A DNA stretch of 64,000 bases from Archangium primigenium (GTDB lineage: Bacteria; Myxococcota; Myxococcia; Myxococcales; Myxococcaceae), in the NCBI RefSeq assembly GCF_016904885.1, contig NZ_JADWYI010000001.1, positions 1,178,001 to 1,242,000 on the forward strand, written 5' to 3'. The notes under the pieces are model-generated. The model had not been told where the DNA came from, searched no databases, and saw only the letters and a list, made by a program, of their open reading frames with translations. Numbering within the stretch: position 1 is the first letter of the stretch; every line of letters begins with the position of its first letter. Positions 1 to 64,000 of the stretch are shown piece after piece. The translations under genes and the position numbers were made by a program.

Positions 1-1044
1 TCCCGGTCGGCGGTCCACCGGAATGCCGCCGCCCAGGCGGCCCCGGGTGAAGTCGAGCAGGTCGCCGATCATGCGTGTCATGCGCTCGGCGCCCTGGTTG
101 ATGCGGGCGGTGGACGCCTTCACCTTGGGGTCCGGCACCTGGCGCGCCAGCAGCTGGGACTGCAGGAGGATGGCCTGCAGGGGGCTGCGCAGATCGTGGC
201 TCACGATGCCGAGCAGCCGCTCGCGGAAGTCCACGGCGCGCTGCTGCTCCTCCATGTGCTGGCGGCGCTCGGTGGCGTCGCGCAGCACCACCACGTGGCC
301 GCGCAGCGCGCCGCCTTCCTTGTGCAGGGCGCTCACGGTGATGTCCGCCCAGAAGCGGCGGCCGTCGCGGCGCAGGCGCCAGCCCTCGCCCGAGTACACG
401 CCGCGCCGCTCGGCCTGGTCCATCTCCTGGGAGAAGGACGCGCCGCGCAGCTCCTCGGGCATCAGCAGCGCGCCGTAGGGCCGGCCCAGCACCTCGTGCT
501 CGCTGTAGCCGGTGATGGCCTCGGCGCTCGCGCTCCAGGTGATGATGCGGCGCTGGGCGTCGAGCAGGAAGATGGCGTGGCCGTAGACGCCCTCGATGAC
601 CAGGTGCAGCGTCTCGTTGGACTCCTTGAGGGCCTGGCGCTGGCGGGTGCGCTCCAGGGCGAAGCGCATGGAGCGCGGCAGGAGGGCGTAGGACTCGCTC
701 GTCTTGGGCAGGTACTCCTCGAGCCCCTCCTGCACGGCCTGGAGCGCCTGCCACTCCTCGGCCGTGCCGGTGAGCATGAGCACGGGGATGCCCGGCCAGA
801 CGCGCTGCACGTCGTGCAGGAGATCCAGCCCCGTGGTCCACGGCAGCATGAAGTCCACGAGCACGGCGTCGAAGCGCGGCTGCTCGAGCGCGCGCTGCCA
901 CTGCTCCTCCTCGCCCACCTCCAGGATGTGGATGCCGGGGAAGGCACGCCGCAGCACGCGCGCCGCCATCATGCGGTCCGCGGGGCTGTCATCGACGACG
1001 AGCACGCGCAGCGGCCCGAGCGTCTCTGACGGGTCGCCTCTCAT
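1..1044 (-). CDS. REC-PAS-histidine kinase, 3' end cut by window edge
   Basis: Hybrid sensor kinase of a two-component system, predicted cytoplasmic because no membrane segment is visible. It opens with a receiver domain (VLVVDDSPADR, acceptor Asp in VLVDFMLPW), followed by a PAS domain with the usual GYSEHEVLGRP segment and then a HisKA dimerisation motif (GIVSHDLRSPL). The ATPase domain lies beyond base 1 and is not seen. The ATG at 1044 overlaps the stop of the upstream kinase gene as ATGA (1041-1044), so the pair is probably co-translated and works in one phosphorelay. The signal sensed is unknown. Confident for family, not for role. Confidence 0.88.
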   Translation of the reverse strand, partial: MRGDPSETLGPLRVLVVDDSPADRMMAARVLRRAFPGIHILEVGEEEQWQRALEQPRFDAVLVDFMLPWTTGLDLLHDVQRVWPGIPVLMLTGTAEEWQALQAVQEGLEEYLPKTSESYALLPRSMRFALERTRQRQALKESNETLHLVIEGVYGHAIFLLDAQRRIITWSASAEAITGYSEHEVLGRPYGALLMPEELRGASFSQEMDQAERRGVYSGEGWRLRRDGRRFWADITVSALHKEGGALRGHVVVLRDATERRQHMEEQQRAVDFRERLLGIVSHDLRSPLQAILLQSQLLARQVPDPKVKASTARINQGAERMTRMIGDLLDFTRGRLGGGIPVDRRPG

Positions 1045-2303
1045 GCGCCCGCGCCTCCTCCGGCCACGCCGGTCATCGGCGGAGGGGTGCGGGGCAGCTC
1101 GACGGTGAAGCGCGAGCCCTGGCCGGGCGTGCTGTCCACGAGGATGCGCCCGCCCAGGGCCTCCACCACCTGGCGGGTGATGAACAGGCCCAGGCCCAGG
1201 CCGCCGTAGTGCCGCTCGGACACGCCGCGCTCGAAGCGGCCGAAGAGCCGCGCGCGCACGGAGTCGTCCATGCCGATGCCCTCGTCGCGCACGCTCAGGC
1301 GCACCCAGTCCCCGAGATCCTCCAGCCGCAGGCTCACCGTGTGGCCGGCGCCGAACTTGAGGGCGTTGGACACCAGGTTGGTGATGATCTGCTCGAGCCG
1401 GAGCACGTCCCACTCGCCGAGCACGCGGGGGGGCAGGTCCAGCTCCAGCGCGCACCCGGCGCGCGCCGCCTGGGCCTCGAAGCCGGTGACCACGTCGCGC
1501 ACGATGGCCGCCAGGTTGACGTCCTGCTCGCGGCGCAGGGACAGCCGGCCGCTGGTGATGCGCGTGGCGTCCAGCAGGCTGTCCATGAGGCTCGTCATGC
1601 GCTTGACCTGGGCGTCGGCCGAGTCCAGGTGGCTCATCAGCCGCTCGAGCGGCAGGGGCTGTTTCTTGAGCTCCTGGCGCATGAGCTGCAGGCGCAGGGA
1701 CAGGGGCGTCATGGGGGTGCGCAGCTCGTGGCTCGCCACGGAGAGGAACTCGTCGCGCAGGCGCACCGCCTCGCGCAGCTCCACCACCAGGCGCTCGCGC
1801 TCGCTCTCGGCGCGCAGGCGCCGCGTCTCGGCGCGCTCGCGCTTGGCCTCCAGCACCTCGCGCGCCCGCTCGCGCATGGCCGCCTGCTGGTGGCGCAGGT
1901 CCTCGCGCTCGCGGTGCAGCTCCACGAAGACGGCCACCTTGGCGCGCAGGACGCGGGGGTCCACGGGCTTGCGCAGCCAGTCGGCGCCCCCGGTCTCGTA
2001 GCCCCGGGCGACGCGATCCTCCTCGCTGTCACCGCCGGTGAGGAAGATGAGCGGCACGGGGCGCAGCATGGACTGGGCGCGCAGGCACCGGGCCGTCTCA
2101 ATGCCGTCGAGTCCAGGCAGGCGCACGTCCATGAGCACCAGGGCGAAGTCCTCGTCCTCCCAGCGGGCGAGGGCCTCTTCGCCCGAGGCGCATTTGACCA
2201 CATGCAGGGTGAAGGGCTGGAGATGGCGCTCGAGCATCGCCAGGTCGGCTGGCTGGTCATCCACCAGCAGGACGCTGGTGCGCGGGCTCTGCCTTGCTTG
2301 CAC
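1041..2303 (-). CDS. Response regulator-histidine kinase hybrid
   Basis: A 420-residue soluble hybrid kinase. An N-terminal receiver domain (LLVDDQPADLAMLE; phospho-acceptor in LVLMDVRLPG) is followed by a charged helical linker, a HisKA motif (VASHELRTPM) and an HATPase domain with N box (NLVSNALKFG) and G boxes (DEGIGMDD, GLGLGLFITRQ). I chose the GTG at 2303 because GGAGG sits just upstream (about 2308-2312) and the receiver domain begins right after it; an upstream in-frame extension would run through the intergenic region. Its TGA overlaps the ATG of the next kinase, so the two form an operon. It has no sensory domain of its own, which suits a relay partner. Confidence 0.88.
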   Translation of the reverse strand: MQARQSPRTSVLLVDDQPADLAMLERHLQPFTLHVVKCASGEEALARWEDEDFALVLMDVRLPGLDGIETARCLRAQSMLRPVPLIFLTGGDSEEDRVARGYETGGADWLRKPVDPRVLRAKVAVFVELHREREDLRHQQAAMRERAREVLEAKRERAETRRLRAESERERLVVELREAVRLRDEFLSVASHELRTPMTPLSLRLQLMRQELKKQPLPLERLMSHLDSADAQVKRMTSLMDSLLDATRITSGRLSLRREQDVNLAAIVRDVVTGFEAQAARAGCALELDLPPRVLGEWDVLRLEQIITNLVSNALKFGAGHTVSLRLEDLGDWVRLSVRDEGIGMDDSVRARLFGRFERGVSERHYGGLGLGLFITRQVVEALGGRILVDSTPGQGSRFTVELPRTPPPMTGVAGGGAGA

Positions 2304-2618
2304 GGCGCCTCCGTCCGATTCCTGGCGTCCGTACCAGACGGCGCCGACCACTTCGAGAAGAGATGTCACCCGGCGGCCGCCCGGACGTTTCGCAAACAAC
2401 AGGACCCGCACGTTCCCACTTGGCGCCAGGGGAAGGCCCTGGATCGCACCGCGCGCCGGGCATGGGGCGGATCCGGGGTGGCGGGGGGCGCGGCCCGGGA
2501 GCATCCCGGCATCCGGGGGAAGATAAGCGCGGTGTGGGCCCCCGCCGACTGGCGATTTTTCTGTATAAGGGCGCCCGGACGGGTGGCGCTTGCCGCCTTG
2601 GTGAGAAAGGCAGGACAC
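2304..2618. promoter_or_regulatory. Divergent intergenic region with -10-like site
   Basis: A 315-base gap between the leftward kinase operon and the rightward FKBP gene. I see no credible coding sequence. An AT-rich patch in otherwise GC-rich DNA (2554-2569) ends in TATAAG at 2564-2569, preceded by TG, which could be the -10 element for the FKBP gene about 50 bases downstream. No clear -35 element or operator is visible. Confidence 0.35.
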
Positions 2619-3380
2619 ATGCGGAAGTTTCTTATGGTGGCGACGCTGCTCGTCGCGACGGGCTGTCAGCAGCAGGGCTCCAGCGGGAGCGCCGGTGGCG
2701 CGGGTCCGACGCCCCAGACGGACGACCAGAAGACGTTCTACGTGCTGGGCTCGTCCCTGGGCCGTCAGATCCAGGTGTTCGACATGTCGCCCGAGGAGGT
2801 CGAGTTCGTGAAGGCCGGCCTCACGGCGCAGCTGACCGGCAAGGAGTCCGAGGTCGACATGCAGACCTACGGCCCCAAGCTGCAGGAGCTGGCGCGCACC
2901 CGTTCCACGGCGCGCGCGGAGAAGGAGAAGGAGAAGTCCAAGGCCTTCCTGGAGGAGGCGGCCAAGGAGGACGGCGCCCAGCGCGCCGAGTCCGGCCTCA
3001 TCTACAAGAGCCTCACCGAGGGCACCGGCCCGAGCCCCACGGCCAGTGACGTGGTGAAGGTGAACTACCGGGGCACGCTGCCGAGCGGCAAGGAGTTCGA
3101 CAGCTCGTACAAGCGCAACGAGCCGGCCCAGTTCCCGCTCAACGGCGTCATCCGTTGCTGGACCGAGGGTGTGGCGAAGATGAAGGTGGGCGGCAAGGCC
3201 AAGCTCGTGTGCCCGTCCGACCTGGCCTACGGCGACCGCGGCACCCCGGGCATCCCGGGCGGCTCGGCGCTGGTGTTCGAGGTGGAGCTGCTGGAGATCG
3301 TGCCCCCCGCGGCGCCGCCTCCCGCCCCGCCGGCGCCCCCGACCCCGGCCCCGACGACGCCCCCGCCCGCCAAGAAGTAG
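2619..3380 (+). CDS. FKBP-type peptidyl-prolyl isomerase lipoprotein
   Basis: Predicted periplasmic or outer-membrane-anchored folding catalyst (cis-trans isomerisation of prolyl bonds). A lipoprotein signal ends at Cys16 (LLVATGC). Residues about 35-125 look like the FKBP_N dimerisation helix region, including a Lys/Glu-rich stretch, and 140-228 are the FKBP_C fold with the usual VNYRGTLPSGKEFDSSY, VIRCWTEGV (pocket Trp181) and LAYGDRG segments. The tail from 229 is a Pro/Ala-rich linker ending in Lys-Lys, unusual for an FKBP and perhaps cell-wall spanning. It resembles Mip/FkpA-type proteins in order of domains. Single gene, divergent from the kinase operon. Confidence 0.93.
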   Translation: MRKFLMVATLLVATGCQQQGSSGSAGGAGPTPQTDDQKTFYVLGSSLGRQIQVFDMSPEEVEFVKAGLTAQLTGKESEVDMQTYGPKLQELARTRSTARAEKEKEKSKAFLEEAAKEDGAQRAESGLIYKSLTEGTGPSPTASDVVKVNYRGTLPSGKEFDSSYKRNEPAQFPLNGVIRCWTEGVAKMKVGGKAKLVCPSDLAYGDRGTPGIPGGSALVFEVELLEIVPPAAPPPAPPAPPTPAPTTPPPAKK

Positions 3381-3489
3381 CTCTGGCGCCGCGTCGCGTC
3401 GCGGGTCGTCTCCCGGGCCATCGCGCTCCCCCGTCGTCTCGGGGCGGCCGGTGGCCCGGAGTCGTTTTCGGGGGATTCGATTCGAGGCG

Positions 3490-4050
3490 TCAGTAGGGCC
3501 GCTGGCCCGCGTAGTTGCCCGGGGGCGCGTAGTTGCACACCCAGAGCTGCCACGTGGGGAAGCGCGCGCCGAAGGGAGAATTCTCCGTGCAGATGACCGT
3601 GGCGCACCCCACCTCGGTCGTCTTGCGCCACACCACCTGCGTGTAGTGGCCACAGACCTTGCCCGAGGCGCAGGTATTCTTGGTGTACGAATAATCGGCG
3701 GCCTCGGACACCCAATCCTCCACCACCTGGGCGTCCGTCTTCGTGCCCGGCGGCGCCGCCGCGGCCAGGTTCTCGCCATAGGGGCCGCGGTTCTTGTTGT
3801 GCTCGAACTCGCACCGCGCCGCGTAGGCCTGGGCCACCGCGGCGGCCTCGGTCGACCAGGTGAGGCCGGCCAGGGCGGGTTGGGGCGGGGGGGTGGCCCC
3901 GGCGCGCGCCGCGTTGTGGGCGGCGACCATCTCGGTGGCCAGGGGGCTGTCGGCGCTCTCGGCGTGAGGGGTGGGGACCGGTTCGCTCTCGCCACAGCCC
4001 GTGGCGCTCAGCGTCAGACAGGACATGCACAGGGCGAGCAGTCGGTTCAT
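3490..4050 (-). CDS. CAP/SCP-domain lipoprotein
   Basis: Secreted protein of the CAP (SCP/PR-1) superfamily, 186 residues. The signal peptide carries a lipobox ending at the Cys of LSATGC. The CAP fold follows, with MVAAHNAARAGATPP at its start, the CAP1 signature GHYTQVVWRKTTEVGCA and the CAP2-like WVCNYAPPGNY near the C terminus. The bacterial members have no single agreed activity; lipid or protease-related roles are proposed. Conserved His and Glu residues of the CAP cavity (HNAAR, GENLAA, HYTQ) are present, so the fold should be intact. Convergent with the FKBP gene, whose stop lies 110 bases away. Confidence 0.9.
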   Translation of the reverse strand: MNRLLALCMSCLTLSATGCGESEPVPTPHAESADSPLATEMVAAHNAARAGATPPPQPALAGLTWSTEAAAVAQAYAARCEFEHNKNRGPYGENLAAAAPPGTKTDAQVVEDWVSEAADYSYTKNTCASGKVCGHYTQVVWRKTTEVGCATVICTENSPFGARFPTWQLWVCNYAPPGNYAGQRPY

Positions 4051-4146
4051 GCAACGGCTCCTCTCGGGGCCCAGGGTTGCTGGAACTTTGGAGGGGGGGC
4101 CGATCCGTGGCAAGTCTCGCCCGCCACGCGGGGGGAGAGGGCCGTC

Positions 4147-4980
4147 ATGACGGACGCCGAGTGCCAGGAGTTGCTGCGCTGGGCCGCGCCCCGTCTGGGC
4201 TTGCGGCTGGAGGGGTTTCGCCGGGTGCGGGGCCAGGTGGGCAAGCGCGTCACCCGGCGGATGACGGCGCTCGGCGTGCCGGGGCTGGCCGCCTACCTCG
4301 TGCGGCTGGAGGGGGATGCCGCCGAGCGCGCCGTGCTGGACGCGCTGTGTCGTGTCACCGTGTCCCGCTTCTTCCGGGACCGGGCCGTCTTCGACGTGCT
4401 GGGCGACGTGCTGTTGCCGGGCGTCTTGGCGGAGGCGCGGGCCCGGGGCGGGTCGTGCCTGCGGGTGTGGAGCGCCGGCTGCGCCTCGGGCGAGGAGCCC
4501 TATTCGGTGTCCGTCCTCTTCCGGCGGGGCCTCGCGCCGCGCTTCCCGGAGTTCCACCTGGACCTGGTGGCCACGGACGCGGATGTCGCGCTGCTGGCCC
4601 GGGCCCGGCGGGGCTGCTACGCCCGGGCCACGCTGCGCGAGGTGCCCGCCGCGTGGAGCGAGGAGGCCCTCGCCGCCGAGGGCCCCCTGTGGTGCGTGCG
4701 CCCCGCCTGGCGCGAGGGCCTGGACTTCCGCCCTCAGGACCTGCGCGAGCACATGCCCGAGGGCCCCTTCCACCTCGTGCTCTGCCGCAACGTGGCCTTC
4801 ACCTACTTCGCCCCGCCCGTGCAGCGGCGCGTGCTGGCGGGCCTGCTGCACCGGCTCGTTCCCGGGGGCCTGCTCGTCATCGGCGCCCAGGAGGCCCTGC
4901 CCGCGCCCCCCGAGGGCCTCGTGCGCGCCGCCGGTCCCGAGGCGCCGGTATGGCGCTGGCTCGGCCCCGGCAAGCCCTGA
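4147..4980 (+). CDS. Stand-alone CheR-type protein methyltransferase
   Basis: SAM-dependent glutamate methyltransferase of the CheR family, 277 residues. An N-terminal all-helical domain (about 1-80) precedes a Rossmann-like domain with the SAM-binding signature VWSAGCASGEEPYS and the late motif LCRNVAFTYF (normally CRNV-IYF). No TPR extension or receiver domain is attached, and no chemoreceptor, CheB or CheA is nearby, so its substrate may be a receptor encoded elsewhere or a non-chemotaxis target. ATG at 4147 gives the family's normal length. Confidence 0.88.
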   Translation: MTDAECQELLRWAAPRLGLRLEGFRRVRGQVGKRVTRRMTALGVPGLAAYLVRLEGDAAERAVLDALCRVTVSRFFRDRAVFDVLGDVLLPGVLAEARARGGSCLRVWSAGCASGEEPYSVSVLFRRGLAPRFPEFHLDLVATDADVALLARARRGCYARATLREVPAAWSEEALAAEGPLWCVRPAWREGLDFRPQDLREHMPEGPFHLVLCRNVAFTYFAPPVQRRVLAGLLHRLVPGGLLVIGAQEALPAPPEGLVRAAGPEAPVWRWLGPGKP

Positions 4981-5023
4981 CCCGGCGCGACTTGCCACAA
5001 TCGGACAGTTCCATTAAGTCGAA

Positions 5024-5063
5024 CCTCTCCCCGTTTCTGGATCTCCAGGAAACCGGGGCGAGG
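5024..5063 (+). promoter_or_regulatory. Strong hairpin abutting the ribosome binding site
   Basis: An imperfect inverted repeat of about 16 pairs: CCTC/GAGG, a T-C mismatch, CCCCG/CGGGG, TTTC/GAAA and TGG/CCA around an ATCT loop, with single-base bulges at 5048 and 5053. Its 3' arm overlaps the purine run 5060-5066 (GAGGGGA) that should be the ribosome binding site of the ATG at 5073. It may act as a translational control structure or double as a terminator for the upstream gene; there is no T tract. Confidence 0.5.
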
Positions 5064-5072
5064 GGACGCGTG

Positions 5073-5966
5073 ATGCGGAACTACGTGGGTGCGATCGCGG
5101 CGGTGTGTCTGGCGGCCTGTGGCGAGCCGGGAGGGACGGAGGCGTCCTCGGCGCCGGGCGCGCTGGAGCTGACGCGCGAGGCCGACGGCGCGGCCTCGGG
5201 CGCCTGGGGCCAGGGCGAGGCCCGGGTGCGCTTCGCCTCGCGGCGCGTGGAGTCCGGCGTCTACCGGATCGAGGTGCGGCAGAACGGCATGTCGCTCACG
5301 GGCCTGGTGGACGCGGAGCAGGGCGTGTCGTCGCTGGACGGCTTCGCGGAGGACAACGGCCAGGACACGCAGATGCTGGACGGGGACCGGGAGCTGCTCG
5401 CGGGCCTGTACGCGGCGCTCGGCGCCGAGCTGCCCGCGGGCCCCGCGCTCGCGCCCGAGCTCAAGTACCTGCGGCGCGCGGTGGGCCTGTGGGCCGAGCA
5501 CCCGCCGGCCGTCGAGCTGCAGCGCACGGTGATGGGCGAGCAGGGCCGGGGCTACACGATGTTGTGCGGCTACGCGAAGTGCAACGGCAAGTTCACGGGC
5601 AGCTGCGGCACCACGTTCAACTGGTACTCGTACGCGAAGCACGACTGCCAGCACGGAGGCTTCGACCTGGCGGCCAACCAGCAGCTCGCCCAGCTCGGCG
5701 ACCACGCCACGTGTGACGGGGACGAGCTGTACATGAGCGGCGGCAAGTGGGTGTGCGGCGAGCCCGACCACCAGAGCCGCCCCAAGGTGCAGGGCAACTG
5801 CTTTGGCCGCTGCGGGCCCGGCTGTGGCGGCGATACCCAGTACACCGTGGACGCCACCAACCACGACGGCTGCGTGCGCAACGGCCACGCGCTCACCAGC
5901 GCCTACTGCAACGACCAGTTCACCGCCGCGAGCGACGATGAGCTGTACGCGCCCGACTGCTACTAG
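5073..5966 (+). CDS. Cysteine-rich secreted lipoprotein with PLA2-like motif
   Basis: A 297-residue lipoprotein (lipobox CLAAC) of unknown function. Residues about 20-150 are an acidic/hydrophobic domain without recognised motifs. The C-terminal 120 residues are rich in Cys, Gly and aromatic residues and contain CFGRCGPGCGG followed by TNHDGCVRNG. That arrangement recalls the calcium loop plus His-Asp-x-Cys active site of secreted phospholipases A2, but the match is short and other cysteine-rich secreted domains could look the same. A GTG at 5070 is an alternative start. The following small lipoprotein gene starts on the next base after the stop, so they are probably one operon. Confidence 0.72.
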   Translation: MRNYVGAIAAVCLAACGEPGGTEASSAPGALELTREADGAASGAWGQGEARVRFASRRVESGVYRIEVRQNGMSLTGLVDAEQGVSSLDGFAEDNGQDTQMLDGDRELLAGLYAALGAELPAGPALAPELKYLRRAVGLWAEHPPAVELQRTVMGEQGRGYTMLCGYAKCNGKFTGSCGTTFNWYSYAKHDCQHGGFDLAANQQLAQLGDHATCDGDELYMSGGKWVCGEPDHQSRPKVQGNCFGRCGPGCGGDTQYTVDATNHDGCVRNGHALTSAYCNDQFTAASDDELYAPDCY

Positions 5967-6326
5967 ATGAGACGCGGGCTCGCATGCGCGGGAGTGCTGG
6001 GGGGACTGCTGGCCTGCGCGTCCCCGGACGCGGAGCGGCACGCGGCGGCCCGGGACGTGGTGGGGCGCTTCTTCGCGGCCCTGCCCTCCGGAGATTGCGC
6101 GGTGCTGGGCCCGCTGTTGACCGCGCCCGGGGCCTGCCCGGGGCTGGTGACGGACCTGGGCGCCCAGGGGTTGTCCCTGGTGGCGGTGCTGGAGGTGAAG
6201 GCGGATGGGCGGGATCCGGATGCGCTGCTGGTGCGCACGCGGGTGGCCCGCGGTGGTGCCGTGCACGCGCAGCCCCTGCTGCTGCGCGTGGAGCGGCGCT
6301 CCGAGGGGTGGAGGCTGCGTTTCTAG
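5967..6326 (+). CDS. Small predicted lipoprotein, unknown function
   Basis: A 119-residue protein with a lipoprotein signal (LGGLLAC). The rest is a compact alpha/beta stretch (VVGRFFAALPSGDCAVL, then LSLVAVLEVKADG) resembling small NTF2-like or SnoaL-like secreted domains in hydrophobic pattern, though I cannot assign it. Its ATG follows directly after the TAG of the cysteine-rich lipoprotein gene, so it is likely translated by reinitiation and may be a partner of that protein. Confidence 0.7.
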   Translation: MRRGLACAGVLGGLLACASPDAERHAAARDVVGRFFAALPSGDCAVLGPLLTAPGACPGLVTDLGAQGLSLVAVLEVKADGRDPDALLVRTRVARGGAVHAQPLLLRVERRSEGWRLRF

Positions 6327-6362
6327 CTGTGTTTCCCGCTGTGTTTTCCGCTGTGTTTCCCG
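6327..6362 (+). repeat. 12-base tandem repeat, three copies
   Basis: CTGTGTTTCCCG occurs three times head to tail between two genes; the middle copy has one change (C to T). The repeat starts directly after the stop of the small lipoprotein gene and ends directly before the next ATG. It may be a protein-binding array, or a small variable-number repeat. Confidence 0.85.
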
Positions 6363-6908
6363 ATGATGGACCGTGAGATGACTCCCCGCGCCCGAATCGC
6401 CGTTCCGCTCGTGGGCGGCCTGTTGGGGGCCGCATGGTTGATGCTCGCCCTGGGAACGGCGCCCGAGGTGCTGCCTTCCTCCAGCGCGCCGTCCCGGGTC
6501 CGGAGCACGCCCGCGCCGCCTCCCGCCGTCGCCTGGGAGCCGGGCACGGTGCGCCTCATGCCGCCCGCGCCCGCGCTCGCCGCGATGCCCCGGGAGGCGA
6601 TGCGCGCGGTGCCCGCGCCCGTGGACACGGAGGACGGCGTGGCGCCCGGGGAGAACGAGGCCCCCGCGCCGGAGCTGCCCCAGACGCCGGAGTGGCGGCA
6701 CGGCAAGCTGGCGCGCATCACCGATTTGTTGGGCCGGGACGTGACGCGGCTGGAACTCGAGCGCAAGAGCGCCCAGGCCCGGGGCGATGACGTGGAGGCC
6801 CGACGCCTGGAGGTACAGCTCTCCCGGCACCGCGCCCGGCTCGGCGCCCTGCGGGAGGAGCGGGACGCCCTGGCGCGGGCGGCCCACGCGGACGCGCGGG
6901 AGCCTTGA
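6363..6908 (+). CDS. Membrane-anchored Pro-rich/coiled-coil protein
   Basis: A 181-residue protein not recognised in any family. One hydrophobic segment near the N terminus (about residues 13-31) should anchor it in the inner membrane. A Pro/Ala-rich periplasmic linker (about 35-110) leads to a charged helix (about 115-178) with the heptad-like pattern of a coiled coil. ATG codons at 6363, 6366 and 6378 are all possible starts. The next gene starts with TTG overlapping this stop (TTGA, 6905-6908), so it belongs to the same operon as the protease. Confidence 0.72.
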   Translation: MMDREMTPRARIAVPLVGGLLGAAWLMLALGTAPEVLPSSSAPSRVRSTPAPPPAVAWEPGTVRLMPPAPALAAMPREAMRAVPAPVDTEDGVAPGENEAPAPELPQTPEWRHGKLARITDLLGRDVTRLELERKSAQARGDDVEARRLEVQLSRHRARLGALREERDALARAAHADAREP

Positions 6909-8065
6909 GGTCGGGGCTCGGGGCGCTGGGCCTGGGTCTGCTGGGCGCCTGCGCCCCCGTGACGCCCGGAGACGTGCCCGCGCGCCAGGTGGCCGCGGTG
7001 GTGGACGGCACGGCGGCGCCCGCGGACGACGCGGTGGTGGCGCTCCTCGCCCGGCGCGTGCGCTGCTCGGGCGAGCCGCTGACGCTCCTGTGCTCGGGGG
7101 CGCTCGTCGCTCCGGACGTGGTGCTCACGGCGGCGCACTGCCTGGAGGTGTTCGGTCCCGAGGGCGCCTACGAAGTCTTCCTCGGCGAGCGGCTGCCGGA
7201 GGACTCGGGCGCGGAGGGGCGCTTCGTGCGGGTGGCGCGGGCCGTGCGGCACCCGGCTTATGTGCCCGCGACGCATGCCTGGGACGTGGCGCTGCTGCGC
7301 CTGGCCTCGCCCGTGGACGTGCCGCCCCTGGCCCTGCCCGCCCCCGAGGACGAGGGCCTCATGCCGGGGGGCCTCGCGCGGGTGGTGGGCTTCGGGGCCA
7401 CGAAGGACCCCACGCTCGCCGGGGGCACACGGCGTCAGGGCGACCTGCGGGTGACGCAGGTGGACGCCGCGTCCTTCCGCGCGGGTCCGGCCCCGGCGAT
7501 GAGCTGCGTGGGGGACAGCGGTGGGCCCGTCCTGGCCCGCGATGCCCGAGGCCGGGAGGTGCTGGTGGGCATCACGGTGAGCGGGGACTTCGCCTGCCAG
7601 CGCGAGGCCGTCCAGGTCCGCGTGGCCGCGCTGCGTGAGGGCTTCCTCGCGCCCTTCCTCGCCGAGCCGCCCGCGCCCGCCGGGCCGGTGCTCGCGCCGG
7701 GCGGGTTGTGCGCCGCGCCGTGTACGCGCGACGCGGAGTGTCCCTCGGGCCTGTCCTGCGAGGTGCCCGAGGCGGGTGCCCCGGGCCAGTGCCTGCTGCA
7801 CGCGCTGCAGGCCGGCGACTACGGCGCCCGCTGCACCGGGGATGACACCTGTGGCGAGGCGGGCCCCTGTGTCCGCCTGGAGCCGAAGGGCCCGGAGGCC
7901 TGCCGGTGCTTCACCGCCTGTGAGCCGCCTCCCGGAGACGACGCGCCCCGAGGCTGCGCGGCGGCGTCGGGCCTGCTGCCGTGGGCCGTGGCCGCCGGAG
8001 CCTGGCGCGGGGGGCGCCGGAGGACGGGCCCCTGGGCGCGCCTCACGGGGCGTTGCCGCGTTTGA
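6905..8065 (+). CDS. Trypsin-like serine protease with MYXO-CTERM tail
   Basis: S1-family protease, 386 residues, exported as a lipoprotein or through a plain signal peptide (LGLLGAC, Cys16). The catalytic triad is visible: His78 (LTAAHC), Asp127 (DVALL) and Ser205 (GDSGGP), so it should be active. Residues about 260-345 are a Cys-rich module with many paired cysteines. The C terminus has the MYXO-CTERM layout: a short Gly-Cys motif, a hydrophobic helix (GLLPWAVAAGAW) and an Arg cluster, which in myxobacteria directs surface sorting by a dedicated sortase-like enzyme. TTG start, overlapping the upstream stop by four bases. It converges on the next gene with a 23-base overlap. Confidence 0.9.
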   Translation: MRSGLGALGLGLLGACAPVTPGDVPARQVAAVVDGTAAPADDAVVALLARRVRCSGEPLTLLCSGALVAPDVVLTAAHCLEVFGPEGAYEVFLGERLPEDSGAEGRFVRVARAVRHPAYVPATHAWDVALLRLASPVDVPPLALPAPEDEGLMPGGLARVVGFGATKDPTLAGGTRRQGDLRVTQVDAASFRAGPAPAMSCVGDSGGPVLARDARGREVLVGITVSGDFACQREAVQVRVAALREGFLAPFLAEPPAPAGPVLAPGGLCAAPCTRDAECPSGLSCEVPEAGAPGQCLLHALQAGDYGARCTGDDTCGEAGPCVRLEPKGPEACRCFTACEPPPGDDAPRGCAAASGLLPWAVAAGAWRGGRRRTGPWARLTGRCRV

Positions 8066-8312
8066 CCTTGCGCCGGCTGGCGCTCTTCCGGGTGGGGTGG
8101 ACCTCGGTGGTCGCGGGGCCCAGCGCCGGGGGCTCGGTCATGGCCGGACCGGGCGTGGCCTTGCGCATCAGCTTCTGGCGGCGCAGCGCCGCGGCTTGAT
8201 CCCGCGGGACCGTCTTGCGGCCCTTGCTGGGCTGGGGACTGCTCACCGCCTGCGCGGCGCTCGTCACCCGGCGCTTGTTCTTCGTGCCTGCCATTCGCGT
8301 CCTGACGGCCAT
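8043..8312 (-). CDS. Small basic protein, paralogue of the 9127-9393 gene
   Basis: An 89-residue, strongly basic protein of unknown function. It begins MAVRTRMAGTKNKRRV and shares start, spacing of a central SKG and an LRR..L..ATPGPA-like segment with the product of 9127-9393. A good ribosome binding site (GAGGAGG) precedes the ATG at 8312. The Lys/Arg content suggests nucleic-acid or ribosome binding, but nothing more can be said. It overlaps the 3' end of the protease gene on the other strand. Confidence 0.65.
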   Translation of the reverse strand: MAVRTRMAGTKNKRRVTSAAQAVSSPQPSKGRKTVPRDQAAALRRQKLMRKATPGPAMTEPPALGPATTEVHPTRKSASRRKVKRGNAP

Positions 8313-8388
8313 CGCTGCCTCCTCGCGTGTGAAGGGGTGTGAAAGGAACGGTGGGGACGCCCCCGCCAGTTTTCCACCCCGGGAGGCG

Positions 8389-9054
8389 TCAGCGCAGGAC
8401 CTCGGCCGCCTTCGGGCAGTCCGCCACGACGGCCTGGGCCCGCGCGTGTCCGCTCCGGGCCTCGCTCACCGCGCGGGCCAGCGCGGGCGCGCACTTGTCC
8501 ACCGTGGGGGCCCACTGCCCATGGCAGCACCGCCAGCCATCCAGCGTCTTGAGGTACTTGAGGGACTCGCCCCGCGTGGGCTTCACCAGGAACACCCCCG
8601 CGAGTCCCCCCAGCACGAGCCACAACCCCATCCACCCGAGCCCTCCCCGCCAGGCCCTCGGCTCCAGGGGCACCGCCTCCGGGAACACCCCCAACAGCCG
8701 GTCCAACGGCCGCCGCTGCAAGGGCAGACTCAAGAGCAGGTCCACGGGCACCAGCGGGGCCCGCAGCACGCCCCGGCCCAGGCCCGGCGCGCCGCCCTCG
8801 CGGATCAATCGCAGGCCCACGAGGCCCCGGCCCAGACTCCAGCCGCTCAGCGCGCCCAGCGCACTCATGAAGAACCAGACGCCACACCCGGCGGCGACGA
8901 GCGTCACCGGGGTGCGATCCACCTCCAGCGCGCGCAACGCGCCCCAGCCCAGCAGGGCCGAGAGCGCGAGATCCAGCACATCCGCCACCCACAGGCGCCC
9001 CAGGTGGCGGGTGTCGACGGTTTCGACTTCGGAGGAGAACAGCATGTCACTCAT
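8389..9054 (-). CDS. RDD-family integral membrane protein
   Basis: A 221-residue membrane protein. Three or four hydrophobic helices are visible (about 27-45, 50-72, 140-160), with an RDD-like arrangement: an Arg-Leu...Asp segment before the first helix (LGRLWVADVLDLAL) and conserved Gly-Arg after the second (GRGLVGLRLI). After the last helix there is a C-terminal soluble region with three cysteines (WRCC...DKCAPALARA...ADCP), not typical of RDD proteins. Some RDD proteins are Na+/H+ antiporters or accessory proteins; the role here is unknown. Confidence 0.72.
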   Translation of the reverse strand: MSDMLFSSEVETVDTRHLGRLWVADVLDLALSALLGWGALRALEVDRTPVTLVAAGCGVWFFMSALGALSGWSLGRGLVGLRLIREGGAPGLGRGVLRAPLVPVDLLLSLPLQRRPLDRLLGVFPEAVPLEPRAWRGGLGWMGLWLVLGGLAGVFLVKPTRGESLKYLKTLDGWRCCHGQWAPTVDKCAPALARAVSEARSGHARAQAVVADCPKAAEVLR

Positions 9055-9126
9055 GCTCCCCCACCATAGACCGCTCGCCCGAGCCGTCCCGGATTTGTCG
9101 CGCCGCGCCGTTCACGGGCTCACGGC

Positions 9127-9393
9127 TCATCCGCCGACGCGCCGGATGTGCATCTCACTGGGCGGCTTCTTGCGTCCCCGCACCGTGGACTCCCCGCGGG
9201 GGGCCTTGTGTTGGGCGGGCTCCGCCGCGGGGCCCAGGGTGGCCCGCGCCAGGAGCCGATCCCGCCGCAGCAGGGGGATCTCGTCATGGAAGGGCATGAG
9301 GCAGCCCTTGCTCGCCTGCTGGTTGGGCTGAGCCGCGCTCGCGTCCACCTGCCGCCTGTTCTTGATTCCCACGATGTCGGTCCGAACCGCCAT
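9127..9393 (-). CDS. Small basic protein, paralogue of the 8043-8312 gene
   Basis: An 88-residue protein starting MAVRTDIVGIKNRRQV, clearly related to the product of 8043-8312 on the other side of the RDD gene; even the leader (GGAGGCAGCG before the ATG) is shared. Basic and without recognised domains. The duplicate arrangement around an RDD gene suggests a local duplication. Confidence 0.65.
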   Translation of the reverse strand: MAVRTDIVGIKNRRQVDASAAQPNQQASKGCLMPFHDEIPLLRRDRLLARATLGPAAEPAQHKAPRGESTVRGRKKPPSEMHIRRVGG

Positions 9394-9501
9394 GTGCGCT
9401 GCCTCCGTCGTTGTCCCCCTCCCCGTAAGGAAGAGGTGGGAACGCGACGGGAGCGCGGCACCCCTGGAGGCGCCAACCCCATGGCCGTCCGCCCGGGCGG
9501 C

Positions 9502-10029
9502 TCAGGACTTGCGGCGCTTGCGCTTGCCGACGACCTCGGGCGGGAAGAGCCAGCCGTCCTGGGGCGAGGGCGAGGCCGACGTCTTGGGCTCGGGGGTCTC
9601 GTTGGCCGTGCTCACCAGCGTGGCCTTCACCTTGCGGTTGGCGGCGTGGGGCAGGGCCTTGAGCGGGGGCAGGTTCACCTTGCGGCAATTGCGGCACCAG
9701 GACTGGGGCCGACGCTCGCCGCCCTTCATGACGCGGGTGCCGAAGTCCTGCTCGGTGGGCCCGACGTGACCACAGCGGGGGCAGCGCGAGAGCGCCGTCT
9801 TCCCCACTTCCTTGGCGCGCTCGCGACCGAGCTTCACCACCAGCTTCAGAGCCGTGGCGAAACCGGGCTTGGCCTCCGCGTCCTGCTTGCGGGCCCGCTT
9901 CTTTCGTCCGCCCCCATTGAGGACAGGCATCCGATACGCCTCCCCGAGAAGGTCTTCCTGTCCCAGGATTCGCAATGCGCCGTTGGTCGAATCACTCACG
10001 GCCCCATGCATACTAACCGAGTCTGACAT
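9502..10029 (-). CDS. Zinc-ribbon protein, unknown function
   Basis: A 175-residue basic protein. Its centre carries a four-Cys zinc ribbon: CPRCGHVGP, then about 25 residues later CRNCRK. Both ends are disordered and Lys/Arg-rich (GGGRKKRARKQ near residue 40; GKRKRRKS at the C terminus). This suggests nucleic-acid or ribosome contact. The start at 10029 is tentative; a second in-frame ATG at 10011 gives MHGAVSD. It runs divergently from the DUF2267-like gene. Confidence 0.65.
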   Translation of the reverse strand: MSDSVSMHGAVSDSTNGALRILGQEDLLGEAYRMPVLNGGGRKKRARKQDAEAKPGFATALKLVVKLGRERAKEVGKTALSRCPRCGHVGPTEQDFGTRVMKGGERRPQSWCRNCRKVNLPPLKALPHAANRKVKATLVSTANETPEPKTSASPSPQDGWLFPPEVVGKRKRRKS

Positions 10030-10167
10030 GGCTTGCCGATCCCCCTGGTGACTCGCCTGCTCTCCAGGTGGGCCGCCCCTTCCCGGCGGCGGGTGGCCCG
10101 GCGACACCTCCGCTCCGCGTCCGGGATGCGCACCTTTCCGGGACACCCACCTCGTGAGGAGCGTTCG

Positions 10168-10632
10168 ATGTCCGACACCCCCCCGGGCAACCCGCAGAGC
10201 CGGGGCGACAAGCGTCGTCCCACGCGTCCCGGAGCCCAGTCCGCCTCCTTCCTCACCCACCTGTCCGAGGCCCGTGGCGTGGACTCCCAGGTGGCCGAGA
10301 AGGCCGCCGTGGCCGTCCTCACCGGGCTGCTCCGGCAGTTCGAGCCCGGTGACGACGCGGATGCGCCGGACCCGCTGGCGCTCAAGCTCCTGGAGCTCCT
10401 GCCGGTCTCGCGGCCCTTGGTCCAAGTCCAGGCGTCCGCCGAGCCGGAGGTGCCCTCCGATACCCTTCTGCCCGACGTGGCGCGCGCCGTGGGTCAGGAC
10501 GCCGACGCGGTGGAGCCGCTCGTGCGCGCCGTCTTCCAGGGCCTGCGCGAGTACCTCACCGAGGCCGAGGCCCAGGAGCTGGAGCGCCTCTTGTCCTGGG
10601 ACCTGCAACACCTGTGGCGGCGCACCCAGTAG
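10168..10632 (+). CDS. DUF2267-like small helical protein
   Basis: A 154-residue, mostly helical acidic protein. The central pattern (QVAEKAAVAVLTGLLRQF, then KLLELLP) recalls DUF2267 proteins, which have an Ala/Leu-rich helix pair ending in QLP. The second half repeats a similar helix arrangement (VEPLVRAVFQGLREYL, EAQELERLLSWDL). Function is not known for the family. GAGGA precedes the ATG at 10168 with good spacing. Confidence 0.6.
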   Translation: MSDTPPGNPQSRGDKRRPTRPGAQSASFLTHLSEARGVDSQVAEKAAVAVLTGLLRQFEPGDDADAPDPLALKLLELLPVSRPLVQVQASAEPEVPSDTLLPDVARAVGQDADAVEPLVRAVFQGLREYLTEAEAQELERLLSWDLQHLWRRTQ

Positions 10633-10660
10633 CCCTGGGCCGCCGCCCGGGTGGAGCCGT

Positions 10661-12169
10661 TCAGGGCGCCCCGCCCTCGCCGCCCTGGGGCGACGTGGGG
10701 AACACGGGCGTGCCGCCGGGCAGGGTCGGGTCGTGCGGCAGGCTGCCGCGCGGGCTGCGCAGGTAGACGAAGGGCGTGGCGAACAGGAAGTTGCTCACGC
10801 GCGACGTATAGATGTCCGCGTAGCGCTCCACCTGCCGCGCCAGGTGGCTCTTGTCGTTGCCCGCCCGGGTGAGCAGGCCCCACAGGGGGTTGGACAGCTC
10901 GCTCGCGGCGCGCGCCATGGGCCCCAGCTCCACGTCCAGCGCCTCCTGCTGGGCACGCAATTCCGCCGCGCGCGCGTGCAACTGCTCGTCCCCGGGCAGG
11001 CTCTCGTCGCGCGCGGTGTACCCCAGCCGCCGCCGCTGCAGCTCCAGCCGCACCTGGCAGGCCTCCGCCTCCAGCCGCTCCTTCTGCTCCATGCGCTCGG
11101 CCAGCCGCGCCTCGGTGGCCCGGAACGCGCTGATGGCGCGCACCTCGTCCTCCAGCTCGCGCAGGATGAGCGCCGTGCGCCAGCGCAGCTCGTTCTTGCT
11201 CACGTGCACGTCGCCGAACATGTGGTCGCCCACGTACAGGATTTCATCCCCGCTCATGCGCAGCGAGCGCTCCACCTCGATGGCGCTGCCCCCGAAGTAG
11301 GGCACCCCCGGCTTGAGCGGCCCGGTGTGCGGCCGCAGGAGCCCCTCCTGGCCCTCGACCGTCACCACCTCGAACAGCGAGGCGCGCGAGGTGAAGAACT
11401 CGGGCTTGCGCGCGCTGACGATGACCACGTCGAACAGCTCGCGCCACGTCATGCCCGGGGGCAGGTAGGGGTCGAACGCGGCGTGCATCATGGGCAGGGT
11501 GTAGGCCCACTCGCTGTTGGTGATGAGCAGGAGCTTCTTGCCCGCGTTCTTCTGGTCCAGCAAGGCGAGCGCCGTGTCCGGATCCTGCTGCACGTAGCGC
11601 GCCGGGTCGGCGATGATCTCCGCCTTGAGCGCCCCCTCCATGTGCGTGGCGTCCAGGCTGCGGCGCACGTGCTCGTAGAGGTCGTTGTAGCCCATGGGCC
11701 CGCCCAGCTTGCCCTCGTCCAGCAGGTCCACCACCTGCGCGTAGAGACACGCCTCGGACAGCGAGAAGAGCGTGTTGAGGAACACCCAGCGCCGCTCGTG
11801 CAGGTCCACCAGCGTGTGCACGTACTCGTCGCGCTGGGCCTCGAAGCTCAGGGGCCGCGTGCCGTGCAGCGCCTTCTTCACGATGCCGAAGCGGTTGGCC
11901 TTGAGCAGGTTGCCCTTGTCGGTGTCGATGATGAGCCCGCGCATGGCCAAGGCCGGATCGAAGCGCAAGTGGGCCACGGGCCAGCCCTGGGCGACGAGCC
12001 GGTCGCGCATGTGCTCGTAGGCGCGTTGCTCCCACACCTCCACCTTGTAGTGGATGAGGGTGTAGTCCATGTCGTACCCGATGGCCTTGATGGCCCTCAG
12101 GTTGAGGGTGCGGTTGCAGAAGAGCCCGCGCTCGGGAGGAGGGGCTGCCGGATGGCCAATCATGAGCAT
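10661..12169 (-). CDS. HAD-IG family 5'-nucleotidase
   Basis: HAD-superfamily phosphatase of the purine cytosolic 5'-nucleotidase-like type (HAD-IG), 502 residues, the usual length. Motif I is DMDYTL (Asp33 nucleophile, Asp35 acid/base), motif II sits in LLLITNSEW, the motif III Lys in the following region, and motif IV is GDEILYVGDHMFGDV. A helical C-terminal region (about 350-450) has a heptad-like pattern. It should hydrolyse nucleoside monophosphates in the cytoplasm. Divergent from the START-domain gene. Confidence 0.9.
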   Translation of the reverse strand: MLMIGHPAAPPPERGLFCNRTLNLRAIKAIGYDMDYTLIHYKVEVWEQRAYEHMRDRLVAQGWPVAHLRFDPALAMRGLIIDTDKGNLLKANRFGIVKKALHGTRPLSFEAQRDEYVHTLVDLHERRWVFLNTLFSLSEACLYAQVVDLLDEGKLGGPMGYNDLYEHVRRSLDATHMEGALKAEIIADPARYVQQDPDTALALLDQKNAGKKLLLITNSEWAYTLPMMHAAFDPYLPPGMTWRELFDVVIVSARKPEFFTSRASLFEVVTVEGQEGLLRPHTGPLKPGVPYFGGSAIEVERSLRMSGDEILYVGDHMFGDVHVSKNELRWRTALILRELEDEVRAISAFRATEARLAERMEQKERLEAEACQVRLELQRRRLGYTARDESLPGDEQLHARAAELRAQQEALDVELGPMARAASELSNPLWGLLTRAGNDKSHLARQVERYADIYTSRVSNFLFATPFVYLRSPRGSLPHDPTLPGGTPVFPTSPQGGEGGAP

Positions 12170-12254
12170 CTTCGTGCCCTGGACTGTGCGAAAAGTCGAT
12201 GGTTCTCGCACGGGCCCGTTGGACACGGGGCGTTGGCGGGGCGGGGAGGCAAGC

Positions 12255-12905
12255 GTGACGCGGGCGATGGGTCGGTGGGTGCTGCTGATGGCGTGTCTCA
12301 TGGGCACGGCCCAGGCGGCGGAATCCAAGGACTGGAGCACGGAGCGGCGCGACGGCATGGTCATCCGCACGCGTCCACGGGCGGACATTCCCGGGGGCAA
12401 GGACTTCTGGGCCGAGGGCGAGCTGGCCGCGGACCTGGACGCGCTCCGGGCCGCCCTGAAGGACCATGAACAGTTCCGCCGGTGGATGCCGCACGTGACG
12501 GAGTCGCGCGTGCTGGCCCAGGAGCCCGGGGGCTCGCGCGTGACGTACACGCAGCTGGACCTGCCCATCGTCTCCAACCGGGACTACGTCCTGCGGGTCT
12601 CCGAGGAGGAGGGCCAGGACGCCGAGGGCCGGGCCACCTTCCTGCAGCGCTGGGCGCCCGCCCACGGGGTGGTGCCCGAGCGCCGGGGCGTGGTGCGGCT
12701 CTTGCGCAACATGGGCAGCTGGCACTTCACCGCCAAACCCGAGGGCGGCGTGCACTTCGTCTACCGCTTCACCGTGGAGGCCGGCGGCTCCGTGCCGAGC
12801 TTCCTCGCGAGCGTGGGGCAGATGGACGCCGTGGTGGAGACGGTGCGCGCCCTGGAGAAGCGCGCGCTCGCGCTCGCCCAGGAGACGCCCGCGCCCGCGC
12901 CCTAG
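12255..12905 (+). CDS. Exported START-domain protein
   Basis: A 216-residue exported protein with a START/Bet v1-like lipid-binding fold. A signal peptide ends near AQAAES. The fold region (about 35-205) shows LDALRAALKDHEQFRRWMP, a strand pair with YTQLDLPIVSNRDYVLR, and the C-terminal helix region ending LEKRALALAQE. START proteins bind sterols or phospholipids. I chose the GTG at 12255 because GGGGAGG sits six bases upstream; the ATG at 12267 lacks this. Probably periplasmic lipid transport, inferred only from fold. Confidence 0.82.
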   Translation: MTRAMGRWVLLMACLMGTAQAAESKDWSTERRDGMVIRTRPRADIPGGKDFWAEGELAADLDALRAALKDHEQFRRWMPHVTESRVLAQEPGGSRVTYTQLDLPIVSNRDYVLRVSEEEGQDAEGRATFLQRWAPAHGVVPERRGVVRLLRNMGSWHFTAKPEGGVHFVYRFTVEAGGSVPSFLASVGQMDAVVETVRALEKRALALAQETPAPAP

Positions 12906-13062
12906 GGACGTGACGGCGGACGTCACCTGGCGCGAGGTGACGGGAGAAGTGGTTTTGGGCTTGCGTGGGGGCGGGGCGGCCCCCTACTGTCCCCGGCGTG
13001 CGCCCTGGAGCCCGCCTTCGCCCGATCCGCCCGCCGTCCGCTTCCCGCCTCGGGACGTGGCC

Positions 13063-14199
13063 ATGAGTCCCCCCCGTCATCCGGAGCAACTGGGGCCCGG
13101 CGATTGGGTGGGGCCCTACCGCATCGTGGAGCGGCTGGAGCTGGGCGCGTTCGGCTTCGCCTTCCTGGTGGAGCGGGACGGGCGGCAGTTCGCGCTGAAG
13201 ATGGCGGCGCGCCCCTTGGCCCCCGAGGACGTGGACCGGGTGGAGGCGCGGCTGCGGCGCGACCTGGCCACCTTCGAGCGGCTGGACCATCCGGCGTTCC
13301 CCCGGGTGCTCGAGTGGGGCCGGTGGCCCGACGCGCGCACGGGCCATACCTACTTCGTCACGTCCCATACCCGGGGCCACACCTTCCATGAGTGGCGGTG
13401 GCGCTACCGGGTGTCCCTGCACCGTGCGGTGGGGTCGCTGGCGCTGCTGGCGCGCTCGCTCGAATTGCTGCACGCGCGCGGCCTGTGCCACCGCGATCTC
13501 CGGGCGGACAACGTCCTGGTGGAGGAGCCCTCCGGCGTGCCCTTCCTCACCGGCTTCATGGAGTCGCATGTCTCGGGGGACTGGGGCCCGATGGAGGGGG
13601 TGTTCCCGGAGTCGCTGTACCGCCAGCCGCCCGAGCTCGTCGCCTTCCTGTTCTCCGAGCCGCTGGAGTCCGGCACGCGCCGACCCCCGCACCCCTCCGA
13701 GGACCTGTATGCGTTCGGGGTCCTGCTCTACGAGACGCTCACCCACTGCCGCCCCTTCGACAACCGGCTGTCCCTGGAGCGGCTGCGCGACCAGGTCCTG
13801 CGCACGCCGCCGGTGGATCCGCGTCGGCTCGAGCCGTTCGTTCCGGAGGCGCTGGCCGGGTTGTGTCTGCGCTTGCTGGACAAGTCGCCCTTCGCGAGGC
13901 CCGCCCACGCGGGGGTGGTGCGCGAGGCGTTGGAGCGCTGGCTGGCCGAGGCGCCGGAGGTGGGGCCGTGGCGGGAGCCGGGGCCGCGGCCCTCCGAGCG
14001 GGACCGCATGGCCCTGTTGCCCGAGGGGGTGGAGCCGCTGGAGGTGCCCGACTGGGCCGCCGCCCCGCCCGTGTCGGCCACTCCCCGGGAAGACGTGGGG
14101 GAGGGGCGGTGGTTCGGCCTCGTGGGGTGGGGGGTGGGCGGACTCGCGGCGACGTGGCTGGTCGCGCGGATGCTGTGTGAGGCCCCCGTCACGGGCTAG
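13063..14199 (+). CDS. Ser/Thr kinase-like protein, DFG Asp missing (pseudokinase?)
   Basis: A eukaryotic-type kinase homologue of 378 residues. The glycine loop is LELGAFGFAF, the ATP-anchoring Lys is Lys46 (FALKMAA), and the catalytic loop is CHRDLRADN (Asp145, Asn150) with Arg in place of the usual Lys two residues after the Asp. The magnesium-binding DFG is replaced by Thr163-Gly-Phe, so normal catalysis is doubtful. The C-lobe is intact (YAFGVLLYETLT). A single hydrophobic helix (about 353-371) anchors the C terminus. It may be a signalling scaffold. It overlaps the convergent immunity gene by four bases (CTAG). Confidence 0.88.
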   Translation: MSPPRHPEQLGPGDWVGPYRIVERLELGAFGFAFLVERDGRQFALKMAARPLAPEDVDRVEARLRRDLATFERLDHPAFPRVLEWGRWPDARTGHTYFVTSHTRGHTFHEWRWRYRVSLHRAVGSLALLARSLELLHARGLCHRDLRADNVLVEEPSGVPFLTGFMESHVSGDWGPMEGVFPESLYRQPPELVAFLFSEPLESGTRRPPHPSEDLYAFGVLLYETLTHCRPFDNRLSLERLRDQVLRTPPVDPRRLEPFVPEALAGLCLRLLDKSPFARPAHAGVVREALERWLAEAPEVGPWREPGPRPSERDRMALLPEGVEPLEVPDWAAAPPVSATPREDVGEGRWFGLVGWGVGGLAATWLVARMLCEAPVTG

Positions 14200-15080
14200 T
14201 CGAGGAAGCGGCGCTCCCAGCGGCGCAGGTCCTCGGGGGAGAAGCCACCCCAGGGAAGTGGGCGGTGGAAGAGCCAGGGCTCCAGGAGGCGAGCGACCTC
14301 GCGGTGCAGGGGGAGGTGGTGGCCCACGGAGGTGTCACCGGCGTCGGGCTCGGCGCCCAGGGTGAGCAGGACGCGCTGGGGGTCCAACTCGTGCACGGAG
14401 ATGTCGGGAGAGACGAGGCGGGCACGCAGCCCCGAGGCGCCGCCCAGTTCGCCGAGCACGGGCGGGCCCAGGAAGGTGAGCCAATGCACGCCCGGCACCC
14501 GCGTGCCGAGCCGATGCGCCAGCCCTCCCGGATCGGGCACATCCATGCCTGGATGCTGGAAGCACCACGGACGAAGGGTCGAGGAGACTCCGGCGAGCTG
14601 GGTCAATGCGCTGAAGGCGAGACCCGCATGACCGGAGTTGAAGGGCAATGGCGCGGCCAATGCCAGCGCCAGCGCTCTCAGCCAAGGGGCTCCGCGTTGA
14701 ACGAGCTGTTCGGTGGGCAGCCAGAAGCAGAGCGCACAGACCGCGTCCGTGTCATGGACCTCCATTCCTCGGTAGTCGACAGCGTATTGGCTGGCTCCGT
14801 TCGGCGTGTCGGTCAGGTGGAGGAAGGCCGTGTCCTGGTCCAGTTCTTGGTGGACGGCCGCCCAGCCCGTCGGATCGAGTTCTTGCCAATCACCCTCGGC
14901 GTCCGTGTACCAACCGAGTGAGCCGTGCCCCACCGCGCGCAGGTAGGTGTCCAACGACTGGAGGATCGCCGGGCGGAGGTCCCGATGGTGCTGGCGCAGA
15001 TAGAAGCAGATGCTCACGCCTTCCCTGACGACGAGCGCGCCATTCTTCGCATGGCATCTGATCTGGGGAATGGGATTCAT
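14196..15080 (-). CDS. DUF3396 / type VI immunity-family protein, copy 2
   Basis: A 294-residue soluble protein of the family named type VI immunity family protein (DUF3396), common in myxobacteria beside predicted effectors. Characteristic segments are VREGVSICFYLRQ, SLGWYTDAEGDWQEL, LCFWLPTEQL, GVHWLTFLGPPVLGELGG and the C-terminal GGFSPEDLRRWERRFLD. Its ATG overlaps the stop of the upstream toxin gene (ATGA, 15077-15080), as expected of a toxin/antidote pair. The C-terminal 100 residues are almost identical to copy 1, while the N-terminal 190 differ substantially, pointing to where specificity lies. The pairing and immunity role are inferred from family and context. Confidence 0.82.
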   Translation of the reverse strand: MNPIPQIRCHAKNGALVVREGVSICFYLRQHHRDLRPAILQSLDTYLRAVGHGSLGWYTDAEGDWQELDPTGWAAVHQELDQDTAFLHLTDTPNGASQYAVDYRGMEVHDTDAVCALCFWLPTEQLVQRGAPWLRALALALAAPLPFNSGHAGLAFSALTQLAGVSSTLRPWCFQHPGMDVPDPGGLAHRLGTRVPGVHWLTFLGPPVLGELGGASGLRARLVSPDISVHELDPQRVLLTLGAEPDAGDTSVGHHLPLHREVARLLEPWLFHRPLPWGGFSPEDLRRWERRFLD

Positions 15081-15859
15081 GGGAGGACTCCCCATCGAGG
15101 AGCGACAAGCGCCGTCGGGGCAGCGAACATGGCACGGTAGACGTCGCCCTGGCTCTTTCCCGCGTGAACATGCCCTGGGGGGTACCGCCTCCATGAAGGG
15201 GTGGTACTCGCGTCGCAGGGGAACTTGAAGTCGTAGAGGGCCTGGACGAGGAGCGGGTCGCCGGAGTGGAGGACGACATCGGGGCGCAGGGTGCCCTTGA
15301 GGTCCTCGCCGCAGCCCGTGTGTAGGAGGCGGCGGGCTTCCTGCTCGGAGACGAGGTGGGGGCGGCCGGTGGCCGGGTCCTGGCGGTAGCGGGGCTCCAG
15401 GGCGAAGCGTCCCGGAATGAGCGAACTCAACTTCTCCTGGGCGCACAGGAGGGCCAGGTGGTGCTTCTCCTGTCCCAGGCGCATGGCGCGCGTCACGGAG
15501 ACGCCGCACGGGTCGACGTGGAGGACTTCCTGGCACTGTGGGCGTGACGGGCTCTGGCCGCCGAAGTGCTGGAGGTTGACCTGGGCGTGGGCGGACTCGG
15601 CGCAGGCGACGAGGGCTTCTTCCACCTGGGCGAGGGTGGCGTGAGACAGCAGGCGGTGGACGGCCGAGAGCGAGGCGACTTCGGCGCCGCCGCGCACGAG
15701 GGGCACCACGCTCTCCTCGCCCGCGACGCTGGCGCACCAGGTGGGCGTGCGCTGACAGGCGCTCGTGGCCGAGTCCCACGCGTAACACCCCGTCACCAGG
15801 GTGCTCAGAGCCCATGTCTTCCAAAACCAACGACGTCTTGGCGAAAGGGTCGAGCGCAT
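15077..15859 (-). CDS. Lipoprotein toxin candidate, PD-(D/E)XK-like, copy 2
   Basis: A 260-residue predicted lipoprotein (Arg-rich N region, hydrophobic helix, lipobox LVTGC at Cys25) with several conserved cysteines. Near the C terminus LRPDVVLHSGDP followed by LYDFKFPC matches the spaced Asp...Asp-x-Lys core of restriction-endonuclease-fold nucleases, so I read it as a secreted nuclease effector. It lies between two immunity-family genes; its ATG follows the stop of immunity copy 1 by two bases and its own stop overlaps the ATG of immunity copy 2. It is nearly identical to copy 1 until just after the DFK motif, then the last 45 residues diverge. No experimental support for the family is known to me. 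Confidence 0.72.
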   Translation of the reverse strand: MRSTLSPRRRWFWKTWALSTLVTGCYAWDSATSACQRTPTWCASVAGEESVVPLVRGGAEVASLSAVHRLLSHATLAQVEEALVACAESAHAQVNLQHFGGQSPSRPQCQEVLHVDPCGVSVTRAMRLGQEKHHLALLCAQEKLSSLIPGRFALEPRYRQDPATGRPHLVSEQEARRLLHTGCGEDLKGTLRPDVVLHSGDPLLVQALYDFKFPCDASTTPSWRRYPPGHVHAGKSQGDVYRAMFAAPTALVAPRWGVLP

Positions 15860-15861
15860 GC

Positions 15862-16767
15862 TCAGTCGAGGAAGCGGCGCTCCCAGCGGCGCAGGTCCTC
15901 GGGGGAGAAGCCACCCCAGGGAAGTGGGCGGTGGAAGAGCCAGGGCTCCAGGAGGCGAGCGACCTCTCGATGCAAGGGGAGGGGGTGGCCCGAGGAGGTG
16001 TCACCGGCGTCGGGCTCGGCGCCCAGGGTGAGCAGGACACGCTGGGGGTCGAGCTCGTGCACGGAGATGCCGGGAGAGACGAGGCGGGCGCGCAGCCCCG
16101 AGGCGCCGCCCAGTTCGCCGAGCACGGGCTGGCTCAGGAATGTGAGCCAGTGCACGCCCGGCACTCGCGTGCCGAGTTTCCAGGAGAGCCGTTCACTCTC
16201 TCTCGGACTCATGCCGGGATGGCGGAAGCACCACGGCAGGAGTTCGCGCGACACGCCCGCGAGTTGATCCAAGGCGTTGAACGACAGTCCCACGTGTCCC
16301 GAGGTGAACGGCAGGCGGGCACCCAGCTCCAGCGCCAACTCCCGCACCCAGGGCGAACCGCGCTCGTGCAGGATCTCCGTGGGCAGCCAGAACTCGACGG
16401 CGCTGACCGCATCGGGCTCCTGGAGGACGAGGGGCGTGTGGGGTGATTTGCCGTGGTACTCGAAGCGGTAGGGACCCGCGCCGCCTGGCGTGTCCTTGAG
16501 CGTGAGGAGCGGACTGCTGTCCCTCATGTGCTGATGGATGTACGCCCAGCCCGCGGCATCGAGCTCCTGCCAATCGCCTTCCGGGTCCACGTACCAGCCG
16601 AGCGCGGACTCGCCCACCGCGCGAAGGTAGTGCGCCAGCGCCTCCATGACCGCCGCGGCGATGTCCTCATGCGGCTGTCGCATGTAGAAGCAGAGGCTCA
16701 GGCCGTCTCGGACGAGGAACTCTCCGTTGCGTGCCTGGACGCGGAGGTACGGAAGGTTGGGCGTCAT
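15862..16767 (-). CDS. DUF3396 / type VI immunity-family protein, copy 1
   Basis: A 301-residue paralogue of the immunity protein at 14196-15080, with the same landmarks (VRDGLSLCFYMRQ, ALGWYVDPEGDWQEL, VEFWLPTEIL, GVHWLTFLSQPVLGELGG, and the shared C terminus). The ATG at 16767 overlaps the stop of toxin copy 1 (ATGA, 16764-16767). The stop is TGA here and TAG in copy 2, although the flanking bases are the same. By position it should protect against toxin copy 1; this is inference. Confidence 0.82.
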   Translation of the reverse strand: MTPNLPYLRVQARNGEFLVRDGLSLCFYMRQPHEDIAAAVMEALAHYLRAVGESALGWYVDPEGDWQELDAAGWAYIHQHMRDSSPLLTLKDTPGGAGPYRFEYHGKSPHTPLVLQEPDAVSAVEFWLPTEILHERGSPWVRELALELGARLPFTSGHVGLSFNALDQLAGVSRELLPWCFRHPGMSPRESERLSWKLGTRVPGVHWLTFLSQPVLGELGGASGLRARLVSPGISVHELDPQRVLLTLGAEPDAGDTSSGHPLPLHREVARLLEPWLFHRPLPWGGFSPEDLRRWERRFLD

Positions 16768-17564
16768 GGTCGTCGCACTCTCCGATGCACGCCCCACCTG
16801 GGCGAGATGAGGGCCGCCTCTGTCTGGAGCCGACGGGCGTATACCGCACCTTGATGGGCGCCCTGATGGGGTCCTTCAATGTACTCCCGCCAAAACGGTT
16901 CATTGGTCGAAGGACAGGGGAACTTGAAGTCGTAGACGGCTTGGACGAGAAGGGGGTCGCCGGAGTGGAGGACGACGTCTGGGCGGAGGGTGCCCTTGAT
17001 GTCCTCGCCGCAGCCCGTCTGCAGGAGGCGGCGGGCCTCCTGCTCGGAGACGAGGTGGGTGCGGCCGGTGGCCGGGTCCTGGCGGTAGCGCGGCTCCAGG
17101 GCGAAGCGTCCGGGGATGAGCGCGCCCAGTTGCTCCTGGGCGCACAGGAGCGCCAGGTGGTGCTTCTCCTGACCCAGACGCATGGCGCGCGTCACGGAGA
17201 CGCCGCACGGGTCGACATGCAGGACTTCCTGGCACTGTGGGCGTGACGGGCTCTGGCCACCGAAGTGCTGGAGGTTGACCTCGGCGTTGGCGGACTCGGC
17301 GCAGGCGACGAGGGCCTCTTCCACGTGGGAGAGGGTGTCGCGAGACAGCAGGCGGTGGACGGCCGAGAGCGAGGCGACTTCGGCGCCGCCGCGCACGAGC
17401 GGCACCACGCTCTCCTCGCCCGCGAGAGTGGCGCAGTAGGCGGGCGTGCGCTGACAGGCGCTCGTGGCCGAGTCCCATGCGTAACACGCCGTGAGCCACG
17501 CTCCCAAAAGCACTGTCACGCCCATGCCCACGGCACTCCCGCGCGCGCGTTGACGGATTGTCAT
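16764..17564 (-). CDS. Lipoprotein toxin candidate, PD-(D/E)XK-like, copy 1
   Basis: First gene of the four-gene module, 266 residues. A lipoprotein signal ends at Cys27 (GAWLTAC). The body has conserved cysteines and the nuclease-like core Pro195-Asp196 ... Asp212-Phe-Lys214 (RPDVVLHSG, YDFKFPC); Glu157 in FALEPRY may be the upstream Glu of such cores. The segment after residue 217 differs from copy 2. I start it at the ATG 17564, preceded by GGAG at a proper distance; a longer reading to 17651 would put 29 extra residues before the signal peptide. The divergent gap 17565-17656 must hold the promoter. Confidence 0.72.
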   Translation of the reverse strand: MTIRQRARGSAVGMGVTVLLGAWLTACYAWDSATSACQRTPAYCATLAGEESVVPLVRGGAEVASLSAVHRLLSRDTLSHVEEALVACAESANAEVNLQHFGGQSPSRPQCQEVLHVDPCGVSVTRAMRLGQEKHHLALLCAQEQLGALIPGRFALEPRYRQDPATGRTHLVSEQEARRLLQTGCGEDIKGTLRPDVVLHSGDPLLVQAVYDFKFPCPSTNEPFWREYIEGPHQGAHQGAVYARRLQTEAALISPRWGVHRRVRRP

Positions 17565-17656
17565 CGGTGCTCCGGGGGCGCCGGACAGATGCGGCGGCTC
17601 GCGGGAGGCACGTCTCTCGAACGAGCCGCTGGCCTGGGGCTTGAAAAACATGGGGC

Positions 17657-18082
17657 ATGATCTCCAGTCACCCGAAGCCGAACTGGACGGCGTGGGCGCG
17701 CGATGTGGTGCGCTTTGTCCTGGCCACCCTGGCCCTCCTGACCTGCCTCGTGCTGGGCGGCCTGCTGTGCCTCGCTGCCTGGCTCTCCGTCCATCCCTTC
17801 CCCATGCTCGTCGAGGCGAAGGTGGACAGGGCGCGCATGGACATCCGAACCCTCCGGAATGCCTTGAAGCAACACCACACGACCCATCAGCGCTACCCCA
17901 CCACGGCCGAGGGCTTCCAGCCGCTCGTGAAGGCCGGACTCCTCGAGCGGCTCCCCGTCGACCCCTGGGGGAATCCCTATGGGCATACCCTCCACCCGTG
18001 GGGCCCCCTGCTTTGGACCCTCGGCGCGGACGGCCTCTCCGGCGGCGAGGCGGAGGACGCGGACCTCTTCAGCGAGGGCTAA
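17657..18082 (+). CDS. GspG-like C-terminal domain protein (T2SSG)
   Basis: A 141-residue protein with one N-terminal transmembrane helix (about 20-45) and a type II secretion GspG-like domain: RTLRNALKQHHTTHQRYPTTAEGFQPLV, then DPWGNPYGH and a C-terminal GADGLSGGEAEDAD calcium-binding-like loop. The prepilin peptidase/N-methylation motif (Gly-Phe-Thr-Leu-x-Glu) is absent, so it is not a standard major pseudopilin. A similar protein is encoded at 19259-19699. The stop overlaps the convergent epoxide hydrolase stop by a few bases. Confidence 0.82.
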   Translation: MISSHPKPNWTAWARDVVRFVLATLALLTCLVLGGLLCLAAWLSVHPFPMLVEAKVDRARMDIRTLRNALKQHHTTHQRYPTTAEGFQPLVKAGLLERLPVDPWGNPYGHTLHPWGPLLWTLGADGLSGGEAEDADLFSEG

Positions 18083-19212
18083 CGGAGCGTGCGGAAGAAC
18101 GCGCGCACGTCCTCGAGCAACAGCTCCGGCGCCTCCACGGCGGCGAAGTGGCCACCTCGTGGCATCTTCGTGTAGCGCCGCAGGTCGAACCGCGCCTCCA
18201 GCCAACTCCGGGGCATGGGCCGCAGCTCCTTGGGGAAGTTCGCCACCGCCGTGGGCACCCGCACCGGCGAGCTCAGGTCCGGCCCGCGCCGGTTCGCCTC
18301 GAAGTAGATGTTGGCCGCGCTCGCGATGCTGTTGGGCGCCCAGTAGAACATCAGGTTCGTGAGCAGCCAGTCCTTGGTGAAGACGCGCTCCACGTCCCCG
18401 TCGCAGTCGCTCCACCTCCGGAACTTCTCGACGATCCACGCGGCGAGCCCCGCCGGGGAGTCCGCCTGGCCGAGCGCGACCGACATCGGCTTGGTGCCCT
18501 GCTGGTGTTTGTAGGCGGCCTCGGCTTTCTCCCATTCCGCGCCCGCCTTCAGCGCGGCCCGCGACTCCTCGGTGTCCTCCTGGCCTTCGGGCGGCGTGGC
18601 CATGGCCATGTTGAGGTGGATGCCCAGCAGGTGCGGGGCATGGTTCACGCCCAACTCCATGGTGATGTGGCTGCCCCAGTCCCCGCCCTGGGCGCCGTAG
18701 CGCGCGTAGCCCAGCTCCCGCGTCATGAGCTGGTCGAACGCCGCCGCGATGCGCTTGGGACTCCAGCCCTCGTCCCGGGGCTTGCCGCCAAAGCCGAAGC
18801 CGGGCAGCGCGGGAATCACCACGTCGAAGGCGTCCGCCGCGTCGCCGCCGTGCCCGGCGGGGTTCGTCAGGGGGCCGATGAGGTGGTGGAACTCGTAGAT
18901 GGACCCGGGCCAGCCATGGCTGAGCAACAGGGGCACGGGCGCGGGCCCCTGGCCCCGGACATGCCAGAAGTGGAGGTCCACGCCGTCCACCTCGCACAGG
19001 AACTGCGGCCAGCGGTTGAGCGCCGCTTCGTGCACGCGCCAGTCGTACTTGTGGCGCCAGTGCGCGCACAGCTCGCGCACGTACGTGACGTCGGCGCCGT
19101 GGGCCCAGGGGGCTCCCGGCAGGGGCTCGGGGAAGCGGGTCGTGTCGAGCCGACGGTGCAGGTCGGCGAGGACCGGGTCGAGAACCTCGATGCGGTAGGG
19201 GCGCGGTGGCAT
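18079..19212 (-). CDS. Epoxide hydrolase, alpha/beta-hydrolase fold
   Basis: A 377-residue EHN-type epoxide hydrolase. The N-terminal EHN domain (to about 105) precedes the alpha/beta-hydrolase core with oxyanion-hole motif HGWPGS, nucleophile elbow GGDWGS and catalytic His in GGHFAAVEAP; a Tyr (MFYWAP) in the lid could be one of the ring-opening tyrosines. It hydrolyses epoxides to diols; physiological substrate unknown, perhaps a secondary metabolite or xenobiotic. The start at the ATG 19212 is uncertain as no strong ribosome site precedes it; GTG 19236 is possible. It sits between two GspG-like genes on the opposite strand. Confidence 0.9.
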   Translation of the reverse strand: MPPRPYRIEVLDPVLADLHRRLDTTRFPEPLPGAPWAHGADVTYVRELCAHWRHKYDWRVHEAALNRWPQFLCEVDGVDLHFWHVRGQGPAPVPLLLSHGWPGSIYEFHHLIGPLTNPAGHGGDAADAFDVVIPALPGFGFGGKPRDEGWSPKRIAAAFDQLMTRELGYARYGAQGGDWGSHITMELGVNHAPHLLGIHLNMAMATPPEGQEDTEESRAALKAGAEWEKAEAAYKHQQGTKPMSVALGQADSPAGLAAWIVEKFRRWSDCDGDVERVFTKDWLLTNLMFYWAPNSIASAANIYFEANRRGPDLSSPVRVPTAVANFPKELRPMPRSWLEARFDLRRYTKMPRGGHFAAVEAPELLLEDVRAFFRTLR

Positions 19213-19230
19213 ACCCGGGAGGGTAGGGGT

Positions 19231-19246
19231 TGGCACGTGGCTTGAT
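19231..19246 (+). promoter_or_regulatory. Candidate sigma-54 promoter
   Basis: TGGCACG at 19231-19237, four bases, then TTGAT at 19242-19246: all of the -24 element of the sigma-54 consensus and four of five -12 bases (C to A change). The next ATG is at 19259, so the transcript would begin one or two bases before it and be almost leaderless, matching the absence of a ribosome binding site there. Confidence 0.4.
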
Positions 19247-19258
19247 AAGCCTCCAAGA

Positions 19259-19699
19259 ATGACTCCCTGGCTCCGCCGGAACCTCCGGCCCCTTCTCGTC
19301 GTGGTGGGCGTGCTCATGCTGCTCGGGTCGGCCTTCGCCGTCGGGATGATCCAGGTCATGGAGCGCTACCACTCCGACCTCGCCAAGGACTCCACCGGAC
19401 TCGGGCTCAAGAACCTCCAGCACGCCTTGCGGCGCTACCACGAGGCCCACCAGCGTTTCCCGACCCTCCAGGAGGGGCTCCAGGCACTCGTCGCGGCGCA
19501 CCAGGTGGGGGCCGAGCACCTCGTCGACTCCTGGGGGCGCCCCTACGCCTATTCGCTCCACGAGGGAGGAGCCAGGGTCGAGAGCCTCGGGGCGGACGGG
19601 CTGCCGGGAGGCACGGGAGACGACGCGGACACCGGACTCGAGGTCCCCGTCCCCGGGTGCACGTCCTCCCCGTGCGTCCCCGGAGGGGTGCCCCACTGA
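19259..19699 (+). CDS. GspG-like C-terminal domain protein (T2SSG)
   Basis: A 146-residue relative of the 17657-18082 product: an N-terminal membrane helix (about 10-32) followed by KNLQHALRRYHEAHQRFPTLQEGLQALV, DSWGRPYAYS and a GADGLPGGTGDDAD loop, with a C-terminal tail containing two Cys. It lacks the canonical prepilin cleavage site. It may be a minor pseudopilin-like component or an inner-membrane protein that borrowed the fold. A sigma-54-like site lies directly upstream, and sigma-54 also drives pilin expression in Myxococcus (known from the literature). Confidence 0.8.
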   Translation: MTPWLRRNLRPLLVVVGVLMLLGSAFAVGMIQVMERYHSDLAKDSTGLGLKNLQHALRRYHEAHQRFPTLQEGLQALVAAHQVGAEHLVDSWGRPYAYSLHEGGARVESLGADGLPGGTGDDADTGLEVPVPGCTSSPCVPGGVPH

Positions 19700-19770
19700 C
19701 CCGCGGGCGGGCGGACGCGGCCCACACAGGGGGTGGTTTCGCCCGGAGCCAGCGGTTATAGCTCCCTGTC

Positions 19771-20769
19771 ATGACCGACGTCTCCACCGCCCGAGTCCCA
19801 CCCGCTGTCCTGCCCAAGCCCAACGACGTGTGTTGGTGCGGCAGTGGCTCCAAGTACAAGAAGTGCCATCGGGGCGCGGACACCGTGGAAGCCCGTCGGC
19901 GCGGTCCCGACGCGCCCGCGCGGGGCGTGCGGCCGGGCATCATCAGCCCCATGCGGCCGGTCCCCGCCCACATCCCGCGTCCGGACTACGCCGCCACGGG
20001 CCGTCCCGCCCGGGGCCCGCTGCCGCCCGAGGTGAAGAACGCGGACGTCATCGCCCGCATGCGCCGCGCCTGCAAGGCCGCCGCCGAGGTGCTGAACGTG
20101 ACGAGCACCTTCCTGCGCCCCGGCATCACCACCGACGAGATCGACGCCCTCGCGCACGAGGAGTACATCAAGCGCGGCGGCTACCCGAGCCCGCTCAACT
20201 ACCACGGCTTCCCCAAGTCCCTGTGCACCTCGGTCAACGAGGTCATCTGCCACGGCATCCCGGACAACCGGGCGCTGGAGGACGGGGACATCGTCAACCT
20301 GGACATCACCATCTACCTGGATGGGGTGCACGGGGACTGCTCGGCCACGTACTTCGTCGGCAACGTGGACGAGGACAGCCAGCGGCTGGTGCAGGTGACG
20401 CGCGAGTGCCTCATGCGCGGCATCGAGGCGGTGAAGCCGGGCCGGCCCATCAACGACATTGGCCGGGCGATCGAGGCGCACGCCACCGCGCACAAGATGG
20501 GCGTGGTGCGCGCCTACTGCGGCCACGGCATCGGCGAGCGCTTCCACAGCTCGCTGCAGATTCCCCACCACTACGACCCGGAGGCCAAGACGATCATGGA
20601 GCCGGGCATGACGTTCACCGTGGAGCCGATGATCACCCTGGGCCACTGGCACCACCGCCAGTGGGACGACGGGTGGACGGCCGTCACGGCGGACGGCAGC
20701 CGCACGGCCCAGTTCGAGCACACGCTGCTCGTGACGGACACGGGCGCGGAGATCCTCACCGTCGCGTGA
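19771..20769 (+). CDS. map: Methionine aminopeptidase type I with SEC-C zinc finger
   Basis: Removes the initiator Met from nascent proteins in the cytoplasm. An N-terminal SEC-C zinc motif (CWCGSGSKYKKCH, Cys21/Cys23/Cys32/His33) precedes the catalytic domain (about 80-332). Metal and substrate residues are in place: His in VNEVICHGIP, Asp in NLDITIYLDGVHGD, His in GHGIGERFHSS, Glu in FTVEPM and Glu in QFEHT. SEC-C-containing MAPs are known in several phyla, where the finger probably docks to the ribosome. The 3' end overlaps the convergent MBL-hydrolase gene by 14 bases. Confidence 0.95.
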   Translation: MTDVSTARVPPAVLPKPNDVCWCGSGSKYKKCHRGADTVEARRRGPDAPARGVRPGIISPMRPVPAHIPRPDYAATGRPARGPLPPEVKNADVIARMRRACKAAAEVLNVTSTFLRPGITTDEIDALAHEEYIKRGGYPSPLNYHGFPKSLCTSVNEVICHGIPDNRALEDGDIVNLDITIYLDGVHGDCSATYFVGNVDEDSQRLVQVTRECLMRGIEAVKPGRPINDIGRAIEAHATAHKMGVVRAYCGHGIGERFHSSLQIPHHYDPEAKTIMEPGMTFTVEPMITLGHWHHRQWDDGWTAVTADGSRTAQFEHTLLVTDTGAEILTVA

Positions 20770-21805
20770 CGGTGCGCCACCACGGGTCGACGCCCTCCAC
20801 CCGCGAGGGCTCGACCGCGGTGCCCGCGCGCGGCATCACCAGGCGGGTGCCGCGCTCGGCGCCCAGGCGCACCAGGGTCTCGGCCGGCTCGTCCCAGGCG
20901 TGAAGCGCCAGGTTGAAGGTGCCCCAGTGCACCGGCAGCAGCAGGCCGCCCCCGAGCAGCTCCAGCGCCTGGAGCGCGTTCTCCGGCCCCAGGTGGATGT
21001 CGCCCCAGGACGGGTGCCAGGCGCCCACCTCCAGCATCACCAGGTCGAACGGGCCGAGCCGCTGGCGGATCTCCGCGTACTCCTCGGTGAGCCCCGTGTC
21101 CCCGCTGAAGAAGACCTTGTGGCGCGGGCCCTCCACGACGAAGGAGGACCAGAGGGTGCGGTTGCGCTCCAGGCCCCGTCCGGAGAAGTGCTGCGAGGGC
21201 GCGGCGGTGATGCGGCCCCCACCAATCTCGGCGGACTCCCACCAGTCCAGCTCGGTGATGCGCTCGGGGGGCACGCCCCAGGCCTCCAGGTGCGCGCCCA
21301 CGCCCAGGGACGTGAAGAAGGGCACCGGCGTGCGCGCCAGCTCCAGGATGGTGGGGTGGTCCAGGTGGTCGTAGTGGTCGTGCGAGACGATGACCGCGTC
21401 CAGGGGCGGCAGCTCGGCGAGCGTCACCGGCATGGGTTGGAAGCGCCGGGGCCCCATGAAGGCCGAGGGCGAGGCGCGCTCGCCCCAGACGGGATCCGTC
21501 AGCACGCGCAGGCCGTCCACCTCCAGGAGCACCGTGGAGTGGCCGAGCCACGTGGCCCTCAGGCCCGTCTCCGCGGGGCGCGTCCAGGCCGCGAGCGGGC
21601 TGTCCGTGGGCAGGAGCCCCGGGGGCGTGCGCGCGGTGCCGCCGCGGAAGAACTCGCCCAGCGTGGAGAACGTCGTGCCGGGCTTGAGCCCCGAGCCCAC
21701 GCCCGTGGTGTTGTGGAAGAAGCCCTCGCGGAACAGGCGTGAGGCGGCCATGCGCTCCAGCCGGAGCCCCTGGGCCTTGCCCCCGAAAACAGAACCCTTG
21801 GCCAT
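20756..21805 (-). CDS. MBL-fold metal-dependent hydrolase (NAPE-PLD/UlaG-like)
   Basis: A 349-residue metallo-beta-lactamase-fold enzyme. The metal signature SHDHYDHLDH, a following His in SQHFSGR, Asp in FFSGDTGL and His in VHWGTF form the usual two-metal site. An N-terminal 80-residue region and LGHSTVLLEVDG match the branch with NAPE-hydrolysing phospholipase D and UlaG-like lactonases; true substrate unknown. It lies 17 bases behind the aldo-keto reductase stop and is probably in the same operon. GAGAGGA is a good ribosome site before the ATG. Confidence 0.9.
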   Translation of the reverse strand: MAKGSVFGGKAQGLRLERMAASRLFREGFFHNTTGVGSGLKPGTTFSTLGEFFRGGTARTPPGLLPTDSPLAAWTRPAETGLRATWLGHSTVLLEVDGLRVLTDPVWGERASPSAFMGPRRFQPMPVTLAELPPLDAVIVSHDHYDHLDHPTILELARTPVPFFTSLGVGAHLEAWGVPPERITELDWWESAEIGGGRITAAPSQHFSGRGLERNRTLWSSFVVEGPRHKVFFSGDTGLTEEYAEIRQRLGPFDLVMLEVGAWHPSWGDIHLGPENALQALELLGGGLLLPVHWGTFNLALHAWDEPAETLVRLGAERGTRLVMPRAGTAVEPSRVEGVDPWWRTVTRR

Positions 21806-21822
21806 GTGTGTGTCCTCTCGTC

Positions 21823-22746
21823 TCAAGCCCGGATGAGGGCGTCCACCTGGGCCAGGTCGTCGGCGGTGAGCCGCCAGCCCGCCGCGGCCACGTTGGCGCG
21901 CACCTGTTCGGCCGAGGTGGCGCCCGCGATCACCGACGCCACCGTGGGCCGGGCGACCAGCCACGAGAAGGCCAGCTCCAGGAGCGTGTGCCCGCGCGAC
22001 TCCACGAAGCGGTGCAGCGCCTCCACCCGCGCGACGTTCGCCTCGGTGCGGAAGCGGTCGGCGAGTCCGCCCTCGCTCAGGCGGCTGCCCGCGGGCGCCA
22101 CCTGGCCCGGGCGGTACTTGCCCGTGAGCAGACCGCTGGCCAGCGGGAAGTAGGGCAGCAGCGCCAGGTGCGTGCGCTGCATCTCGGGAATCACCTCGGG
22201 CTCGGGCTCGCGGTGCAGGACGTTGTACTCGTTCTGCACGCTCACGAAGCGCGCCGCGCCCGGCTTCACCCCCGCGGCGGTCTCGCGCAGCTGCGCCGCC
22301 GAGAAGTTCGAGCAGCCGATCTCCCGCACCTTGCCCGCGCGCACCAGCTCGTCCAGCGCGCCCAGCGTGTCCGCGATGGGCGTCTCGGGGTCCGGCACGT
22401 GCAGCTGGTACAGGTCGATGTGGTCCGTGCCCAGGCGCTGGAGGCTGCCCTCGACAGCGGCGCGGATGGCCTCGGGGCGCGCGCCCTTGCCGGGAGGCGC
22501 GTCGCGGCGGGCGCCGAACTTGGTGGCGATCACCACCTGGCTCCGACGCGCGCCGAGCGCCCGGCCGAGGAACTCCTCGCTCAGGCCGTTGCCGTAGATC
22601 TCCGCCGTGTCGAAGAAGGTGATGCCCGCGTCGAGCGCGGTGTCCACCACCGTCTTCGTGGCCCCGGCGTCCAGGCGCCAGCCGAAGTTGTTGCAGCCCA
22701 GTCCCACCACCGACGCCTCGAGCGCGCCAATCTTCCGCGTCTCCAT
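21823..22746 (-). CDS. Aldo-keto reductase
   Basis: NADPH-dependent oxidoreductase, 307 residues, (beta/alpha)8 barrel. The catalytic tetrad is visible: Asp and Tyr in FFDTAEIYG, Lys in VIATKFG and His in DLYQLHVPD. The NADP-binding end includes LLTGKYRPG, and the late segment TVASVIAGATSAEQV is typical of the bacterial YakC/AKR11-like group. It precedes the MBL-hydrolase in one transcription unit; together they might process one small metabolite, though nothing shows which. Confidence 0.93.
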   Translation of the reverse strand: METRKIGALEASVVGLGCNNFGWRLDAGATKTVVDTALDAGITFFDTAEIYGNGLSEEFLGRALGARRSQVVIATKFGARRDAPPGKGARPEAIRAAVEGSLQRLGTDHIDLYQLHVPDPETPIADTLGALDELVRAGKVREIGCSNFSAAQLRETAAGVKPGAARFVSVQNEYNVLHREPEPEVIPEMQRTHLALLPYFPLASGLLTGKYRPGQVAPAGSRLSEGGLADRFRTEANVARVEALHRFVESRGHTLLELAFSWLVARPTVASVIAGATSAEQVRANVAAAGWRLTADDLAQVDALIRA

Positions 22747-22847
22747 GCCGACCTCCTCCGCGCGTTGAAACCCGTGGGATGCCGGGCGGGGGCGGGCGTT
22801 GCGCGAAAAGGCGGCTCGCCCTCCGAGCGGAGGAGCGGCGCGGAGGC

Positions 22848-24704
22848 TCAGCCCCGGGGACGCACCCGGATGGGGGGCTCGATGAGCACGGGGGCGGTGG
22901 CCTTGGGGTCGTCCGGCTCGTAGGCGGGGGCGTAGGGGCCGGCGTCCGTCTCGCGCCACTGGCGCGGCACCCGCTCCAGGCCCACGGGGTACACCGTGAG
23001 CTGGCCCGAGCGCTCGATGCGCAGGCGCAGGAAGTTCTTCCAGTCGGGAATGGCCAGCGAGATGAAGGCCTCGTTGGAGTGCGTGCCGAAGACGTTCACG
23101 CTCACGGTGAGATAGAGCCCCATGATGAACGGGCCCACGAGGAAGCCGCCCAGGAAGGTGAGCCCGCAGCCGAGGAAGAACTTGGTCCACAGGGGCACCC
23201 AGCCCGCGCAGCCCGCCTCGGTGGGGTCGAGGAACGCGACGCCCATCTCCGGCCCCCCGGCGCAGATGCCCAGCCCGCTGACGATGAAGTAGAGCGAGGT
23301 CCACGCCACGCCGAAGGCCGCGGCGATGTGCGCGCTCCCATGCAGCAGGCCCGCGAGCATGCGGTGGCGGCCGAAGGCGGGATCCGCCAGGGCGATCATC
23401 CCGCCCAGGGTGCCCAGGCCCAGCACGAGCGACCAGGGCCGGTGCACGATGGAGGCGGCCACCATGCGCACGGCGTCGGGGACGCGGTCCAGGCCGTGGT
23501 GGCCCAGCTCGGTGAACGTGGCCAGCGCGAGCAGCAGGTAGAGCGCGCCGGTGAGCAAGCCGAACAGCGGGCTGTGGCGGATGAGCAGCAGGTTCTGCCG
23601 CGCGAGCTTCCGAGACGTCCGCTCGTCCGGGAAGCTCTTCCGCAGCGTGTAGCCGTCGCGGAGCTGGTCCGCCTTGGGCGTGTGGGTGGGGTGCATGAAG
23701 GCCCCGCCGCCCCCGGCGGTGATCTTCTGCCGGCCGTCGGGGTCCTCGTGCCGCCGGTAGTGGTGCAGGTCGCCCGCGAGGAACAGGCTGATGCGGCGGC
23801 CGAACACCTTCTCCTGGAGGTAGTCCAGGTTGTTCTCCAGGTAGCCGCGGGGACGGTGGCTCGTGGCGGCGAGGATCCACGCCGGCTCGGCGTTGCAGAG
23901 GATGACGCGGTCGGTGGGCCCCATGTGCGTGGCGAGCTGGCGGAAGTACTCCACCTGGGGCACGTCGATGTCGTTCTCCAACTGCACGTCGGTGCCTACG
24001 AGCCACCAGCCCTGGGGCAGCTTGAGCGCGAAGTAGCTGCGGCTTTGGCGCGTGCGCCGCCCGGCCAGCCAGCGGTTGGCGCAGAACAGCCGCATGAAGG
24101 AGGACAGGCCGTCGTACCAGTCGTGGTTGCCGGGAATGGCGAACAGGTCCGGACTGGGCGCGGGCGAGCGCGCCATGGCCTCCTCATAGGGCTGCACGAG
24201 GCGCTCCTCGTAGGTGTCGCGGCTGGCGCCGGGGTACACTTGGTCGCCGCCGAGCACGAGGATGCGGCCGCGCGGGAGGGCATGCGTCTGGCCCGTGCCA
24301 TCCTCCAGCGACAGCGAGGGCTGGGCGAGCAGTCGCGCCACGGCGTACGTGGGGTTCCACCCGTCGCCGGTGTCCGAGACGTAGTCGAGCCAGAAGTCCT
24401 CGCCCGCGGCCTGCTCGGATTCCGACGAGTAGTCGAAGTAGAGCGGCTGGGGTCGCACCACGGCCTCGATGAGGCGGTGGTCCGCGCGGGCGCCGAACAC
24501 GGCGGCCACCAGCGCGTCCAGGCCCGTGCGGATGAGCTGCGCGGGGTGCAGCCACTTCACCATGTCCGCGTGCCGCTTGGGCCGCGTCGTGGTGCCCGAA
24601 GGCGTCCCCGAGGATGTGCCCGAGGGCACGAAGAGCACGGGCTCCGTGCGGGAGGGGTCTTCTTGCGGGCTCGAAGCGGGCGGCGCGGGCTCGGGTGCTG
24701 TCAC
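22848..24704 (-). CDS. Membrane-associated metallophosphoesterase
   Basis: A protein of about 618 residues combining a calcineurin-like phosphoesterase with a membrane domain. The dimetal motifs are LGGDQVYPG, PGNHDWYDG and FLAGDLHHYRR, with an upstream Asp in VSDTGDGWNP. After residue about 360 come five or so hydrophobic helices (FGLLTGALYLLLALATF, LVLGLGTLGGMIALA, FLGGFLVGPFIMGLYL). The phosphatase part should therefore lie before the membrane part on the cytoplasmic side. I favour the GTG at 24704; a TTG at 24743 would add 13 residues but has its purine run too close. Substrate unknown. Confidence 0.85.
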   Translation of the reverse strand: MTAPEPAPPASSPQEDPSRTEPVLFVPSGTSSGTPSGTTTRPKRHADMVKWLHPAQLIRTGLDALVAAVFGARADHRLIEAVVRPQPLYFDYSSESEQAAGEDFWLDYVSDTGDGWNPTYAVARLLAQPSLSLEDGTGQTHALPRGRILVLGGDQVYPGASRDTYEERLVQPYEEAMARSPAPSPDLFAIPGNHDWYDGLSSFMRLFCANRWLAGRRTRQSRSYFALKLPQGWWLVGTDVQLENDIDVPQVEYFRQLATHMGPTDRVILCNAEPAWILAATSHRPRGYLENNLDYLQEKVFGRRISLFLAGDLHHYRRHEDPDGRQKITAGGGGAFMHPTHTPKADQLRDGYTLRKSFPDERTSRKLARQNLLLIRHSPLFGLLTGALYLLLALATFTELGHHGLDRVPDAVRMVAASIVHRPWSLVLGLGTLGGMIALADPAFGRHRMLAGLLHGSAHIAAAFGVAWTSLYFIVSGLGICAGGPEMGVAFLDPTEAGCAGWVPLWTKFFLGCGLTFLGGFLVGPFIMGLYLTVSVNVFGTHSNEAFISLAIPDWKNFLRLRIERSGQLTVYPVGLERVPRQWRETDAGPYAPAYEPDDPKATAPVLIEPPIRVRPRG

Positions 24705-24829
24705 GGTGCGGGCACGCTCTCGCAGGCGCCGCGTCCGGGTCAACTCCCCCGGGTCAGGTTTGAAGAGCAGGCGAGCGAGGGAGCGGTTTCGGGTTGCCTC
24801 GCCGGGTCGGCCCGTGGTGCATGGGCCCC

Positions 24830-25267
24830 ATGAACGACTTCCCCGTCTCCGTGCGCTTTCCCATCCATTGGGTGGACCTGGATGCCTACGGCCACGTGAA
24901 CAACGCGCGCTACCTCACCTGGTTCGAGGCGCCCCGTATCGCGTACATGATCCGCGTGGGGCTGGTGCGGCCCGACATGCGGCGGTTGGACGACGGGCTG
25001 GGGCCCATCATCGCCACGGCGAACGTGGACTACCTGCGCCCGGTCACCTTCCCGGCGGAGTTGGAGGCGGGGGTGCGGGTCACCCGCATCGGCACCACCA
25101 GCATCACCATGGAGTACGCGGTGGACGACGTGAACACGGGCGTGCGCTACGCGCGCGGCGGCACGGTGCTCGTGGTGCTGCGCTACACGGACCACGCCAA
25201 GGTGCCCGTGCCCCCGGATGTGCGCGCCGCCATCGAGGCGCTCGAGGGCCGCGCGTTCACTTCTTGA
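24830..25267 (+). CDS. Acyl-CoA thioesterase, 4HBT hot-dog fold
   Basis: A 145-residue hot-dog-fold thioesterase of the FcbC/YbgC type: the active-site Asp lies in HWVDLDAYGHVNNARYL, followed by the long central helix and the TSITMEYAV strand. It hydrolyses acyl-CoA thioesters in the cytoplasm. In-frame ATGs at 24821 and 24830 are both possible; MNDFPV matches the usual start of the family. Tail overlaps the DUF1801 gene by 11 bases. Single gene, divergent from the metallophosphoesterase. Confidence 0.88.
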   Translation: MNDFPVSVRFPIHWVDLDAYGHVNNARYLTWFEAPRIAYMIRVGLVRPDMRRLDDGLGPIIATANVDYLRPVTFPAELEAGVRVTRIGTTSITMEYAVDDVNTGVRYARGGTVLVVLRYTDHAKVPVPPDVRAAIEALEGRAFTS

Positions 25268-25619
25268 GCGCGAGCCGGGCGCGCTGGGCGTGCACCACGT
25301 AGGTGATGAGCTCGCGCGGCAGGGGCTGGTTCAGGGGGAACTGCAGCGTGTCCTTCTCGGCGCGGTAGGGCCCGACCCGGGCCTCGAAGTCCTCCGCCCC
25401 GGGGTAGATGGCATAGAGGCCCACGTGCTTCTTCCAGACGGCGAAGTACATGAGTGACTCGCCGGCGAGCTTGAACGTCGGCATGTCGTACTTCATGGTC
25501 TCCTCGCTGTCGGGCGCGGCCTCGCGGATGGCCTCGCGCACCTGGGTGGCGATGGGTCGGACCGCCTCGGGCAGCGCGGCGATGTAGGCGTCGATGGTGG
25601 CGGGCTTCGGCTTCTTCAT
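25257..25619 (-). CDS. DUF1801 / YdhG-like small protein
   Basis: A 120-residue protein with the DUF1801 fold: IDAYIAALPEAVRPIATQVREAIREAAP, EETMKYDMPTFKL, and a surface PLPRELITYVV near the end. Family members such as Bacillus YdhG/FrA act as frataxin-like iron chaperones, others remain uncharacterised. It follows the 25642-26670 gene by 22 bases in the same direction and is probably cotranscribed. Confidence 0.85.
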   Translation of the reverse strand: MKKPKPATIDAYIAALPEAVRPIATQVREAIREAAPDSEETMKYDMPTFKLAGESLMYFAVWKKHVGLYAIYPGAEDFEARVGPYRAEKDTLQFPLNQPLPRELITYVVHAQRARLALKK

Positions 25620-25641
25620 GACGGACTCGGGGAAGGGGGCT

Positions 25642-26670
25642 CTACTCCCGGCGGGCGTCGGCCGGGGCGTTGGGGTGGCGCTGCAGGAGCAGGCGCAGCT
25701 GGGGCTGACGGCGCACCGCCTCCTGCTTGAGCAGGTGGGCGATGAGCACGGGGGGCGCGGCGCTCCAGCGCGCGAGGTTCTGGATGAGGCCAGGCGAGCG
25801 GTAGACGCGGCCACAGAGCAGCGAGGCCGTCTTGCCGTCCACCGGCAGGCCCGAGAGCGCGGTGAGCACGCGGCCCTCGGTCAGGAGGATGAGCTCCACG
25901 CGCTCCTCGGCGGGCGCGGTGGTGAAGCGCGCGCGCAGCACCTCGCGGGCCGTGCGGCGGGTGCCCTCGGGCACGTCCCGGTCCCCCGCCACCTTGAACT
26001 GCTCCATCAGCCGACGCCCGGCCCACAGGCGCCGGAAGAGGCTCGCGGGCAGCTGGGGGTTGCGCACGAGCCAGCGGCGCACCCCCGCGTCCGCGGCGAA
26101 GGCGGCGCGGCCGCACAGGGCCTCCAGGCCCACGGGGTTGGCGTGGTGCCGGGCGATGAGCCGCGCGTGCGCGAGCCCCACCCGTGTGTTCTCCATCACC
26201 GAGTGGATGACGGCGGGCACGGGGTCGAAGCACAGCGCGGACAGCTCGGGGTCCGCGGACTCCCGGGCGAGCCGCGCCCGCTCATCGGCCGCCAGGGGGT
26301 GCAGCCGCCGCTCGAAGAGCTGCCGGAAGGTGCCCATGGCGGCCTCGTCCTCGGCCTCGCCCGGGTCCTCGGCCGCCTCGGGGGCCGCCTCGGCCGCCTC
26401 GGGTGGGCAGGCGAGCTCGGGCGGGGGCATGACCTCGGCGGTCGGGGGACGCACCGGGGAGGGGGGCGGGGGCGGGTCGAGCAGCGCGCCCTGGGCGATG
26501 AGCCGCGCGAGGATGGCCTGGATGCGCTCGGCGGGCAGGCCCGTGAGGGCCGTGAGGTGGCGCACCGGGGTGCTGCCGTCCAGCCGGGACAGGACGAAAC
26601 CTTCCTCGGGGGTCAGGGAGAGCCGGGAGAGCGAGGCGGCGGGAATGGGCTTGGGCGTCCAGTCGTTCAC
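25642..26670 (-). CDS. Helical repeat protein with winged-helix-like N terminus
   Basis: A 342-residue protein I cannot place. Residues about 13-60 (LSLTPEEGFVLSRLDGSTPVRHL) resemble the small winged-helix-like domain found at the N terminus of several myxobacterial signalling proteins; 62-110 are Pro/Ala/Glu-rich; the rest is helical with repeating LARESADPELSALCFDP, LIARHHANPVGLEALCGR and LVRNPQLPASLFRRL units, suggesting a HEAT-like or DUF2336-like repeat. The GTG at 26670 has GGGGGAG seven bases upstream. Probably protein-protein interaction. Confidence 0.72.
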   Translation of the reverse strand: MNDWTPKPIPAASLSRLSLTPEEGFVLSRLDGSTPVRHLTALTGLPAERIQAILARLIAQGALLDPPPPPSPVRPPTAEVMPPPELACPPEAAEAAPEAAEDPGEAEDEAAMGTFRQLFERRLHPLAADERARLARESADPELSALCFDPVPAVIHSVMENTRVGLAHARLIARHHANPVGLEALCGRAAFAADAGVRRWLVRNPQLPASLFRRLWAGRRLMEQFKVAGDRDVPEGTRRTAREVLRARFTTAPAEERVELILLTEGRVLTALSGLPVDGKTASLLCGRVYRSPGLIQNLARWSAAPPVLIAHLLKQEAVRRQPQLRLLLQRHPNAPADARRE

Positions 26671-26780
26671 GTTGCATCTCCCCCGAGGCCCTTTCCAGCC
26701 TAGGACGAATGATGCCGAAGCGCCAAAGTCCGAGCGTCGAGGGTTGACGAACGGGGCGGATCCGGAAGCAGAATCCATCT

Positions 26781-27188
26781 ATGACTGAGCGAATCCCGAC
26801 CTACGCTGAGTTCTGGCCGTTCTATCTGCGCGAGCATGCCCTGCCGAGCACGCGCTGGTTGCACTTCCTCGGCACGTCGCTCGCGGTGCTGACCGCGGGG
26901 TCGGCGGTGGCCACGGGCAACGCGGGGCTGCTGTTCCCGGCGACGCTCGCGGGCTACGGCTTCGCCTGGGTGAGCCACTTCTTCGTGGAGAAGAACCGCC
27001 CGGCGTCCTTCAAGTACCCGCTGTGGTCGTTCGTGTCGGACTTCCGCATGGCGGGGCTCATGCTCCTGGGCCGGCTGGACAAGCACCTGGCGCGCGCCGG
27101 GGTGCGGGACGAGGACGATCAGTCGGGCGGGCACCTCCAGCCGGTACCGGTGCCCGTGCGCTCCCAGCATCGCCGGCACGGCCGTTAG
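26781..27188 (+). CDS. Mpo1-like (DUF962) membrane protein
   Basis: A 135-residue protein of the DUF962/Mpo1 family, whose yeast member is an Fe(II)-dependent dioxygenase acting on 2-hydroxy fatty acids. Conserved histidines are in FYLREHALPSTRWLHFLGT and WVSHFFVEKNRPASF, and two short hydrophobic helices lie between. Bacterial members usually have just this core. The role in lipid metabolism is by analogy. The stop at 27188 is followed directly by the convergent kinase stop. Confidence 0.88.
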   Translation: MTERIPTYAEFWPFYLREHALPSTRWLHFLGTSLAVLTAGSAVATGNAGLLFPATLAGYGFAWVSHFFVEKNRPASFKYPLWSFVSDFRMAGLMLLGRLDKHLARAGVRDEDDQSGGHLQPVPVPVRSQHRRHGR

Positions 27189-29237
27189 TCAGGTCCCCGC
27201 GGGGTCGGTGCCCCGCGGCAGTCGGACCGTGAAGGTGGTGCCCTCACCCGGCGCGGAGTGGACCTCCACCGCGCCGCCGTGCGCTCGCGCCACCTGCTGC
27301 ACGATGTAGAGCCCCAGCCCCACGCTGCGCCGCGCGGCCTTGCCCGTGGTGCCCGGCCGGAAGGGCTGGAAGAGCGTGGCCTGGAGCGCGGCCGGAATGG
27401 GCTCGCCCTCGTTGTGCACGGACAGGGCCACGTCATCGCCCAGGTCCTGGACGCGCACGTGGACCGCCGCGTCCGGGTCGCCGTGGTGCAGGGCGTTGCC
27501 CACCAGGTTGCCCACCACCTGGACGAGCCGGTCCGGGTCCCACCACCCCCCGCCATGGCCCCGGGTCTCCAGCTCCAGGCGCCGCCGGGGATGGGCCACC
27601 TGAAGCTCCTCCAGCGCGCCCCGGCAGAGCTCGTGCAGATCCACCCGCTCGCGCTGCACGGGCAGGCCGCCGTGGGTGCTGCGCGCGAAGTCGAGCAGGT
27701 CATTGAGCATGCGCGCCATGCGCGCCGCGCTGGTGCGGATGCGCTCCACGCCCCGCTGGGAGGCGGCGCTCAGGGTCCCGTCGCGCCGCAGGAGCGTGGC
27801 CGAGGCGCTGATGGCGCTGAGGGGGTTGCGCAGGTCATGCCCCACCACGCCGATGAGCTGCTCGCGCAGCTCGCCCGAGCGGCGCAGGGCCGTCTCCACC
27901 TCCTTCTGGCGGGTGATGTCCACCACCACGCAGCTCAGGCCCACCACCGCGCCCTCCCCGCCGCGCACCGGGTAGTAGTTGCCCAGCCAGTGGGACGCGG
28001 CCACGCCGGGCCGCGGGGGACGTGAGAACTCGTGGTTGGACACCGGCTGGCCCGTGTCCAGCACCTGGTGGAACAGGGGCTCGAGCAGCTCGGCGGCCCA
28101 GGGCGGCGCCACCTCGCGCAGCGTGCGGCCCAGGTGCTCGGCCACGGGCGGGCCATTGAGCCGGGCCAGCGCCTCGTTGACGTGCTGCACGCGCAGCTCC
28201 CGGTCCAGGAGGCCAATGCCCACCGGGGAGGCCTCGAGCAGCGTGGCCAGCTGGGCCAGCGAGCGCTGGGCGGAGGCGCGGGCCTGACGCTCGCGCCCGG
28301 CCAGCTCCGCCTGCACGATGAAGTTGGTGGCGCGTGTCAGGATCACGCGGAAGAGCAGCTGATCCGACGGGCTGAAGTCGAACACGGTGCGCGAGCACAT
28401 GTGCGCCACCCCCACGAGCGCGCCCTCGTGCTCCAGGGGCACGCTGTAGGCGGCGCGCACGCCCAACTGGCGCACCAGCTCCGAGCGCAGCTCCGGATGC
28501 CGCGCGGCCTCGTGCACGAGCAGCGGCCGGCGCGCGTGGGCCACATGGCCGCTCACCCCCTCGTCCAGGCCCAGCTGCACGCCCATGGCCAGGGCCTCGT
28601 TGGCGCCCACGCCCACCGCCGCGCGCAGCCGCAGTCCGTCCCCCTCGCGCAGGAGGATGGAGGCGCCGTCCACCGGCGGCACCGCGTCCTGGAGCACCCG
28701 CAGCAACTTGGGGAGGAAGCCGTCGAGGTCCTCGCTCGCCAGGGTGGCCTCGGACACGCGCTCGAGCGCCTCGAGCATGCGCTCGTGGACATGGGTGTAG
28801 AGGGCGGTGGCCCGCGCCAGCCCCCGGTCCAGCACCTCGTGGAGCCACTCCAACTCGTCCAGGCCGGGCTGGAGCCCCACGCGCAGCATGCCCCGGTGCA
28901 GGGCGCGGCGCAGCAGCGTGTACTCCAGGACGACGTGCTCCAGGCTCAGGCCCTGCTCCAGCCGCTGAAGGGCGTGCTCGTCGGAGCAGGGCTGGGGCTC
29001 GGGGGCGCCATCGCCCGGCGCGGGCGTCGCGTCCGCCAGGCGCGCGAGGAAGCCGGGCAGGGCGTCGTACAAGAGCGTGCGTTCGAGGGCCAGGTCCGGT
29101 GCGCGCTCGCTCAAGGTGGAGGCCCACTCCGCCCGCACGGCGTCCCCGTGCGTCCGCAGAAAGCGCCCCAGCGCGGTGCTTGCCTGGCCGCCCATGCCAT
29201 GCGGCGGGCGGGCCGCCAATGATTCCTGCTCCTGCAT
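27189..29237 (-). CDS. GAF-PAS sensor histidine kinase
   Basis: A 682-residue soluble histidine kinase. Residues about 15-150 form an RsbRD-like helical region (RTHGDAVRAEWASTL, LEYTLLRRALHRG), 160-305 a GAF domain (EGDGLRLRAAVGVG, VGVAHMCSRTVFDFS), 320-450 a PAS domain with a PAC-like VVGLSCVVVDITRQ, then HisKA (VVGHDLRNPLSA) and HATPase (LVGNALHHGD, VGLGLYIVQQVARAHGG). It resembles the orphan kinases that are common in myxobacteria; no partner regulator is next to it. Confidence 0.92.
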   Translation of the reverse strand: MQEQESLAARPPHGMGGQASTALGRFLRTHGDAVRAEWASTLSERAPDLALERTLLYDALPGFLARLADATPAPGDGAPEPQPCSDEHALQRLEQGLSLEHVVLEYTLLRRALHRGMLRVGLQPGLDELEWLHEVLDRGLARATALYTHVHERMLEALERVSEATLASEDLDGFLPKLLRVLQDAVPPVDGASILLREGDGLRLRAAVGVGANEALAMGVQLGLDEGVSGHVAHARRPLLVHEAARHPELRSELVRQLGVRAAYSVPLEHEGALVGVAHMCSRTVFDFSPSDQLLFRVILTRATNFIVQAELAGRERQARASAQRSLAQLATLLEASPVGIGLLDRELRVQHVNEALARLNGPPVAEHLGRTLREVAPPWAAELLEPLFHQVLDTGQPVSNHEFSRPPRPGVAASHWLGNYYPVRGGEGAVVGLSCVVVDITRQKEVETALRRSGELREQLIGVVGHDLRNPLSAISASATLLRRDGTLSAASQRGVERIRTSAARMARMLNDLLDFARSTHGGLPVQRERVDLHELCRGALEELQVAHPRRRLELETRGHGGGWWDPDRLVQVVGNLVGNALHHGDPDAAVHVRVQDLGDDVALSVHNEGEPIPAALQATLFQPFRPGTTGKAARRSVGLGLYIVQQVARAHGGAVEVHSAPGEGTTFTVRLPRGTDPAGT

Positions 29238-29421
29238 GCGCGCACTCCCCCGGAGTGGGCCCCCCCGGCCCTAAGATGTCCATGGGGGAACGCTCCGGCC
29301 TCTTCCGGCCCTACCGGACGCGACGCCCGTGGGCGCCCGGCCGTTCCCCTCGCGGGTCCATCCGCTCACGGGTGAACAGTGGGCCCCGGTGGCGGGGGGA
29401 AACCGGCTAGGGTGGCCCGCG

Positions 29422-30342
29422 ATGAGCACGCTTCTTTTGACCCGCACCGATGTGCAGCACGCCATGGATGCCCTCACCCTCCTGGAGGAGATGCGCGCGG
29501 CGTTCCGCGCCGACTCCACGCGCCCGGGAGACGAGCCGCCGCCCGCCTCCGTCGCCACGGGGCTCGCGGGGGGGCTCCAGGTGTCCCTGCCCGGCGCGCT
29601 GCCGGGGATTCCCGCGTGCAGCGTGAAGGTCGAGCATGGAGACGGACGGGGCGTGGTGCACCTGTACGCGCGGGACACCGGGGCGCTCCTGGCGGTGATG
29701 GAGGCCGGGCACCTGGCGGCCCTGGCCCAGGGCGTGGTGGGGGCGCTGGCCGCGGACGTGCTCGCCCGGCCGGATGCCTCGCGCGTGGCGTTGATTGGCG
29801 CGGGGCCCTCGGCGTCCATGCAGCTCAAGAGCCTGCGGCTGGTGCGCGGCCTGCAACACGTGCGCGTGTACGACGCGCAGCCCGTGCGGGGGGTGGACTT
29901 CGCCGCCCGCATGTACAAGGCGCTCAACCTGCCGGTGCGGCCCGCCATGTCCGTGGAGGAGGCGGTGGAGGACGCGGACGTCGTCATCACCGCCACCGGC
30001 TCGGCCGAGCCCCTGCTGTTTCCCGGCATGGTGCGCGCGGGGACGCACATCTCCGCCCTGGGCGCGCAGGGGCCGGGTCGGGCCGAGGTGGCGCCGGGGC
30101 TCCTGCGCCAGTCCTCCTTCTTCTGTGACGCGCCCGCGCGTGCCGCCGTGCTGGGCGAGGCGCCCGTGCCCACGGCGCTCGGCGCGGTGCTGGCCGGCGC
30201 GGCGCCGGGCCGCCGGGACGTGGCCGAGGTCACCATCTTCGGCGGCATGCGGCCCGCCTGGCAGGATCTGGTGGCCGCGTGGCACGTGTACCAGGGCGTG
30301 CGGGGAGACGACGCCGCGCGGCGCCTGGACCTCGAGGCCTGA
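29422..30342 (+). CDS. Ornithine cyclodeaminase / mu-crystallin family
   Basis: A 306-residue NAD(P)-dependent enzyme of the OCD/mu-crystallin family. The N-terminal dimerisation part contains a conserved CSVKVEHGDG (substrate Lys) and the Rossmann part ALIGAGPSASMQLKSLRL. Members include ornithine cyclodeaminase, alanine dehydrogenase and ketimine reductases, so the reaction is an NAD(P)H-linked amine/imine conversion; the exact substrate cannot be told. Single gene. Confidence 0.9.
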   Translation: MSTLLLTRTDVQHAMDALTLLEEMRAAFRADSTRPGDEPPPASVATGLAGGLQVSLPGALPGIPACSVKVEHGDGRGVVHLYARDTGALLAVMEAGHLAALAQGVVGALAADVLARPDASRVALIGAGPSASMQLKSLRLVRGLQHVRVYDAQPVRGVDFAARMYKALNLPVRPAMSVEEAVEDADVVITATGSAEPLLFPGMVRAGTHISALGAQGPGRAEVAPGLLRQSSFFCDAPARAAVLGEAPVPTALGAVLAGAAPGRRDVAEVTIFGGMRPAWQDLVAAWHVYQGVRGDDAARRLDLEA

Positions 30343-30350
30343 GCCGCGGC

Positions 30351-30608
30351 TCAGTGCGTGGTGCGGCGCGCCGTGGGCGCGATCTCCCGGGGGCCCGACA
30401 GCAGGCTGTCCGGGCCGTGGTGGAGGTACACCTCGTCGGCGACGATCTCCCGCACGTCATCCAGGGGCACCGCGTAGCCCTTGCGCCAGACGAGCATGCC
30501 CCGCTCGACGATGAACTCCGCGTCCGTCACCTCGACGACGTAGCCGAGCTTCTCCCCGCGATGGGTGAACACCGGCATGCCCGTGCGCAGCTCCGAGGGT
30601 TCCACCAT
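30351..30608 (-). CDS. PRC-barrel/DUF2171-like small protein
   Basis: An 85-residue protein rich in beta strands. FTHRGEKLGYVVEVTDAEFIV and VPLDDVREIVADEVYL fit the PRC-barrel/DUF2171 pattern of small barrels that bind RNA or proteins. GGGAGGAGG precedes the ATG at 30608. No partner is evident; convergent with the OCD gene. Confidence 0.7.
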   Translation of the reverse strand: MVEPSELRTGMPVFTHRGEKLGYVVEVTDAEFIVERGMLVWRKGYAVPLDDVREIVADEVYLHHGPDSLLSGPREIAPTARRTTH

Positions 30609-30796
30609 AGGCCGTGCCCTCCTCCCGTTTGTTCCCGCCCGTCTCAAAATAGGGACGCCCCGGGGCTTCGGGCACTGGGAGGGCAGCCGGGCGAGGCACC
30701 GGCGTTGACCGGTGCACGGAGGGCGCGAGGCGCGGGTCTCGGGTGCCGTCCCTCCAGGCGCATGCCCATCTTTCGAGACATACGGGAGGTGTGTGA

Positions 30797-31084
30797 ATGC
30801 TGATGGGATGGCTGGCTTCGAGATCGGGGCGCTGGACGCGGATTCTGACGGGCGCCTCGCTGGTGGTGGGCGGGCTGGCGCGCAGTTCCGGACCGGGACG
30901 GTGGGTGGCGCTGGTGGGCCTGGTGCCGCTCGTGGAGGGGGCGTTCGATCTGTGCCTGGTGGCCCCCGCCTTCGGTCTGCCGTTCAAGGGCGAGGCGCTG
31001 CGCCGCAAGCTGGGCCGCATCGGCGAGGACTCGCTCCTGCCGCATCCGCCGCTGTTCATGGAACGCCCCGCGCTGCTGCACTAG
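30797..31084 (+). CDS. Small membrane protein, DUF2892-like
   Basis: A 95-residue inner-membrane protein with two hydrophobic helices (RILTGASLVVGGLA; WVALVGLVPLVEGAFDLCLVAPAFG). The helix-turn-helix layout with a conserved Cys in the second helix matches DUF2892, found in YgaP and small stand-alone proteins. Function unknown. Confidence 0.72.
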   Translation: MLMGWLASRSGRWTRILTGASLVVGGLARSSGPGRWVALVGLVPLVEGAFDLCLVAPAFGLPFKGEALRRKLGRIGEDSLLPHPPLFMERPALLH

Positions 31085-31160
31085 GCGCGCGGAAGGCAGG
31101 ACCGGGGCGCGGGGGGCGCCCCGAGGAGAAGCTCGGAGTGGAGACGCTCGGACCGGCGAC

Positions 31161-31868
31161 TCAGGACCGGACGTCGAAGGGAATCTCGAGCGTGCCGAAC
31201 GCCTCGCCCGTGCGGGCATCCACGAGGCGCGCGCGCAGGGTGACCTGGCGCTCCCGCTCCCCCACGCCCTGGAAGTAGAGGAAGCCCGTGAGGCTGCCGC
31301 CCGGTGGCAGCGTGCCCTGGGGCAGCGCCTCGCGCAGCATGTCCCGCGTGGGCAGGGGCTCGGGCGGCGCCATGCCCCAATAGGAGTACGGGCTGAAGAA
31401 GGGATCGTACATGGGGCTGTACCAGCCGGTGCCCCGGAACCACGGTCCCCAGGCGAAGGCCGTCCCGGGCCGCGCGGTGACGCCGTTCTGCGTCCCCGCG
31501 TCCCCTGAGCCGCCCACGCCCGTCAGGCTCTCGTCCCGGATCTGCTCGCCCTGGAGCGCGGCGTACTCGAAGCGCGAGCCCCCCACGAGCGTGAAGTCCG
31601 CGGGGTCGATGCGCAGGGGGCGCTCGCCGTGGTTCTCCAGGCGCACCTGCACCGGGGTCATCACGCGCCCCAGGTCCGAGGGCACGCCCCTCCAGGCGTC
31701 TCCCCGCGCCACCAGCCGCACCCCCTCCTCCTGGGACACGGGTACGCCCTGGGCCGTGGTGGACGCCTCGGCGGTGGGGCGCAGGGTGGGCGTGGTGACG
31801 CATCCCACGGCCAGGGCCGTCAGCGCGAGCAGGGGACGGAGTGGACGCGGGGACATGGGACGAGACAT
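31161..31868 (-). CDS. Predicted lipoprotein, unknown function
   Basis: A 235-residue lipoprotein (lipobox ALAVGC). The mature part is a predicted beta-sandwich: VQVRLENHGERPLRIDPADFTLVG and TLPPGGSLTGFLYFQ look like the strands of an immunoglobulin-like domain, the sort found in outer-membrane-facing lipoproteins. A Trp/Tyr/Pro-rich segment (WFRGTGWYSPMYDPFFSPYSYW) lies in the middle. AAGGAA precedes the ATG at 31868. No family recognised. It sits just downstream of the NmrA gene (17-base gap), so they may be cotranscribed. Confidence 0.75.
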   Translation of the reverse strand: MSRPMSPRPLRPLLALTALAVGCVTTPTLRPTAEASTTAQGVPVSQEEGVRLVARGDAWRGVPSDLGRVMTPVQVRLENHGERPLRIDPADFTLVGGSRFEYAALQGEQIRDESLTGVGGSGDAGTQNGVTARPGTAFAWGPWFRGTGWYSPMYDPFFSPYSYWGMAPPEPLPTRDMLREALPQGTLPPGGSLTGFLYFQGVGERERQVTLRARLVDARTGEAFGTLEIPFDVRS

Positions 31869-31885
31869 GGGTGCTTTCCTTGCCG

Positions 31886-32797
31886 TCAGGTGAGGGCGGG
31901 CTCGGCCGCGGTGCCGCCCCGCCAAGTGGTGCCCAGCAGCGCGTTCCAGTCCTGCGTGCGCGCCCAGTCCTCGAAGGTGTGCCAGCCCACCCGCGGGTAG
32001 TCCTGGCGCAGCAGTGGAATGGGCACGTGGTAGCCCTCGTGCGCGAACCACTCATACATGCGCATCAGGTCCTCGCTGCGCGAGCGCACCGCCTCCAGCG
32101 GCACCTCCTCGTAGCGCAGGCGCCGCTCGGCGATATAGGAGATGAGCGCCGCGGCCTGCTCGCCCGTCACCTCGTCCGAGGCGACCTCGATGCGCCGGCC
32201 GAAGTACTCCTCGCCCAGCTCCATCACCTGCACGCACAGCGCGGCCAGGTCCTTGAGCGCCACCATCTGCAAACCCCGGTGGGGCGGCAGCGGCAGGGAC
32301 AGCACGCCCTCGTGCATGCGCTGGGCGAACAGCGGGCCCACGAAGTTCTCCATGAAGAAGACGGGCGCCAGGATGGTGTAGGGCAGGGCGCTGGCGCGCA
32401 GGTGCTGCTCCACCACGTGCTTCGTCTCGAAGTGCGGCACGCCCGTGGATTGATCCGCCCCCGCGACGGACGAGTAGACGAAGTGGGGCACGCGCGCGAA
32501 CTTGGCCGCGTCCACCAGGTGCCGCCCGTGCCGGACCTCGTCCTCCAGGCCCGCGGCGGGCGTGGCCATGGCGAACACCGCGTCCACGCCCGACATCACC
32601 TGCTCCAGCGCTTCGGGCTCATCGAAGTCCCCTTGCACCACCTCCGCGCCCAGCTTCCCGAGCTCCCGGGCCGCCAGCTCCTGGGGGTGGCGGGTGAGCG
32701 CGAGCACGTGGTGTCCACGCTGCAGCAGGAGACGGGACACCGCGCCACCTTGGTTTCCAGTGGCGCCGGTCACCAACACCGTGAGTCGACGGGACAT
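31886..32797 (-). CDS. NmrA-family NAD(P)-binding protein
   Basis: A 303-residue atypical short-chain dehydrogenase. The Rossmann fingerprint is VTGATGNQGGAVSRLL; then VLALTRHPQ and the NmrA-like VVQGDFDEPEALEQV and VYSSVAGADQSTGVPHFETKH. The active-site Tyr/Lys pair of normal SDRs is absent, as in NmrA/HSCARG proteins that sense NAD(P) redox state. It may be a redox sensor or quinone reductase. Faces the same way as the neighbouring lipoprotein gene. Confidence 0.9.
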   Translation of the reverse strand: MSRRLTVLVTGATGNQGGAVSRLLLQRGHHVLALTRHPQELAARELGKLGAEVVQGDFDEPEALEQVMSGVDAVFAMATPAAGLEDEVRHGRHLVDAAKFARVPHFVYSSVAGADQSTGVPHFETKHVVEQHLRASALPYTILAPVFFMENFVGPLFAQRMHEGVLSLPLPPHRGLQMVALKDLAALCVQVMELGEEYFGRRIEVASDEVTGEQAAALISYIAERRLRYEEVPLEAVRSRSEDLMRMYEWFAHEGYHVPIPLLRQDYPRVGWHTFEDWARTQDWNALLGTTWRGGTAAEPALT

Positions 32798-32872
32798 GTA
32801 TGATTCCTCCAGACAGGTCTCTCCAAGGTGCTCACGGTGTGGGCGGCGGGCGAGGGCCCGCCGACCAGGGGC

Positions 32873-33352
32873 CTACTGCTTGCCGCCCGAGCGATTGGTC
32901 ACCTCGCGCGCCACCTTGCGCGCCCCGTTGACCGCGTCCCCGGCGAGCTTGCGCGCCCCGGCGATGGGGTGGCCGTGCACGGCCTCCTTGGCGGCGTCCA
33001 CCACGCTGCGCACGGCCTCGAGCGCCAGCTCCTTCACGCGCTCGGGCGCGGAGACCTCGGCGGCCTCCTGCTCGGGGACCTCCTGGGCCTGCCGCTCCTC
33101 CACCTCCTCCTTCGCCTGGACCTGGGCCTGCTGCTCCTCCTGGGCCTGCAGGCGCTTCTTCATCTCGAACTCGGCGCGGCGCTGCTGGTAGCGCTCCTCG
33201 GTCTGCGAATGGGCGTGGCCGTAGCGCACGCCGGTGGTGGGCAGCTCGCTCTTCACCGGCAACTTCTTGTCCTGGCGCGCCTCTTCCTCGCGGCGATCGG
33301 ACTGGCCAGGCTCGGACACGACGAAGGTCGGGGTGCGAATGGTCTTGGTCAT
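32873..33352 (-). CDS. Charged coiled-coil protein, unknown function
   Basis: A 159-residue hydrophilic protein. Residues about 55-105 are Gln/Glu-rich and predicted coiled coil (QRRAEFEMKKRLQAQEEQQ), and the C-terminal 50 residues look like amphipathic helices with Ala and Val (VKELALEAVRSVVDAAKEAV). No known family. GAGGAG before the ATG at 33352 supports the start over the ATG at 33397. Confidence 0.7.
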   Translation of the reverse strand: MTKTIRTPTFVVSEPGQSDRREEEARQDKKLPVKSELPTTGVRYGHAHSQTEERYQQRRAEFEMKKRLQAQEEQQAQVQAKEEVEERQAQEVPEQEAAEVSAPERVKELALEAVRSVVDAAKEAVHGHPIAGARKLAGDAVNGARKVAREVTNRSGGKQ

Positions 33353-33839
33353 GGTGGTGCTCCTCGCGCCTGAGCGCTCGTTGATGAATTCCCCCAAGGT
33401 AGGTCGTCCCTTCCAAAGGAGAACGGGCGGGCGGCGAGCGGGCGGACGAGCCCTGCCCGCCCTGGCCCGCTGGCCGAGGAGGAGGCACGCGGCCCCGGGT
33501 CGCTGGTGAACCGCCCCCCGGGCCTCCGGAATCCGCCGGGCTCCGGCCGGGGGGTGATGGCCCTTTCACTCCCGGACAGCGGTGGGGCCTCGCTCGCGCC
33601 TCGCGCCGGACGCGGGCGTCCAGGAGTGGGCGGAGACCCGGCCCTGGGGCCGGGCGGGTGGCGGGGGCCCCGCCGGGTCACGGCCACCTCCCGCTGGCGA
33701 GCCCGGCCGCGACGGATATCCCACGAAGCCAGACGTCCACCCCCGTCCCCGGGGGAGGGATGAGGCGGGTACACGCGGGGGGACCACTCCTTGCAGAACG
33801 CGCCTTCCCTCAACAGACGCGCAGTCGGGGGGAGCCACG
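33353..33839. other. 487-base gap without a gene; GC palindrome
   Basis: Divergent gap between the coiled-coil gene and the terpene cyclase. I see no credible coding sequence. It holds a perfect inverted repeat, CCCGGCCCTGGGGCCGGG, at 33637-33654, which could be an operator or hairpin, and the promoter of the cyclase must lie here. GGGGGGAG ends just before the cyclase ATG. Confidence 0.5.
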
Positions 33840-34808
33840 ATGATCGCCTATTCGCCACCCACGTTGTTCTGTCCCTTTCCCCAGGAAACGCATCCGCTCC
33901 TGCCGCGGCTCGAGGAGGAGGCGCTGGCGCGCTGGGCGCTGTACCTGGGCGCGCAGGCCCGGCCCGCCTTCCTGGAGAAGCTGCGCGCGGCGCGCTTCCC
34001 GGAGCTCCTGGCGCGCTGCCACCCCTCGGCCTGCCCCGAGCGGCTGCGGGTGGCGCTCGACTTCCTCATCTGGAACTTCGCCTGGGACGACGCGGTGGAC
34101 GAGGGCGAGGTGTGCGCGGCCTGGGTGCGCGAGCAGAACTGGCGGGCCCTGGCGGTGTTGCAGGGGGCCGTGCCCGCGGCGGACGCGCCGCCGCTGTTGG
34201 GGCTGCTCGGGGACCTGCGCGCGCGCATGGCCGAGCGCATGCCGCGCGCGTGGCTGTGGCGCTTCGTGGAGGCGTGCCGCGCCTACTTCCACGGCACCTG
34301 GCGCGAGGCCCAGGCGCGCGGCGAGCAGCGGCACCTGGACGTGGCGTCGTACATCGCGCTGCGCCGCCTGTCGGTGGGCACGTCCATGGTGTTCACCCAG
34401 GTGGAGGCCGTGGAGGGCTTCGTGCTGCCCGACGAGGTGCTCGCCCACCCGGCGCTCGCGCGGCTGATGACCACGGCCACGGACGCCATCGCCTGGGCCA
34501 ACGACTTGTTCTCCTTCCCCCAGGACACGCGCGACGCCTTCCACCCGAACCTGGTGTCCTCGCTGCGCGAGGAGCGCGGACTCACGCTGCGCGACGCGCT
34601 GGACCTGGCGGTGCGCATGCACGACACCTCCGTGCGCTGCTTCCTCGTGCGCGAGACGAGCCTGCCCTCGTTCGGCGAGCACGACGCCGCCGTGTCCCGG
34701 CTGGTGCTGGGCCTGCGCCGGTGGATGCGCGCCAACATCGACTGGTCCCTCGCCTCGGGCCGCTACCCGCATGCCTCCCCGGGCGCGGGGCACTCGCGCG
34801 TGGCGTGA
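33840..34808 (+). CDS. Orphan class I terpene cyclase
   Basis: A 322-residue bacterial class I terpene synthase. The Asp-rich metal motif is FAWDDAVDEG (Asp83, Asp84, Asp87) and the NSE-type motif NDLFSFPQD (Asn221, Ser225, with Asp229 in place of Glu). The C-terminal Arg-Tyr pair of such enzymes appears in ASGRYPH. It should ionise a prenyl diphosphate (farnesyl or geranyl) and cyclise it; product unknown. No P450, prenyltransferase or methyltransferase is next to it. Strong ribosome site GGGGGGAG directly upstream. Confidence 0.9.
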   Translation: MIAYSPPTLFCPFPQETHPLLPRLEEEALARWALYLGAQARPAFLEKLRAARFPELLARCHPSACPERLRVALDFLIWNFAWDDAVDEGEVCAAWVREQNWRALAVLQGAVPAADAPPLLGLLGDLRARMAERMPRAWLWRFVEACRAYFHGTWREAQARGEQRHLDVASYIALRRLSVGTSMVFTQVEAVEGFVLPDEVLAHPALARLMTTATDAIAWANDLFSFPQDTRDAFHPNLVSSLREERGLTLRDALDLAVRMHDTSVRCFLVRETSLPSFGEHDAAVSRLVLGLRRWMRANIDWSLASGRYPHASPGAGHSRVA

Positions 34809-34842
34809 GCCCCCCGGCGCCGCCTGGGTCCGCCCGGGCGCG

Positions 34843-35457
34843 CTACTCCCAGGCGAAGTCCACCGTGCTCTCCGTCAGGGTCACCTGGCGGCTGAGCACC
34901 TGGCCCCGCAGGCGCGCGGAGAAGAGGATCTGCTGCACCGAGCCCGCGAAGTAGGGCGCCGGCAGGGCGTTGGTGTACGTGAGCCGGCCGCTCTTGGGCC
35001 CGAGCCACTTGAGCGCGCAGCCGCCATGGTCCCACGCCGTCTTGTACGCCGTGGGCAGGCTCTCCAGCAGGCGCCGGGGGTCGCGCCCCACCAGCGACAT
35101 CAACATCTTGCCCGTGGTGGACTCGAGGAAGCGCGGCGCCACGCGGAAGCCCAGGTGCTGCAGGGCCTGGGTGAAGCCGCCCTGCTCCAGGCTCAACTCC
35201 TGCGCCGCCGCGTAGCTCAACGCGAGCAAGGCGGACACCGGGTAGCTGAAGAAGGCGGTGAAGGCGGTGTGGCCCACCGCCCGGAGGCACCGCTCGTGGG
35301 CGTGTTTGCCCAACTGCGTCTTCACCACGTCCAGCGCGGTGAGGAAGAGAAAGCCCCGCGTGGTGTCGCGCGGCCCCACCAGGGCCTGCCGCCGCTGCAA
35401 TTCCTGGGCGGCGTTGAACGACGGCTCCGCGTACTGCTCCATGGACGTGCCCATCAT
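34843..35457 (-). CDS. DUF2378 (TIGR02265) myxobacterial protein
   Basis: A 204-residue protein of the TIGR02265/DUF2378 family, expanded in myxobacteria and of unknown function. Landmarks are TRGFLFLTALDVVKTQLG, FFSYPVSALLALSYAAAQ, GFRVAPRFLESTTGKMLMSL and the C-terminal RQVTLTESTVDFAWE, which contain the predicted V4R-like small-ligand fold. Convergent with the terpene cyclase by 34 bases. GGGGGGAA precedes the ATG at 35457. Confidence 0.88.
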   Translation of the reverse strand: MMGTSMEQYAEPSFNAAQELQRRQALVGPRDTTRGFLFLTALDVVKTQLGKHAHERCLRAVGHTAFTAFFSYPVSALLALSYAAAQELSLEQGGFTQALQHLGFRVAPRFLESTTGKMLMSLVGRDPRRLLESLPTAYKTAWDHGGCALKWLGPKSGRLTYTNALPAPYFAGSVQQILFSARLRGQVLSRQVTLTESTVDFAWE

Positions 35458-35599
35458 GTCTGTCTTCCCCCCGGTAACGTGGTGTCCGGGATTTTCTAAC
35501 ATGACTGGCTTCAGTCCGGCCGCTGGGCGCGGAAGACAGACAACAGGGGTGAACACTGACGGCGCGCGAGTGCCCGAGGCCTCGCACTCGCCGTTGGCA

Positions 35600-36301
35600 T
35601 CACAGACCGAGGTAGGAGAGCAGTGCGCCCAGGTCGGCATCCGACAGGGCTTCCAGGCTGTAGGGCGGCATGTTCCCGCCCACGCCGAAGAAGCGGCCGT
35701 GTCGCACCTTCTCGATGAAGACGAGCCCCGGCGTGGCGTTGGGGAAGAGCTGGGCGTAGTCCCGGGCCACCTCGGGCAGCACGGGCGCCAGCGGGGTCAG
35801 CCGCCCGTCGCCGGTGCTGCGCGTGCCGTGACAGTCCTGGCACGCGGCGCGGTACACCTCCTCGCCCCGCGTCTTGTCCCCGCGCGGCACCTCGGTGATG
35901 TCGCGCACGAGCGTGAAGGGCTGGGCGGGCGCGGTGCTCTGGGGGCTCAGGCTCACCAGGTACTCGTAGAGCGCGCGGCTCTTGGGGTCCTCGTCCTCCA
36001 GGGGCGTGGTGCCCCGCATGAAGGCCGTGTAGCAGAAGTTCACCGCGTCGATGAGCCGCACCTCGTAGCCGCCCCACCAGTTGGGCCGCGACGCGGCACC
36101 CTCCAAGGACAGGCCCGTGTACAGCTTCGCCTCGGCCTCGGCCGCGCTCGTCGCGTGGCACGTGGCGCACGAGAAGGCGTTGTACTGGCTGTCCGAGAGC
36201 TTGGGATCCTTGAAGAGCGCTTCCCCGAAATCCCGTGCCGGCGTGGGCCCTCCACACCCCACCCCCACCCCCAGGACCGCTACCCACGCCCACGCCCTCA
36301 T
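35600..36301 (-). CDS. Di-heme c-type cytochrome lipoprotein
   Basis: A 233-residue exported protein with two heme c sites: Cys45-Ala-Thr-Cys48-His49 and Cys154-Gln-Asp-Cys157-His158. A lipoprotein signal ends at Cys16 (GVGVGC), so it should sit in the periplasmic face of a membrane. Met-rich regions (FMRGTT, GGNMPPYS) may give sixth ligands. It is the last gene of a four-gene operon and its ATG overlaps the upstream stop (ATGA). Electron transfer is predicted from the motifs; its redox partner is not known, and its neighbours are propeller proteins that may bring it to the cell surface. Confidence 0.9.
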   Translation of the reverse strand: MRAWAWVAVLGVGVGCGGPTPARDFGEALFKDPKLSDSQYNAFSCATCHATSAAEAEAKLYTGLSLEGAASRPNWWGGYEVRLIDAVNFCYTAFMRGTTPLEDEDPKSRALYEYLVSLSPQSTAPAQPFTLVRDITEVPRGDKTRGEEVYRAACQDCHGTRSTGDGRLTPLAPVLPEVARDYAQLFPNATPGLVFIEKVRHGRFFGVGGNMPPYSLEALSDADLGALLSYLGL

Positions 36302-37539
36302 GGCCTTCTCCTCAAGATGCCCACCGAGTCCGGGTAGATGCCCACCCGCACCGTCTTCGTGACCTCGCCCGTCTTCAGCGCCAACACGTGCAGCGTTCCC
36401 GGTCCCACGTGATCTCCCTCGCACACCGCCAGGGCCTTGTCGCCCTCGGGCAGCAGCGTCACCTGATGCACGTTGAGACAGCCCTCGGGTGCCAGGTCGA
36501 TCGTTCCTTTAATGACAGGCCTGGCGCCGGTCACGTCGATGATGGCCACGGCCTCCACGCGCTGGTAGGGCATGAACAGTGTCTTCCCGTCCGCGCTCAG
36601 GTCACCGAACATCGGAATCCCCTGCCGCAGGGGGCTCGTTCCCTCGGGCACCACCGCGCCCTCCGCCACCAGGCCTCCCGTGGCGGGATCCAGGGCGTAC
36701 ACCGTGGATCCATTGAGGGTGCTCACCCACACCCGGCCGTCCGTGTGGGACGCGGTGAGCGCATAGGGGGAGTGGCGCGGGGACACGGGCGTGCCGGCCT
36801 GGGGCAGGGGCACGAGCGTGACGGGGTAGGCGGGGTCGTCCAGCCGCACCACGGCGATTTCGTCCGAGAGGCAGGCGACATAGGCCCGCGTCTCGTCCGG
36901 GGACAGGCGCACCGCGTGGGGCGCGGGGCACACGGACACCTTCTTCTTCACCTTCATGGTGTCCGTGTCGATGAGCACCAGCGTGGCGTTCATCTGCGCG
37001 CGTGTGCCGCCCGTGCGCGCCACCTCCTGCACCCGCAGCAGGTCGAAGTGGGTCTGGTAGAGCGTGCGCCCGTCGCGGCTGATGACGAGGTCGCCGGGGT
37101 TCCTGTCCACGCGCGTGGAGGCCACGAGCCGGTTGGTGCGCGCGTCCAGCTTGAGGCAGTAGCCGTCCGCGGTGCCGGTGCCGTGCGCGCCGTGCGGCCC
37201 CGAGCCCGCGCCGGGCACCGAGTAGGACAGGCCCACGTAATAGAAGTCCCCGGCGGGCGAGAAGGCGGCGTGGTGCGGCCCCTCCATCTCCACGGGGTTG
37301 AGCCCCACGGGCACGCGCGCGAGCTCGCCCCAGTCCGGCGTGTCCATGCCGTCCAGGGGCAAGAGGCTCACTGTGTCGTCCATGCTGTTGGTGACGACGA
37401 TGCGCCCCGCGCCGAGTTCCGGCAGGACGGGGGGCTCGGGCCAGGCGTTCGGGTGGCCGTAGTCGAGCGTGGGCTCGGTGTCCGCGCAGGCCCCGAGCAG
37501 GAGCGGCGCGAGCAGCCGCGCGAGCAGGAAGGACTTCAT
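36298..37539 (-). CDS. YncE-like beta-propeller lipoprotein
   Basis: A 413-residue lipoprotein (Cys18 in LLLGAC) with a beta-propeller made of repeats such as RIVVTNSMDDTVSLLPLDG, ADGYCLKLDARTNRLVAS, HAVRLSPDETRAYVACLSDEIAVV and VWVSTLNGSTVYALDPATG, the YncE/quinoprotein amine-dehydrogenase-like pattern. It probably binds a protein or small ligand at the surface; no catalytic residues can be named. Overlaps both neighbouring genes by four bases. Confidence 0.88.
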   Translation of the reverse strand: MKSFLLARLLAPLLLGACADTEPTLDYGHPNAWPEPPVLPELGAGRIVVTNSMDDTVSLLPLDGMDTPDWGELARVPVGLNPVEMEGPHHAAFSPAGDFYYVGLSYSVPGAGSGPHGAHGTGTADGYCLKLDARTNRLVASTRVDRNPGDLVISRDGRTLYQTHFDLLRVQEVARTGGTRAQMNATLVLIDTDTMKVKKKVSVCPAPHAVRLSPDETRAYVACLSDEIAVVRLDDPAYPVTLVPLPQAGTPVSPRHSPYALTASHTDGRVWVSTLNGSTVYALDPATGGLVAEGAVVPEGTSPLRQGIPMFGDLSADGKTLFMPYQRVEAVAIIDVTGARPVIKGTIDLAPEGCLNVHQVTLLPEGDKALAVCEGDHVGPGTLHVLALKTGEVTKTVRVGIYPDSVGILRRRP

Positions 37540-38135
37540 GGCGCGCTCCGGCGGAAGCCCCGGGGCGGGTCGAGGCGGTAGGGCCCCTCGGTGACGGTGT
37601 TCTGCAGCAGGTAGGCGCGCGTCACCTGGAGGGTGAGCGGCTGGCCCGCTTGCCGGCCGATGACGGCCCAGGACTCGGCGTCCGGCGTCCACGTGGTCTC
37701 CGAGGTGAGGATCTGCGCCACGGGGCAGGTGCCGCCCGCGAACACCTCCACCCAGTACAGCTCGCCCGTGTAGGGCGGCAGGTGCGCGTGGGCCGAGGGG
37801 ACGAGCCACTCGCCGAGCCACGCGAGGGGCCGGAAGGGGCGCGTGGGCGGGGAGGCGGGCGTACGCGAGGCCTCGGGGAGGGCCCAGGCCCAGGTGGGCG
37901 GGGGCGCGTCGGCGGCGTAGGCCTCGCCCTCGGTGGGGCTCGCCAGGTACACGGCGCCCGAGGTGTCCAGGGGCTTGTTCCGCACGTCCACCATGGAGTG
38001 CCAGGCCTCGTCGGTGGCCTTGCCGCCGTAGAGCGGCTCGGCGCAGGCGGTGACCTCGGGTTCCTTCTCCCCGCAGGCGGCGGTGACGAGGGCCAGCAGG
38101 GCCAGGCCGACGGTGCTGGAGGCTTTCACGTTCAT
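37536..38135 (-). CDS. Exported lipoprotein in the cytochrome operon
   Basis: A 199-residue lipoprotein (LVTAAC at Cys21) with six or seven extracellular-type cysteines and Trp/Pro-rich strands (TWAWALPEASRTP, TGELYWVEVFAGGTCPV). I recognise no family. Coupled on both sides by ATGA overlaps, so it is made in step with the propellers and cytochrome and probably belongs to the same surface complex. Confidence 0.78.
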   Translation of the reverse strand: MNVKASSTVGLALLALVTAACGEKEPEVTACAEPLYGGKATDEAWHSMVDVRNKPLDTSGAVYLASPTEGEAYAADAPPPTWAWALPEASRTPASPPTRPFRPLAWLGEWLVPSAHAHLPPYTGELYWVEVFAGGTCPVAQILTSETTWTPDAESWAVIGRQAGQPLTLQVTRAYLLQNTVTEGPYRLDPPRGFRRSAP

Positions 38136-39544
38136 GGGGTGGGCTCCGGGTGGGTGCGGCGGAAGCGGCGCGACAGGCCGAGGACGAGCGGGGCGAGCAG
38201 CAGCAGCGGCGCCCCGTCCGTGGCGGCGCAGCCCTTCTTCGGGGGCGGGGTCGGGGCGGGGGGCGGCTCCCCGGGAATGTCCGGGCCGCCCGCGTCCGGG
38301 GGCTCCGAGGGGCCCGCGTCCGGCACGCCCGCGTCGGGCGGGGGCTCGGAGGGCAGGGTGGGGTCGGCCTCGATGGTGGGGGCGAACTGGGGCCAGCGGC
38401 TCCGGCAGATGTCATGCCCCGGTGTGCCGGCGGGACAGGCCGGGGGCTTCATGTCGGGCAGGTTGAAGAGGGGCGTGTACGAGTCGCCGTCATCAGACGT
38501 GGTGGCCAGGGCCCAGTCGTGCAGTCGCGAGGCGCCGCAGACGTAGAGCGTGCCGTCGTGGCGCTCGGCGCAGGCGTTGCCGTCGGGCAGGGCGAGCATG
38601 GTGGCGCGCGTCTCCCCGACGCGCACGCGGAACAGGCGCGTCTGGGTGGCGGCCCACGCCGTGTCGCCGTCCGCGGAGACCTCCATGTTGATGAAGGGCT
38701 CGTCCAGGCCGTCATGGGCCTGACCGCTGGGGTGGATGATGGAGCGGAACGTCCGGCCGCCGTCGCGGCTCTCCAGGATGTACGTCCAGATGCCGGCGCT
38801 GTCCGTGGAGGTGACGCGCGCCCAGAGCCGGTCGGGGTCGTGGTCGGCCACGCGAAGGACGAACAGGTCATACGGGCGCGAGTTGGTGGGGAGGTCCGCG
38901 AAGGGGTGGGGGTAGGTCGTCCAGGTGAGGCCCTCGTCGTCGCTGCGGTGGATGCGCAGGCCGTCCGGGGTGCTCGCGGACACGTAGAGGCGCGTGGGGT
39001 CCGAGGGCGCCACCTTCACGCTCGGGTAGACGTCCGTGTCGCTCGCGAGGGAGGTGAGGGTGAACGTCTCGCCGTTGTCGTCGCTGCGGTACAGGCCGTT
39101 GGTGGTGCCGGAGCGGCCGGTGGTGACCCAGAGGCGCTGGGGGTGGGAGGCGGGCGAGGCGAGGCCGATGGGCCAGAGCACCTTGTCGCGGGCGCGTGGG
39201 GGGGTGAAGAAGGGGTGCTTGTTCCAGGTGCAGCCCTGGTCCTTGGAGACGATGAGGTCCGAGCCGGTGACGGCGAGCAGGGTGCCCTCGGGCTGCCAGA
39301 GGTAGGTCTCCGGACGCCAGCCGCCGTAGGAGAGGGCCTCGGGGCAGAGCCAGCTCCAGCTCTTGCCGCGGTCGTGGGAGACGATGGCGCCGAAGGTGGC
39401 CCCGAGCAGCAGGTCCTCGGGGTGATCGCGGCGGATGGTGAGGCTGGTGGTGTCGGGGTAGCCGTTGTGCGCCAGGGCGGGCGGGGCGAGCAGCGCGAGG
39501 GGCAGCAGACGCCCCACGAGGCGGAGCGAGGTGGACGGTCTCAA
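38132..39544 (-). CDS. BNR-repeat propeller with MYXO-CTERM tail
   Basis: A 470-residue exported protein. After a signal peptide ending near PALAHNG, five Asp-box (BNR) motifs mark a sialidase-like propeller: SHDRGKSW, SKDQGCTW, RSDDNGETF, RSDDEGLTW and SRDGGRTF. A Pro/Asp-rich linker leads to a C-terminal KKGC, a hydrophobic helix (LLLLAPLVLGL) and RRFRR, the MYXO-CTERM arrangement. The catalytic residues of sialidase are not apparent, so a binding role is likelier. I chose the TTG at 39544 because GGAGG lies six bases upstream and the signal peptide begins there. First gene of the operon. Confidence 0.88.
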   Translation of the reverse strand: MRPSTSLRLVGRLLPLALLAPPALAHNGYPDTTSLTIRRDHPEDLLLGATFGAIVSHDRGKSWSWLCPEALSYGGWRPETYLWQPEGTLLAVTGSDLIVSKDQGCTWNKHPFFTPPRARDKVLWPIGLASPASHPQRLWVTTGRSGTTNGLYRSDDNGETFTLTSLASDTDVYPSVKVAPSDPTRLYVSASTPDGLRIHRSDDEGLTWTTYPHPFADLPTNSRPYDLFVLRVADHDPDRLWARVTSTDSAGIWTYILESRDGGRTFRSIIHPSGQAHDGLDEPFINMEVSADGDTAWAATQTRLFRVRVGETRATMLALPDGNACAERHDGTLYVCGASRLHDWALATTSDDGDSYTPLFNLPDMKPPACPAGTPGHDICRSRWPQFAPTIEADPTLPSEPPPDAGVPDAGPSEPPDAGGPDIPGEPPPAPTPPPKKGCAATDGAPLLLLAPLVLGLSRRFRRTHPEPTP

Positions 39545-39723
39545 TGGGGCCTCCGGGGGACCTCCACGATAGACCCGTCGAGAAGCGGGGACCACCGCCG
39601 ATGGCGCTCGCCCACTCCCCGTGCGAGTCGACATGGGTGTGCGCCCCACCTTGTTCTATTGAGCCGCGATGAAGGCTCACTCGCCGAGGGGCGGATGGTC
39701 CCGCCTTGGTGGGACTGGGTCTG

Positions 39724-39936
39724 ATGATGGGGGGCGAGGCCATCCATGGTGGGGGCGACTGGAAGCGGGGTCGCGCGTGGGCCGGAGAATGGAATCGGCG
39801 GCTCATGGATACCCTGCGGAGGGCCGAGACCCGGGCGGGCCGGACGCTGTCACGCAACGAGATCCTGGACATCGCGGCGGAGGCCCTGGAGGACGATCAA
39901 CTCCCCATGAATTTCGTTTCCTGGAGGGGGCGATGA
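39724..39936 (+). CDS. Small protein upstream of a coupled gene, unknown function
   Basis: A 70-residue protein ending LSRNEILDIAAEALEDDQLPMNFVSWRGR (shown in part). It has no recognised family. TGA overlaps the next ATG as ATGA (39933-39936), a strong sign both are translated. A TTG at 39706 or an ATG at 39805 are alternative starts. Could be a regulator or antidote of the next gene; there is no direct evidence for this. Confidence 0.5.
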   Translation: MMGGEAIHGGGDWKRGRAWAGEWNRRLMDTLRRAETRAGRTLSRNEILDIAAEALEDDQLPMNFVSWRGR

Positions 39937-40403
39937 GTGATGGACGTCCCTGGGACGGAGATTGGAGGGCCCGCCTCCATGCGCGGGTTCGCGAGCGGGG
40001 CTACGACTCACTCACCGCGTTCGCGGAAGCGCGACCCACCGACACCCTCGTGGCCTTGGCCAGGCAACTGGGCGAGGAAGACATCGCGGGCGTCCAGGTC
40101 TTGAGCGGTCTGCTCGCGGAGGCGGAGCGTGCGAGACGCGTCACCCGCTTCGTGCGGGGTGTGCTCGTGCGCATGTACTCCCAAGCGCTTCCCGAGGGCT
40201 GGCCGGCCGTGCTGGATGATGCCCACCGGTTCAAGGTCGCCAAGATGCTGGGGCGATGGTTCGCCTACGCTCCCGAGACGCACCAGGAGCGCGTCGACCG
40301 GGCGAGCGATGCGCTCCTCGCCACCCCCCCTCCCATTGGCTGGCGCCCCCTTGGCCCCGACGACGAGCTCCTGCGCGTGCTTCTGCCCGACGACACGGTC
40401 TGA
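39933..40403 (+). CDS. Helical protein, unknown function
   Basis: A 156-residue, mostly helical protein: RARLHARVRERGYDSLTAFAEA resembles a small N-terminal helix-turn-helix, and AERARRVTRFVRGVLVRMY a following helix. Not recognised. Coupled by ATGA to the preceding small gene. The two are flanked by a MYXO-CTERM operon and an LVIVD lipoprotein, with no obvious link. Confidence 0.62.
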   Translation: MSDGRPWDGDWRARLHARVRERGYDSLTAFAEARPTDTLVALARQLGEEDIAGVQVLSGLLAEAERARRVTRFVRGVLVRMYSQALPEGWPAVLDDAHRFKVAKMLGRWFAYAPETHQERVDRASDALLATPPPIGWRPLGPDDELLRVLLPDDTV

Positions 40404-40477
40404 CAGGGAAGCGAACCGAAGCTGACAGGCCCACGTTTGACGTGCGTCGAAATCGACGTATGTGATTCTTGTCGTAC

Positions 40478-40563
40478 GTTTGGGTGCGGCTCGGACATCC
40501 AAGGACACGGGGCCCCTCGATTTGCATCGGGAGGGCGTCCGGGTTCGACTCCGCGCTCCAACA
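40478..40563 (+). other. tRNA-like sequence, incomplete fold
   Basis: The stretch contains GGGTTCGACTCC, matching a T-loop (TTCGACT at 40544-40550), and GTTTGGG at 40478-40484 pairs six of seven positions with CTCCAAC at 40556-40562. A position-8-like T follows the 5' arm. However, T-stem and anticodon-stem pairs have mismatches and no D arm can be drawn, and no CCA is encoded. It may be a decayed tRNA or chance. Confidence 0.2.
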
Positions 40564-40586
40564 CCCTGGAGCCGAGGAGTTCCCGA

Positions 40587-42161
40587 ATGAAGAGCCCGCG
40601 ATGGGCGCGCGCGACCGTGGTCGCCGCGTGGATGGTGTCGGCCTGTGGCCCCGAGCCCGTGCCGACCCCGGCGCCCACCCCCAAGCCCCCGCCCACCGAC
40701 GCCCAGGGCGACTGGGAGGACCCGGGGCGCTACGCCGCGTGTCAGGTGTATTCCGTCCAGGGCGTGGCGTGTGGGGAGCCGGAGGTCTTCGACCTCAAGT
40801 CCTGTGACACGGGCTCGCTCGCGGGCCTGGCGCGCGAGGCCGCCTACACCGTGGTGTACCGGGCCGAGCGCGCGCCGCCCACCATCGCGGCGGATGCCTT
40901 CCGGCTCTCGCCCGCGGGGCACTCGTACCGGGGCGTCGCGCCCTCGCAGGCCCGGCTCGACGACCGGGACTTCTTCCTGTCGAGCACGAGCACGAACGAC
41001 GCCGGGGTCACCACGCGCTACTCCCTGCGGGGCTGCCGCGCCGAGGGGGACCGGCTGTATGGCTGCTACGCGGGGTGCCGCAATGGGCAGTTCATCAACT
41101 ACGGCACCTTCCTGGCCCAGCGCGTGTCGCGGCGCCCGGGCGAGGCGGAGGCCTCCGGGTTGACGCTCGTGTCCGAGTCCCCCGTGTCCCATGGCCTGGC
41201 GGCGGATGTCTATGTCACCCAGGGGCATGCCTACGTGGTGTCCCTGCCCCTGGGCAGCACGCCGGGTGGCCTGTCTGTCTTCGACGTGCGCGATCCGGCC
41301 GCGCCGGTGCTGAAGACGGAGATCAGCCTGCCCAAGGACAACTATTGGAACGGCGTGTGGGCCCAGGGCAACGCGCTCTACGTGGCCAGCGCGAACACGG
41401 GTGTCATCACGTTCGACATCTCCAATCCGGCGGCGCCCCGGCTGCTGCGCAGTCTGCCCTCGGGCGTGGGCGCCATCGACGTGCACACCGTCTTCGTGGA
41501 GGGCGAGCGGCTCTACGCCATGTCGGTGGGGCCCGTGCCCAAGACGCTCATTTTCGACATCCGCCAGCCCACCGAGCCCGCGCCGCTGGGCGAGTACGTG
41601 GAGCCGGGCGCGGGCGTGGACTGGACGGTGGGCTTTCCCCACGATGCGCTGGCGTTCGAGGGGCGGCTGTACATCAACCACTGGCGCGCGGGCTACCTGG
41701 TGGTGGACGTGAGCGACCCGCGCGAGCCCAAGAAGCTGGGCGCGTTCACCTACCCCTACGCCACGAGCCACGCGAACGCGGTGGGCCGCTTCGGCGACCG
41801 GCTCATCGCCTTCGAGGGCGGCGAGAGCTGGGGCGCGCACCTGCGCGTGCTGGACGTGACGGACCCGGCGAATCCCCGGCGCATCGGGGAGTACAAGCTC
41901 TCGGAGAACGTCTCCATCCACAACATGGTGCTGGTGGGCCAGCGGCTGTACATCGCGCACTACCAGCACGGCGTGCGGGTGCTGGACGTGTCGGTGCCCG
42001 AGTCGCCCCGGGAGGTGGCCTACTTCAACACGGTGAAGGGCGGCGAGCCGCACCGGGGCGAGGGCTTCTACGACGGGGCGATCGGCATCCGCGTGCCGGG
42101 GGACGGCCACGTGTATGTCATCGACACCTCGCGCGGGATGCTCATCTTCCCCGAGCCCTGA
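40587..42161 (+). CDS. LVIVD-repeat lipoprotein
   Basis: A 524-residue lipoprotein (AWMVSAC). After a Pro-rich linker and a Cys-containing N-terminal domain comes a beta-propeller of LVIVD-type repeats (PF08309-like): GGLSVFDVRDPAAPVL, GVITFDISNPAAPRLL, AGYLVVDVSDPREPKKL, HLRVLDVTDPANPRRI and HGVRVLDVSVPESPRE. Each unit ends in the Asp-x-Pro turn. Such proteins are usually surface-exposed and bind other proteins; role unknown. GAGGAG lies upstream of the ATG. Confidence 0.9.
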   Translation: MKSPRWARATVVAAWMVSACGPEPVPTPAPTPKPPPTDAQGDWEDPGRYAACQVYSVQGVACGEPEVFDLKSCDTGSLAGLAREAAYTVVYRAERAPPTIAADAFRLSPAGHSYRGVAPSQARLDDRDFFLSSTSTNDAGVTTRYSLRGCRAEGDRLYGCYAGCRNGQFINYGTFLAQRVSRRPGEAEASGLTLVSESPVSHGLAADVYVTQGHAYVVSLPLGSTPGGLSVFDVRDPAAPVLKTEISLPKDNYWNGVWAQGNALYVASANTGVITFDISNPAAPRLLRSLPSGVGAIDVHTVFVEGERLYAMSVGPVPKTLIFDIRQPTEPAPLGEYVEPGAGVDWTVGFPHDALAFEGRLYINHWRAGYLVVDVSDPREPKKLGAFTYPYATSHANAVGRFGDRLIAFEGGESWGAHLRVLDVTDPANPRRIGEYKLSENVSIHNMVLVGQRLYIAHYQHGVRVLDVSVPESPREVAYFNTVKGGEPHRGEGFYDGAIGIRVPGDGHVYVIDTSRGMLIFPEP

Positions 42162-42190
42162 GCGCGCGTGCTAGGCAGGGCGGCGGCCCG

Positions 42191-42919
42191 ATGTCCCGAC
42201 TGGAGACCGCCATGCTGTCCATCCGCCGCGCCCTGCTGCCGCTGTCCACCGCCGCGCTCGTGGGGCTGTCCGCCTGCGCGCACGCCCCCGCGCCCGACGC
42301 CGCGTCCGCGCACCACCACCGGGAGCACGTCTCGCCGACGATGCCGCACCGCTTCGAGAACGCCGAGGAGTGGGCGAAGCGCTTCGAGGAGCCCGGGCGG
42401 GACGCATGGCAGAAGCCCGACGAGGTGGTGCGGGCGCTGGGCCTGGCGGCGGACGCGAAGGTGGCGGACATCGGCTCGGGGACGGGCTACTTCGCGGTGC
42501 GGCTGGCGCGCGCGGTGCCCCAGGGACGCGTGTATGGCGTGGACGTCGAGCCCGACATGACGCGCTATCTCGGGGAGCGCGCCCGGAAGGAGGGGCTCGG
42601 CAACCTGGAGGCGGTGCAGGCCACGCCGGACGACCCGAAGCTGCCCGCGCCCGTGGACCTGGCCCTCATCGTGGACACGTACCACCACGTGGGCGAGCGC
42701 GTGGCCTGGCTCCAGAAGCTGGGGGGCTCGCTCACGCCGGGCGGGCGGGTGGCCATCGTGGACTTCCGACCCGATTCGCCCAAGGGTCCGCCGGCGAAGC
42801 ACAAGCTGTCGTCCGCACAGGTGACGGAGGAACTGCGCGCCGCGGGCTATGTGCCGACGCAGTCCTTCGACTTCCTCCCGGACCAGTATTTTCTCGTGTT
42901 CCAGCGCCAGACGCCCTGA
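42191..42919 (+). CDS. Lipoprotein-type SAM methyltransferase
   Basis: A 242-residue class I methyltransferase carrying a lipoprotein signal (VGLSAC, preceded by a hydrophobic helix). The SAM site shows VADIGSGTGYFAVRLA, a second Asp in GVDVEPDM and a central DTYHHV. Methyltransferases with lipoprotein signals are unusual because SAM is cytoplasmic; it may act on membrane lipids while facing the cytoplasm, or the signal may be a plain anchor. Start at 42191; 42212 is possible. 29 bases after the LVIVD gene. Confidence 0.86.
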   Translation: MSRLETAMLSIRRALLPLSTAALVGLSACAHAPAPDAASAHHHREHVSPTMPHRFENAEEWAKRFEEPGRDAWQKPDEVVRALGLAADAKVADIGSGTGYFAVRLARAVPQGRVYGVDVEPDMTRYLGERARKEGLGNLEAVQATPDDPKLPAPVDLALIVDTYHHVGERVAWLQKLGGSLTPGGRVAIVDFRPDSPKGPPAKHKLSSAQVTEELRAAGYVPTQSFDFLPDQYFLVFQRQTP

Positions 42920-43046
42920 CCGGGGTGTGTCTGGGTTGAGCGCGTAGCCGCTCGGGCCACGTGCCTGGAAGCGGGTGTTGTCGTCACGTCGACATTCGAG
43001 GGGGCGTGGGTGCTTCCGCTCCTCGGAACGCGGCGTGAGCGGGGCT

Positions 43047-43062
43047 TGGTATGGGTCGTGCA
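43047..43062 (+). promoter_or_regulatory. Weak sigma-54-like promoter
   Basis: TGGTATG, four bases, GTGCA keeps the invariant GG-N10-GC spacing of sigma-54 promoters. The next start codon is 33 bases further on. Two of seven -24 bases differ from consensus. Confidence 0.3.
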
Positions 43063-43094
43063 ATTCCTGAAAGAACCCCCATCAGGAGAAACCC

Positions 43095-44423
43095 ATGAAG
43101 ACCCCCGCTTGGATGTTGATGCCCGCCCTGTTGGGCCTCGCCTGTGGTCAGCCCGCGCCGGAAGTGCCCGCCCCCGACGAGGTCGCGTCCGCGTCCGCCG
43201 CCGTGGCCTCGGCCGTCTTCTCGGGCACGGTGCTCGACAACCGCGGCGTCCCCGTGGCCAACGCACGCGTGACCATCAACAACATCCTGCGTCTCACGAA
43301 CAGCGCGGGCGCGTACTCCGTCTCCGTGGCGGAATCCAAGACAGGCTATGTGCTCGACATCCGCAAGGATGGGTATTCCCCGGTGAATGAGCTCAAGACC
43401 GAGGGGCTGCTCAATCAGAAGCATGTGCTCGCGCTCGGCTACACCGCGAAGTTCGATCCCCAGCGCGAGACGACCCTGCGCGACCCCACCCGGAACATCA
43501 CCGTGAAGATTCCCGTGGGCAGCCTGGTGACGGCCTCGGGCGTGGCCGCGACGGGCTCGGTGACCTTCACCATCGTCGGACATGGGCCGCGCGACATGCC
43601 GGGAGACTGGACGGCGCGCAACGCCGCCGGAACCCCGGTGGCGCTCGAGACCGTGGGCGCGGTGACGCTGGCGGCCACGGATGCCGCGGGCAACTCGTTG
43701 ACGCTGGCGGTGGGCAAGGTGCTGGACGTGCAGCTCCCGGTGCCGACGGAGCTGGGGGGGCGGATGCCCGCGTGCGTGCTCAACGCCACGTGCCGCACCA
43801 CGGTCTGGCGCTTCGAGCCGAAGACGGGCCAGTGGAGCGAGCCGGGTCAGGCGGTCGCGTCGGCGCAATTCAACACCACGGGCTCGTCCCTGAAGATCGT
43901 GGGCATCCGCAAGAGCACCATCGATCCGGCGGACGGTCTGGGCACGTGGAACGCGGACATCGAGCACCGCAACCCCGCGTGCACCATCATCGAGTTCGTC
44001 AACGTGCCGCTGGATTGCTACAACCCGCCGCCCGCCGCGAGCGTGGAGCCGGGCCTCGAGATGGGCTTCGAGCAGATGACGTCGGGCAACGTGCCCTTCG
44101 GCAAGAGCGCGACGGTGCGCTCCAGCGCGGCGTTCACCGTGCTCTACAACCTGCGCGGCAACACGCCGCTGGACCTGTCCGTGGAGTTCCCGCCGGGCGC
44201 GCCGGCCTGGTGCGCGGGCAACCTGTCGCTCACGTCCACGCCGGGGGCGATCGCGCCCTATCCCCAGTTCTGGAGCACGGGCGGGCGCACGCGCTTCAAC
44301 TCGGGCACGCTCAGCTTCGTGGGCTACCCGAAGAACTCGCTGGGCGCGAACATCACCTTCGCGGACGTGGCCACGGGTGACCATCCCTGCGGCTCGCACG
44401 TCTTCGTCCAGACGCACCCGTAG
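43095..44423 (+). CDS. Carboxypeptidase-regulatory-like lipoprotein
   Basis: A 442-residue predicted lipoprotein (LLGLAC). Residues about 40-100 form a carboxypeptidase-regulatory-like (CarboxypepD_reg) domain: FSGTVLDNRGVPVANARVTINN and YVLDIRKDGYSPV. The rest is predicted all-beta, with regions reminiscent of DUF-type beta domains (NITVKIPVGSLVT is common in ZU5-like domains), and eight or so Cys. Function unknown; probably cell-surface. AGGAGA precedes the ATG. Confidence 0.82.
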   Translation: MKTPAWMLMPALLGLACGQPAPEVPAPDEVASASAAVASAVFSGTVLDNRGVPVANARVTINNILRLTNSAGAYSVSVAESKTGYVLDIRKDGYSPVNELKTEGLLNQKHVLALGYTAKFDPQRETTLRDPTRNITVKIPVGSLVTASGVAATGSVTFTIVGHGPRDMPGDWTARNAAGTPVALETVGAVTLAATDAAGNSLTLAVGKVLDVQLPVPTELGGRMPACVLNATCRTTVWRFEPKTGQWSEPGQAVASAQFNTTGSSLKIVGIRKSTIDPADGLGTWNADIEHRNPACTIIEFVNVPLDCYNPPPAASVEPGLEMGFEQMTSGNVPFGKSATVRSSAAFTVLYNLRGNTPLDLSVEFPPGAPAWCAGNLSLTSTPGAIAPYPQFWSTGGRTRFNSGTLSFVGYPKNSLGANITFADVATGDHPCGSHVFVQTHP

Positions 44424-44445
44424 GCGGGGGGCTCGGTCAGGGGGG

Positions 44446-44474
44446 CGCGCGTCCGCCGATTGCCGGGACGCGCG
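44446..44474. terminator. GC hairpin after 43095-44423 gene
   Basis: A perfect 9-base stem, CGCGCGTCC with GGACGCGCG, and an 11-base loop, 22 bases after the stop. There is no T tract, so termination is only likely. Confidence 0.4.
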
Positions 44475-44577
44475 TGGCATGAGGAGGGCTTCCGACCTGT
44501 CGCTCTGACGGGTGCAACCTTCTCTCCCTGTCATTCGAGGGCGACGATTTGTACGATGTCGTGTCCCGAGGAGCGCT

Positions 44578-46245
44578 GTGTCCACCCGTCTTGATGGCTC
44601 GCGTACGCCCAGCGCCCAGCTGAGTTCCTTTCTGGGCGGCTGGTTTCTTCTTGTCCTGGTGCTGCAGTCGGCCTGCGCCACGGGGGCCGCCCATCGCGGT
44701 CGTCCCATGGCGACTCGTCACGATTCACCCGCACTTGCCTTGGTGCCAGCGGCGGAGCCCGGTCTCGAGTCCGCCGCCGTATATGTCGTGGACGTCATGG
44801 ATCCTGGCGCCGCCGCCACCCGGCCCCTGCCCATCTCCATCGCCGAGTTCCAGCAAGCCTTCCAGCGTCTGGCTCGGGACGTGCGGGTGGGCGCGGAGAC
44901 GCCACGTCAGGCCGCCCACGCATTGCTGAAGCTCATGCCCACGCGGTCAGACATTCCGCGCGTGGCCGTGACGGGCTACTGGACGCTGGAGCACCACCGA
45001 GGTGAAGCCCTCACCTGGATATCCGAGCGTCAGGAGGGTCCCGTTACCCTCACCCCACACGCCGAAGACGCCCTGAAAGAGAAGTACCTCACCTGGTGTG
45101 CGCGACGGGGCGGCGGCGACTGCTTGGGCTTGTTGGACGATGGGATTTCCCTCCGCGCGGATGACCGGCGCGCGTTCGCTCTGGCGCTGGCTTTGGGTTC
45201 GGTGCTCGATGAGACCCGCCAAGCCCTCCAGCGCGAACTGCTGGAGGTGCGAGCCCTCCTCGGCATGGTCATCTGGACGGTGGCCCTCTATTGCATGATG
45301 TGGGTGGTGCCCGAGCCAACGACCAAGGCCGTTGCCGCCGGGATGACGCTACTCCTGGTGGGTTACCTGGGCCTCACCACGGTGTACGGGTTGATGGATG
45401 GATGGGCCCGCATGGCGGATACGGCGCATCACGCCACCACCTTCGAGGAGCTGCGCGCGGCGGGTGATGAATTCGGTCAGGTGCTGGGCGAGGACGCCGC
45501 GCGGGCCATGATTCTCGCGGTGGCGGCGCTCAGTGGTCACACGCTGGGTCAGGTGTTCTCGCGGGTGAAGTCGCTTCCAGCCATCAACCTCGCGGGCACG
45601 CGGTTCGAAGCGCAGGGCGGCGCCGCTGCCTTGGGACGCCTGGAGGCCACGGAGGCGTCGCTCTCTTCGGCAGAGGCCCTGGCCAAGGCCGTAGCGGTTG
45701 TGGAGGGGGTGGCCACCTCCCCCCAGGGCCCCATGGCCGTGGTGATGTTCAAGAGGAAGATGGGCGGTGGATCGGAGACGGTTCCAGGCGGCCGGGGTGC
45801 CGAGACCGTCATCCGCCACCGAGGTGGCAACCGGCAGGTGACGCTCGGGGACGGTCAGCGCTGGCACTTGCCGCGCGGCAAGTCGGTCGTGGACATTCCC
45901 ACCGAGGACAAGGTGGGCGACATTCTCCAGGAGGCTGTCACCCAGGCGGCCCAGAAATGGAGACCCGACAAGCTCACTCCGAACGAAAAAGACGCCATCG
46001 CCCGGGCCATGAAGAAGGGCGAGGCCTGGCTGGCGCGGCTACTGGAGCGCGAGGCGCGGGGACGCTTCGTGGAAGACGAAGTCGGCAAGCAGTTCAAGCA
46101 TCTCTACAACTTCAGCCGAAACAAGGGCGTCGATGTGGAAGTCCCAGGGGGCTTCAAGTACGAGATTCTCACCGGCACGGACTCGAACCTGGCGCGGCAT
46201 GGGCGGCGCATGGCGGGCGAGTTCTTCCGGATGCTCACGTTCTGA
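44578..46245 (+). CDS. SitA-like lipoprotein polymorphic toxin
   Basis: A 555-residue lipoprotein (lipobox LQSAC, Cys33) matching in my reading the SitA5-type polymorphic toxins of myxobacteria. These are swarming-inhibition lipoproteins passed between cells by TraA/B outer-membrane exchange. The shared part (about 60-330) includes LESAAVYVVDVMDPGAA, PLPISIAEFQQAFQRLARD and two hydrophobic helices (ALLGMVIWTVALYCMMWV; MTLLLVGYLGLTTVYG). The variable C-terminal 110 residues, ending FKYEILTGTDSNLARHGRRM and EFFRMLTF, resemble nuclease-type toxin tips. GTG start with GAGGAG four bases upstream. Followed 11 bases later by an immunity candidate. Family identity is by recall, not search. Confidence 0.75.
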   Translation: MSTRLDGSRTPSAQLSSFLGGWFLLVLVLQSACATGAAHRGRPMATRHDSPALALVPAAEPGLESAAVYVVDVMDPGAAATRPLPISIAEFQQAFQRLARDVRVGAETPRQAAHALLKLMPTRSDIPRVAVTGYWTLEHHRGEALTWISERQEGPVTLTPHAEDALKEKYLTWCARRGGGDCLGLLDDGISLRADDRRAFALALALGSVLDETRQALQRELLEVRALLGMVIWTVALYCMMWVVPEPTTKAVAAGMTLLLVGYLGLTTVYGLMDGWARMADTAHHATTFEELRAAGDEFGQVLGEDAARAMILAVAALSGHTLGQVFSRVKSLPAINLAGTRFEAQGGAAALGRLEATEASLSSAEALAKAVAVVEGVATSPQGPMAVVMFKRKMGGGSETVPGGRGAETVIRHRGGNRQVTLGDGQRWHLPRGKSVVDIPTEDKVGDILQEAVTQAAQKWRPDKLTPNEKDAIARAMKKGEAWLARLLEREARGRFVEDEVGKQFKHLYNFSRNKGVDVEVPGGFKYEILTGTDSNLARHGRRMAGEFFRMLTF

Positions 46246-46256
46246 GGGACGGGCGG

Positions 46257-46883
46257 ATGCTCTACGACAAGGTCTTCTACGAGGACCAGGAAATTGAAAA
46301 CGAGCGACTGGAGCTGACCGACAAGGGAGCGCTCTACTTCCTCGGAGCCAATGTCACCTTCAAGAAGTGCACGCTGGTCCTCAAGGTCTCGGCCAGAAAT
46401 CTACTGATCGATGAAGGCACGCGGTTCATCGACTGCACCTTCGAGGTGAAACAGGAACTGAAGAACCACCAGCAGTGGGTGTTCGCCTCATTGAAGGGAT
46501 GTCGATTCAAGGGTCGCCTGTCGGGCTGTGACTTCGGGTACTGGCCTGATTACTCAGACAGGGCGGAGCACGGTTCCATTGAAGACTGCGACTTCACCGA
46601 GGCCCGGCTGGATGGGTGTCGATTTCACGGCGGCCATACCGACACCCTGCGCTTGCCCAGGTGGCCCTGCTTCACCTTCCTGGACCCCGTGGGTCGAGCC
46701 CTTGAACTCCGCGGCGTCAAATGGCCGGGAAGCTTTGGCGAGATCGTCGTGGACAACCTGCACACCCACCCGTCATCCACCCAGGCCTTGACCTACGACG
46801 CTTCGGCCGCGGCCAGGCGTTTCGAGACCACGCCGGAGGAACTTCGGGCCGTCATCGAGAAGTTCGACTGCATCGTCTCCTGA
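46257..46883 (+). CDS. Pentapeptide-like immunity protein candidate
   Basis: A 208-residue protein with repeated Cys/Phe five-residue turns (FKKCTL, FIDCTFE, LKGCRFKG, LSGCDFGY, IEDCDFTE, LDGCRFHG), the pattern of a pentapeptide-repeat beta-helix, followed by a short C-terminal helix. Its codon use appears less GC-rich than the neighbours. It starts 11 bases after the SitA-like toxin stop and runs in the same direction, so it probably neutralises that toxin, perhaps by mimicking nucleic acid as other pentapeptide proteins do. The function is inferred from position. Confidence 0.72.
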   Translation: MLYDKVFYEDQEIENERLELTDKGALYFLGANVTFKKCTLVLKVSARNLLIDEGTRFIDCTFEVKQELKNHQQWVFASLKGCRFKGRLSGCDFGYWPDYSDRAEHGSIEDCDFTEARLDGCRFHGGHTDTLRLPRWPCFTFLDPVGRALELRGVKWPGSFGEIVVDNLHTHPSSTQALTYDASAAARRFETTPEELRAVIEKFDCIVS

Positions 46884-46920
46884 CGGTTTTGGAGTGCTCG
46901 CGCGAGCTTCCCGCCGCCCT

Positions 46921-47673
46921 TCACCGCGCCGAGTAGCCCCCGTCGATCACGTGCACGCCGCCGGTGATGAAGGCGGCGCGCTCGGACAGCAGGAAGGCGG
47001 CGAACTCCGCCACCTCGTGGGGCTGGCCCAGGCGGCCCATGGGGTGCAGCGCGGCCAGGGCCTCGCGCTCCTCCGGCGGGCTGGCGAGGAGGTCCGGCGT
47101 GGCGATGAAGCCCGGCGCGAGGGCGTTCACCCGGATGCCCCGCGTCGCGTACTCGAGCGCCGCCGCGCGGGTGAGCCCCACGATGCCGTGCTTGGCCGCG
47201 ACGTAGGCGGGCTCGCCCTCCACGCCGACGATGCCCGCCGCCGACGTCATGTTGACGATGGCGCCCCCGCCCGAGGCCAGCAGCGCGGGCAGCTCGTGGC
47301 GCAGGCCGTGGAAGACGCCATCCAGGTTCGTGGCGAGCACCCGGCGCCACTCCTCCACGGAATACTCCCCGGTGTTCACGCCGCGCTCGCCCGTGAAGCC
47401 CGCGTTGTTCACGGCCAGGTGCAGCGCGCCGAAGTGGGCGCACGTGCGGGCCACGGCCTGCTCCATCGCGCGGGCGTCGGAGACATCCGCCGTCACCGAG
47501 AGGGTGCTGCCGCCCGTGGGGTCGTACCGCGCGGCCACCGCCTGGACGCGCTCGGCCCGGTTGTCCACGAGCGCCACACGCGCGCCGCCCGCGAGCAGTC
47601 GCCGCGCGATCGCCTCGCCCAGGCCCGAGCCGGCCCCCGTGACGAGCGCCACCCGGCCCGCGAAGTCGTTCAC
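46921..47673 (-). CDS. Short-chain dehydrogenase/reductase
   Basis: A 250-residue classical SDR. NAD(P) fingerprint VTGAGSGLGEAIA, NNAG stabilising motif (VNNAGFTG), catalytic Ser in VNMTSAAGIVG and Tyr/Lys in PAYVAAKHG, plus APGFIATP. Typical of 3-hydroxyacyl or glucose/gluconate-type dehydrogenases; substrate unknown. The GTG start overlaps the stop of the upstream SEC-C gene by four bases (GTGA). Confidence 0.93.
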   Translation of the reverse strand: MNDFAGRVALVTGAGSGLGEAIARRLLAGGARVALVDNRAERVQAVAARYDPTGGSTLSVTADVSDARAMEQAVARTCAHFGALHLAVNNAGFTGERGVNTGEYSVEEWRRVLATNLDGVFHGLRHELPALLASGGGAIVNMTSAAGIVGVEGEPAYVAAKHGIVGLTRAAALEYATRGIRVNALAPGFIATPDLLASPPEEREALAALHPMGRLGQPHEVAEFAAFLLSERAAFITGGVHVIDGGYSAR

Positions 47674-48953
47674 GGGGCCGGGGTCTGGGCGATGGGGTGC
47701 GCGCGCAGCCAGGCCTGGGCGCGCTGGATGCGCTCGACGGAGGCGGGCAGCTTCATGTCCGCGAGCAGCGCGCGGTAGGGCTCCAGGTCGTCCGCCGTCC
47801 ACTCGCTCTTGGCCTCGAGGTCCGCGCGCACCACCTGCTCCTCGGCCGAGCGGGCTTCGGGCTCGCCGCGTGCGGTGAGCACGGCGGCGAGCACCATGCG
47901 CACGGGCTCGGCCTGCACGGCCACGGCGGCGTCGGTGAAGAAGCCCCGGGTCGCCTCGTCGAGCGCCGGGTCCTGGGCCCGCGTGCGCAGGCGCTCGAGC
48001 AGGTGCGTCTGGAAGTCCGGGTCGTCCGCCAGCGCCCGCTTCATGGCGCCGAGGAAGCCCGACACGGCGGCGCTCCGGGCGGGGGCGTCCAGGGCGGGGT
48101 CCTTGAGCGCGGTGAGCGGCGCCCAGAGCACGCTGGTGAGCCACACCTGCTCCTCGGGGGCGAGCAGCGAGGGCGTGGTGGGCTGGCGCATGGCCGCCTC
48201 CACGCGCCCGGCGCGCTCCTTGGCCTCCTGGGCGATGCGCTGCGCGAGGCCCGGGTCGCTCTCCACGTACTTCACCAGCGCGTCCATGTCGCCCTCGCCC
48301 GCCTGGCGCAGGGCCTCGCGCGCCTCGTCGGACAGGGCGGCGTCCCCGGTGTCCACGCTCGCCGCGAGCGCCTGGCCGTGCCTGGCCCCCCACTCGCGGA
48401 ACTGGGCGCTGAACACCACGTCCAGCACCGGCCGGTCCTCGGGCCGCACCCGGCCGTCCTTGGGCGTGGAGGCCAGGAGCGCGCCGAGGCACAGCGCCTG
48501 ACGGTCCTCGGCGCTCAACCCCGCGGCGGTGGCGCGCGCGAGCAGGGTGGCGCGCAGCTTGTCCAGGAAGGCGCGCGTGCCCAGCTCGCGCACGGTGGAC
48601 AGCCGCAGCGCGTTGCGCGCCTGGGCGGGGTCGCGCTCCACGGCCTCCTCCATCCGGTCGAGCTGGCGCGACACGTGGGTATGGAAGAGCGCGGCGTCGA
48701 AGCGCAGGCCGGGCACGGGGCCCCACTGGGTGAGCAGGCCGCCCAGGTGCTCCAGCGTGCGCGACACGCCCTCCAGGTCCTCGCCGCGCAGGAGCGCCAT
48801 GGCCTTCTGGAGCTCGTCCGCCAGCGGGTGGCCCGCGCGGGGGGCGGGGGCCGCCGACTCGCGCAGCCGATCCTCCGCCGCGTGGCAGGCCTTGTACTTC
48901 TTTCCACTGCCACACGGGCAGGGCTCGTTGCGTCCGGGCTTCTGGCGGCTCAC
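47670..48953 (-). CDS. SEC-C motif helical protein
   Basis: A 427-residue protein opening with a SEC-C zinc knuckle (CPCGSGKKYKACH, Cys12/Cys14/Cys23/His24). The rest is all-helical, with repeated Ala/Leu helices and charged loops, and resembles no family I know. The GTG at 48953 has GAGGAGG five bases upstream, better spaced than the GTG at 48959. It is coupled to the SDR gene downstream. SEC-C motifs are used for docking to SecB or ribosomes. Confidence 0.82.
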   Translation of the reverse strand: MSRQKPGRNEPCPCGSGKKYKACHAAEDRLRESAAPAPRAGHPLADELQKAMALLRGEDLEGVSRTLEHLGGLLTQWGPVPGLRFDAALFHTHVSRQLDRMEEAVERDPAQARNALRLSTVRELGTRAFLDKLRATLLARATAAGLSAEDRQALCLGALLASTPKDGRVRPEDRPVLDVVFSAQFREWGARHGQALAASVDTGDAALSDEAREALRQAGEGDMDALVKYVESDPGLAQRIAQEAKERAGRVEAAMRQPTTPSLLAPEEQVWLTSVLWAPLTALKDPALDAPARSAAVSGFLGAMKRALADDPDFQTHLLERLRTRAQDPALDEATRGFFTDAAVAVQAEPVRMVLAAVLTARGEPEARSAEEQVVRADLEAKSEWTADDLEPYRALLADMKLPASVERIQRAQAWLRAHPIAQTPAP

Positions 48954-49023
48954 GTCCACCTCCTCGGGGCCCCTCTAGCACGGGGAGCATGCCCCCGGCC
49001 TGGAGGCGCGTTAGGTTGTGCCC

Positions 49024-49617
49024 ATGAAAAGACTTCTCGGTGTGATGTCGCTCCTCGCGGCCGTGGGCGTGGCCCAGGCCCAGTCGCCCAAGCCGCAAGC
49101 CGCGGCGCCCGTGCCCGCCGCCCCGGCCGCCGACGCCTCGGCCCCGAGCGCGGGCGGCCTCACCTGGACGGCGCCCAAGGACTGGGAGGCGCAGCCGGCG
49201 CGGCCCATGCGCGCGGCCACCTACCGCATCGCCCCGGCCAAGGGGGACACGGAGCCGGCGGAGCTGGCCATCTTCTACTTCGGCGCGGGCCAGGGCGGCG
49301 CGGTGGACGCCAACGTGAAGCGCTGGGTGGGCCAGTTCCAGAAGCCGGACGGCACGGCGGTGACGGACAAGGAGGTGCGCACCAAGCAGGAGAAGCTCAA
49401 CGGCCTGGCCGTCACCACCGTGGACGTGAAGGGCACCTACACCGGCGGCGGCCCGATGATGGGCCCCAGCTCGCCCAAGCCCAACGCGCGGCTCTTGGGC
49501 GCCATCGTCGAGGGCCCCGAGGGTCCGCTCTTCTTCAAGCTCACCGGCGGCGAGCGCACCGTGGGCGGCGCGGAGAAGACGTTCCGCAAGCTCGTGGAGT
49601 CGGTGAAGAAGCCGTAG
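49024..49617 (+). CDS. Exported protein, unknown function
   Basis: A 197-residue protein with a signal peptide ending at AQAQS and a Pro/Ala-rich linker. The domain from about 45 (LTWTAPKDWEAQPARPMRAATYRIA, then ELAIFYFGAGQGGAVDAN) is a beta-rich fold seen in some myxobacterial and planctomycete secreted proteins of no known function. Probably periplasmic. Single gene. Confidence 0.78.
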   Translation: MKRLLGVMSLLAAVGVAQAQSPKPQAAAPVPAAPAADASAPSAGGLTWTAPKDWEAQPARPMRAATYRIAPAKGDTEPAELAIFYFGAGQGGAVDANVKRWVGQFQKPDGTAVTDKEVRTKQEKLNGLAVTTVDVKGTYTGGGPMMGPSSPKPNARLLGAIVEGPEGPLFFKLTGGERTVGGAEKTFRKLVESVKKP

Positions 49618-49768
49618 CTGTCCGCCGGTGGACGGGTGGAGCGGGCGGCCGAGCGGGTCGTCCGGCTCCCCGTCCGGAGGCTCCCCGGAGGGTGATGGCC
49701 GCCGCGGCGCGCGGCAAGGAGATTGCTAAGGCATCAGCCCGCTGATGGCTTTCACACCGGGGGTCTCC

Positions 49769-50068
49769 ATGACGCACGACACGGCGCAGTTCCAGATCGA
49801 CACGATGCCCGACATCATCCTCTATCCTCGGGATACGGTGATGCGCGCGCTCGAGGTCATGCACCGCCATGGCGTGTTCCTTCTACCCGTGGTGGACGAG
49901 CGGCAGGGCGAAGTGCTGGGCCACGTGTCGGAGGAGGAGCTGGCGCGGCTGGGCCAGGCCTTCCCCCTGGTCCGCATGACTGAAATTCTGACTGCCCGCG
50001 CGGGGCTCGTTTCGGAAGGAAATGCCGAACACGTGGAGCGGGCGCGGCCCGAGGTCTGGCTGCACTAG
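49769..50068 (+). CDS. Small CBS-domain-like protein
   Basis: A 99-residue protein in which TVMRALEVMHRHGVFLLPVVDERQGEVLGHVSEEELARLG looks like a single CBS motif (shown in pieces: MHRHGVFLLPVVDE, VLGHVSEEEL). CBS domains bind adenosyl nucleotides and normally work in pairs, so it may dimerise. The ATG at 49769 has a GGGGG run about seven bases upstream; 49745 is an alternative. Function unknown. Confidence 0.7.
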   Translation: MTHDTAQFQIDTMPDIILYPRDTVMRALEVMHRHGVFLLPVVDERQGEVLGHVSEEELARLGQAFPLVRMTEILTARAGLVSEGNAEHVERARPEVWLH

Positions 50069-50247
50069 GAATGTGACGGCGAGTCCGGGCCGGGAGAGCG
50101 GGGGGCTCTCTGGTGAACACCGTGTCACCGCCAAATGCCGTCTTCCCGACGGGCTGCCCTCCAGGACACGGCCAGAAGCGGCGGGGCTTGCCAGGGTGTA
50201 AAGGGTCGCTCCCACGCCAACCGGTGGGGGCAGGGAGGTGGTGGGAC

Positions 50248-50934
50248 ATGAAGGCTGTGGCGATCATCCTCGCGGCGGGCGAGGCCAGACACATGGGGCA
50301 TTCCAAGGCACTCGTCGAGCACGAGGGGGGCAAGAGCTTCCTGCAGTCGCTGGCGTCCACGTTCGGCAAGGCGGGCTGCGCGGTGCTGGCGGTGCTGGGC
50401 AAGGACGCGGAGGCGGTGCGCGAGCAGCACCCGGCGGTGCACCTCGTGGAGAACGAGCGCTGGAGCGAGGGGCAGTTCGGCTCGGTGAAGGTGGGCCTGG
50501 ACGCGGCGCTCGAGGAGGGCGCGGACGTGGTGCTGCTGCAGCCGGTGGACATGCCCGCGGTGCGCGCCAGCACGCTCAAGTCCCTGCTCAAGTCCTTTGG
50601 CGAGTCCGTGGAGGGCCTGCGTCCGGAGTTCGAGGGGGCCCTGGGCTACCCGGTGCTCCTGTCGCGCGCGGCGGCCGAGCGGCTGCGCGAGAGCACCTCC
50701 GGAGACAAGCAGCTGGAGGCGGTGCTCCGGGGCCTGTCCCCGCGCCGCATCGCGGTGAAGGATCCAGGCGTCGTGGTGAACATCAACACGCCGGAGACGT
50801 ACGAGCGGCTGTTCGGCTCGGCGCCCAAGCTCGCGCCGCCGCCCAAGCGCCGGGGCAAGAAGGCCGAGGCCGGCACGGCGGCACCCGCCCCGGGCTCCGG
50901 GGAACCAGCGACGGACGGCCTGTCGGGCTCGTGA
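50248..50934 (+). CDS. MocA-like nucleotidyltransferase
   Basis: A 228-residue NTP-transferase with the MobA/MocA signature IILAAGEARHMGHSKALV, a metal-site Asp in LLQPVDMPAV and a GYPVLLSR segment. MocA attaches CMP to molybdopterin cofactor; other members act on different small molecules, and no molybdenum genes are close. The C terminus has a Lys/Pro/Ala-rich tail of about 35 residues. Strong ribosome site GGGAGG before the ATG. Confidence 0.85.
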   Translation: MKAVAIILAAGEARHMGHSKALVEHEGGKSFLQSLASTFGKAGCAVLAVLGKDAEAVREQHPAVHLVENERWSEGQFGSVKVGLDAALEEGADVVLLQPVDMPAVRASTLKSLLKSFGESVEGLRPEFEGALGYPVLLSRAAAERLRESTSGDKQLEAVLRGLSPRRIAVKDPGVVVNINTPETYERLFGSAPKLAPPPKRRGKKAEAGTAAPAPGSGEPATDGLSGS

Positions 50935-50955
50935 GGTGAGCCCGGCCGGGGCCGC

Positions 50956-51714
50956 TCAGGGCCGGGCGACAACAGCCCGCGCCCGGACGGCAACGGGCGC
51001 GGGCACCAGCCGCAGCTCCAGCCGGGGCGTGGCGGCCGGCTCGAGTCCCCGCGGTTTGAGGGGCCCATAGCCGAGGGCCACCAGCCGCTCCGGCGGCAAC
51101 TTCGACGTGCGCTCGAGCTGGTGCGCCACCCGCACCGCCCGGGCCGTGGACAGCTCCAGCGCCAGGTCCGAGGGCGAGGTGTCCGGGTAGGAGGCCACCT
51201 CCACCAGGTGCCCCTCCACGTTGAGCGCCGCGGCCAGCCGCTGCAGCAGGGCCTCGCCCTGGGGCGAGAGCGCCGTGTCGCGCGGGGCGAAGAGCAGGGG
51301 ATCCATCAGCCCCACCCGCAGCTCGCCCTCGGCCTCTTCCAGGTACACCGTGCCGCGCTCCCGCTCCTCCTTGAGGGTCGTCTCCAGCGCCAGCCGCGCC
51401 GCGTCCCGCCGCGCCCCGAGCTCGCCCACGCGCCGGGCGGGGGGCGCGCGCCGCGAGGCCTGGGCGCGCTGCTGCTCCTGCTCCAACTGGCGCACCCGCC
51501 GGGCGAGGCCCTCGCGCTCCAGTTGCAGCTCGGCCACCCGGGCCTCGGACTCGGCCGCCTCGCGCTCGAGCTGCTCGGTGCGGGTGGCCAGGGCGGACAG
51601 GGAGCGCGTGGCCCCCCAGGCCCCGGCCGTCACCAGGCCCACCGTCCCCAGGACGAGCCACCCCGTCCATCGGGGGCTCCGGCGTTCCTCGAGCTCGTCG
51701 GCTGTGATGTCCAT
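50956..51714 (-). CDS. OmpA-like coiled-coil membrane protein
   Basis: A 252-residue protein with one N-terminal transmembrane helix (about 18-38), a long coiled coil (about 45-115, with heptads such as LEREAAESEARVAELQLEREG) and a C-terminal OmpA/MotB-type domain (LSPQGEALLQRLAAALN, STARAVRVAHQLE, LVALGYGPLKP). It probably anchors the inner membrane to peptidoglycan. The upstream region 51715-52096 carries a structured element with a terminator pointing into this gene. Confidence 0.85.
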   Translation of the reverse strand: MDITADELEERRSPRWTGWLVLGTVGLVTAGAWGATRSLSALATRTEQLEREAAESEARVAELQLEREGLARRVRQLEQEQQRAQASRRAPPARRVGELGARRDAARLALETTLKEERERGTVYLEEAEGELRVGLMDPLLFAPRDTALSPQGEALLQRLAAALNVEGHLVEVASYPDTSPSDLALELSTARAVRVAHQLERTSKLPPERLVALGYGPLKPRGLEPAATPRLELRLVPAPVAVRARAVVARP

Positions 51715-51836
51715 GGGCCTCCACCCGTCGATTGTTGGAGCGCCGAATGTATTCGGGCCCTTGGGGTGGGTCTCAAGGAGAAGTGGGTGGGCGTGTCGCT
51801 CAGTCGATGGGAGCGGCGCCGGGGGCGTTGGCCAGC

Positions 51837-51882
51837 AAAAAGTAAAGGCGGCGCGTCCGGGGAGGGGACCGGGCGCGCCGCC
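51837..51882 (-). terminator. Intrinsic terminator, minus strand
   Basis: On the minus strand a 14-pair hairpin (outer GGCGGCGCG/CGCGCCGCC, inner CCGG/CCGG, one G-T pair, 8-base loop) is followed by TTTACTTTTT. No comparable T tract is present on the plus strand. It ends leftward transcripts arriving from 51883 and beyond. Confidence 0.8.
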
Positions 51883-51976
51883 TCCACCGCCCGGGGGATC
51901 CCGGACGGACGTGTGGCGGTGTGTCTGAAGAACGCCCCGGTTGCCTTCCCAGGGGACCGCCGGGGCATCCGCGAGT
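51837..51976 (-). ncRNA. Candidate small RNA with intrinsic terminator
   Basis: Read on the minus strand, three stem-loops occur in a row. First, GATGCCCCGG-type stem (51960-51968 with 51932-51940, nine pairs, one G-U). Second, CACCGCC with GGCGGTG (51915-51921 with 51885-51891). Third, a 14-pair GC stem at 51847-51882 followed by TTTACTTTTT. On the minus strand GTGACG lies about 18 bases before GATAGA, a weak promoter-like pair; the likely 5' end is near 51976. It does not continue into the OmpA-like gene, whose ATG is 123 bases beyond the T tract. It fits no known RNA family by eye. Confidence 0.5.
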
Positions 51977-52096
51977 GTTTCTATCGGACGGGTCTGACAT
52001 GCCTCGTCACGCCGGGCCGGCCTTGGCCCGTCCCCCGGCCATGGGGCACACTGGGCGTTCGCCCACGGCGGCAGACGGCGAGAGGGACGCGGAACG

Positions 52097-52951
52097 ATGG
52101 CGATTCGATGCGTGGTGCTGGATTTCGATGGGACGTTCACGGACGTGGCGGCCGAGGGGGCGCCCTTCGTGAAGCACTTCCGCGGACGCCTGTCCGAGGT
52201 GCTGGGCCGTGACGTGGGGGAGGCGGGCTGGGACGAGGTGGAGCGCGAGGTGTCCTCCAGCAACGAGGAGCACGGGTGGGAGGTGGGCGGGCGCACGGTG
52301 GCTCCGGCCACGGCCGACCCCTTCCTCTTGTCCAACTTCGTGGCGCGGCGGCTGTGCGACCGGCTGGGGGTGCTGCCGGACAAGGCCGAGCGCGTGGCGC
52401 TGCTGGACACGCTCTACCGCGAGGCCTACGCCCAGGTGGCCGTGGCCTTCAAGCCCGAGGCGAAGGAGGTGCTGGAGGCGCTCCTGGAGACGGGGCTGCC
52501 GGTGACGGTGGTGACCAACGCCCACACGGACACGGTGGAGGCCAAGCTCACCAAGCTCGCGCCGAGGGGCCGCGAGCGCCTGCGGGTGTCGGGCAACGCG
52601 CGCAAGTTCCTCATCGAGCCGCCCACCCAGCCTGACGCGCGCTTCGACGCCCTGCCCGAGACGGCGCGCGTGGACTCGCTCGTGCGCCCCATCTACCTGC
52701 GCCGGGGCCGCTACTACGACGCCCTGTCCCACATCTGGCGGGAGACGGGCACCACGCCGGAGCAGACGCTGGTGGCCGGCGACATCTACGAGCTGGACCT
52801 GGCCATGCCCGCGGCGCTCGGGGCCCGGGTGCAGTACGTCATGCGCCCCAACGCGCTGGAGTACGAGCGCCGGGGCATCGCGGCGCTCGGGGCCCAGGGC
52901 GGCATGGACCCGAGCCTGCGCGCCATCCTCCCGCGGCTGAGGGACGCATGA
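52097..52951 (+). CDS. HAD-superfamily hydrolase
   Basis: A 284-residue HAD hydrolase: motif I DFDGTFTD, motif II region VVTNAHTDT, motif IV VAGDIYELDL. An insertion between motifs forms the helical cap. Likely a phosphatase on small substrates. It overlaps the downstream gene by four bases (ATGA, 52948-52951), so the two are coupled. Confidence 0.86.
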   Translation: MAIRCVVLDFDGTFTDVAAEGAPFVKHFRGRLSEVLGRDVGEAGWDEVEREVSSSNEEHGWEVGGRTVAPATADPFLLSNFVARRLCDRLGVLPDKAERVALLDTLYREAYAQVAVAFKPEAKEVLEALLETGLPVTVVTNAHTDTVEAKLTKLAPRGRERLRVSGNARKFLIEPPTQPDARFDALPETARVDSLVRPIYLRRGRYYDALSHIWRETGTTPEQTLVAGDIYELDLAMPAALGARVQYVMRPNALEYERRGIAALGAQGGMDPSLRAILPRLRDA

Positions 52952-53898
52952 GACCGGGGCGGCGCCTCGCCGGACTGGGGCTCGCGCTCGGGCTCGGGCT
53001 CCTGCCCGGGTGCAGGACGGCCGCGGGCTTCCGCGAGCCGGTGGCCCGCTTCAAGGAGGGCCACACCACGGCCAGCGTCGCCCTGGGCACCTACTACGCC
53101 GAGCTCAACCGCTTCGAGCGGGACCTGTACCTCGACGAGCGCCTGTATGACCCGGGGCTGGAGGTGCTGGCCTCGGAGGCGGATGGTCAGGCCACGCCCC
53201 TGCTCGGCAAGCTCTTCTCGCCCGAGTCCATCCAGGCGCGCATGGAGGCCATCGCGCTGTTGGGCACCTACGCCGAGCGGCTGGCCACGCTGGCGGGCGC
53301 GGAGGACGCGGGCAAGCTGCCCGAGGGCGCCCAGGCCCTGGGCACGCGCCTGGGCACGCTGGGCACGCAGTTGCAGACGCTGTCGGGCAAGGGGGACGCC
53401 ACCGCGGCGCGCTACGTGGCGCCGGTGACGACGCTGGTGGGCGTGGTGACGTCGCTCTTCCTGGAGGAGCGGCAGGGCCAGGCGCTGCAGGAGGGCATCG
53501 AGCAGGGCGCCCCCCAGGTGACGGCCATCCTGGACCTGTTGGAGGCGGACCTGACGGAGGTGCTCGGGCCGCAGCGGCTCACGGGCGCCAAGCAGGCGGT
53601 GGCCTCGCGGGTGCTCTACTACAACCTGCGGCGCGACACGCTGTCGCTGGCCGAGCGCCGCGCGGTGCTCGAGGACATCCGCCAGGCGGCCACGCACTAC
53701 GAGGCCCTGGTGGTGGCCAACCCCGTGGAGCTGGCGCGCGCCCTGCGCGACGCGCACGCGGCCCTGGTGCGCTTCGCCCGCGCCGAGCGGCGCCTGGAGT
53801 CCTTCGAGGAGCTGTCCGGCGCCATGCAGGCCTTCCAGGGCCGGGTGGATGTCGCCTCCGCCGCCGTCCAGGCCCTGCGGCCTCCCCCCGCCCCGTAG
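52948..53898 (+). CDS. Helical lipoprotein, unknown function
   Basis: A 316-residue lipoprotein (LLPGC). The mature part is almost all-helical, Ala/Leu/Gln-rich, with no recognised family. ATGA overlap with the HAD gene upstream. The next gene 46 bases downstream encodes a related helical protein, so the three may act together. Confidence 0.78.
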   Translation: MRPGRRLAGLGLALGLGLLPGCRTAAGFREPVARFKEGHTTASVALGTYYAELNRFERDLYLDERLYDPGLEVLASEADGQATPLLGKLFSPESIQARMEAIALLGTYAERLATLAGAEDAGKLPEGAQALGTRLGTLGTQLQTLSGKGDATAARYVAPVTTLVGVVTSLFLEERQGQALQEGIEQGAPQVTAILDLLEADLTEVLGPQRLTGAKQAVASRVLYYNLRRDTLSLAERRAVLEDIRQAATHYEALVVANPVELARALRDAHAALVRFARAERRLESFEELSGAMQAFQGRVDVASAAVQALRPPPAP

Positions 53899-53943
53899 TC
53901 TCCGGAGTCAGTCCCCAGAGTGAGTCTAGAGGGAGTGAGCCCC

Positions 53944-54270
53944 ATGCACTTCGACACCCAGACGTTGACCCAGCTCATCGAGCGCTGTTTCGACCTGTCG
54001 ATGAGCGGCGCGGTGCCCGCCCAGGCGCGCGCCGAGTACCTCGCCCAGGGCAAGCGGCTGCGCGCGCAGCTCATGCGGCTGCTCGGGGCGCGCTTCGCGG
54101 CGGACTCGGCCGAATTCCACCAGGCGAGCGAGGCCCTGACGGAGACGAACGCGGCGCTCGAGCGCTCCGCGAAGGACCTGGAGTCGGCGACCCTGGCCGT
54201 CAAGCGCCTGGGGGAACTCGCCGGCTACCTGGACAAGGCCCTGGCGGTGGCGGGCAAGGTCTTGTCCTGA
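53944..54270 (+). CDS. Small helical protein, unknown function
   Basis: A 108-residue all-helical protein: TLTQLIERCFDLS, RLRAQLMRLLGARFAADS, and a coiled-coil-like FHQASEALTETNAALERSAKDLE. No family recognised. GGGAG lies about eight bases before the ATG at 53944; GTG 53920 is less likely. Probably in the operon with the two preceding genes. Confidence 0.68.
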   Translation: MHFDTQTLTQLIERCFDLSMSGAVPAQARAEYLAQGKRLRAQLMRLLGARFAADSAEFHQASEALTETNAALERSAKDLESATLAVKRLGELAGYLDKALAVAGKVLS

Positions 54271-54305
54271 CGGCCTTGTCCTGACACCGCGGTCCTGAAA
54301 CGCGG

Positions 54306-54340
54306 CGGCCCCGCGGTCCCTGGGAAGGGGCGCGGGGCCG
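54306..54340. terminator. Hairpin between convergent genes
   Basis: A perfect ten-base stem, CGGCCCCGCG with CGCGGGGCCG, around a 15-base loop. It lies between the plus-strand helical gene and the minus-strand atpA, so it could end both. There is no T tract. Confidence 0.5.
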
Positions 54341-54363
54341 GGCGGTACGGTGGGAGGCGGGGA

Positions 54364-57544
<3,181 letters not shown>

Positions 57545-57674
57545 GGCTGGGAAAGGACGGGCGGGGCCCGTGGGGCCACCATAGCCTGTCCCTGACGCGC
57601 TGGAAATACCGGACTTGCCGGGAAGTGGACGGAAACCGACAGCCCGGCCTCTTCCCGTGGTGCCGCTCGGACGC

Positions 57675-58220
57675 TCAGTGCTGCTTGAGTTCGCGGCGCA
57701 TCTGCTCGAGCTGGGTGCGCAGCGTCCCGTCGTACAGGGTGCTGCCCACCTGGGCGGCCACGCCGCCGAGCACGCTCGGGTCCACGCGCGGCTCGAGCAC
57801 CACGTTGCGCTGGGTGAGGGCGCGCAGGCTCTCGGAGATCTTCTGCACCGCGTCCAGCGTGAGGGGCACGGCGCTGGTCACGTGGCCCCGCACCCGGCCG
57901 GCCTGGGCATCCGCCATGTCGCGGTAGAGGCGGGCGATGTCCGGCAGGTAGCCGAGCCGGTTGCGATCCACCAGCAGGCGCAGGGTGTTGGCGAGCACGG
58001 GCTCCATCTGGCCGCTGGCCTGGATGAGTCCCTCGACCACGCGGGTGCGCTGGGAGGCGGTGAAGGCCGGGTTGAGCAGCACGTTGGAGAGGTCGCGGTT
58101 GTCGGCCAGCAGGCTGGCGAAGGTCGACAGCTGCTCGGACACGGCGTCGGCACGCCCCGCCTCGGTGGCGACGTCGAGAAGAGCGCGGGCGTAGCGGCGG
58201 GCAATAGACACGTTCACCAT
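57675..58220 (-). CDS. atpH: F1 ATP synthase delta subunit
   Basis: Delta subunit (OSCP homologue), 181 residues. Recognised from SIARRYARALLDVA at the start, VLLNPAFTASQRTRVVEGL in the middle and the C-terminal QVGSTLYDGTLRTQLEQMR. It links the F1 head to the peripheral stalk. First gene of the small atp group, divergent from hsp70. Confidence 0.95.
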   Translation of the reverse strand: MVNVSIARRYARALLDVATEAGRADAVSEQLSTFASLLADNRDLSNVLLNPAFTASQRTRVVEGLIQASGQMEPVLANTLRLLVDRNRLGYLPDIARLYRDMADAQAGRVRGHVTSAVPLTLDAVQKISESLRALTQRNVVLEPRVDPSVLGGVAAQVGSTLYDGTLRTQLEQMRRELKQH

Positions 58221-58263
58221 GGCGCGGCGCGCTTAGCACGCCCCCCGGGTCCAGGGCAACGAT

Positions 58264-58308
58264 GGGTGAATGACCCACCCCGGGTGTGCCATAAGTTCTC
58301 TTGCACAC
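58264..58308. promoter_or_regulatory. Inverted repeats in the atpH-hsp70 divergent region
   Basis: Two candidate operators. TGGGT (58263-58267) with ACCCA (58273-58277), and GTGTGC (58284-58289) with GCACAC (58303-58308) separated by 13 bases. Neither matches the CIRCE element of HrcA. They could control either divergent gene. Confidence 0.4.
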
Positions 58309-58379
58309 GCGGGTTGGGGTGGGGGTGAAACACCTCGCCCGGAGCCCGGCATCCCCGGCGTATCATGGACTCTCGGACC

Positions 58380-60200
58380 ATGGGCGACCCCGTCATCGGC
58401 ATCGATCTGGGCACCACCAACAGCGCGGTGGGCACCGTGGAGGGCGGCCAGCCGCGCCTCATTCCATCCCGCGCGGGAGGCCGCCTCACGCCTTCCGTGG
58501 TGGGGCTCACCCCGCGCACCGCCGAGCGGGTCGTGGGCACCCAGGCCCAGGCGCTCGCCGAGGAGCACCCGGACTGCGTGGTGTGGGCCACCAAGCGCTT
58601 CATCGGGCGGCGCTTCACCCCGGAGCTCGTCCAGGCGGCGCGTGCCCTGGTGCCCTATCCCCTGGTGGGCGGCACCACGGGGGACGTGCGCGTGAAGCTC
58701 TCCGGGCGCACCGTGCCCGTCACCCAGGTGGCCGCCATGGTGCTCGGCGAGCTCAAGCTGGACGCCGAGGCGTACTTCGGCCAGGGCGTGAAGAAGTGCG
58801 TCATCACCGTGCCCGCCAACTTCGATGACGGCCAGCGTCAGGCCACGCGCGAGGCGGCGGCCATCGCCGGCCTGGAGGTGCTGCGCCTCATCAACGAGCC
58901 CACCGCCGCGGCGCTCGCCTACGGCCTGTCCCGGGGCTTCGAGGGCCATGCGCTCGTGTTCGACCTGGGCGGCGGCACCTTCGACGTCACCGTGCTGGAG
59001 GTCACCGACGGCGTCTACGAGGTGAAGGCCACCGGGGGAGACCCCGCGCTGGGCGGCGAGGACTTCGACCTGCGCATCGTGGAGTGGCTGCTCGCCCAGG
59101 TGGAGGAGCCCTACCGCGAGCAGGTGCACCGCGACGCCACCTCCATGCACAAGCTCAAGGTGGCCGCCGAGCAGGCCAAGCGCGAGCTGTCCGAGTACGA
59201 GGAGACGCTCATCTCGGTGGGCGGGCTCGGGGACCACTCGCAGCCCACGCGCAAGCACACGGGGCTGGAGACGGCCCTCACGCGCGGCTTCTTCGAGCAG
59301 CTGTGCGAGGCGCTCAGCAAGCGCTGCCTCGCGGTGTGCGAAGCGGTGATGCGCGATGCGCGCATGGATCCGGGCCAGGTGGACGCGGTGCTGCTGGTGG
59401 GCGGCATGACGCGCGTGCCCTTCATCCGCCAGCTGGTGTCGGACTTCTTCGGCAAGGCGCCCTCCACCGAGGTCAACCCCGACGAGGCCGTGGCCCTGGG
59501 CGCCGCCATCCACGCCCAGGAACTCACGAGCCAGGCCGGCGCCGCGCTGCTCCTGGACGTGGTGAGCAACTCCCTGGGTGTGGGCGTGCTCGGGGGCAAG
59601 GTGCGCCGGCTCATCGCCCGCAACCGCTCGGTGCCGGTGGTGGCCCGCGAGCTGTTCCACCCGGGCAGCCACGGCCAGAAGGAGGCGCGCATCCCCATCT
59701 ACCAGGGCGAGAGCGAGCTGCAGGACGAGAACCGCAAGCTCGGCGAGCTCGTGCTGCGCAACCTCCAGGCGGGCTCCCGCGGCGAGACGCCCCTGGAGGT
59801 GACGTTCGAGTTGTCCAACGAGGGCATGCTCGCGGTGCGCGCCGTGGACCTGCAGACGGGCCTGAGCGAGCAGGTGCGCGTGGAGGCCCGCCCCCACCTG
59901 CCCGCGCTGGAGGCGGACCGGCTCGTCAAGGAGCAGGCCGCCTACTCCCAGAAGCAGTCCCAGGTGGACGCGCGCAAGTCCGAGGACAAGTTCCGCAAGC
60001 TGCTCGAGCGCGGCGAGAAGCTCGCCCGGCTCCTGCAGCGCTCGGCCGAGGAGAACCCCGGCGCGCAGTCCCAGGAGGCCGTGGCCCACGTGCGCTCCCT
60101 GCTGGACTCGGGCCGCGGCGCGCTCGAGTCGCAGGACGCCGCCCAGTGCGCCGAGGTGGCGCGGGAGCTCAACGCGTTGCTCGCGGGTCGTCCGGCGTAG
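58380..60200 (+). CDS. Hsp70 family chaperone (DnaK-like)
   Basis: A 606-residue Hsp70 homologue. The nucleotide domain shows [34 protein letters not shown], the [12 protein letters not shown] motif and [15 protein letters not shown]; the substrate domain shows [17 protein letters not shown], which is longer-diverged than in DnaK (DVTPLSLGIET). The lid is shortened and ends without the EEVD-type tail, so it is an Hsp70 paralogue, not the main DnaK. ATG codons at 58365 and 58380 are possible. Several Hsp70 paralogues occur in myxobacteria, one of which (SglK) is needed for social motility; no link is shown here. Confidence 0.9.
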
Positions 60201-60207
60201 ATTTCTC

Positions 60208-60232
60208 CCGAGGCGCCTCGGTTTTCCGAGGC
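60208..60232 (+). terminator. Overlapping palindromes after hsp70
   Basis: CCGAGGCGCCTCGG at 60208-60221 is a perfect 14-base palindrome followed by TTTT; alternatively GCCTCGG-TTTT-CCGAGGC (60215-60232) forms a seven-pair hairpin. Eight bases after the stop. Probable terminator. Confidence 0.5.
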
Positions 60233-60349
60233 TCCGGGGGCCCCGGCGCGCAAGACAACCTCGCGGAATCCCTGTCCGTGCGAGGGTTGGCACAGCCATG
60301 GCAATGCCCGCCGCGCAGCGGAGTCGATCCGGAGCCGAGGAGCCAGGAC

Positions 60350-62446
60350 ATGCACGGTGGCAACAGATGGATGTGGGGCGTGGTCTCGTTGGTGGGCGTC
60401 GTGGGGTGCTCGTCGCGGGAGTCCGACGGCGTCCCCGAGAACCAGCCCGTGCAGATGCAGGCGCGGCTGGAGGCCTTCGAGGGGTGCGAGGCGCTCGAGT
60501 CCTATATCGAGGATGCCGCCGTGCTCGACATGCGCGCGTCCCTGGAGCGCAGCAAGCCCTCCTATTGGGGAGGGGGCATCGACCGGGGCGGCACGGCGCC
60601 GCCGGCCTCGCCCTCGCCGGACAGTGGCGCGGGGACGGGGGCGGGTGGGGACGCTCCGAGCGACCACACCGGCACCAACAACCAGGTGGAGGGCGTGGAC
60701 GAGGCGGACTTCGTGAAGACCGACGGCACGCGCCTGTTCGTCCTCGCCGGCCAGAAGCTCTACCTGCACCGCTCGTGGCCCGCCGCGTCGCTGCGCGCCG
60801 AGTCCTCGCTGGTGCTGGAGGGCTGGCCGCGGCAGATGTTCCTGCACGGCGACCGGGTGGTGGTCTTCTCCTCGGTGTACGCGCCCGCGCCGGGGCAGGG
60901 GCAGGGCAAGGGTGACGCCCCCGACATCGGGTGCTCCCCCTTTGGCCCCTGTGGGTATGGCGGCGCGCCGCGCACCAAGGTGACGACGGTGGACGTGTCC
61001 CAGTTGGCCTCGCCCCAGGTGGTGGGCGAGCTGTTCCTGCCCGGCGTTTACGACGACGCGCGGCTCGCGGGGGGCGCGGCGCGTGTGGTGCTGCGCGAGT
61101 CGTTCGAGTGGCCCTCGGGCGTGCGCTGGTACCCGGAGTCCAATGACGGCTCGCTCTGGAAGGACACGAAGCGGATGGAGGCGGCGCTCGACGCGCTGAT
61201 GGTGGAGAACGAGCGCCTCATCCGCGCGCGCTCCCTGTCCGACTGGCTCCAGCAGCCTGGCCGGCGCCGGGCCGACGGCACCCTGGAGACGTGGACGCGC
61301 GACTGCCAGGGCTTCCACCGCACCAACGCGCCCACGCGCCTGGGCTTCGTCACCGTGGCCTCGCTGGACCTGGACGCGCCCGTGGTCCAGGCCCCGGGCC
61401 TCACCACGCTGGTGGCCGACACGAACCTCGTCTACGCCACCGCCACGTCGCTCTACCTGAGCGCGCGCCACTGGTGGTGGTGGGAGGAGGCGGGCCAGTC
61501 GGACTACTCGTACGTGCACAAACTGGAGCTCACCCAGCCGCACCGCGCCCACTACGTGGCCAGCGCCACCGTGGAGGGCCAGCCGCTCAACCAGTTCAGC
61601 TTCGATGAGCACGAGGGCGTGCTGCGCGTGGCCACCACGCTCACGCGCCGGGTGAAGGACCCCGCGTCGCGCTGGGGCCGCACGGAGACGTCCAGCCGCG
61701 TGTCCACCTACGGCCAGCAGGGCGATCGGCTGGCGCTGCTGGGCCAGAGCGCGGAGCTGGCCGAGGGCGAGCGCATCTTCAGCGCGCGCTTCCTGGGCAC
61801 CAAGGGCTACGTGGTGACGTTCCGCCAGACGGATCCGCTCTTCACCTTCGACCTGTCGGACCCCACGAACCCGCACAAGGTGGGCGAACTCAAGGTGCCG
61901 GGCTTCTCCACGTACCTGCACCCGCTGGGCGACACGCACCTCTTGGCCATCGGGGAGCACCGCGCGGAGGACGGCAACTGGAGCTCGCGCTCGCTCAAGC
62001 TCACGCTCTTCGACGTGAGCGACCTGGCCCATCCGCGCGAGGCCTTCACCCAGCAGGTGGGCTCGCTCTCCAGCTACAGCGAGGCGCTCTACGACCACAA
62101 GGCCTTCACCTGGTTCGCGGCCAAGGGACTGCTCGCCATTCCCTTCGTGGACTGGAACTGGACGAACGGGACGGGCGACTACTGGTCCAACTTCACGAGC
62201 GAGCTGCGCGTCTTCCGGGTGAACCCCGCCACCGGCTTCGTGCCCGTGGGCGCGCTGAGCATGAAGGACCTGTACCAGACGGTCAGCACCCCGCAGTGGA
62301 GCTACTCCTACGTGCCCTATGTGAGACGCAGCGTGATGGCGGATGACTACGTGTACGCCATCACCGATGCCGGGGTGCGCGTGTCGCGAGTGGAGCAGCT
62401 CACCGAGCCCCTGGCGACCGTGCGCTTCGGCGCGCCGACGCCGTAG
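60350..62446 (+). CDS. Beta-propeller-domain lipoprotein (PF09826-like)
   Basis: A 698-residue lipoprotein (GVVGC at Cys20). The TNNQVEGVDEADFVKTDG motif is the hallmark of the bacterial beta-propeller family PF09826, followed by LFVLAGQKLYLH and long propeller blades, ending DYVYAITDAGVRVSRVE. A Ser/Gly-rich linker lies between the signal and the fold. Members are secreted proteins of unknown function in archaea and bacteria. GGAGCC-type ribosome site (AGGAG) before the ATG at 60350. Confidence 0.88.
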   Translation: MHGGNRWMWGVVSLVGVVGCSSRESDGVPENQPVQMQARLEAFEGCEALESYIEDAAVLDMRASLERSKPSYWGGGIDRGGTAPPASPSPDSGAGTGAGGDAPSDHTGTNNQVEGVDEADFVKTDGTRLFVLAGQKLYLHRSWPAASLRAESSLVLEGWPRQMFLHGDRVVVFSSVYAPAPGQGQGKGDAPDIGCSPFGPCGYGGAPRTKVTTVDVSQLASPQVVGELFLPGVYDDARLAGGAARVVLRESFEWPSGVRWYPESNDGSLWKDTKRMEAALDALMVENERLIRARSLSDWLQQPGRRRADGTLETWTRDCQGFHRTNAPTRLGFVTVASLDLDAPVVQAPGLTTLVADTNLVYATATSLYLSARHWWWWEEAGQSDYSYVHKLELTQPHRAHYVASATVEGQPLNQFSFDEHEGVLRVATTLTRRVKDPASRWGRTETSSRVSTYGQQGDRLALLGQSAELAEGERIFSARFLGTKGYVVTFRQTDPLFTFDLSDPTNPHKVGELKVPGFSTYLHPLGDTHLLAIGEHRAEDGNWSSRSLKLTLFDVSDLAHPREAFTQQVGSLSSYSEALYDHKAFTWFAAKGLLAIPFVDWNWTNGTGDYWSNFTSELRVFRVNPATGFVPVGALSMKDLYQTVSTPQWSYSYVPYVRRSVMADDYVYAITDAGVRVSRVEQLTEPLATVRFGAPTP

Positions 62447-62529
62447 CGCGTCAGGCGGCGGGGGGGCCGGGACGTCCGCGTGAGGAGACTCGCGCGGCGT
62501 CCGCGCGAACGCGCTATAGGCACCCCGCC

Positions 62530-63924
62530 ATGTCGTCTCCGCCGCTGACGTCCCCGTCCCTGCCCAGTCGTGCCGAGGAATTCCGAGCCCTCTGGAAGCT
62601 CGCCCTGCCCATCGCCGTGGCCCAGGCGGGCCAGTCCCTCATGTCCTTCGTGGACACGGCCGTGGTGGGCCGCGTGGGCACCCAGGCGCTCGCCGCGGTG
62701 GGCCTGTCCACCGCCATCTTCTTCGCCGTGAGCAGCTTCGCCATCGGATTGATGATGGGCGTGGATCCCCTGGTGTCCCAGGCCTTCGGGGCGAGGAACA
62801 GCGGACGGGCCCGGGAGCTGCTCTGGCAGGGCAGCTACCTGGCGCTGATGGTGGGCGGAGTGCTGGCGGTGCCGATGCTCGTCATCCCCCGGATGCTGCT
62901 CGGCGGCGGGGTGGCCTTCGAGGGGCTGCCGGAGGTGCGGGACTACCTCACCTGGCGCGCGCTGAGCCTGCCCCTGCTCTTGCTGTTCATCACCGCGCGC
63001 TCCTACCTCCAGGCCACGGGGCGTCCCCAGGTGCTGGTGGTGTCCACGGTCATCGCCAACCTCGTCAACCTGGGCGCCAACGTCCTGTTCGTCTTTGGAG
63101 GCGAGGGCCTGCCCGCGTGGCTGGGCCCCTTGCGCGCCCTGCCCGCACTGGGGGTGAAGGGCTCGGCCATCGCCACGCTGCTCGCGTGCGTGGTGCAGTG
63201 GGCCATCGTCGCGTGGGTGGTGCGCCAGACGACCGCGTCCCAGGGCCAGGGTTGGGTGCGGCCGGTGAGGGCGGACATCGTCCAGGCGGCGCGGGTGGGC
63301 GTGCCCATCGGAGCGCACATCGCGGCCGAGGTGGGCGTCTTCTCGCTCACGGGCATGCTCGCGCGGTGGTTGGGCCCGGAGAGCATGAGCGCGCATCAGA
63401 TCGCCCTGTCCTACGGCAGCCTGTCCTTCGCCATGGCGCTGGGCATCGGCAACGCGGGCAGCGTGCGCGTGGGCTGGGCGGTGGGCGCGCTCGACACGCC
63501 CCGGGCCCGGCGCAGCGGCTTGGTGGCGTTCGCCTCGGGCGCGGGCTTCATGGCGCTGTGCGCGCTCTTCTACGCGACGATGGCGCCCCAGCTCGCGGGC
63601 CTCATGGGCGCGCCGCTCGAGGTGCGGCCCCTGGTGGTGCCCCTGCTCATGGTGTGCGCCGTCTTCCAGTTGTCCGACGGCGTGCAGGGCGTGGGCGCGG
63701 GCGTGCTGCGCGGCGCCGGCGAGACGCGCTTCACCTTCGTGGCCAACATGGTGGGCCACTACCTCGTCGGACTGCCCGTGGCGCTCCTGCTCGGCTTCGT
63801 GCTCGGCTGGGGCGTGGTGGGCATCTGGTGGGGGCTGTGCCTGGGGCTCACCTGCGTGGCGCTCGCGCTGCTCTGGCGCTTCCTGCGCCTGAGCACGGGC
63901 CCGCTGCGGCCCCTGGAGTCCTGA
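62530..63924 (+). CDS. MATE family efflux transporter
   Basis: A 464-residue multidrug/toxin exporter with about twelve hydrophobic helices in two similar halves. The first half has FRALWKLALPIAVAQAGQSL and FVDTAVVGRVGTQALAAVG, matching the DinF/NorM signature; the second half repeats as VGVPIGAHIAAEVGVFSLTGML. Na+ or H+ antiport is expected; drug specificity unknown. Single gene. Confidence 0.93.
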   Translation: MSSPPLTSPSLPSRAEEFRALWKLALPIAVAQAGQSLMSFVDTAVVGRVGTQALAAVGLSTAIFFAVSSFAIGLMMGVDPLVSQAFGARNSGRARELLWQGSYLALMVGGVLAVPMLVIPRMLLGGGVAFEGLPEVRDYLTWRALSLPLLLLFITARSYLQATGRPQVLVVSTVIANLVNLGANVLFVFGGEGLPAWLGPLRALPALGVKGSAIATLLACVVQWAIVAWVVRQTTASQGQGWVRPVRADIVQAARVGVPIGAHIAAEVGVFSLTGMLARWLGPESMSAHQIALSYGSLSFAMALGIGNAGSVRVGWAVGALDTPRARRSGLVAFASGAGFMALCALFYATMAPQLAGLMGAPLEVRPLVVPLLMVCAVFQLSDGVQGVGAGVLRGAGETRFTFVANMVGHYLVGLPVALLLGFVLGWGVVGIWWGLCLGLTCVALALLWRFLRLSTGPLRPLES

Positions 63925-63939
63925 GCCGCTGGGGGGCCC

Positions 63940-64000
63940 CTAGAAGCGCAGCGTGGGGCCGATGAGCAGCGAGTGCAGGGGGTTGGTGCAGGCCCCCGCC
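63940..64000 (-). CDS. 3' end of a gene cut by the window edge
   Basis: Only 19 codons before the stop are inside the window, read leftward: the encoded protein ends CTNPLHSLLIGPTLRF. A terminal Phe preceded by alternating hydrophobics is the usual last strand of outer-membrane beta-barrels, but this is too short to be sure. Coding evidence is the frame and composition only. Confidence 0.5.
   Translation of the reverse strand, partial: AGACTNPLHSLLIGPTLRF

Follow-up and report, generated by a model that had tools for sequence, protein, structure and literature searches.

Small RNAs linked to the enterobacterial SOS response (istR and others) have ties to LexA and in many cases to the mRNAs of toxins, and staphylococcal small RNAs of the UCCC-loop type carry C-rich loops that block ribosome-binding sites. 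In Myxococcus and Cystobacter, the small RNA Pxr is encoded under a sigma-54 promoter, with nla19 on one side and an NADH dehydrogenase gene on the other, and Hfq was not detected in these bacteria according to the same report (PMC5568312). The PafBC motif of M. tuberculosis is TGTCAG-10N-TA-3N-T (PMC8151990). The PafBC regulator responds to single-stranded DNA, which activates it, and works at the -26 position through sigma adaptation (PMC10693628). For WYL domains, a fold like that of Sm/Hfq proteins has been described (PMC6789036). M. xanthus also possesses a pafBC operon, and a sequence of the PafBC-binding type was found before 24 of 51 genes in that organism (PMC9705874).

The locus described here lies in a window of 64,000 nucleotides, the whole stretch of DNA analysed, from Archangium primigenium. 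Like the enterobacterial RNAs, the RNA predicted here would belong to a DNA-damage programme, but it is flanked by HAD-like and OmpA-like genes, whereas theirs are LexA-linked and frequently involve toxin mRNAs. With the staphylococcal RNAs it shares, by description, an exposed C-rich loop complementary to the Shine-Dalgarno sequence. It resembles Pxr in being a predicted intergenic small RNA of a myxobacterium, in its size class of about 100 nt, in its several stem-loops and in having a host in which Hfq was not detected (PMC5568312), but it is predicted to lie beside a HAD gene behind a PafBC-type promoter and not at nla19/NADH dehydrogenase behind sigma-54. Identity with Pxr, as the latter is described, is rejected on the basis of the locus, with its HAD and OmpA-like neighbors, and of the promoter. 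The mycobacterial PafBC (RecA-NDp) promoters provide the closest likeness at the DNA level, namely TGTCAG-10N-TA, directional, before DNA-repair genes, in a host with a PafB/PafC-like pair (PMC8151990, PMC6789036, PMC10693628). The differences are that the motif here precedes a predicted non-coding RNA, that the form searched was TGTCAGACCC, and that the last T of the -10 element is missing in the window. The features of the locus are as follows.

51999-51978, minus strand: promoter of the PafBC (RecA-independent) type by exact motif match, TGTCAG (51999-51994), 10 nt, TAGAAA (51983-51978)
51971-51837, minus strand: predicted small RNA of ~135 nt, from the promoter and terminator positions and covariance-model matches in 11 of 145 genomes
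51966-51934 (about), minus strand: hairpin P1 in the fold, with the conserved segment CCCUGGGA, invariant over 11 sequences
51907-51888 (about), minus strand: hairpin P3 in the fold, its sequence varying between species
51883-51846, minus strand: terminator stem-loop of 14 pairs (13 G-C) with a loop of 8, whose unpaired segment CCCCUCC is invariant
51845-51836, minus strand: T-rich tract 3' of the terminator stem, from the dedicated terminator scan
51776-51748, minus strand: TTGAGA-17-AATACA, between the terminator and the start codon of the OmpA-like gene and probably this gene's own promoter
50956-51714, minus strand: OmpA-like gene (PF00691), downstream of the terminator and a neighbor in 4 of 11 carrier genomes
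52097-52951, plus strand: HAD-like hydrolase gene (PF00702), the divergent neighbor in all 11 carrier genomes

Terminator and folding of the minus-strand element

A preliminary description of the window had reported three successive minus-strand hairpins, the last a 14-pair GC stem followed by TTACTTTTT, with the right-hand neighbor on the plus strand. The fold and the scan described below confirmed the hairpins, and the neighbor proved to be the HAD gene at 52097-52951 (+). The stem at 51883-51846 runs directly into TTACTTTTT and has the form of an intrinsic (Rho-independent) terminator. A dedicated scan required a stem of 10 or more pairs, in which one mismatch was allowed, a loop of 3-12 nt and, in the 10 positions that follow, no fewer than 7 T. 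The hairpin at 51883-51846 was the sole site to pass on either strand of the 64 kb, and 20 dinucleotide shuffles of the window yielded a total of 1 site. A generic terminator scan of 44001-64000 did not return 51883-51846; it gave 5 other sites versus 5.2 expected by chance. Two other readings of the hairpin were discarded. It is not the terminator of a plus-strand gene, since the plus-strand hairpin has no T run after it, and it is not a repeat element, the sole second BLAST match in the host's own genome being a 33-base GC-rich stretch without a T tract.

The 140 nt minus-strand sequence folded with -78.4 kcal/mol, corresponding to z = -3.6 against 200 dinucleotide shuffles, 2 of which folded as well. 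In a second computation, the whole RNA gave z = -3.7 and the window RNA without the terminator z = -1.3 (7 of 100 shuffles as good); the folding signal is therefore mostly that of the terminator, P1 and P3 alone being no better than chance. The 11 homologues folded without their terminators gave similarly weak values (z of -0.1 to -2.5). The opposite strand of the window also folds well (z = -2.1), and because the opposite-strand z was the more extreme in 5 of the 11 homologues, fold strength gives no pointer to the minus strand. By eye, a GC-rich hairpin resembling P3 lies at a similar place in the minimum-energy folds of most relatives, but not in that of G001.

From the promoter position, the RNA would start near 51971, ~7 nt past the -10 element, and it would end near 51837. 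The aligned RNAs of the relatives are longer, at 157-164 nt, and may form an additional 5' hairpin that is absent from the window copy.

A PafBC-type promoter motif at the locus and in related genomes

The promoter class is what is new beyond the preliminary description. All 11 homologous loci proved to have TGTCAG-N10-TA, in the form of TGTCAGACCC and, six bases on, TA; this is the spacing seen in the mycobacterial PafBC motif. Relative to the PafBC-dependent form TGTC(A/G)G-10N-TA-3N-T, the window has TAGAAA and thus lacks the final T of TANNNT. The seven loci of the genera labelled g8 and g4 contain two copies of TGTCAGACCC, the upstream copy in G062 being followed by CA instead of TA. In these Archangium-type loci (L151-L155, L159 and L160), the promoter motif is a tandem duplicate, the copies 54-87 nt apart, and by eye most have a long inverted repeat between the two copies that abuts the second.

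A search for TGTCAGACCC-N6-TANA returned 63 sites in 59 genomes, against 0 for the reversed control; the same words at six wrong spacings together gave 9 sites, and their reversed control 1. Ten of the 63 sites are at this locus and 53 elsewhere. The first ORFs downstream of these 53 were picked by script, which found 52, and 50 of them were scanned. The motif was associated with repair-type genes as a class, these making up 16 of the 50: recA (5), smc (2, one in the host genome), class II ribonucleotide reductase (2), and one each of recJ, radA, rmuC, recX (above the Pfam but below the NCBIfam cut-off), uvrA, recN and a DEAD-box helicase that we take to be Lhr-like, the last three ORFs being incomplete at the end of the stretch and scoring below the NCBIfam cut-off. 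The other 34 were non-repair genes or had no Pfam match; 13 lacked a match at 1e-5, and the remaining 21 were mixed, with kelch proteins, peptidases, peptide deformylase, SurE, UPF0102, AbiEi-like proteins, a Cas6 and a GidA-family gene among them.

TGTCAGACCC-N6-TANA stands before recA, uvrA, radA, recJ, recX, recN or smc at L094, L124, L131, L139, L142, L090, L097, L109, L111, L122, L104 and L079. At L093:1501-2170 (genome G047), the motif lies 26 nt before the gene for Cas6, which acts in CRISPR RNA processing; damage-linked CRISPR expression there would be unusual. At L101:1501-1820 (G001), inspection by eye revealed, after the motif, a strong ribosome-binding site, then a frame of 18 codons made up of Ile/Pro/Ser repeats and lastly a GC-rich hairpin, possibly a damage-induced micro-peptide gene. 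Two sites alike, L126 and L128 (in G030 and G010), have GC-rich repeats and no Pfam-matched ORF after the motif, and possibly represent another non-coding RNA or short gene.

The host genome (9.49 Mb) has just two copies of the strict motif, one at this locus and one ahead of smc, and none before recA. A looser form occurs 5 times, and for the bare 10-mer there is no enrichment (8 occurrences versus 6 reversed); consequently, a regulon in the host's own genome is not visible with this motif. Among the matches listed in a search of the open-access literature for TGTCAGACCC as a text string, none was by its title concerned with such a promoter.

Four WYL matches were found in the host genome, two of them in adjacent frames near G000:C1:8376185-8377377. 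The first of these proteins has PafBC (6sj9) as its best solved-structure match (phmmer, E 4.3e-23). The two adjacent proteins are weakly alike (E 1e-7), and neither matched the NCBIfam models. The host thus appears to encode a PafB/PafC-like pair.

The best-surviving alternative accepts the small RNA but holds that it is constitutive or otherwise regulated, the TGTCAGACCC promoter type being unlinked here to PafBC or DNA damage. The many sites before non-repair genes, such as those for kelch-repeat proteins, peptide deformylase and the GidA-family member, are in keeping with it, as are the lack of the strict motif at the host recA and the fact that PafBC binding at the motif is a prediction. 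The presence of recA after 5 of the 53 sites, together with several other repair genes, and a spacing the same as that of the mycobacterial motif argue for the PafBC assignment and make a promoter without this link doubtful.

Conservation of the unit and its neighboring genes

A covariance model was built from 9 sequences and used in two genome searches with strict filters that lose weak matches. At the family level, full-length matches were obtained in 11 of 96 genomes; a further match outside the clade, in G067, comprised the terminator part only. At the order level, 12 of 145 genomes matched and 11 were accepted, the twelfth (G129) being a false match to what seems to be the end of a protein gene, with its terminator. 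The 11 carriers are confined to three genera, with 4 of 4 genomes in g1, 6 of 6 in g8 and 1 of 1 in g4. HAD loci from named genomes were also considered. Of 62 returned, 42 were examined, and 2 of these 42 had less than 700 nt upstream. TGTCAGAC preceded the HAD gene in 3 of them, all Archangium loci; in the other loci examined, among them those of Myxococcus, Corallococcus and Hyalangium, the element was not found next to HAD. With the covariance model, 24 of the 42 loci gave no convincing match (best full-length score, 10.3 bits). On these results the element is a clade-restricted candidate for a small-RNA gene, and a well-supported one.

Mean identity to the window copy was 77% for the promoter and 88% for the terminator, and the RNA body of the window copy was ~56% identical to the others, not above its flanks (57% and 58%). 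Within the body, P1 retains an invariant GGGA. In the terminator, none of the 11 sequences departs from the others in the loop CCCCUCC or in 11 of the 14 pairs of the stem, and the loop was computed as unpaired in every one; such invariance is odd for a terminator. The linker CACNUCC is likewise invariant, yet only partly unpaired (mean 0.33-0.63). CCCCUCC is common in the GC-rich 64 kb, with 29 occurrences on both strands. The preliminary description had looked to compensatory changes for support, and these were present but weak. Three pairs change on both sides, and column shuffles reach 3 in 138 of 500 cases; the two-sided changes do not exceed shuffles because the terminator hardly varies. 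In the same alignment, 92.1% of cells were paired versus 38-51% with slid partners, but shuffles reached 91.3%.

No reading frame common to all 11 homologous sequences was found, and this bears on a second alternative, a short mRNA that encodes a damage-induced small protein and ends at the terminator. The window does contain a frame of 112 aa (51968-51630) that crosses the terminator and another of 66 aa, and 5 of the 10 relatives have a frame of 15-23 aa in which the peptide RSPGKA of the 112 aa frame recurs. However, the other 5 relatives lack this frame: in L018 and G059 it is broken by single-base indels that leave the hairpins intact, and the three congeners differ. Start codons shift among the frame carriers, and no Pfam family matches the product of 66 aa. 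We therefore regard a small-protein gene as unlikely.

A third possibility is an RNA that acts by binding protein and not by base pairing, as a 6S-like RNA, a CsrA sponge or a ligand of Hfq-like WYL domains. In its favor are the failure to find Hfq in the genome, the Sm/Hfq-like fold of WYL domains (PMC6789036) and the invariant GGGA of P1. Against it, no Rfam 15 family matched the window at gathering score, and the long central bulge of 6S-like RNAs is absent, by eye, from the folds. It is hardly likely on this evidence. Both this alternative and that of a differently regulated small RNA share the RNA gene and are compatible with it.

The HAD gene is 75.5-84.0% identical in the 10 relatives carrying the element, and the promoter-to-terminator unit is kept beside it in 11 genomes, whether the OmpA-like gene is there or not. 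Transcription of the element would be directed away from HAD, its constant neighbor. On the far side of the HAD gene, a plus-strand ORF of 316 aa (52948-53895) overlaps its end and has no Pfam match. No OmpA-like match was found within ~1.5 kb on either side in 7 of the 11 carrier loci, where the element is intact, and in G030 and G006 the first ORFs on the OmpA side are unlike OmpA. TTGAGA-17-AATACA before the OmpA-like gene is conserved in three congeners (G001, G002 and G003).

The preliminary description had also offered an attenuating leader of the OmpA-like gene, in which a transcript from the damage promoter would enter the gene once the terminator is overcome; the gene does lie on the same strand, starts ~122 nt past the T tract and was found in 4 of the 11 carriers, but its own conserved promoter-like site after the terminator and the 7 carrier loci without an OmpA-like match leave this reading unsupported and highly improbable. 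As transcription is expected to stop at a strong intrinsic terminator, the RNA would be short and not reach the OmpA-like gene.

Predicted role of the RNA in the damage response

The other proposal of the preliminary description, an independent RNA of about 140 nt, fits the promoter motif at 51999-51978, the start that it predicts near 51971 and the retention of the unit in 11 genomes. With its own promoter (by motif only), its own terminator and no conserved frame, the element has the makeup of an intergenic trans-acting small RNA. Probably, then, an independent gene for a small RNA occupies 51971-51837 (minus) and is preceded by a promoter of the PafBC type. Since this promoter type is the one found before DNA-repair genes in relatives, the RNA is probably made upon DNA damage, and the combination of a PafBC-type motif, its repair-gene association and a PafBC-like pair therefore places the RNA, by prediction, in the LexA-independent damage response. 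The terminator, the promoter motif, the conservation, the synteny and the PafBC-like pair can be read from the sequence; expression and damage induction are predictions.

In the mechanism we envisage, PafBC activated by single-stranded DNA would turn on the promoter whose motif is present here, so that induction by DNA damage would be independent of LexA/RecA. The RNA would then extend through P1 and P3 and be ended by the terminator before the OmpA-like gene, as the sequence is laid out. It would most probably act in trans by base pairing, chiefly through the exposed CCCCUCC loop, which would bind purine-rich ribosome-binding sites and so lower translation of target mRNAs during DNA repair, perhaps in partnership with the invariant, partly unpaired linker CACNUCC. 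This last step, the covering of ribosome-binding sites by the loop, is put forward tentatively, both as a mode of action and as to its targets. Hfq was not found in the host genome (0 of 1; the control was positive in 5 of 14), in agreement with PMC5568312, and any RNA-mRNA pairing would therefore be Hfq-independent. Searches of the open-access literature on PafBC with small RNAs, on small RNAs of Archangium or Cystobacter and on SOS or DNA-damage small RNAs gave no report of this RNA among the matches listed; those listed for SOS or DNA-damage small RNAs did not, judging by title and opening of the abstract, concern bacteria.

It is conceivable, if somewhat speculative, that the PafBC damage response of the Archangium type has an RNA arm, consisting of a PafBC-driven small RNA that works without Hfq and turns off translation of a set of mRNAs, its invariant CCCCUCC loop masking their ribosome-binding sites, with the terminator thus the effector. 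If true, the PafBC damage regulon would itself include a small RNA, in bacteria of which Pxr is the small RNA best known. Of greater weight, perhaps, is a side finding. The word TGTCAGACCC-N6-TA-N-A serves as a compact and nearly noise-free marker of a promoter class that stands before recA and other repair genes in the order, and it would help in reading the LexA-independent regulon of the order from sequence.
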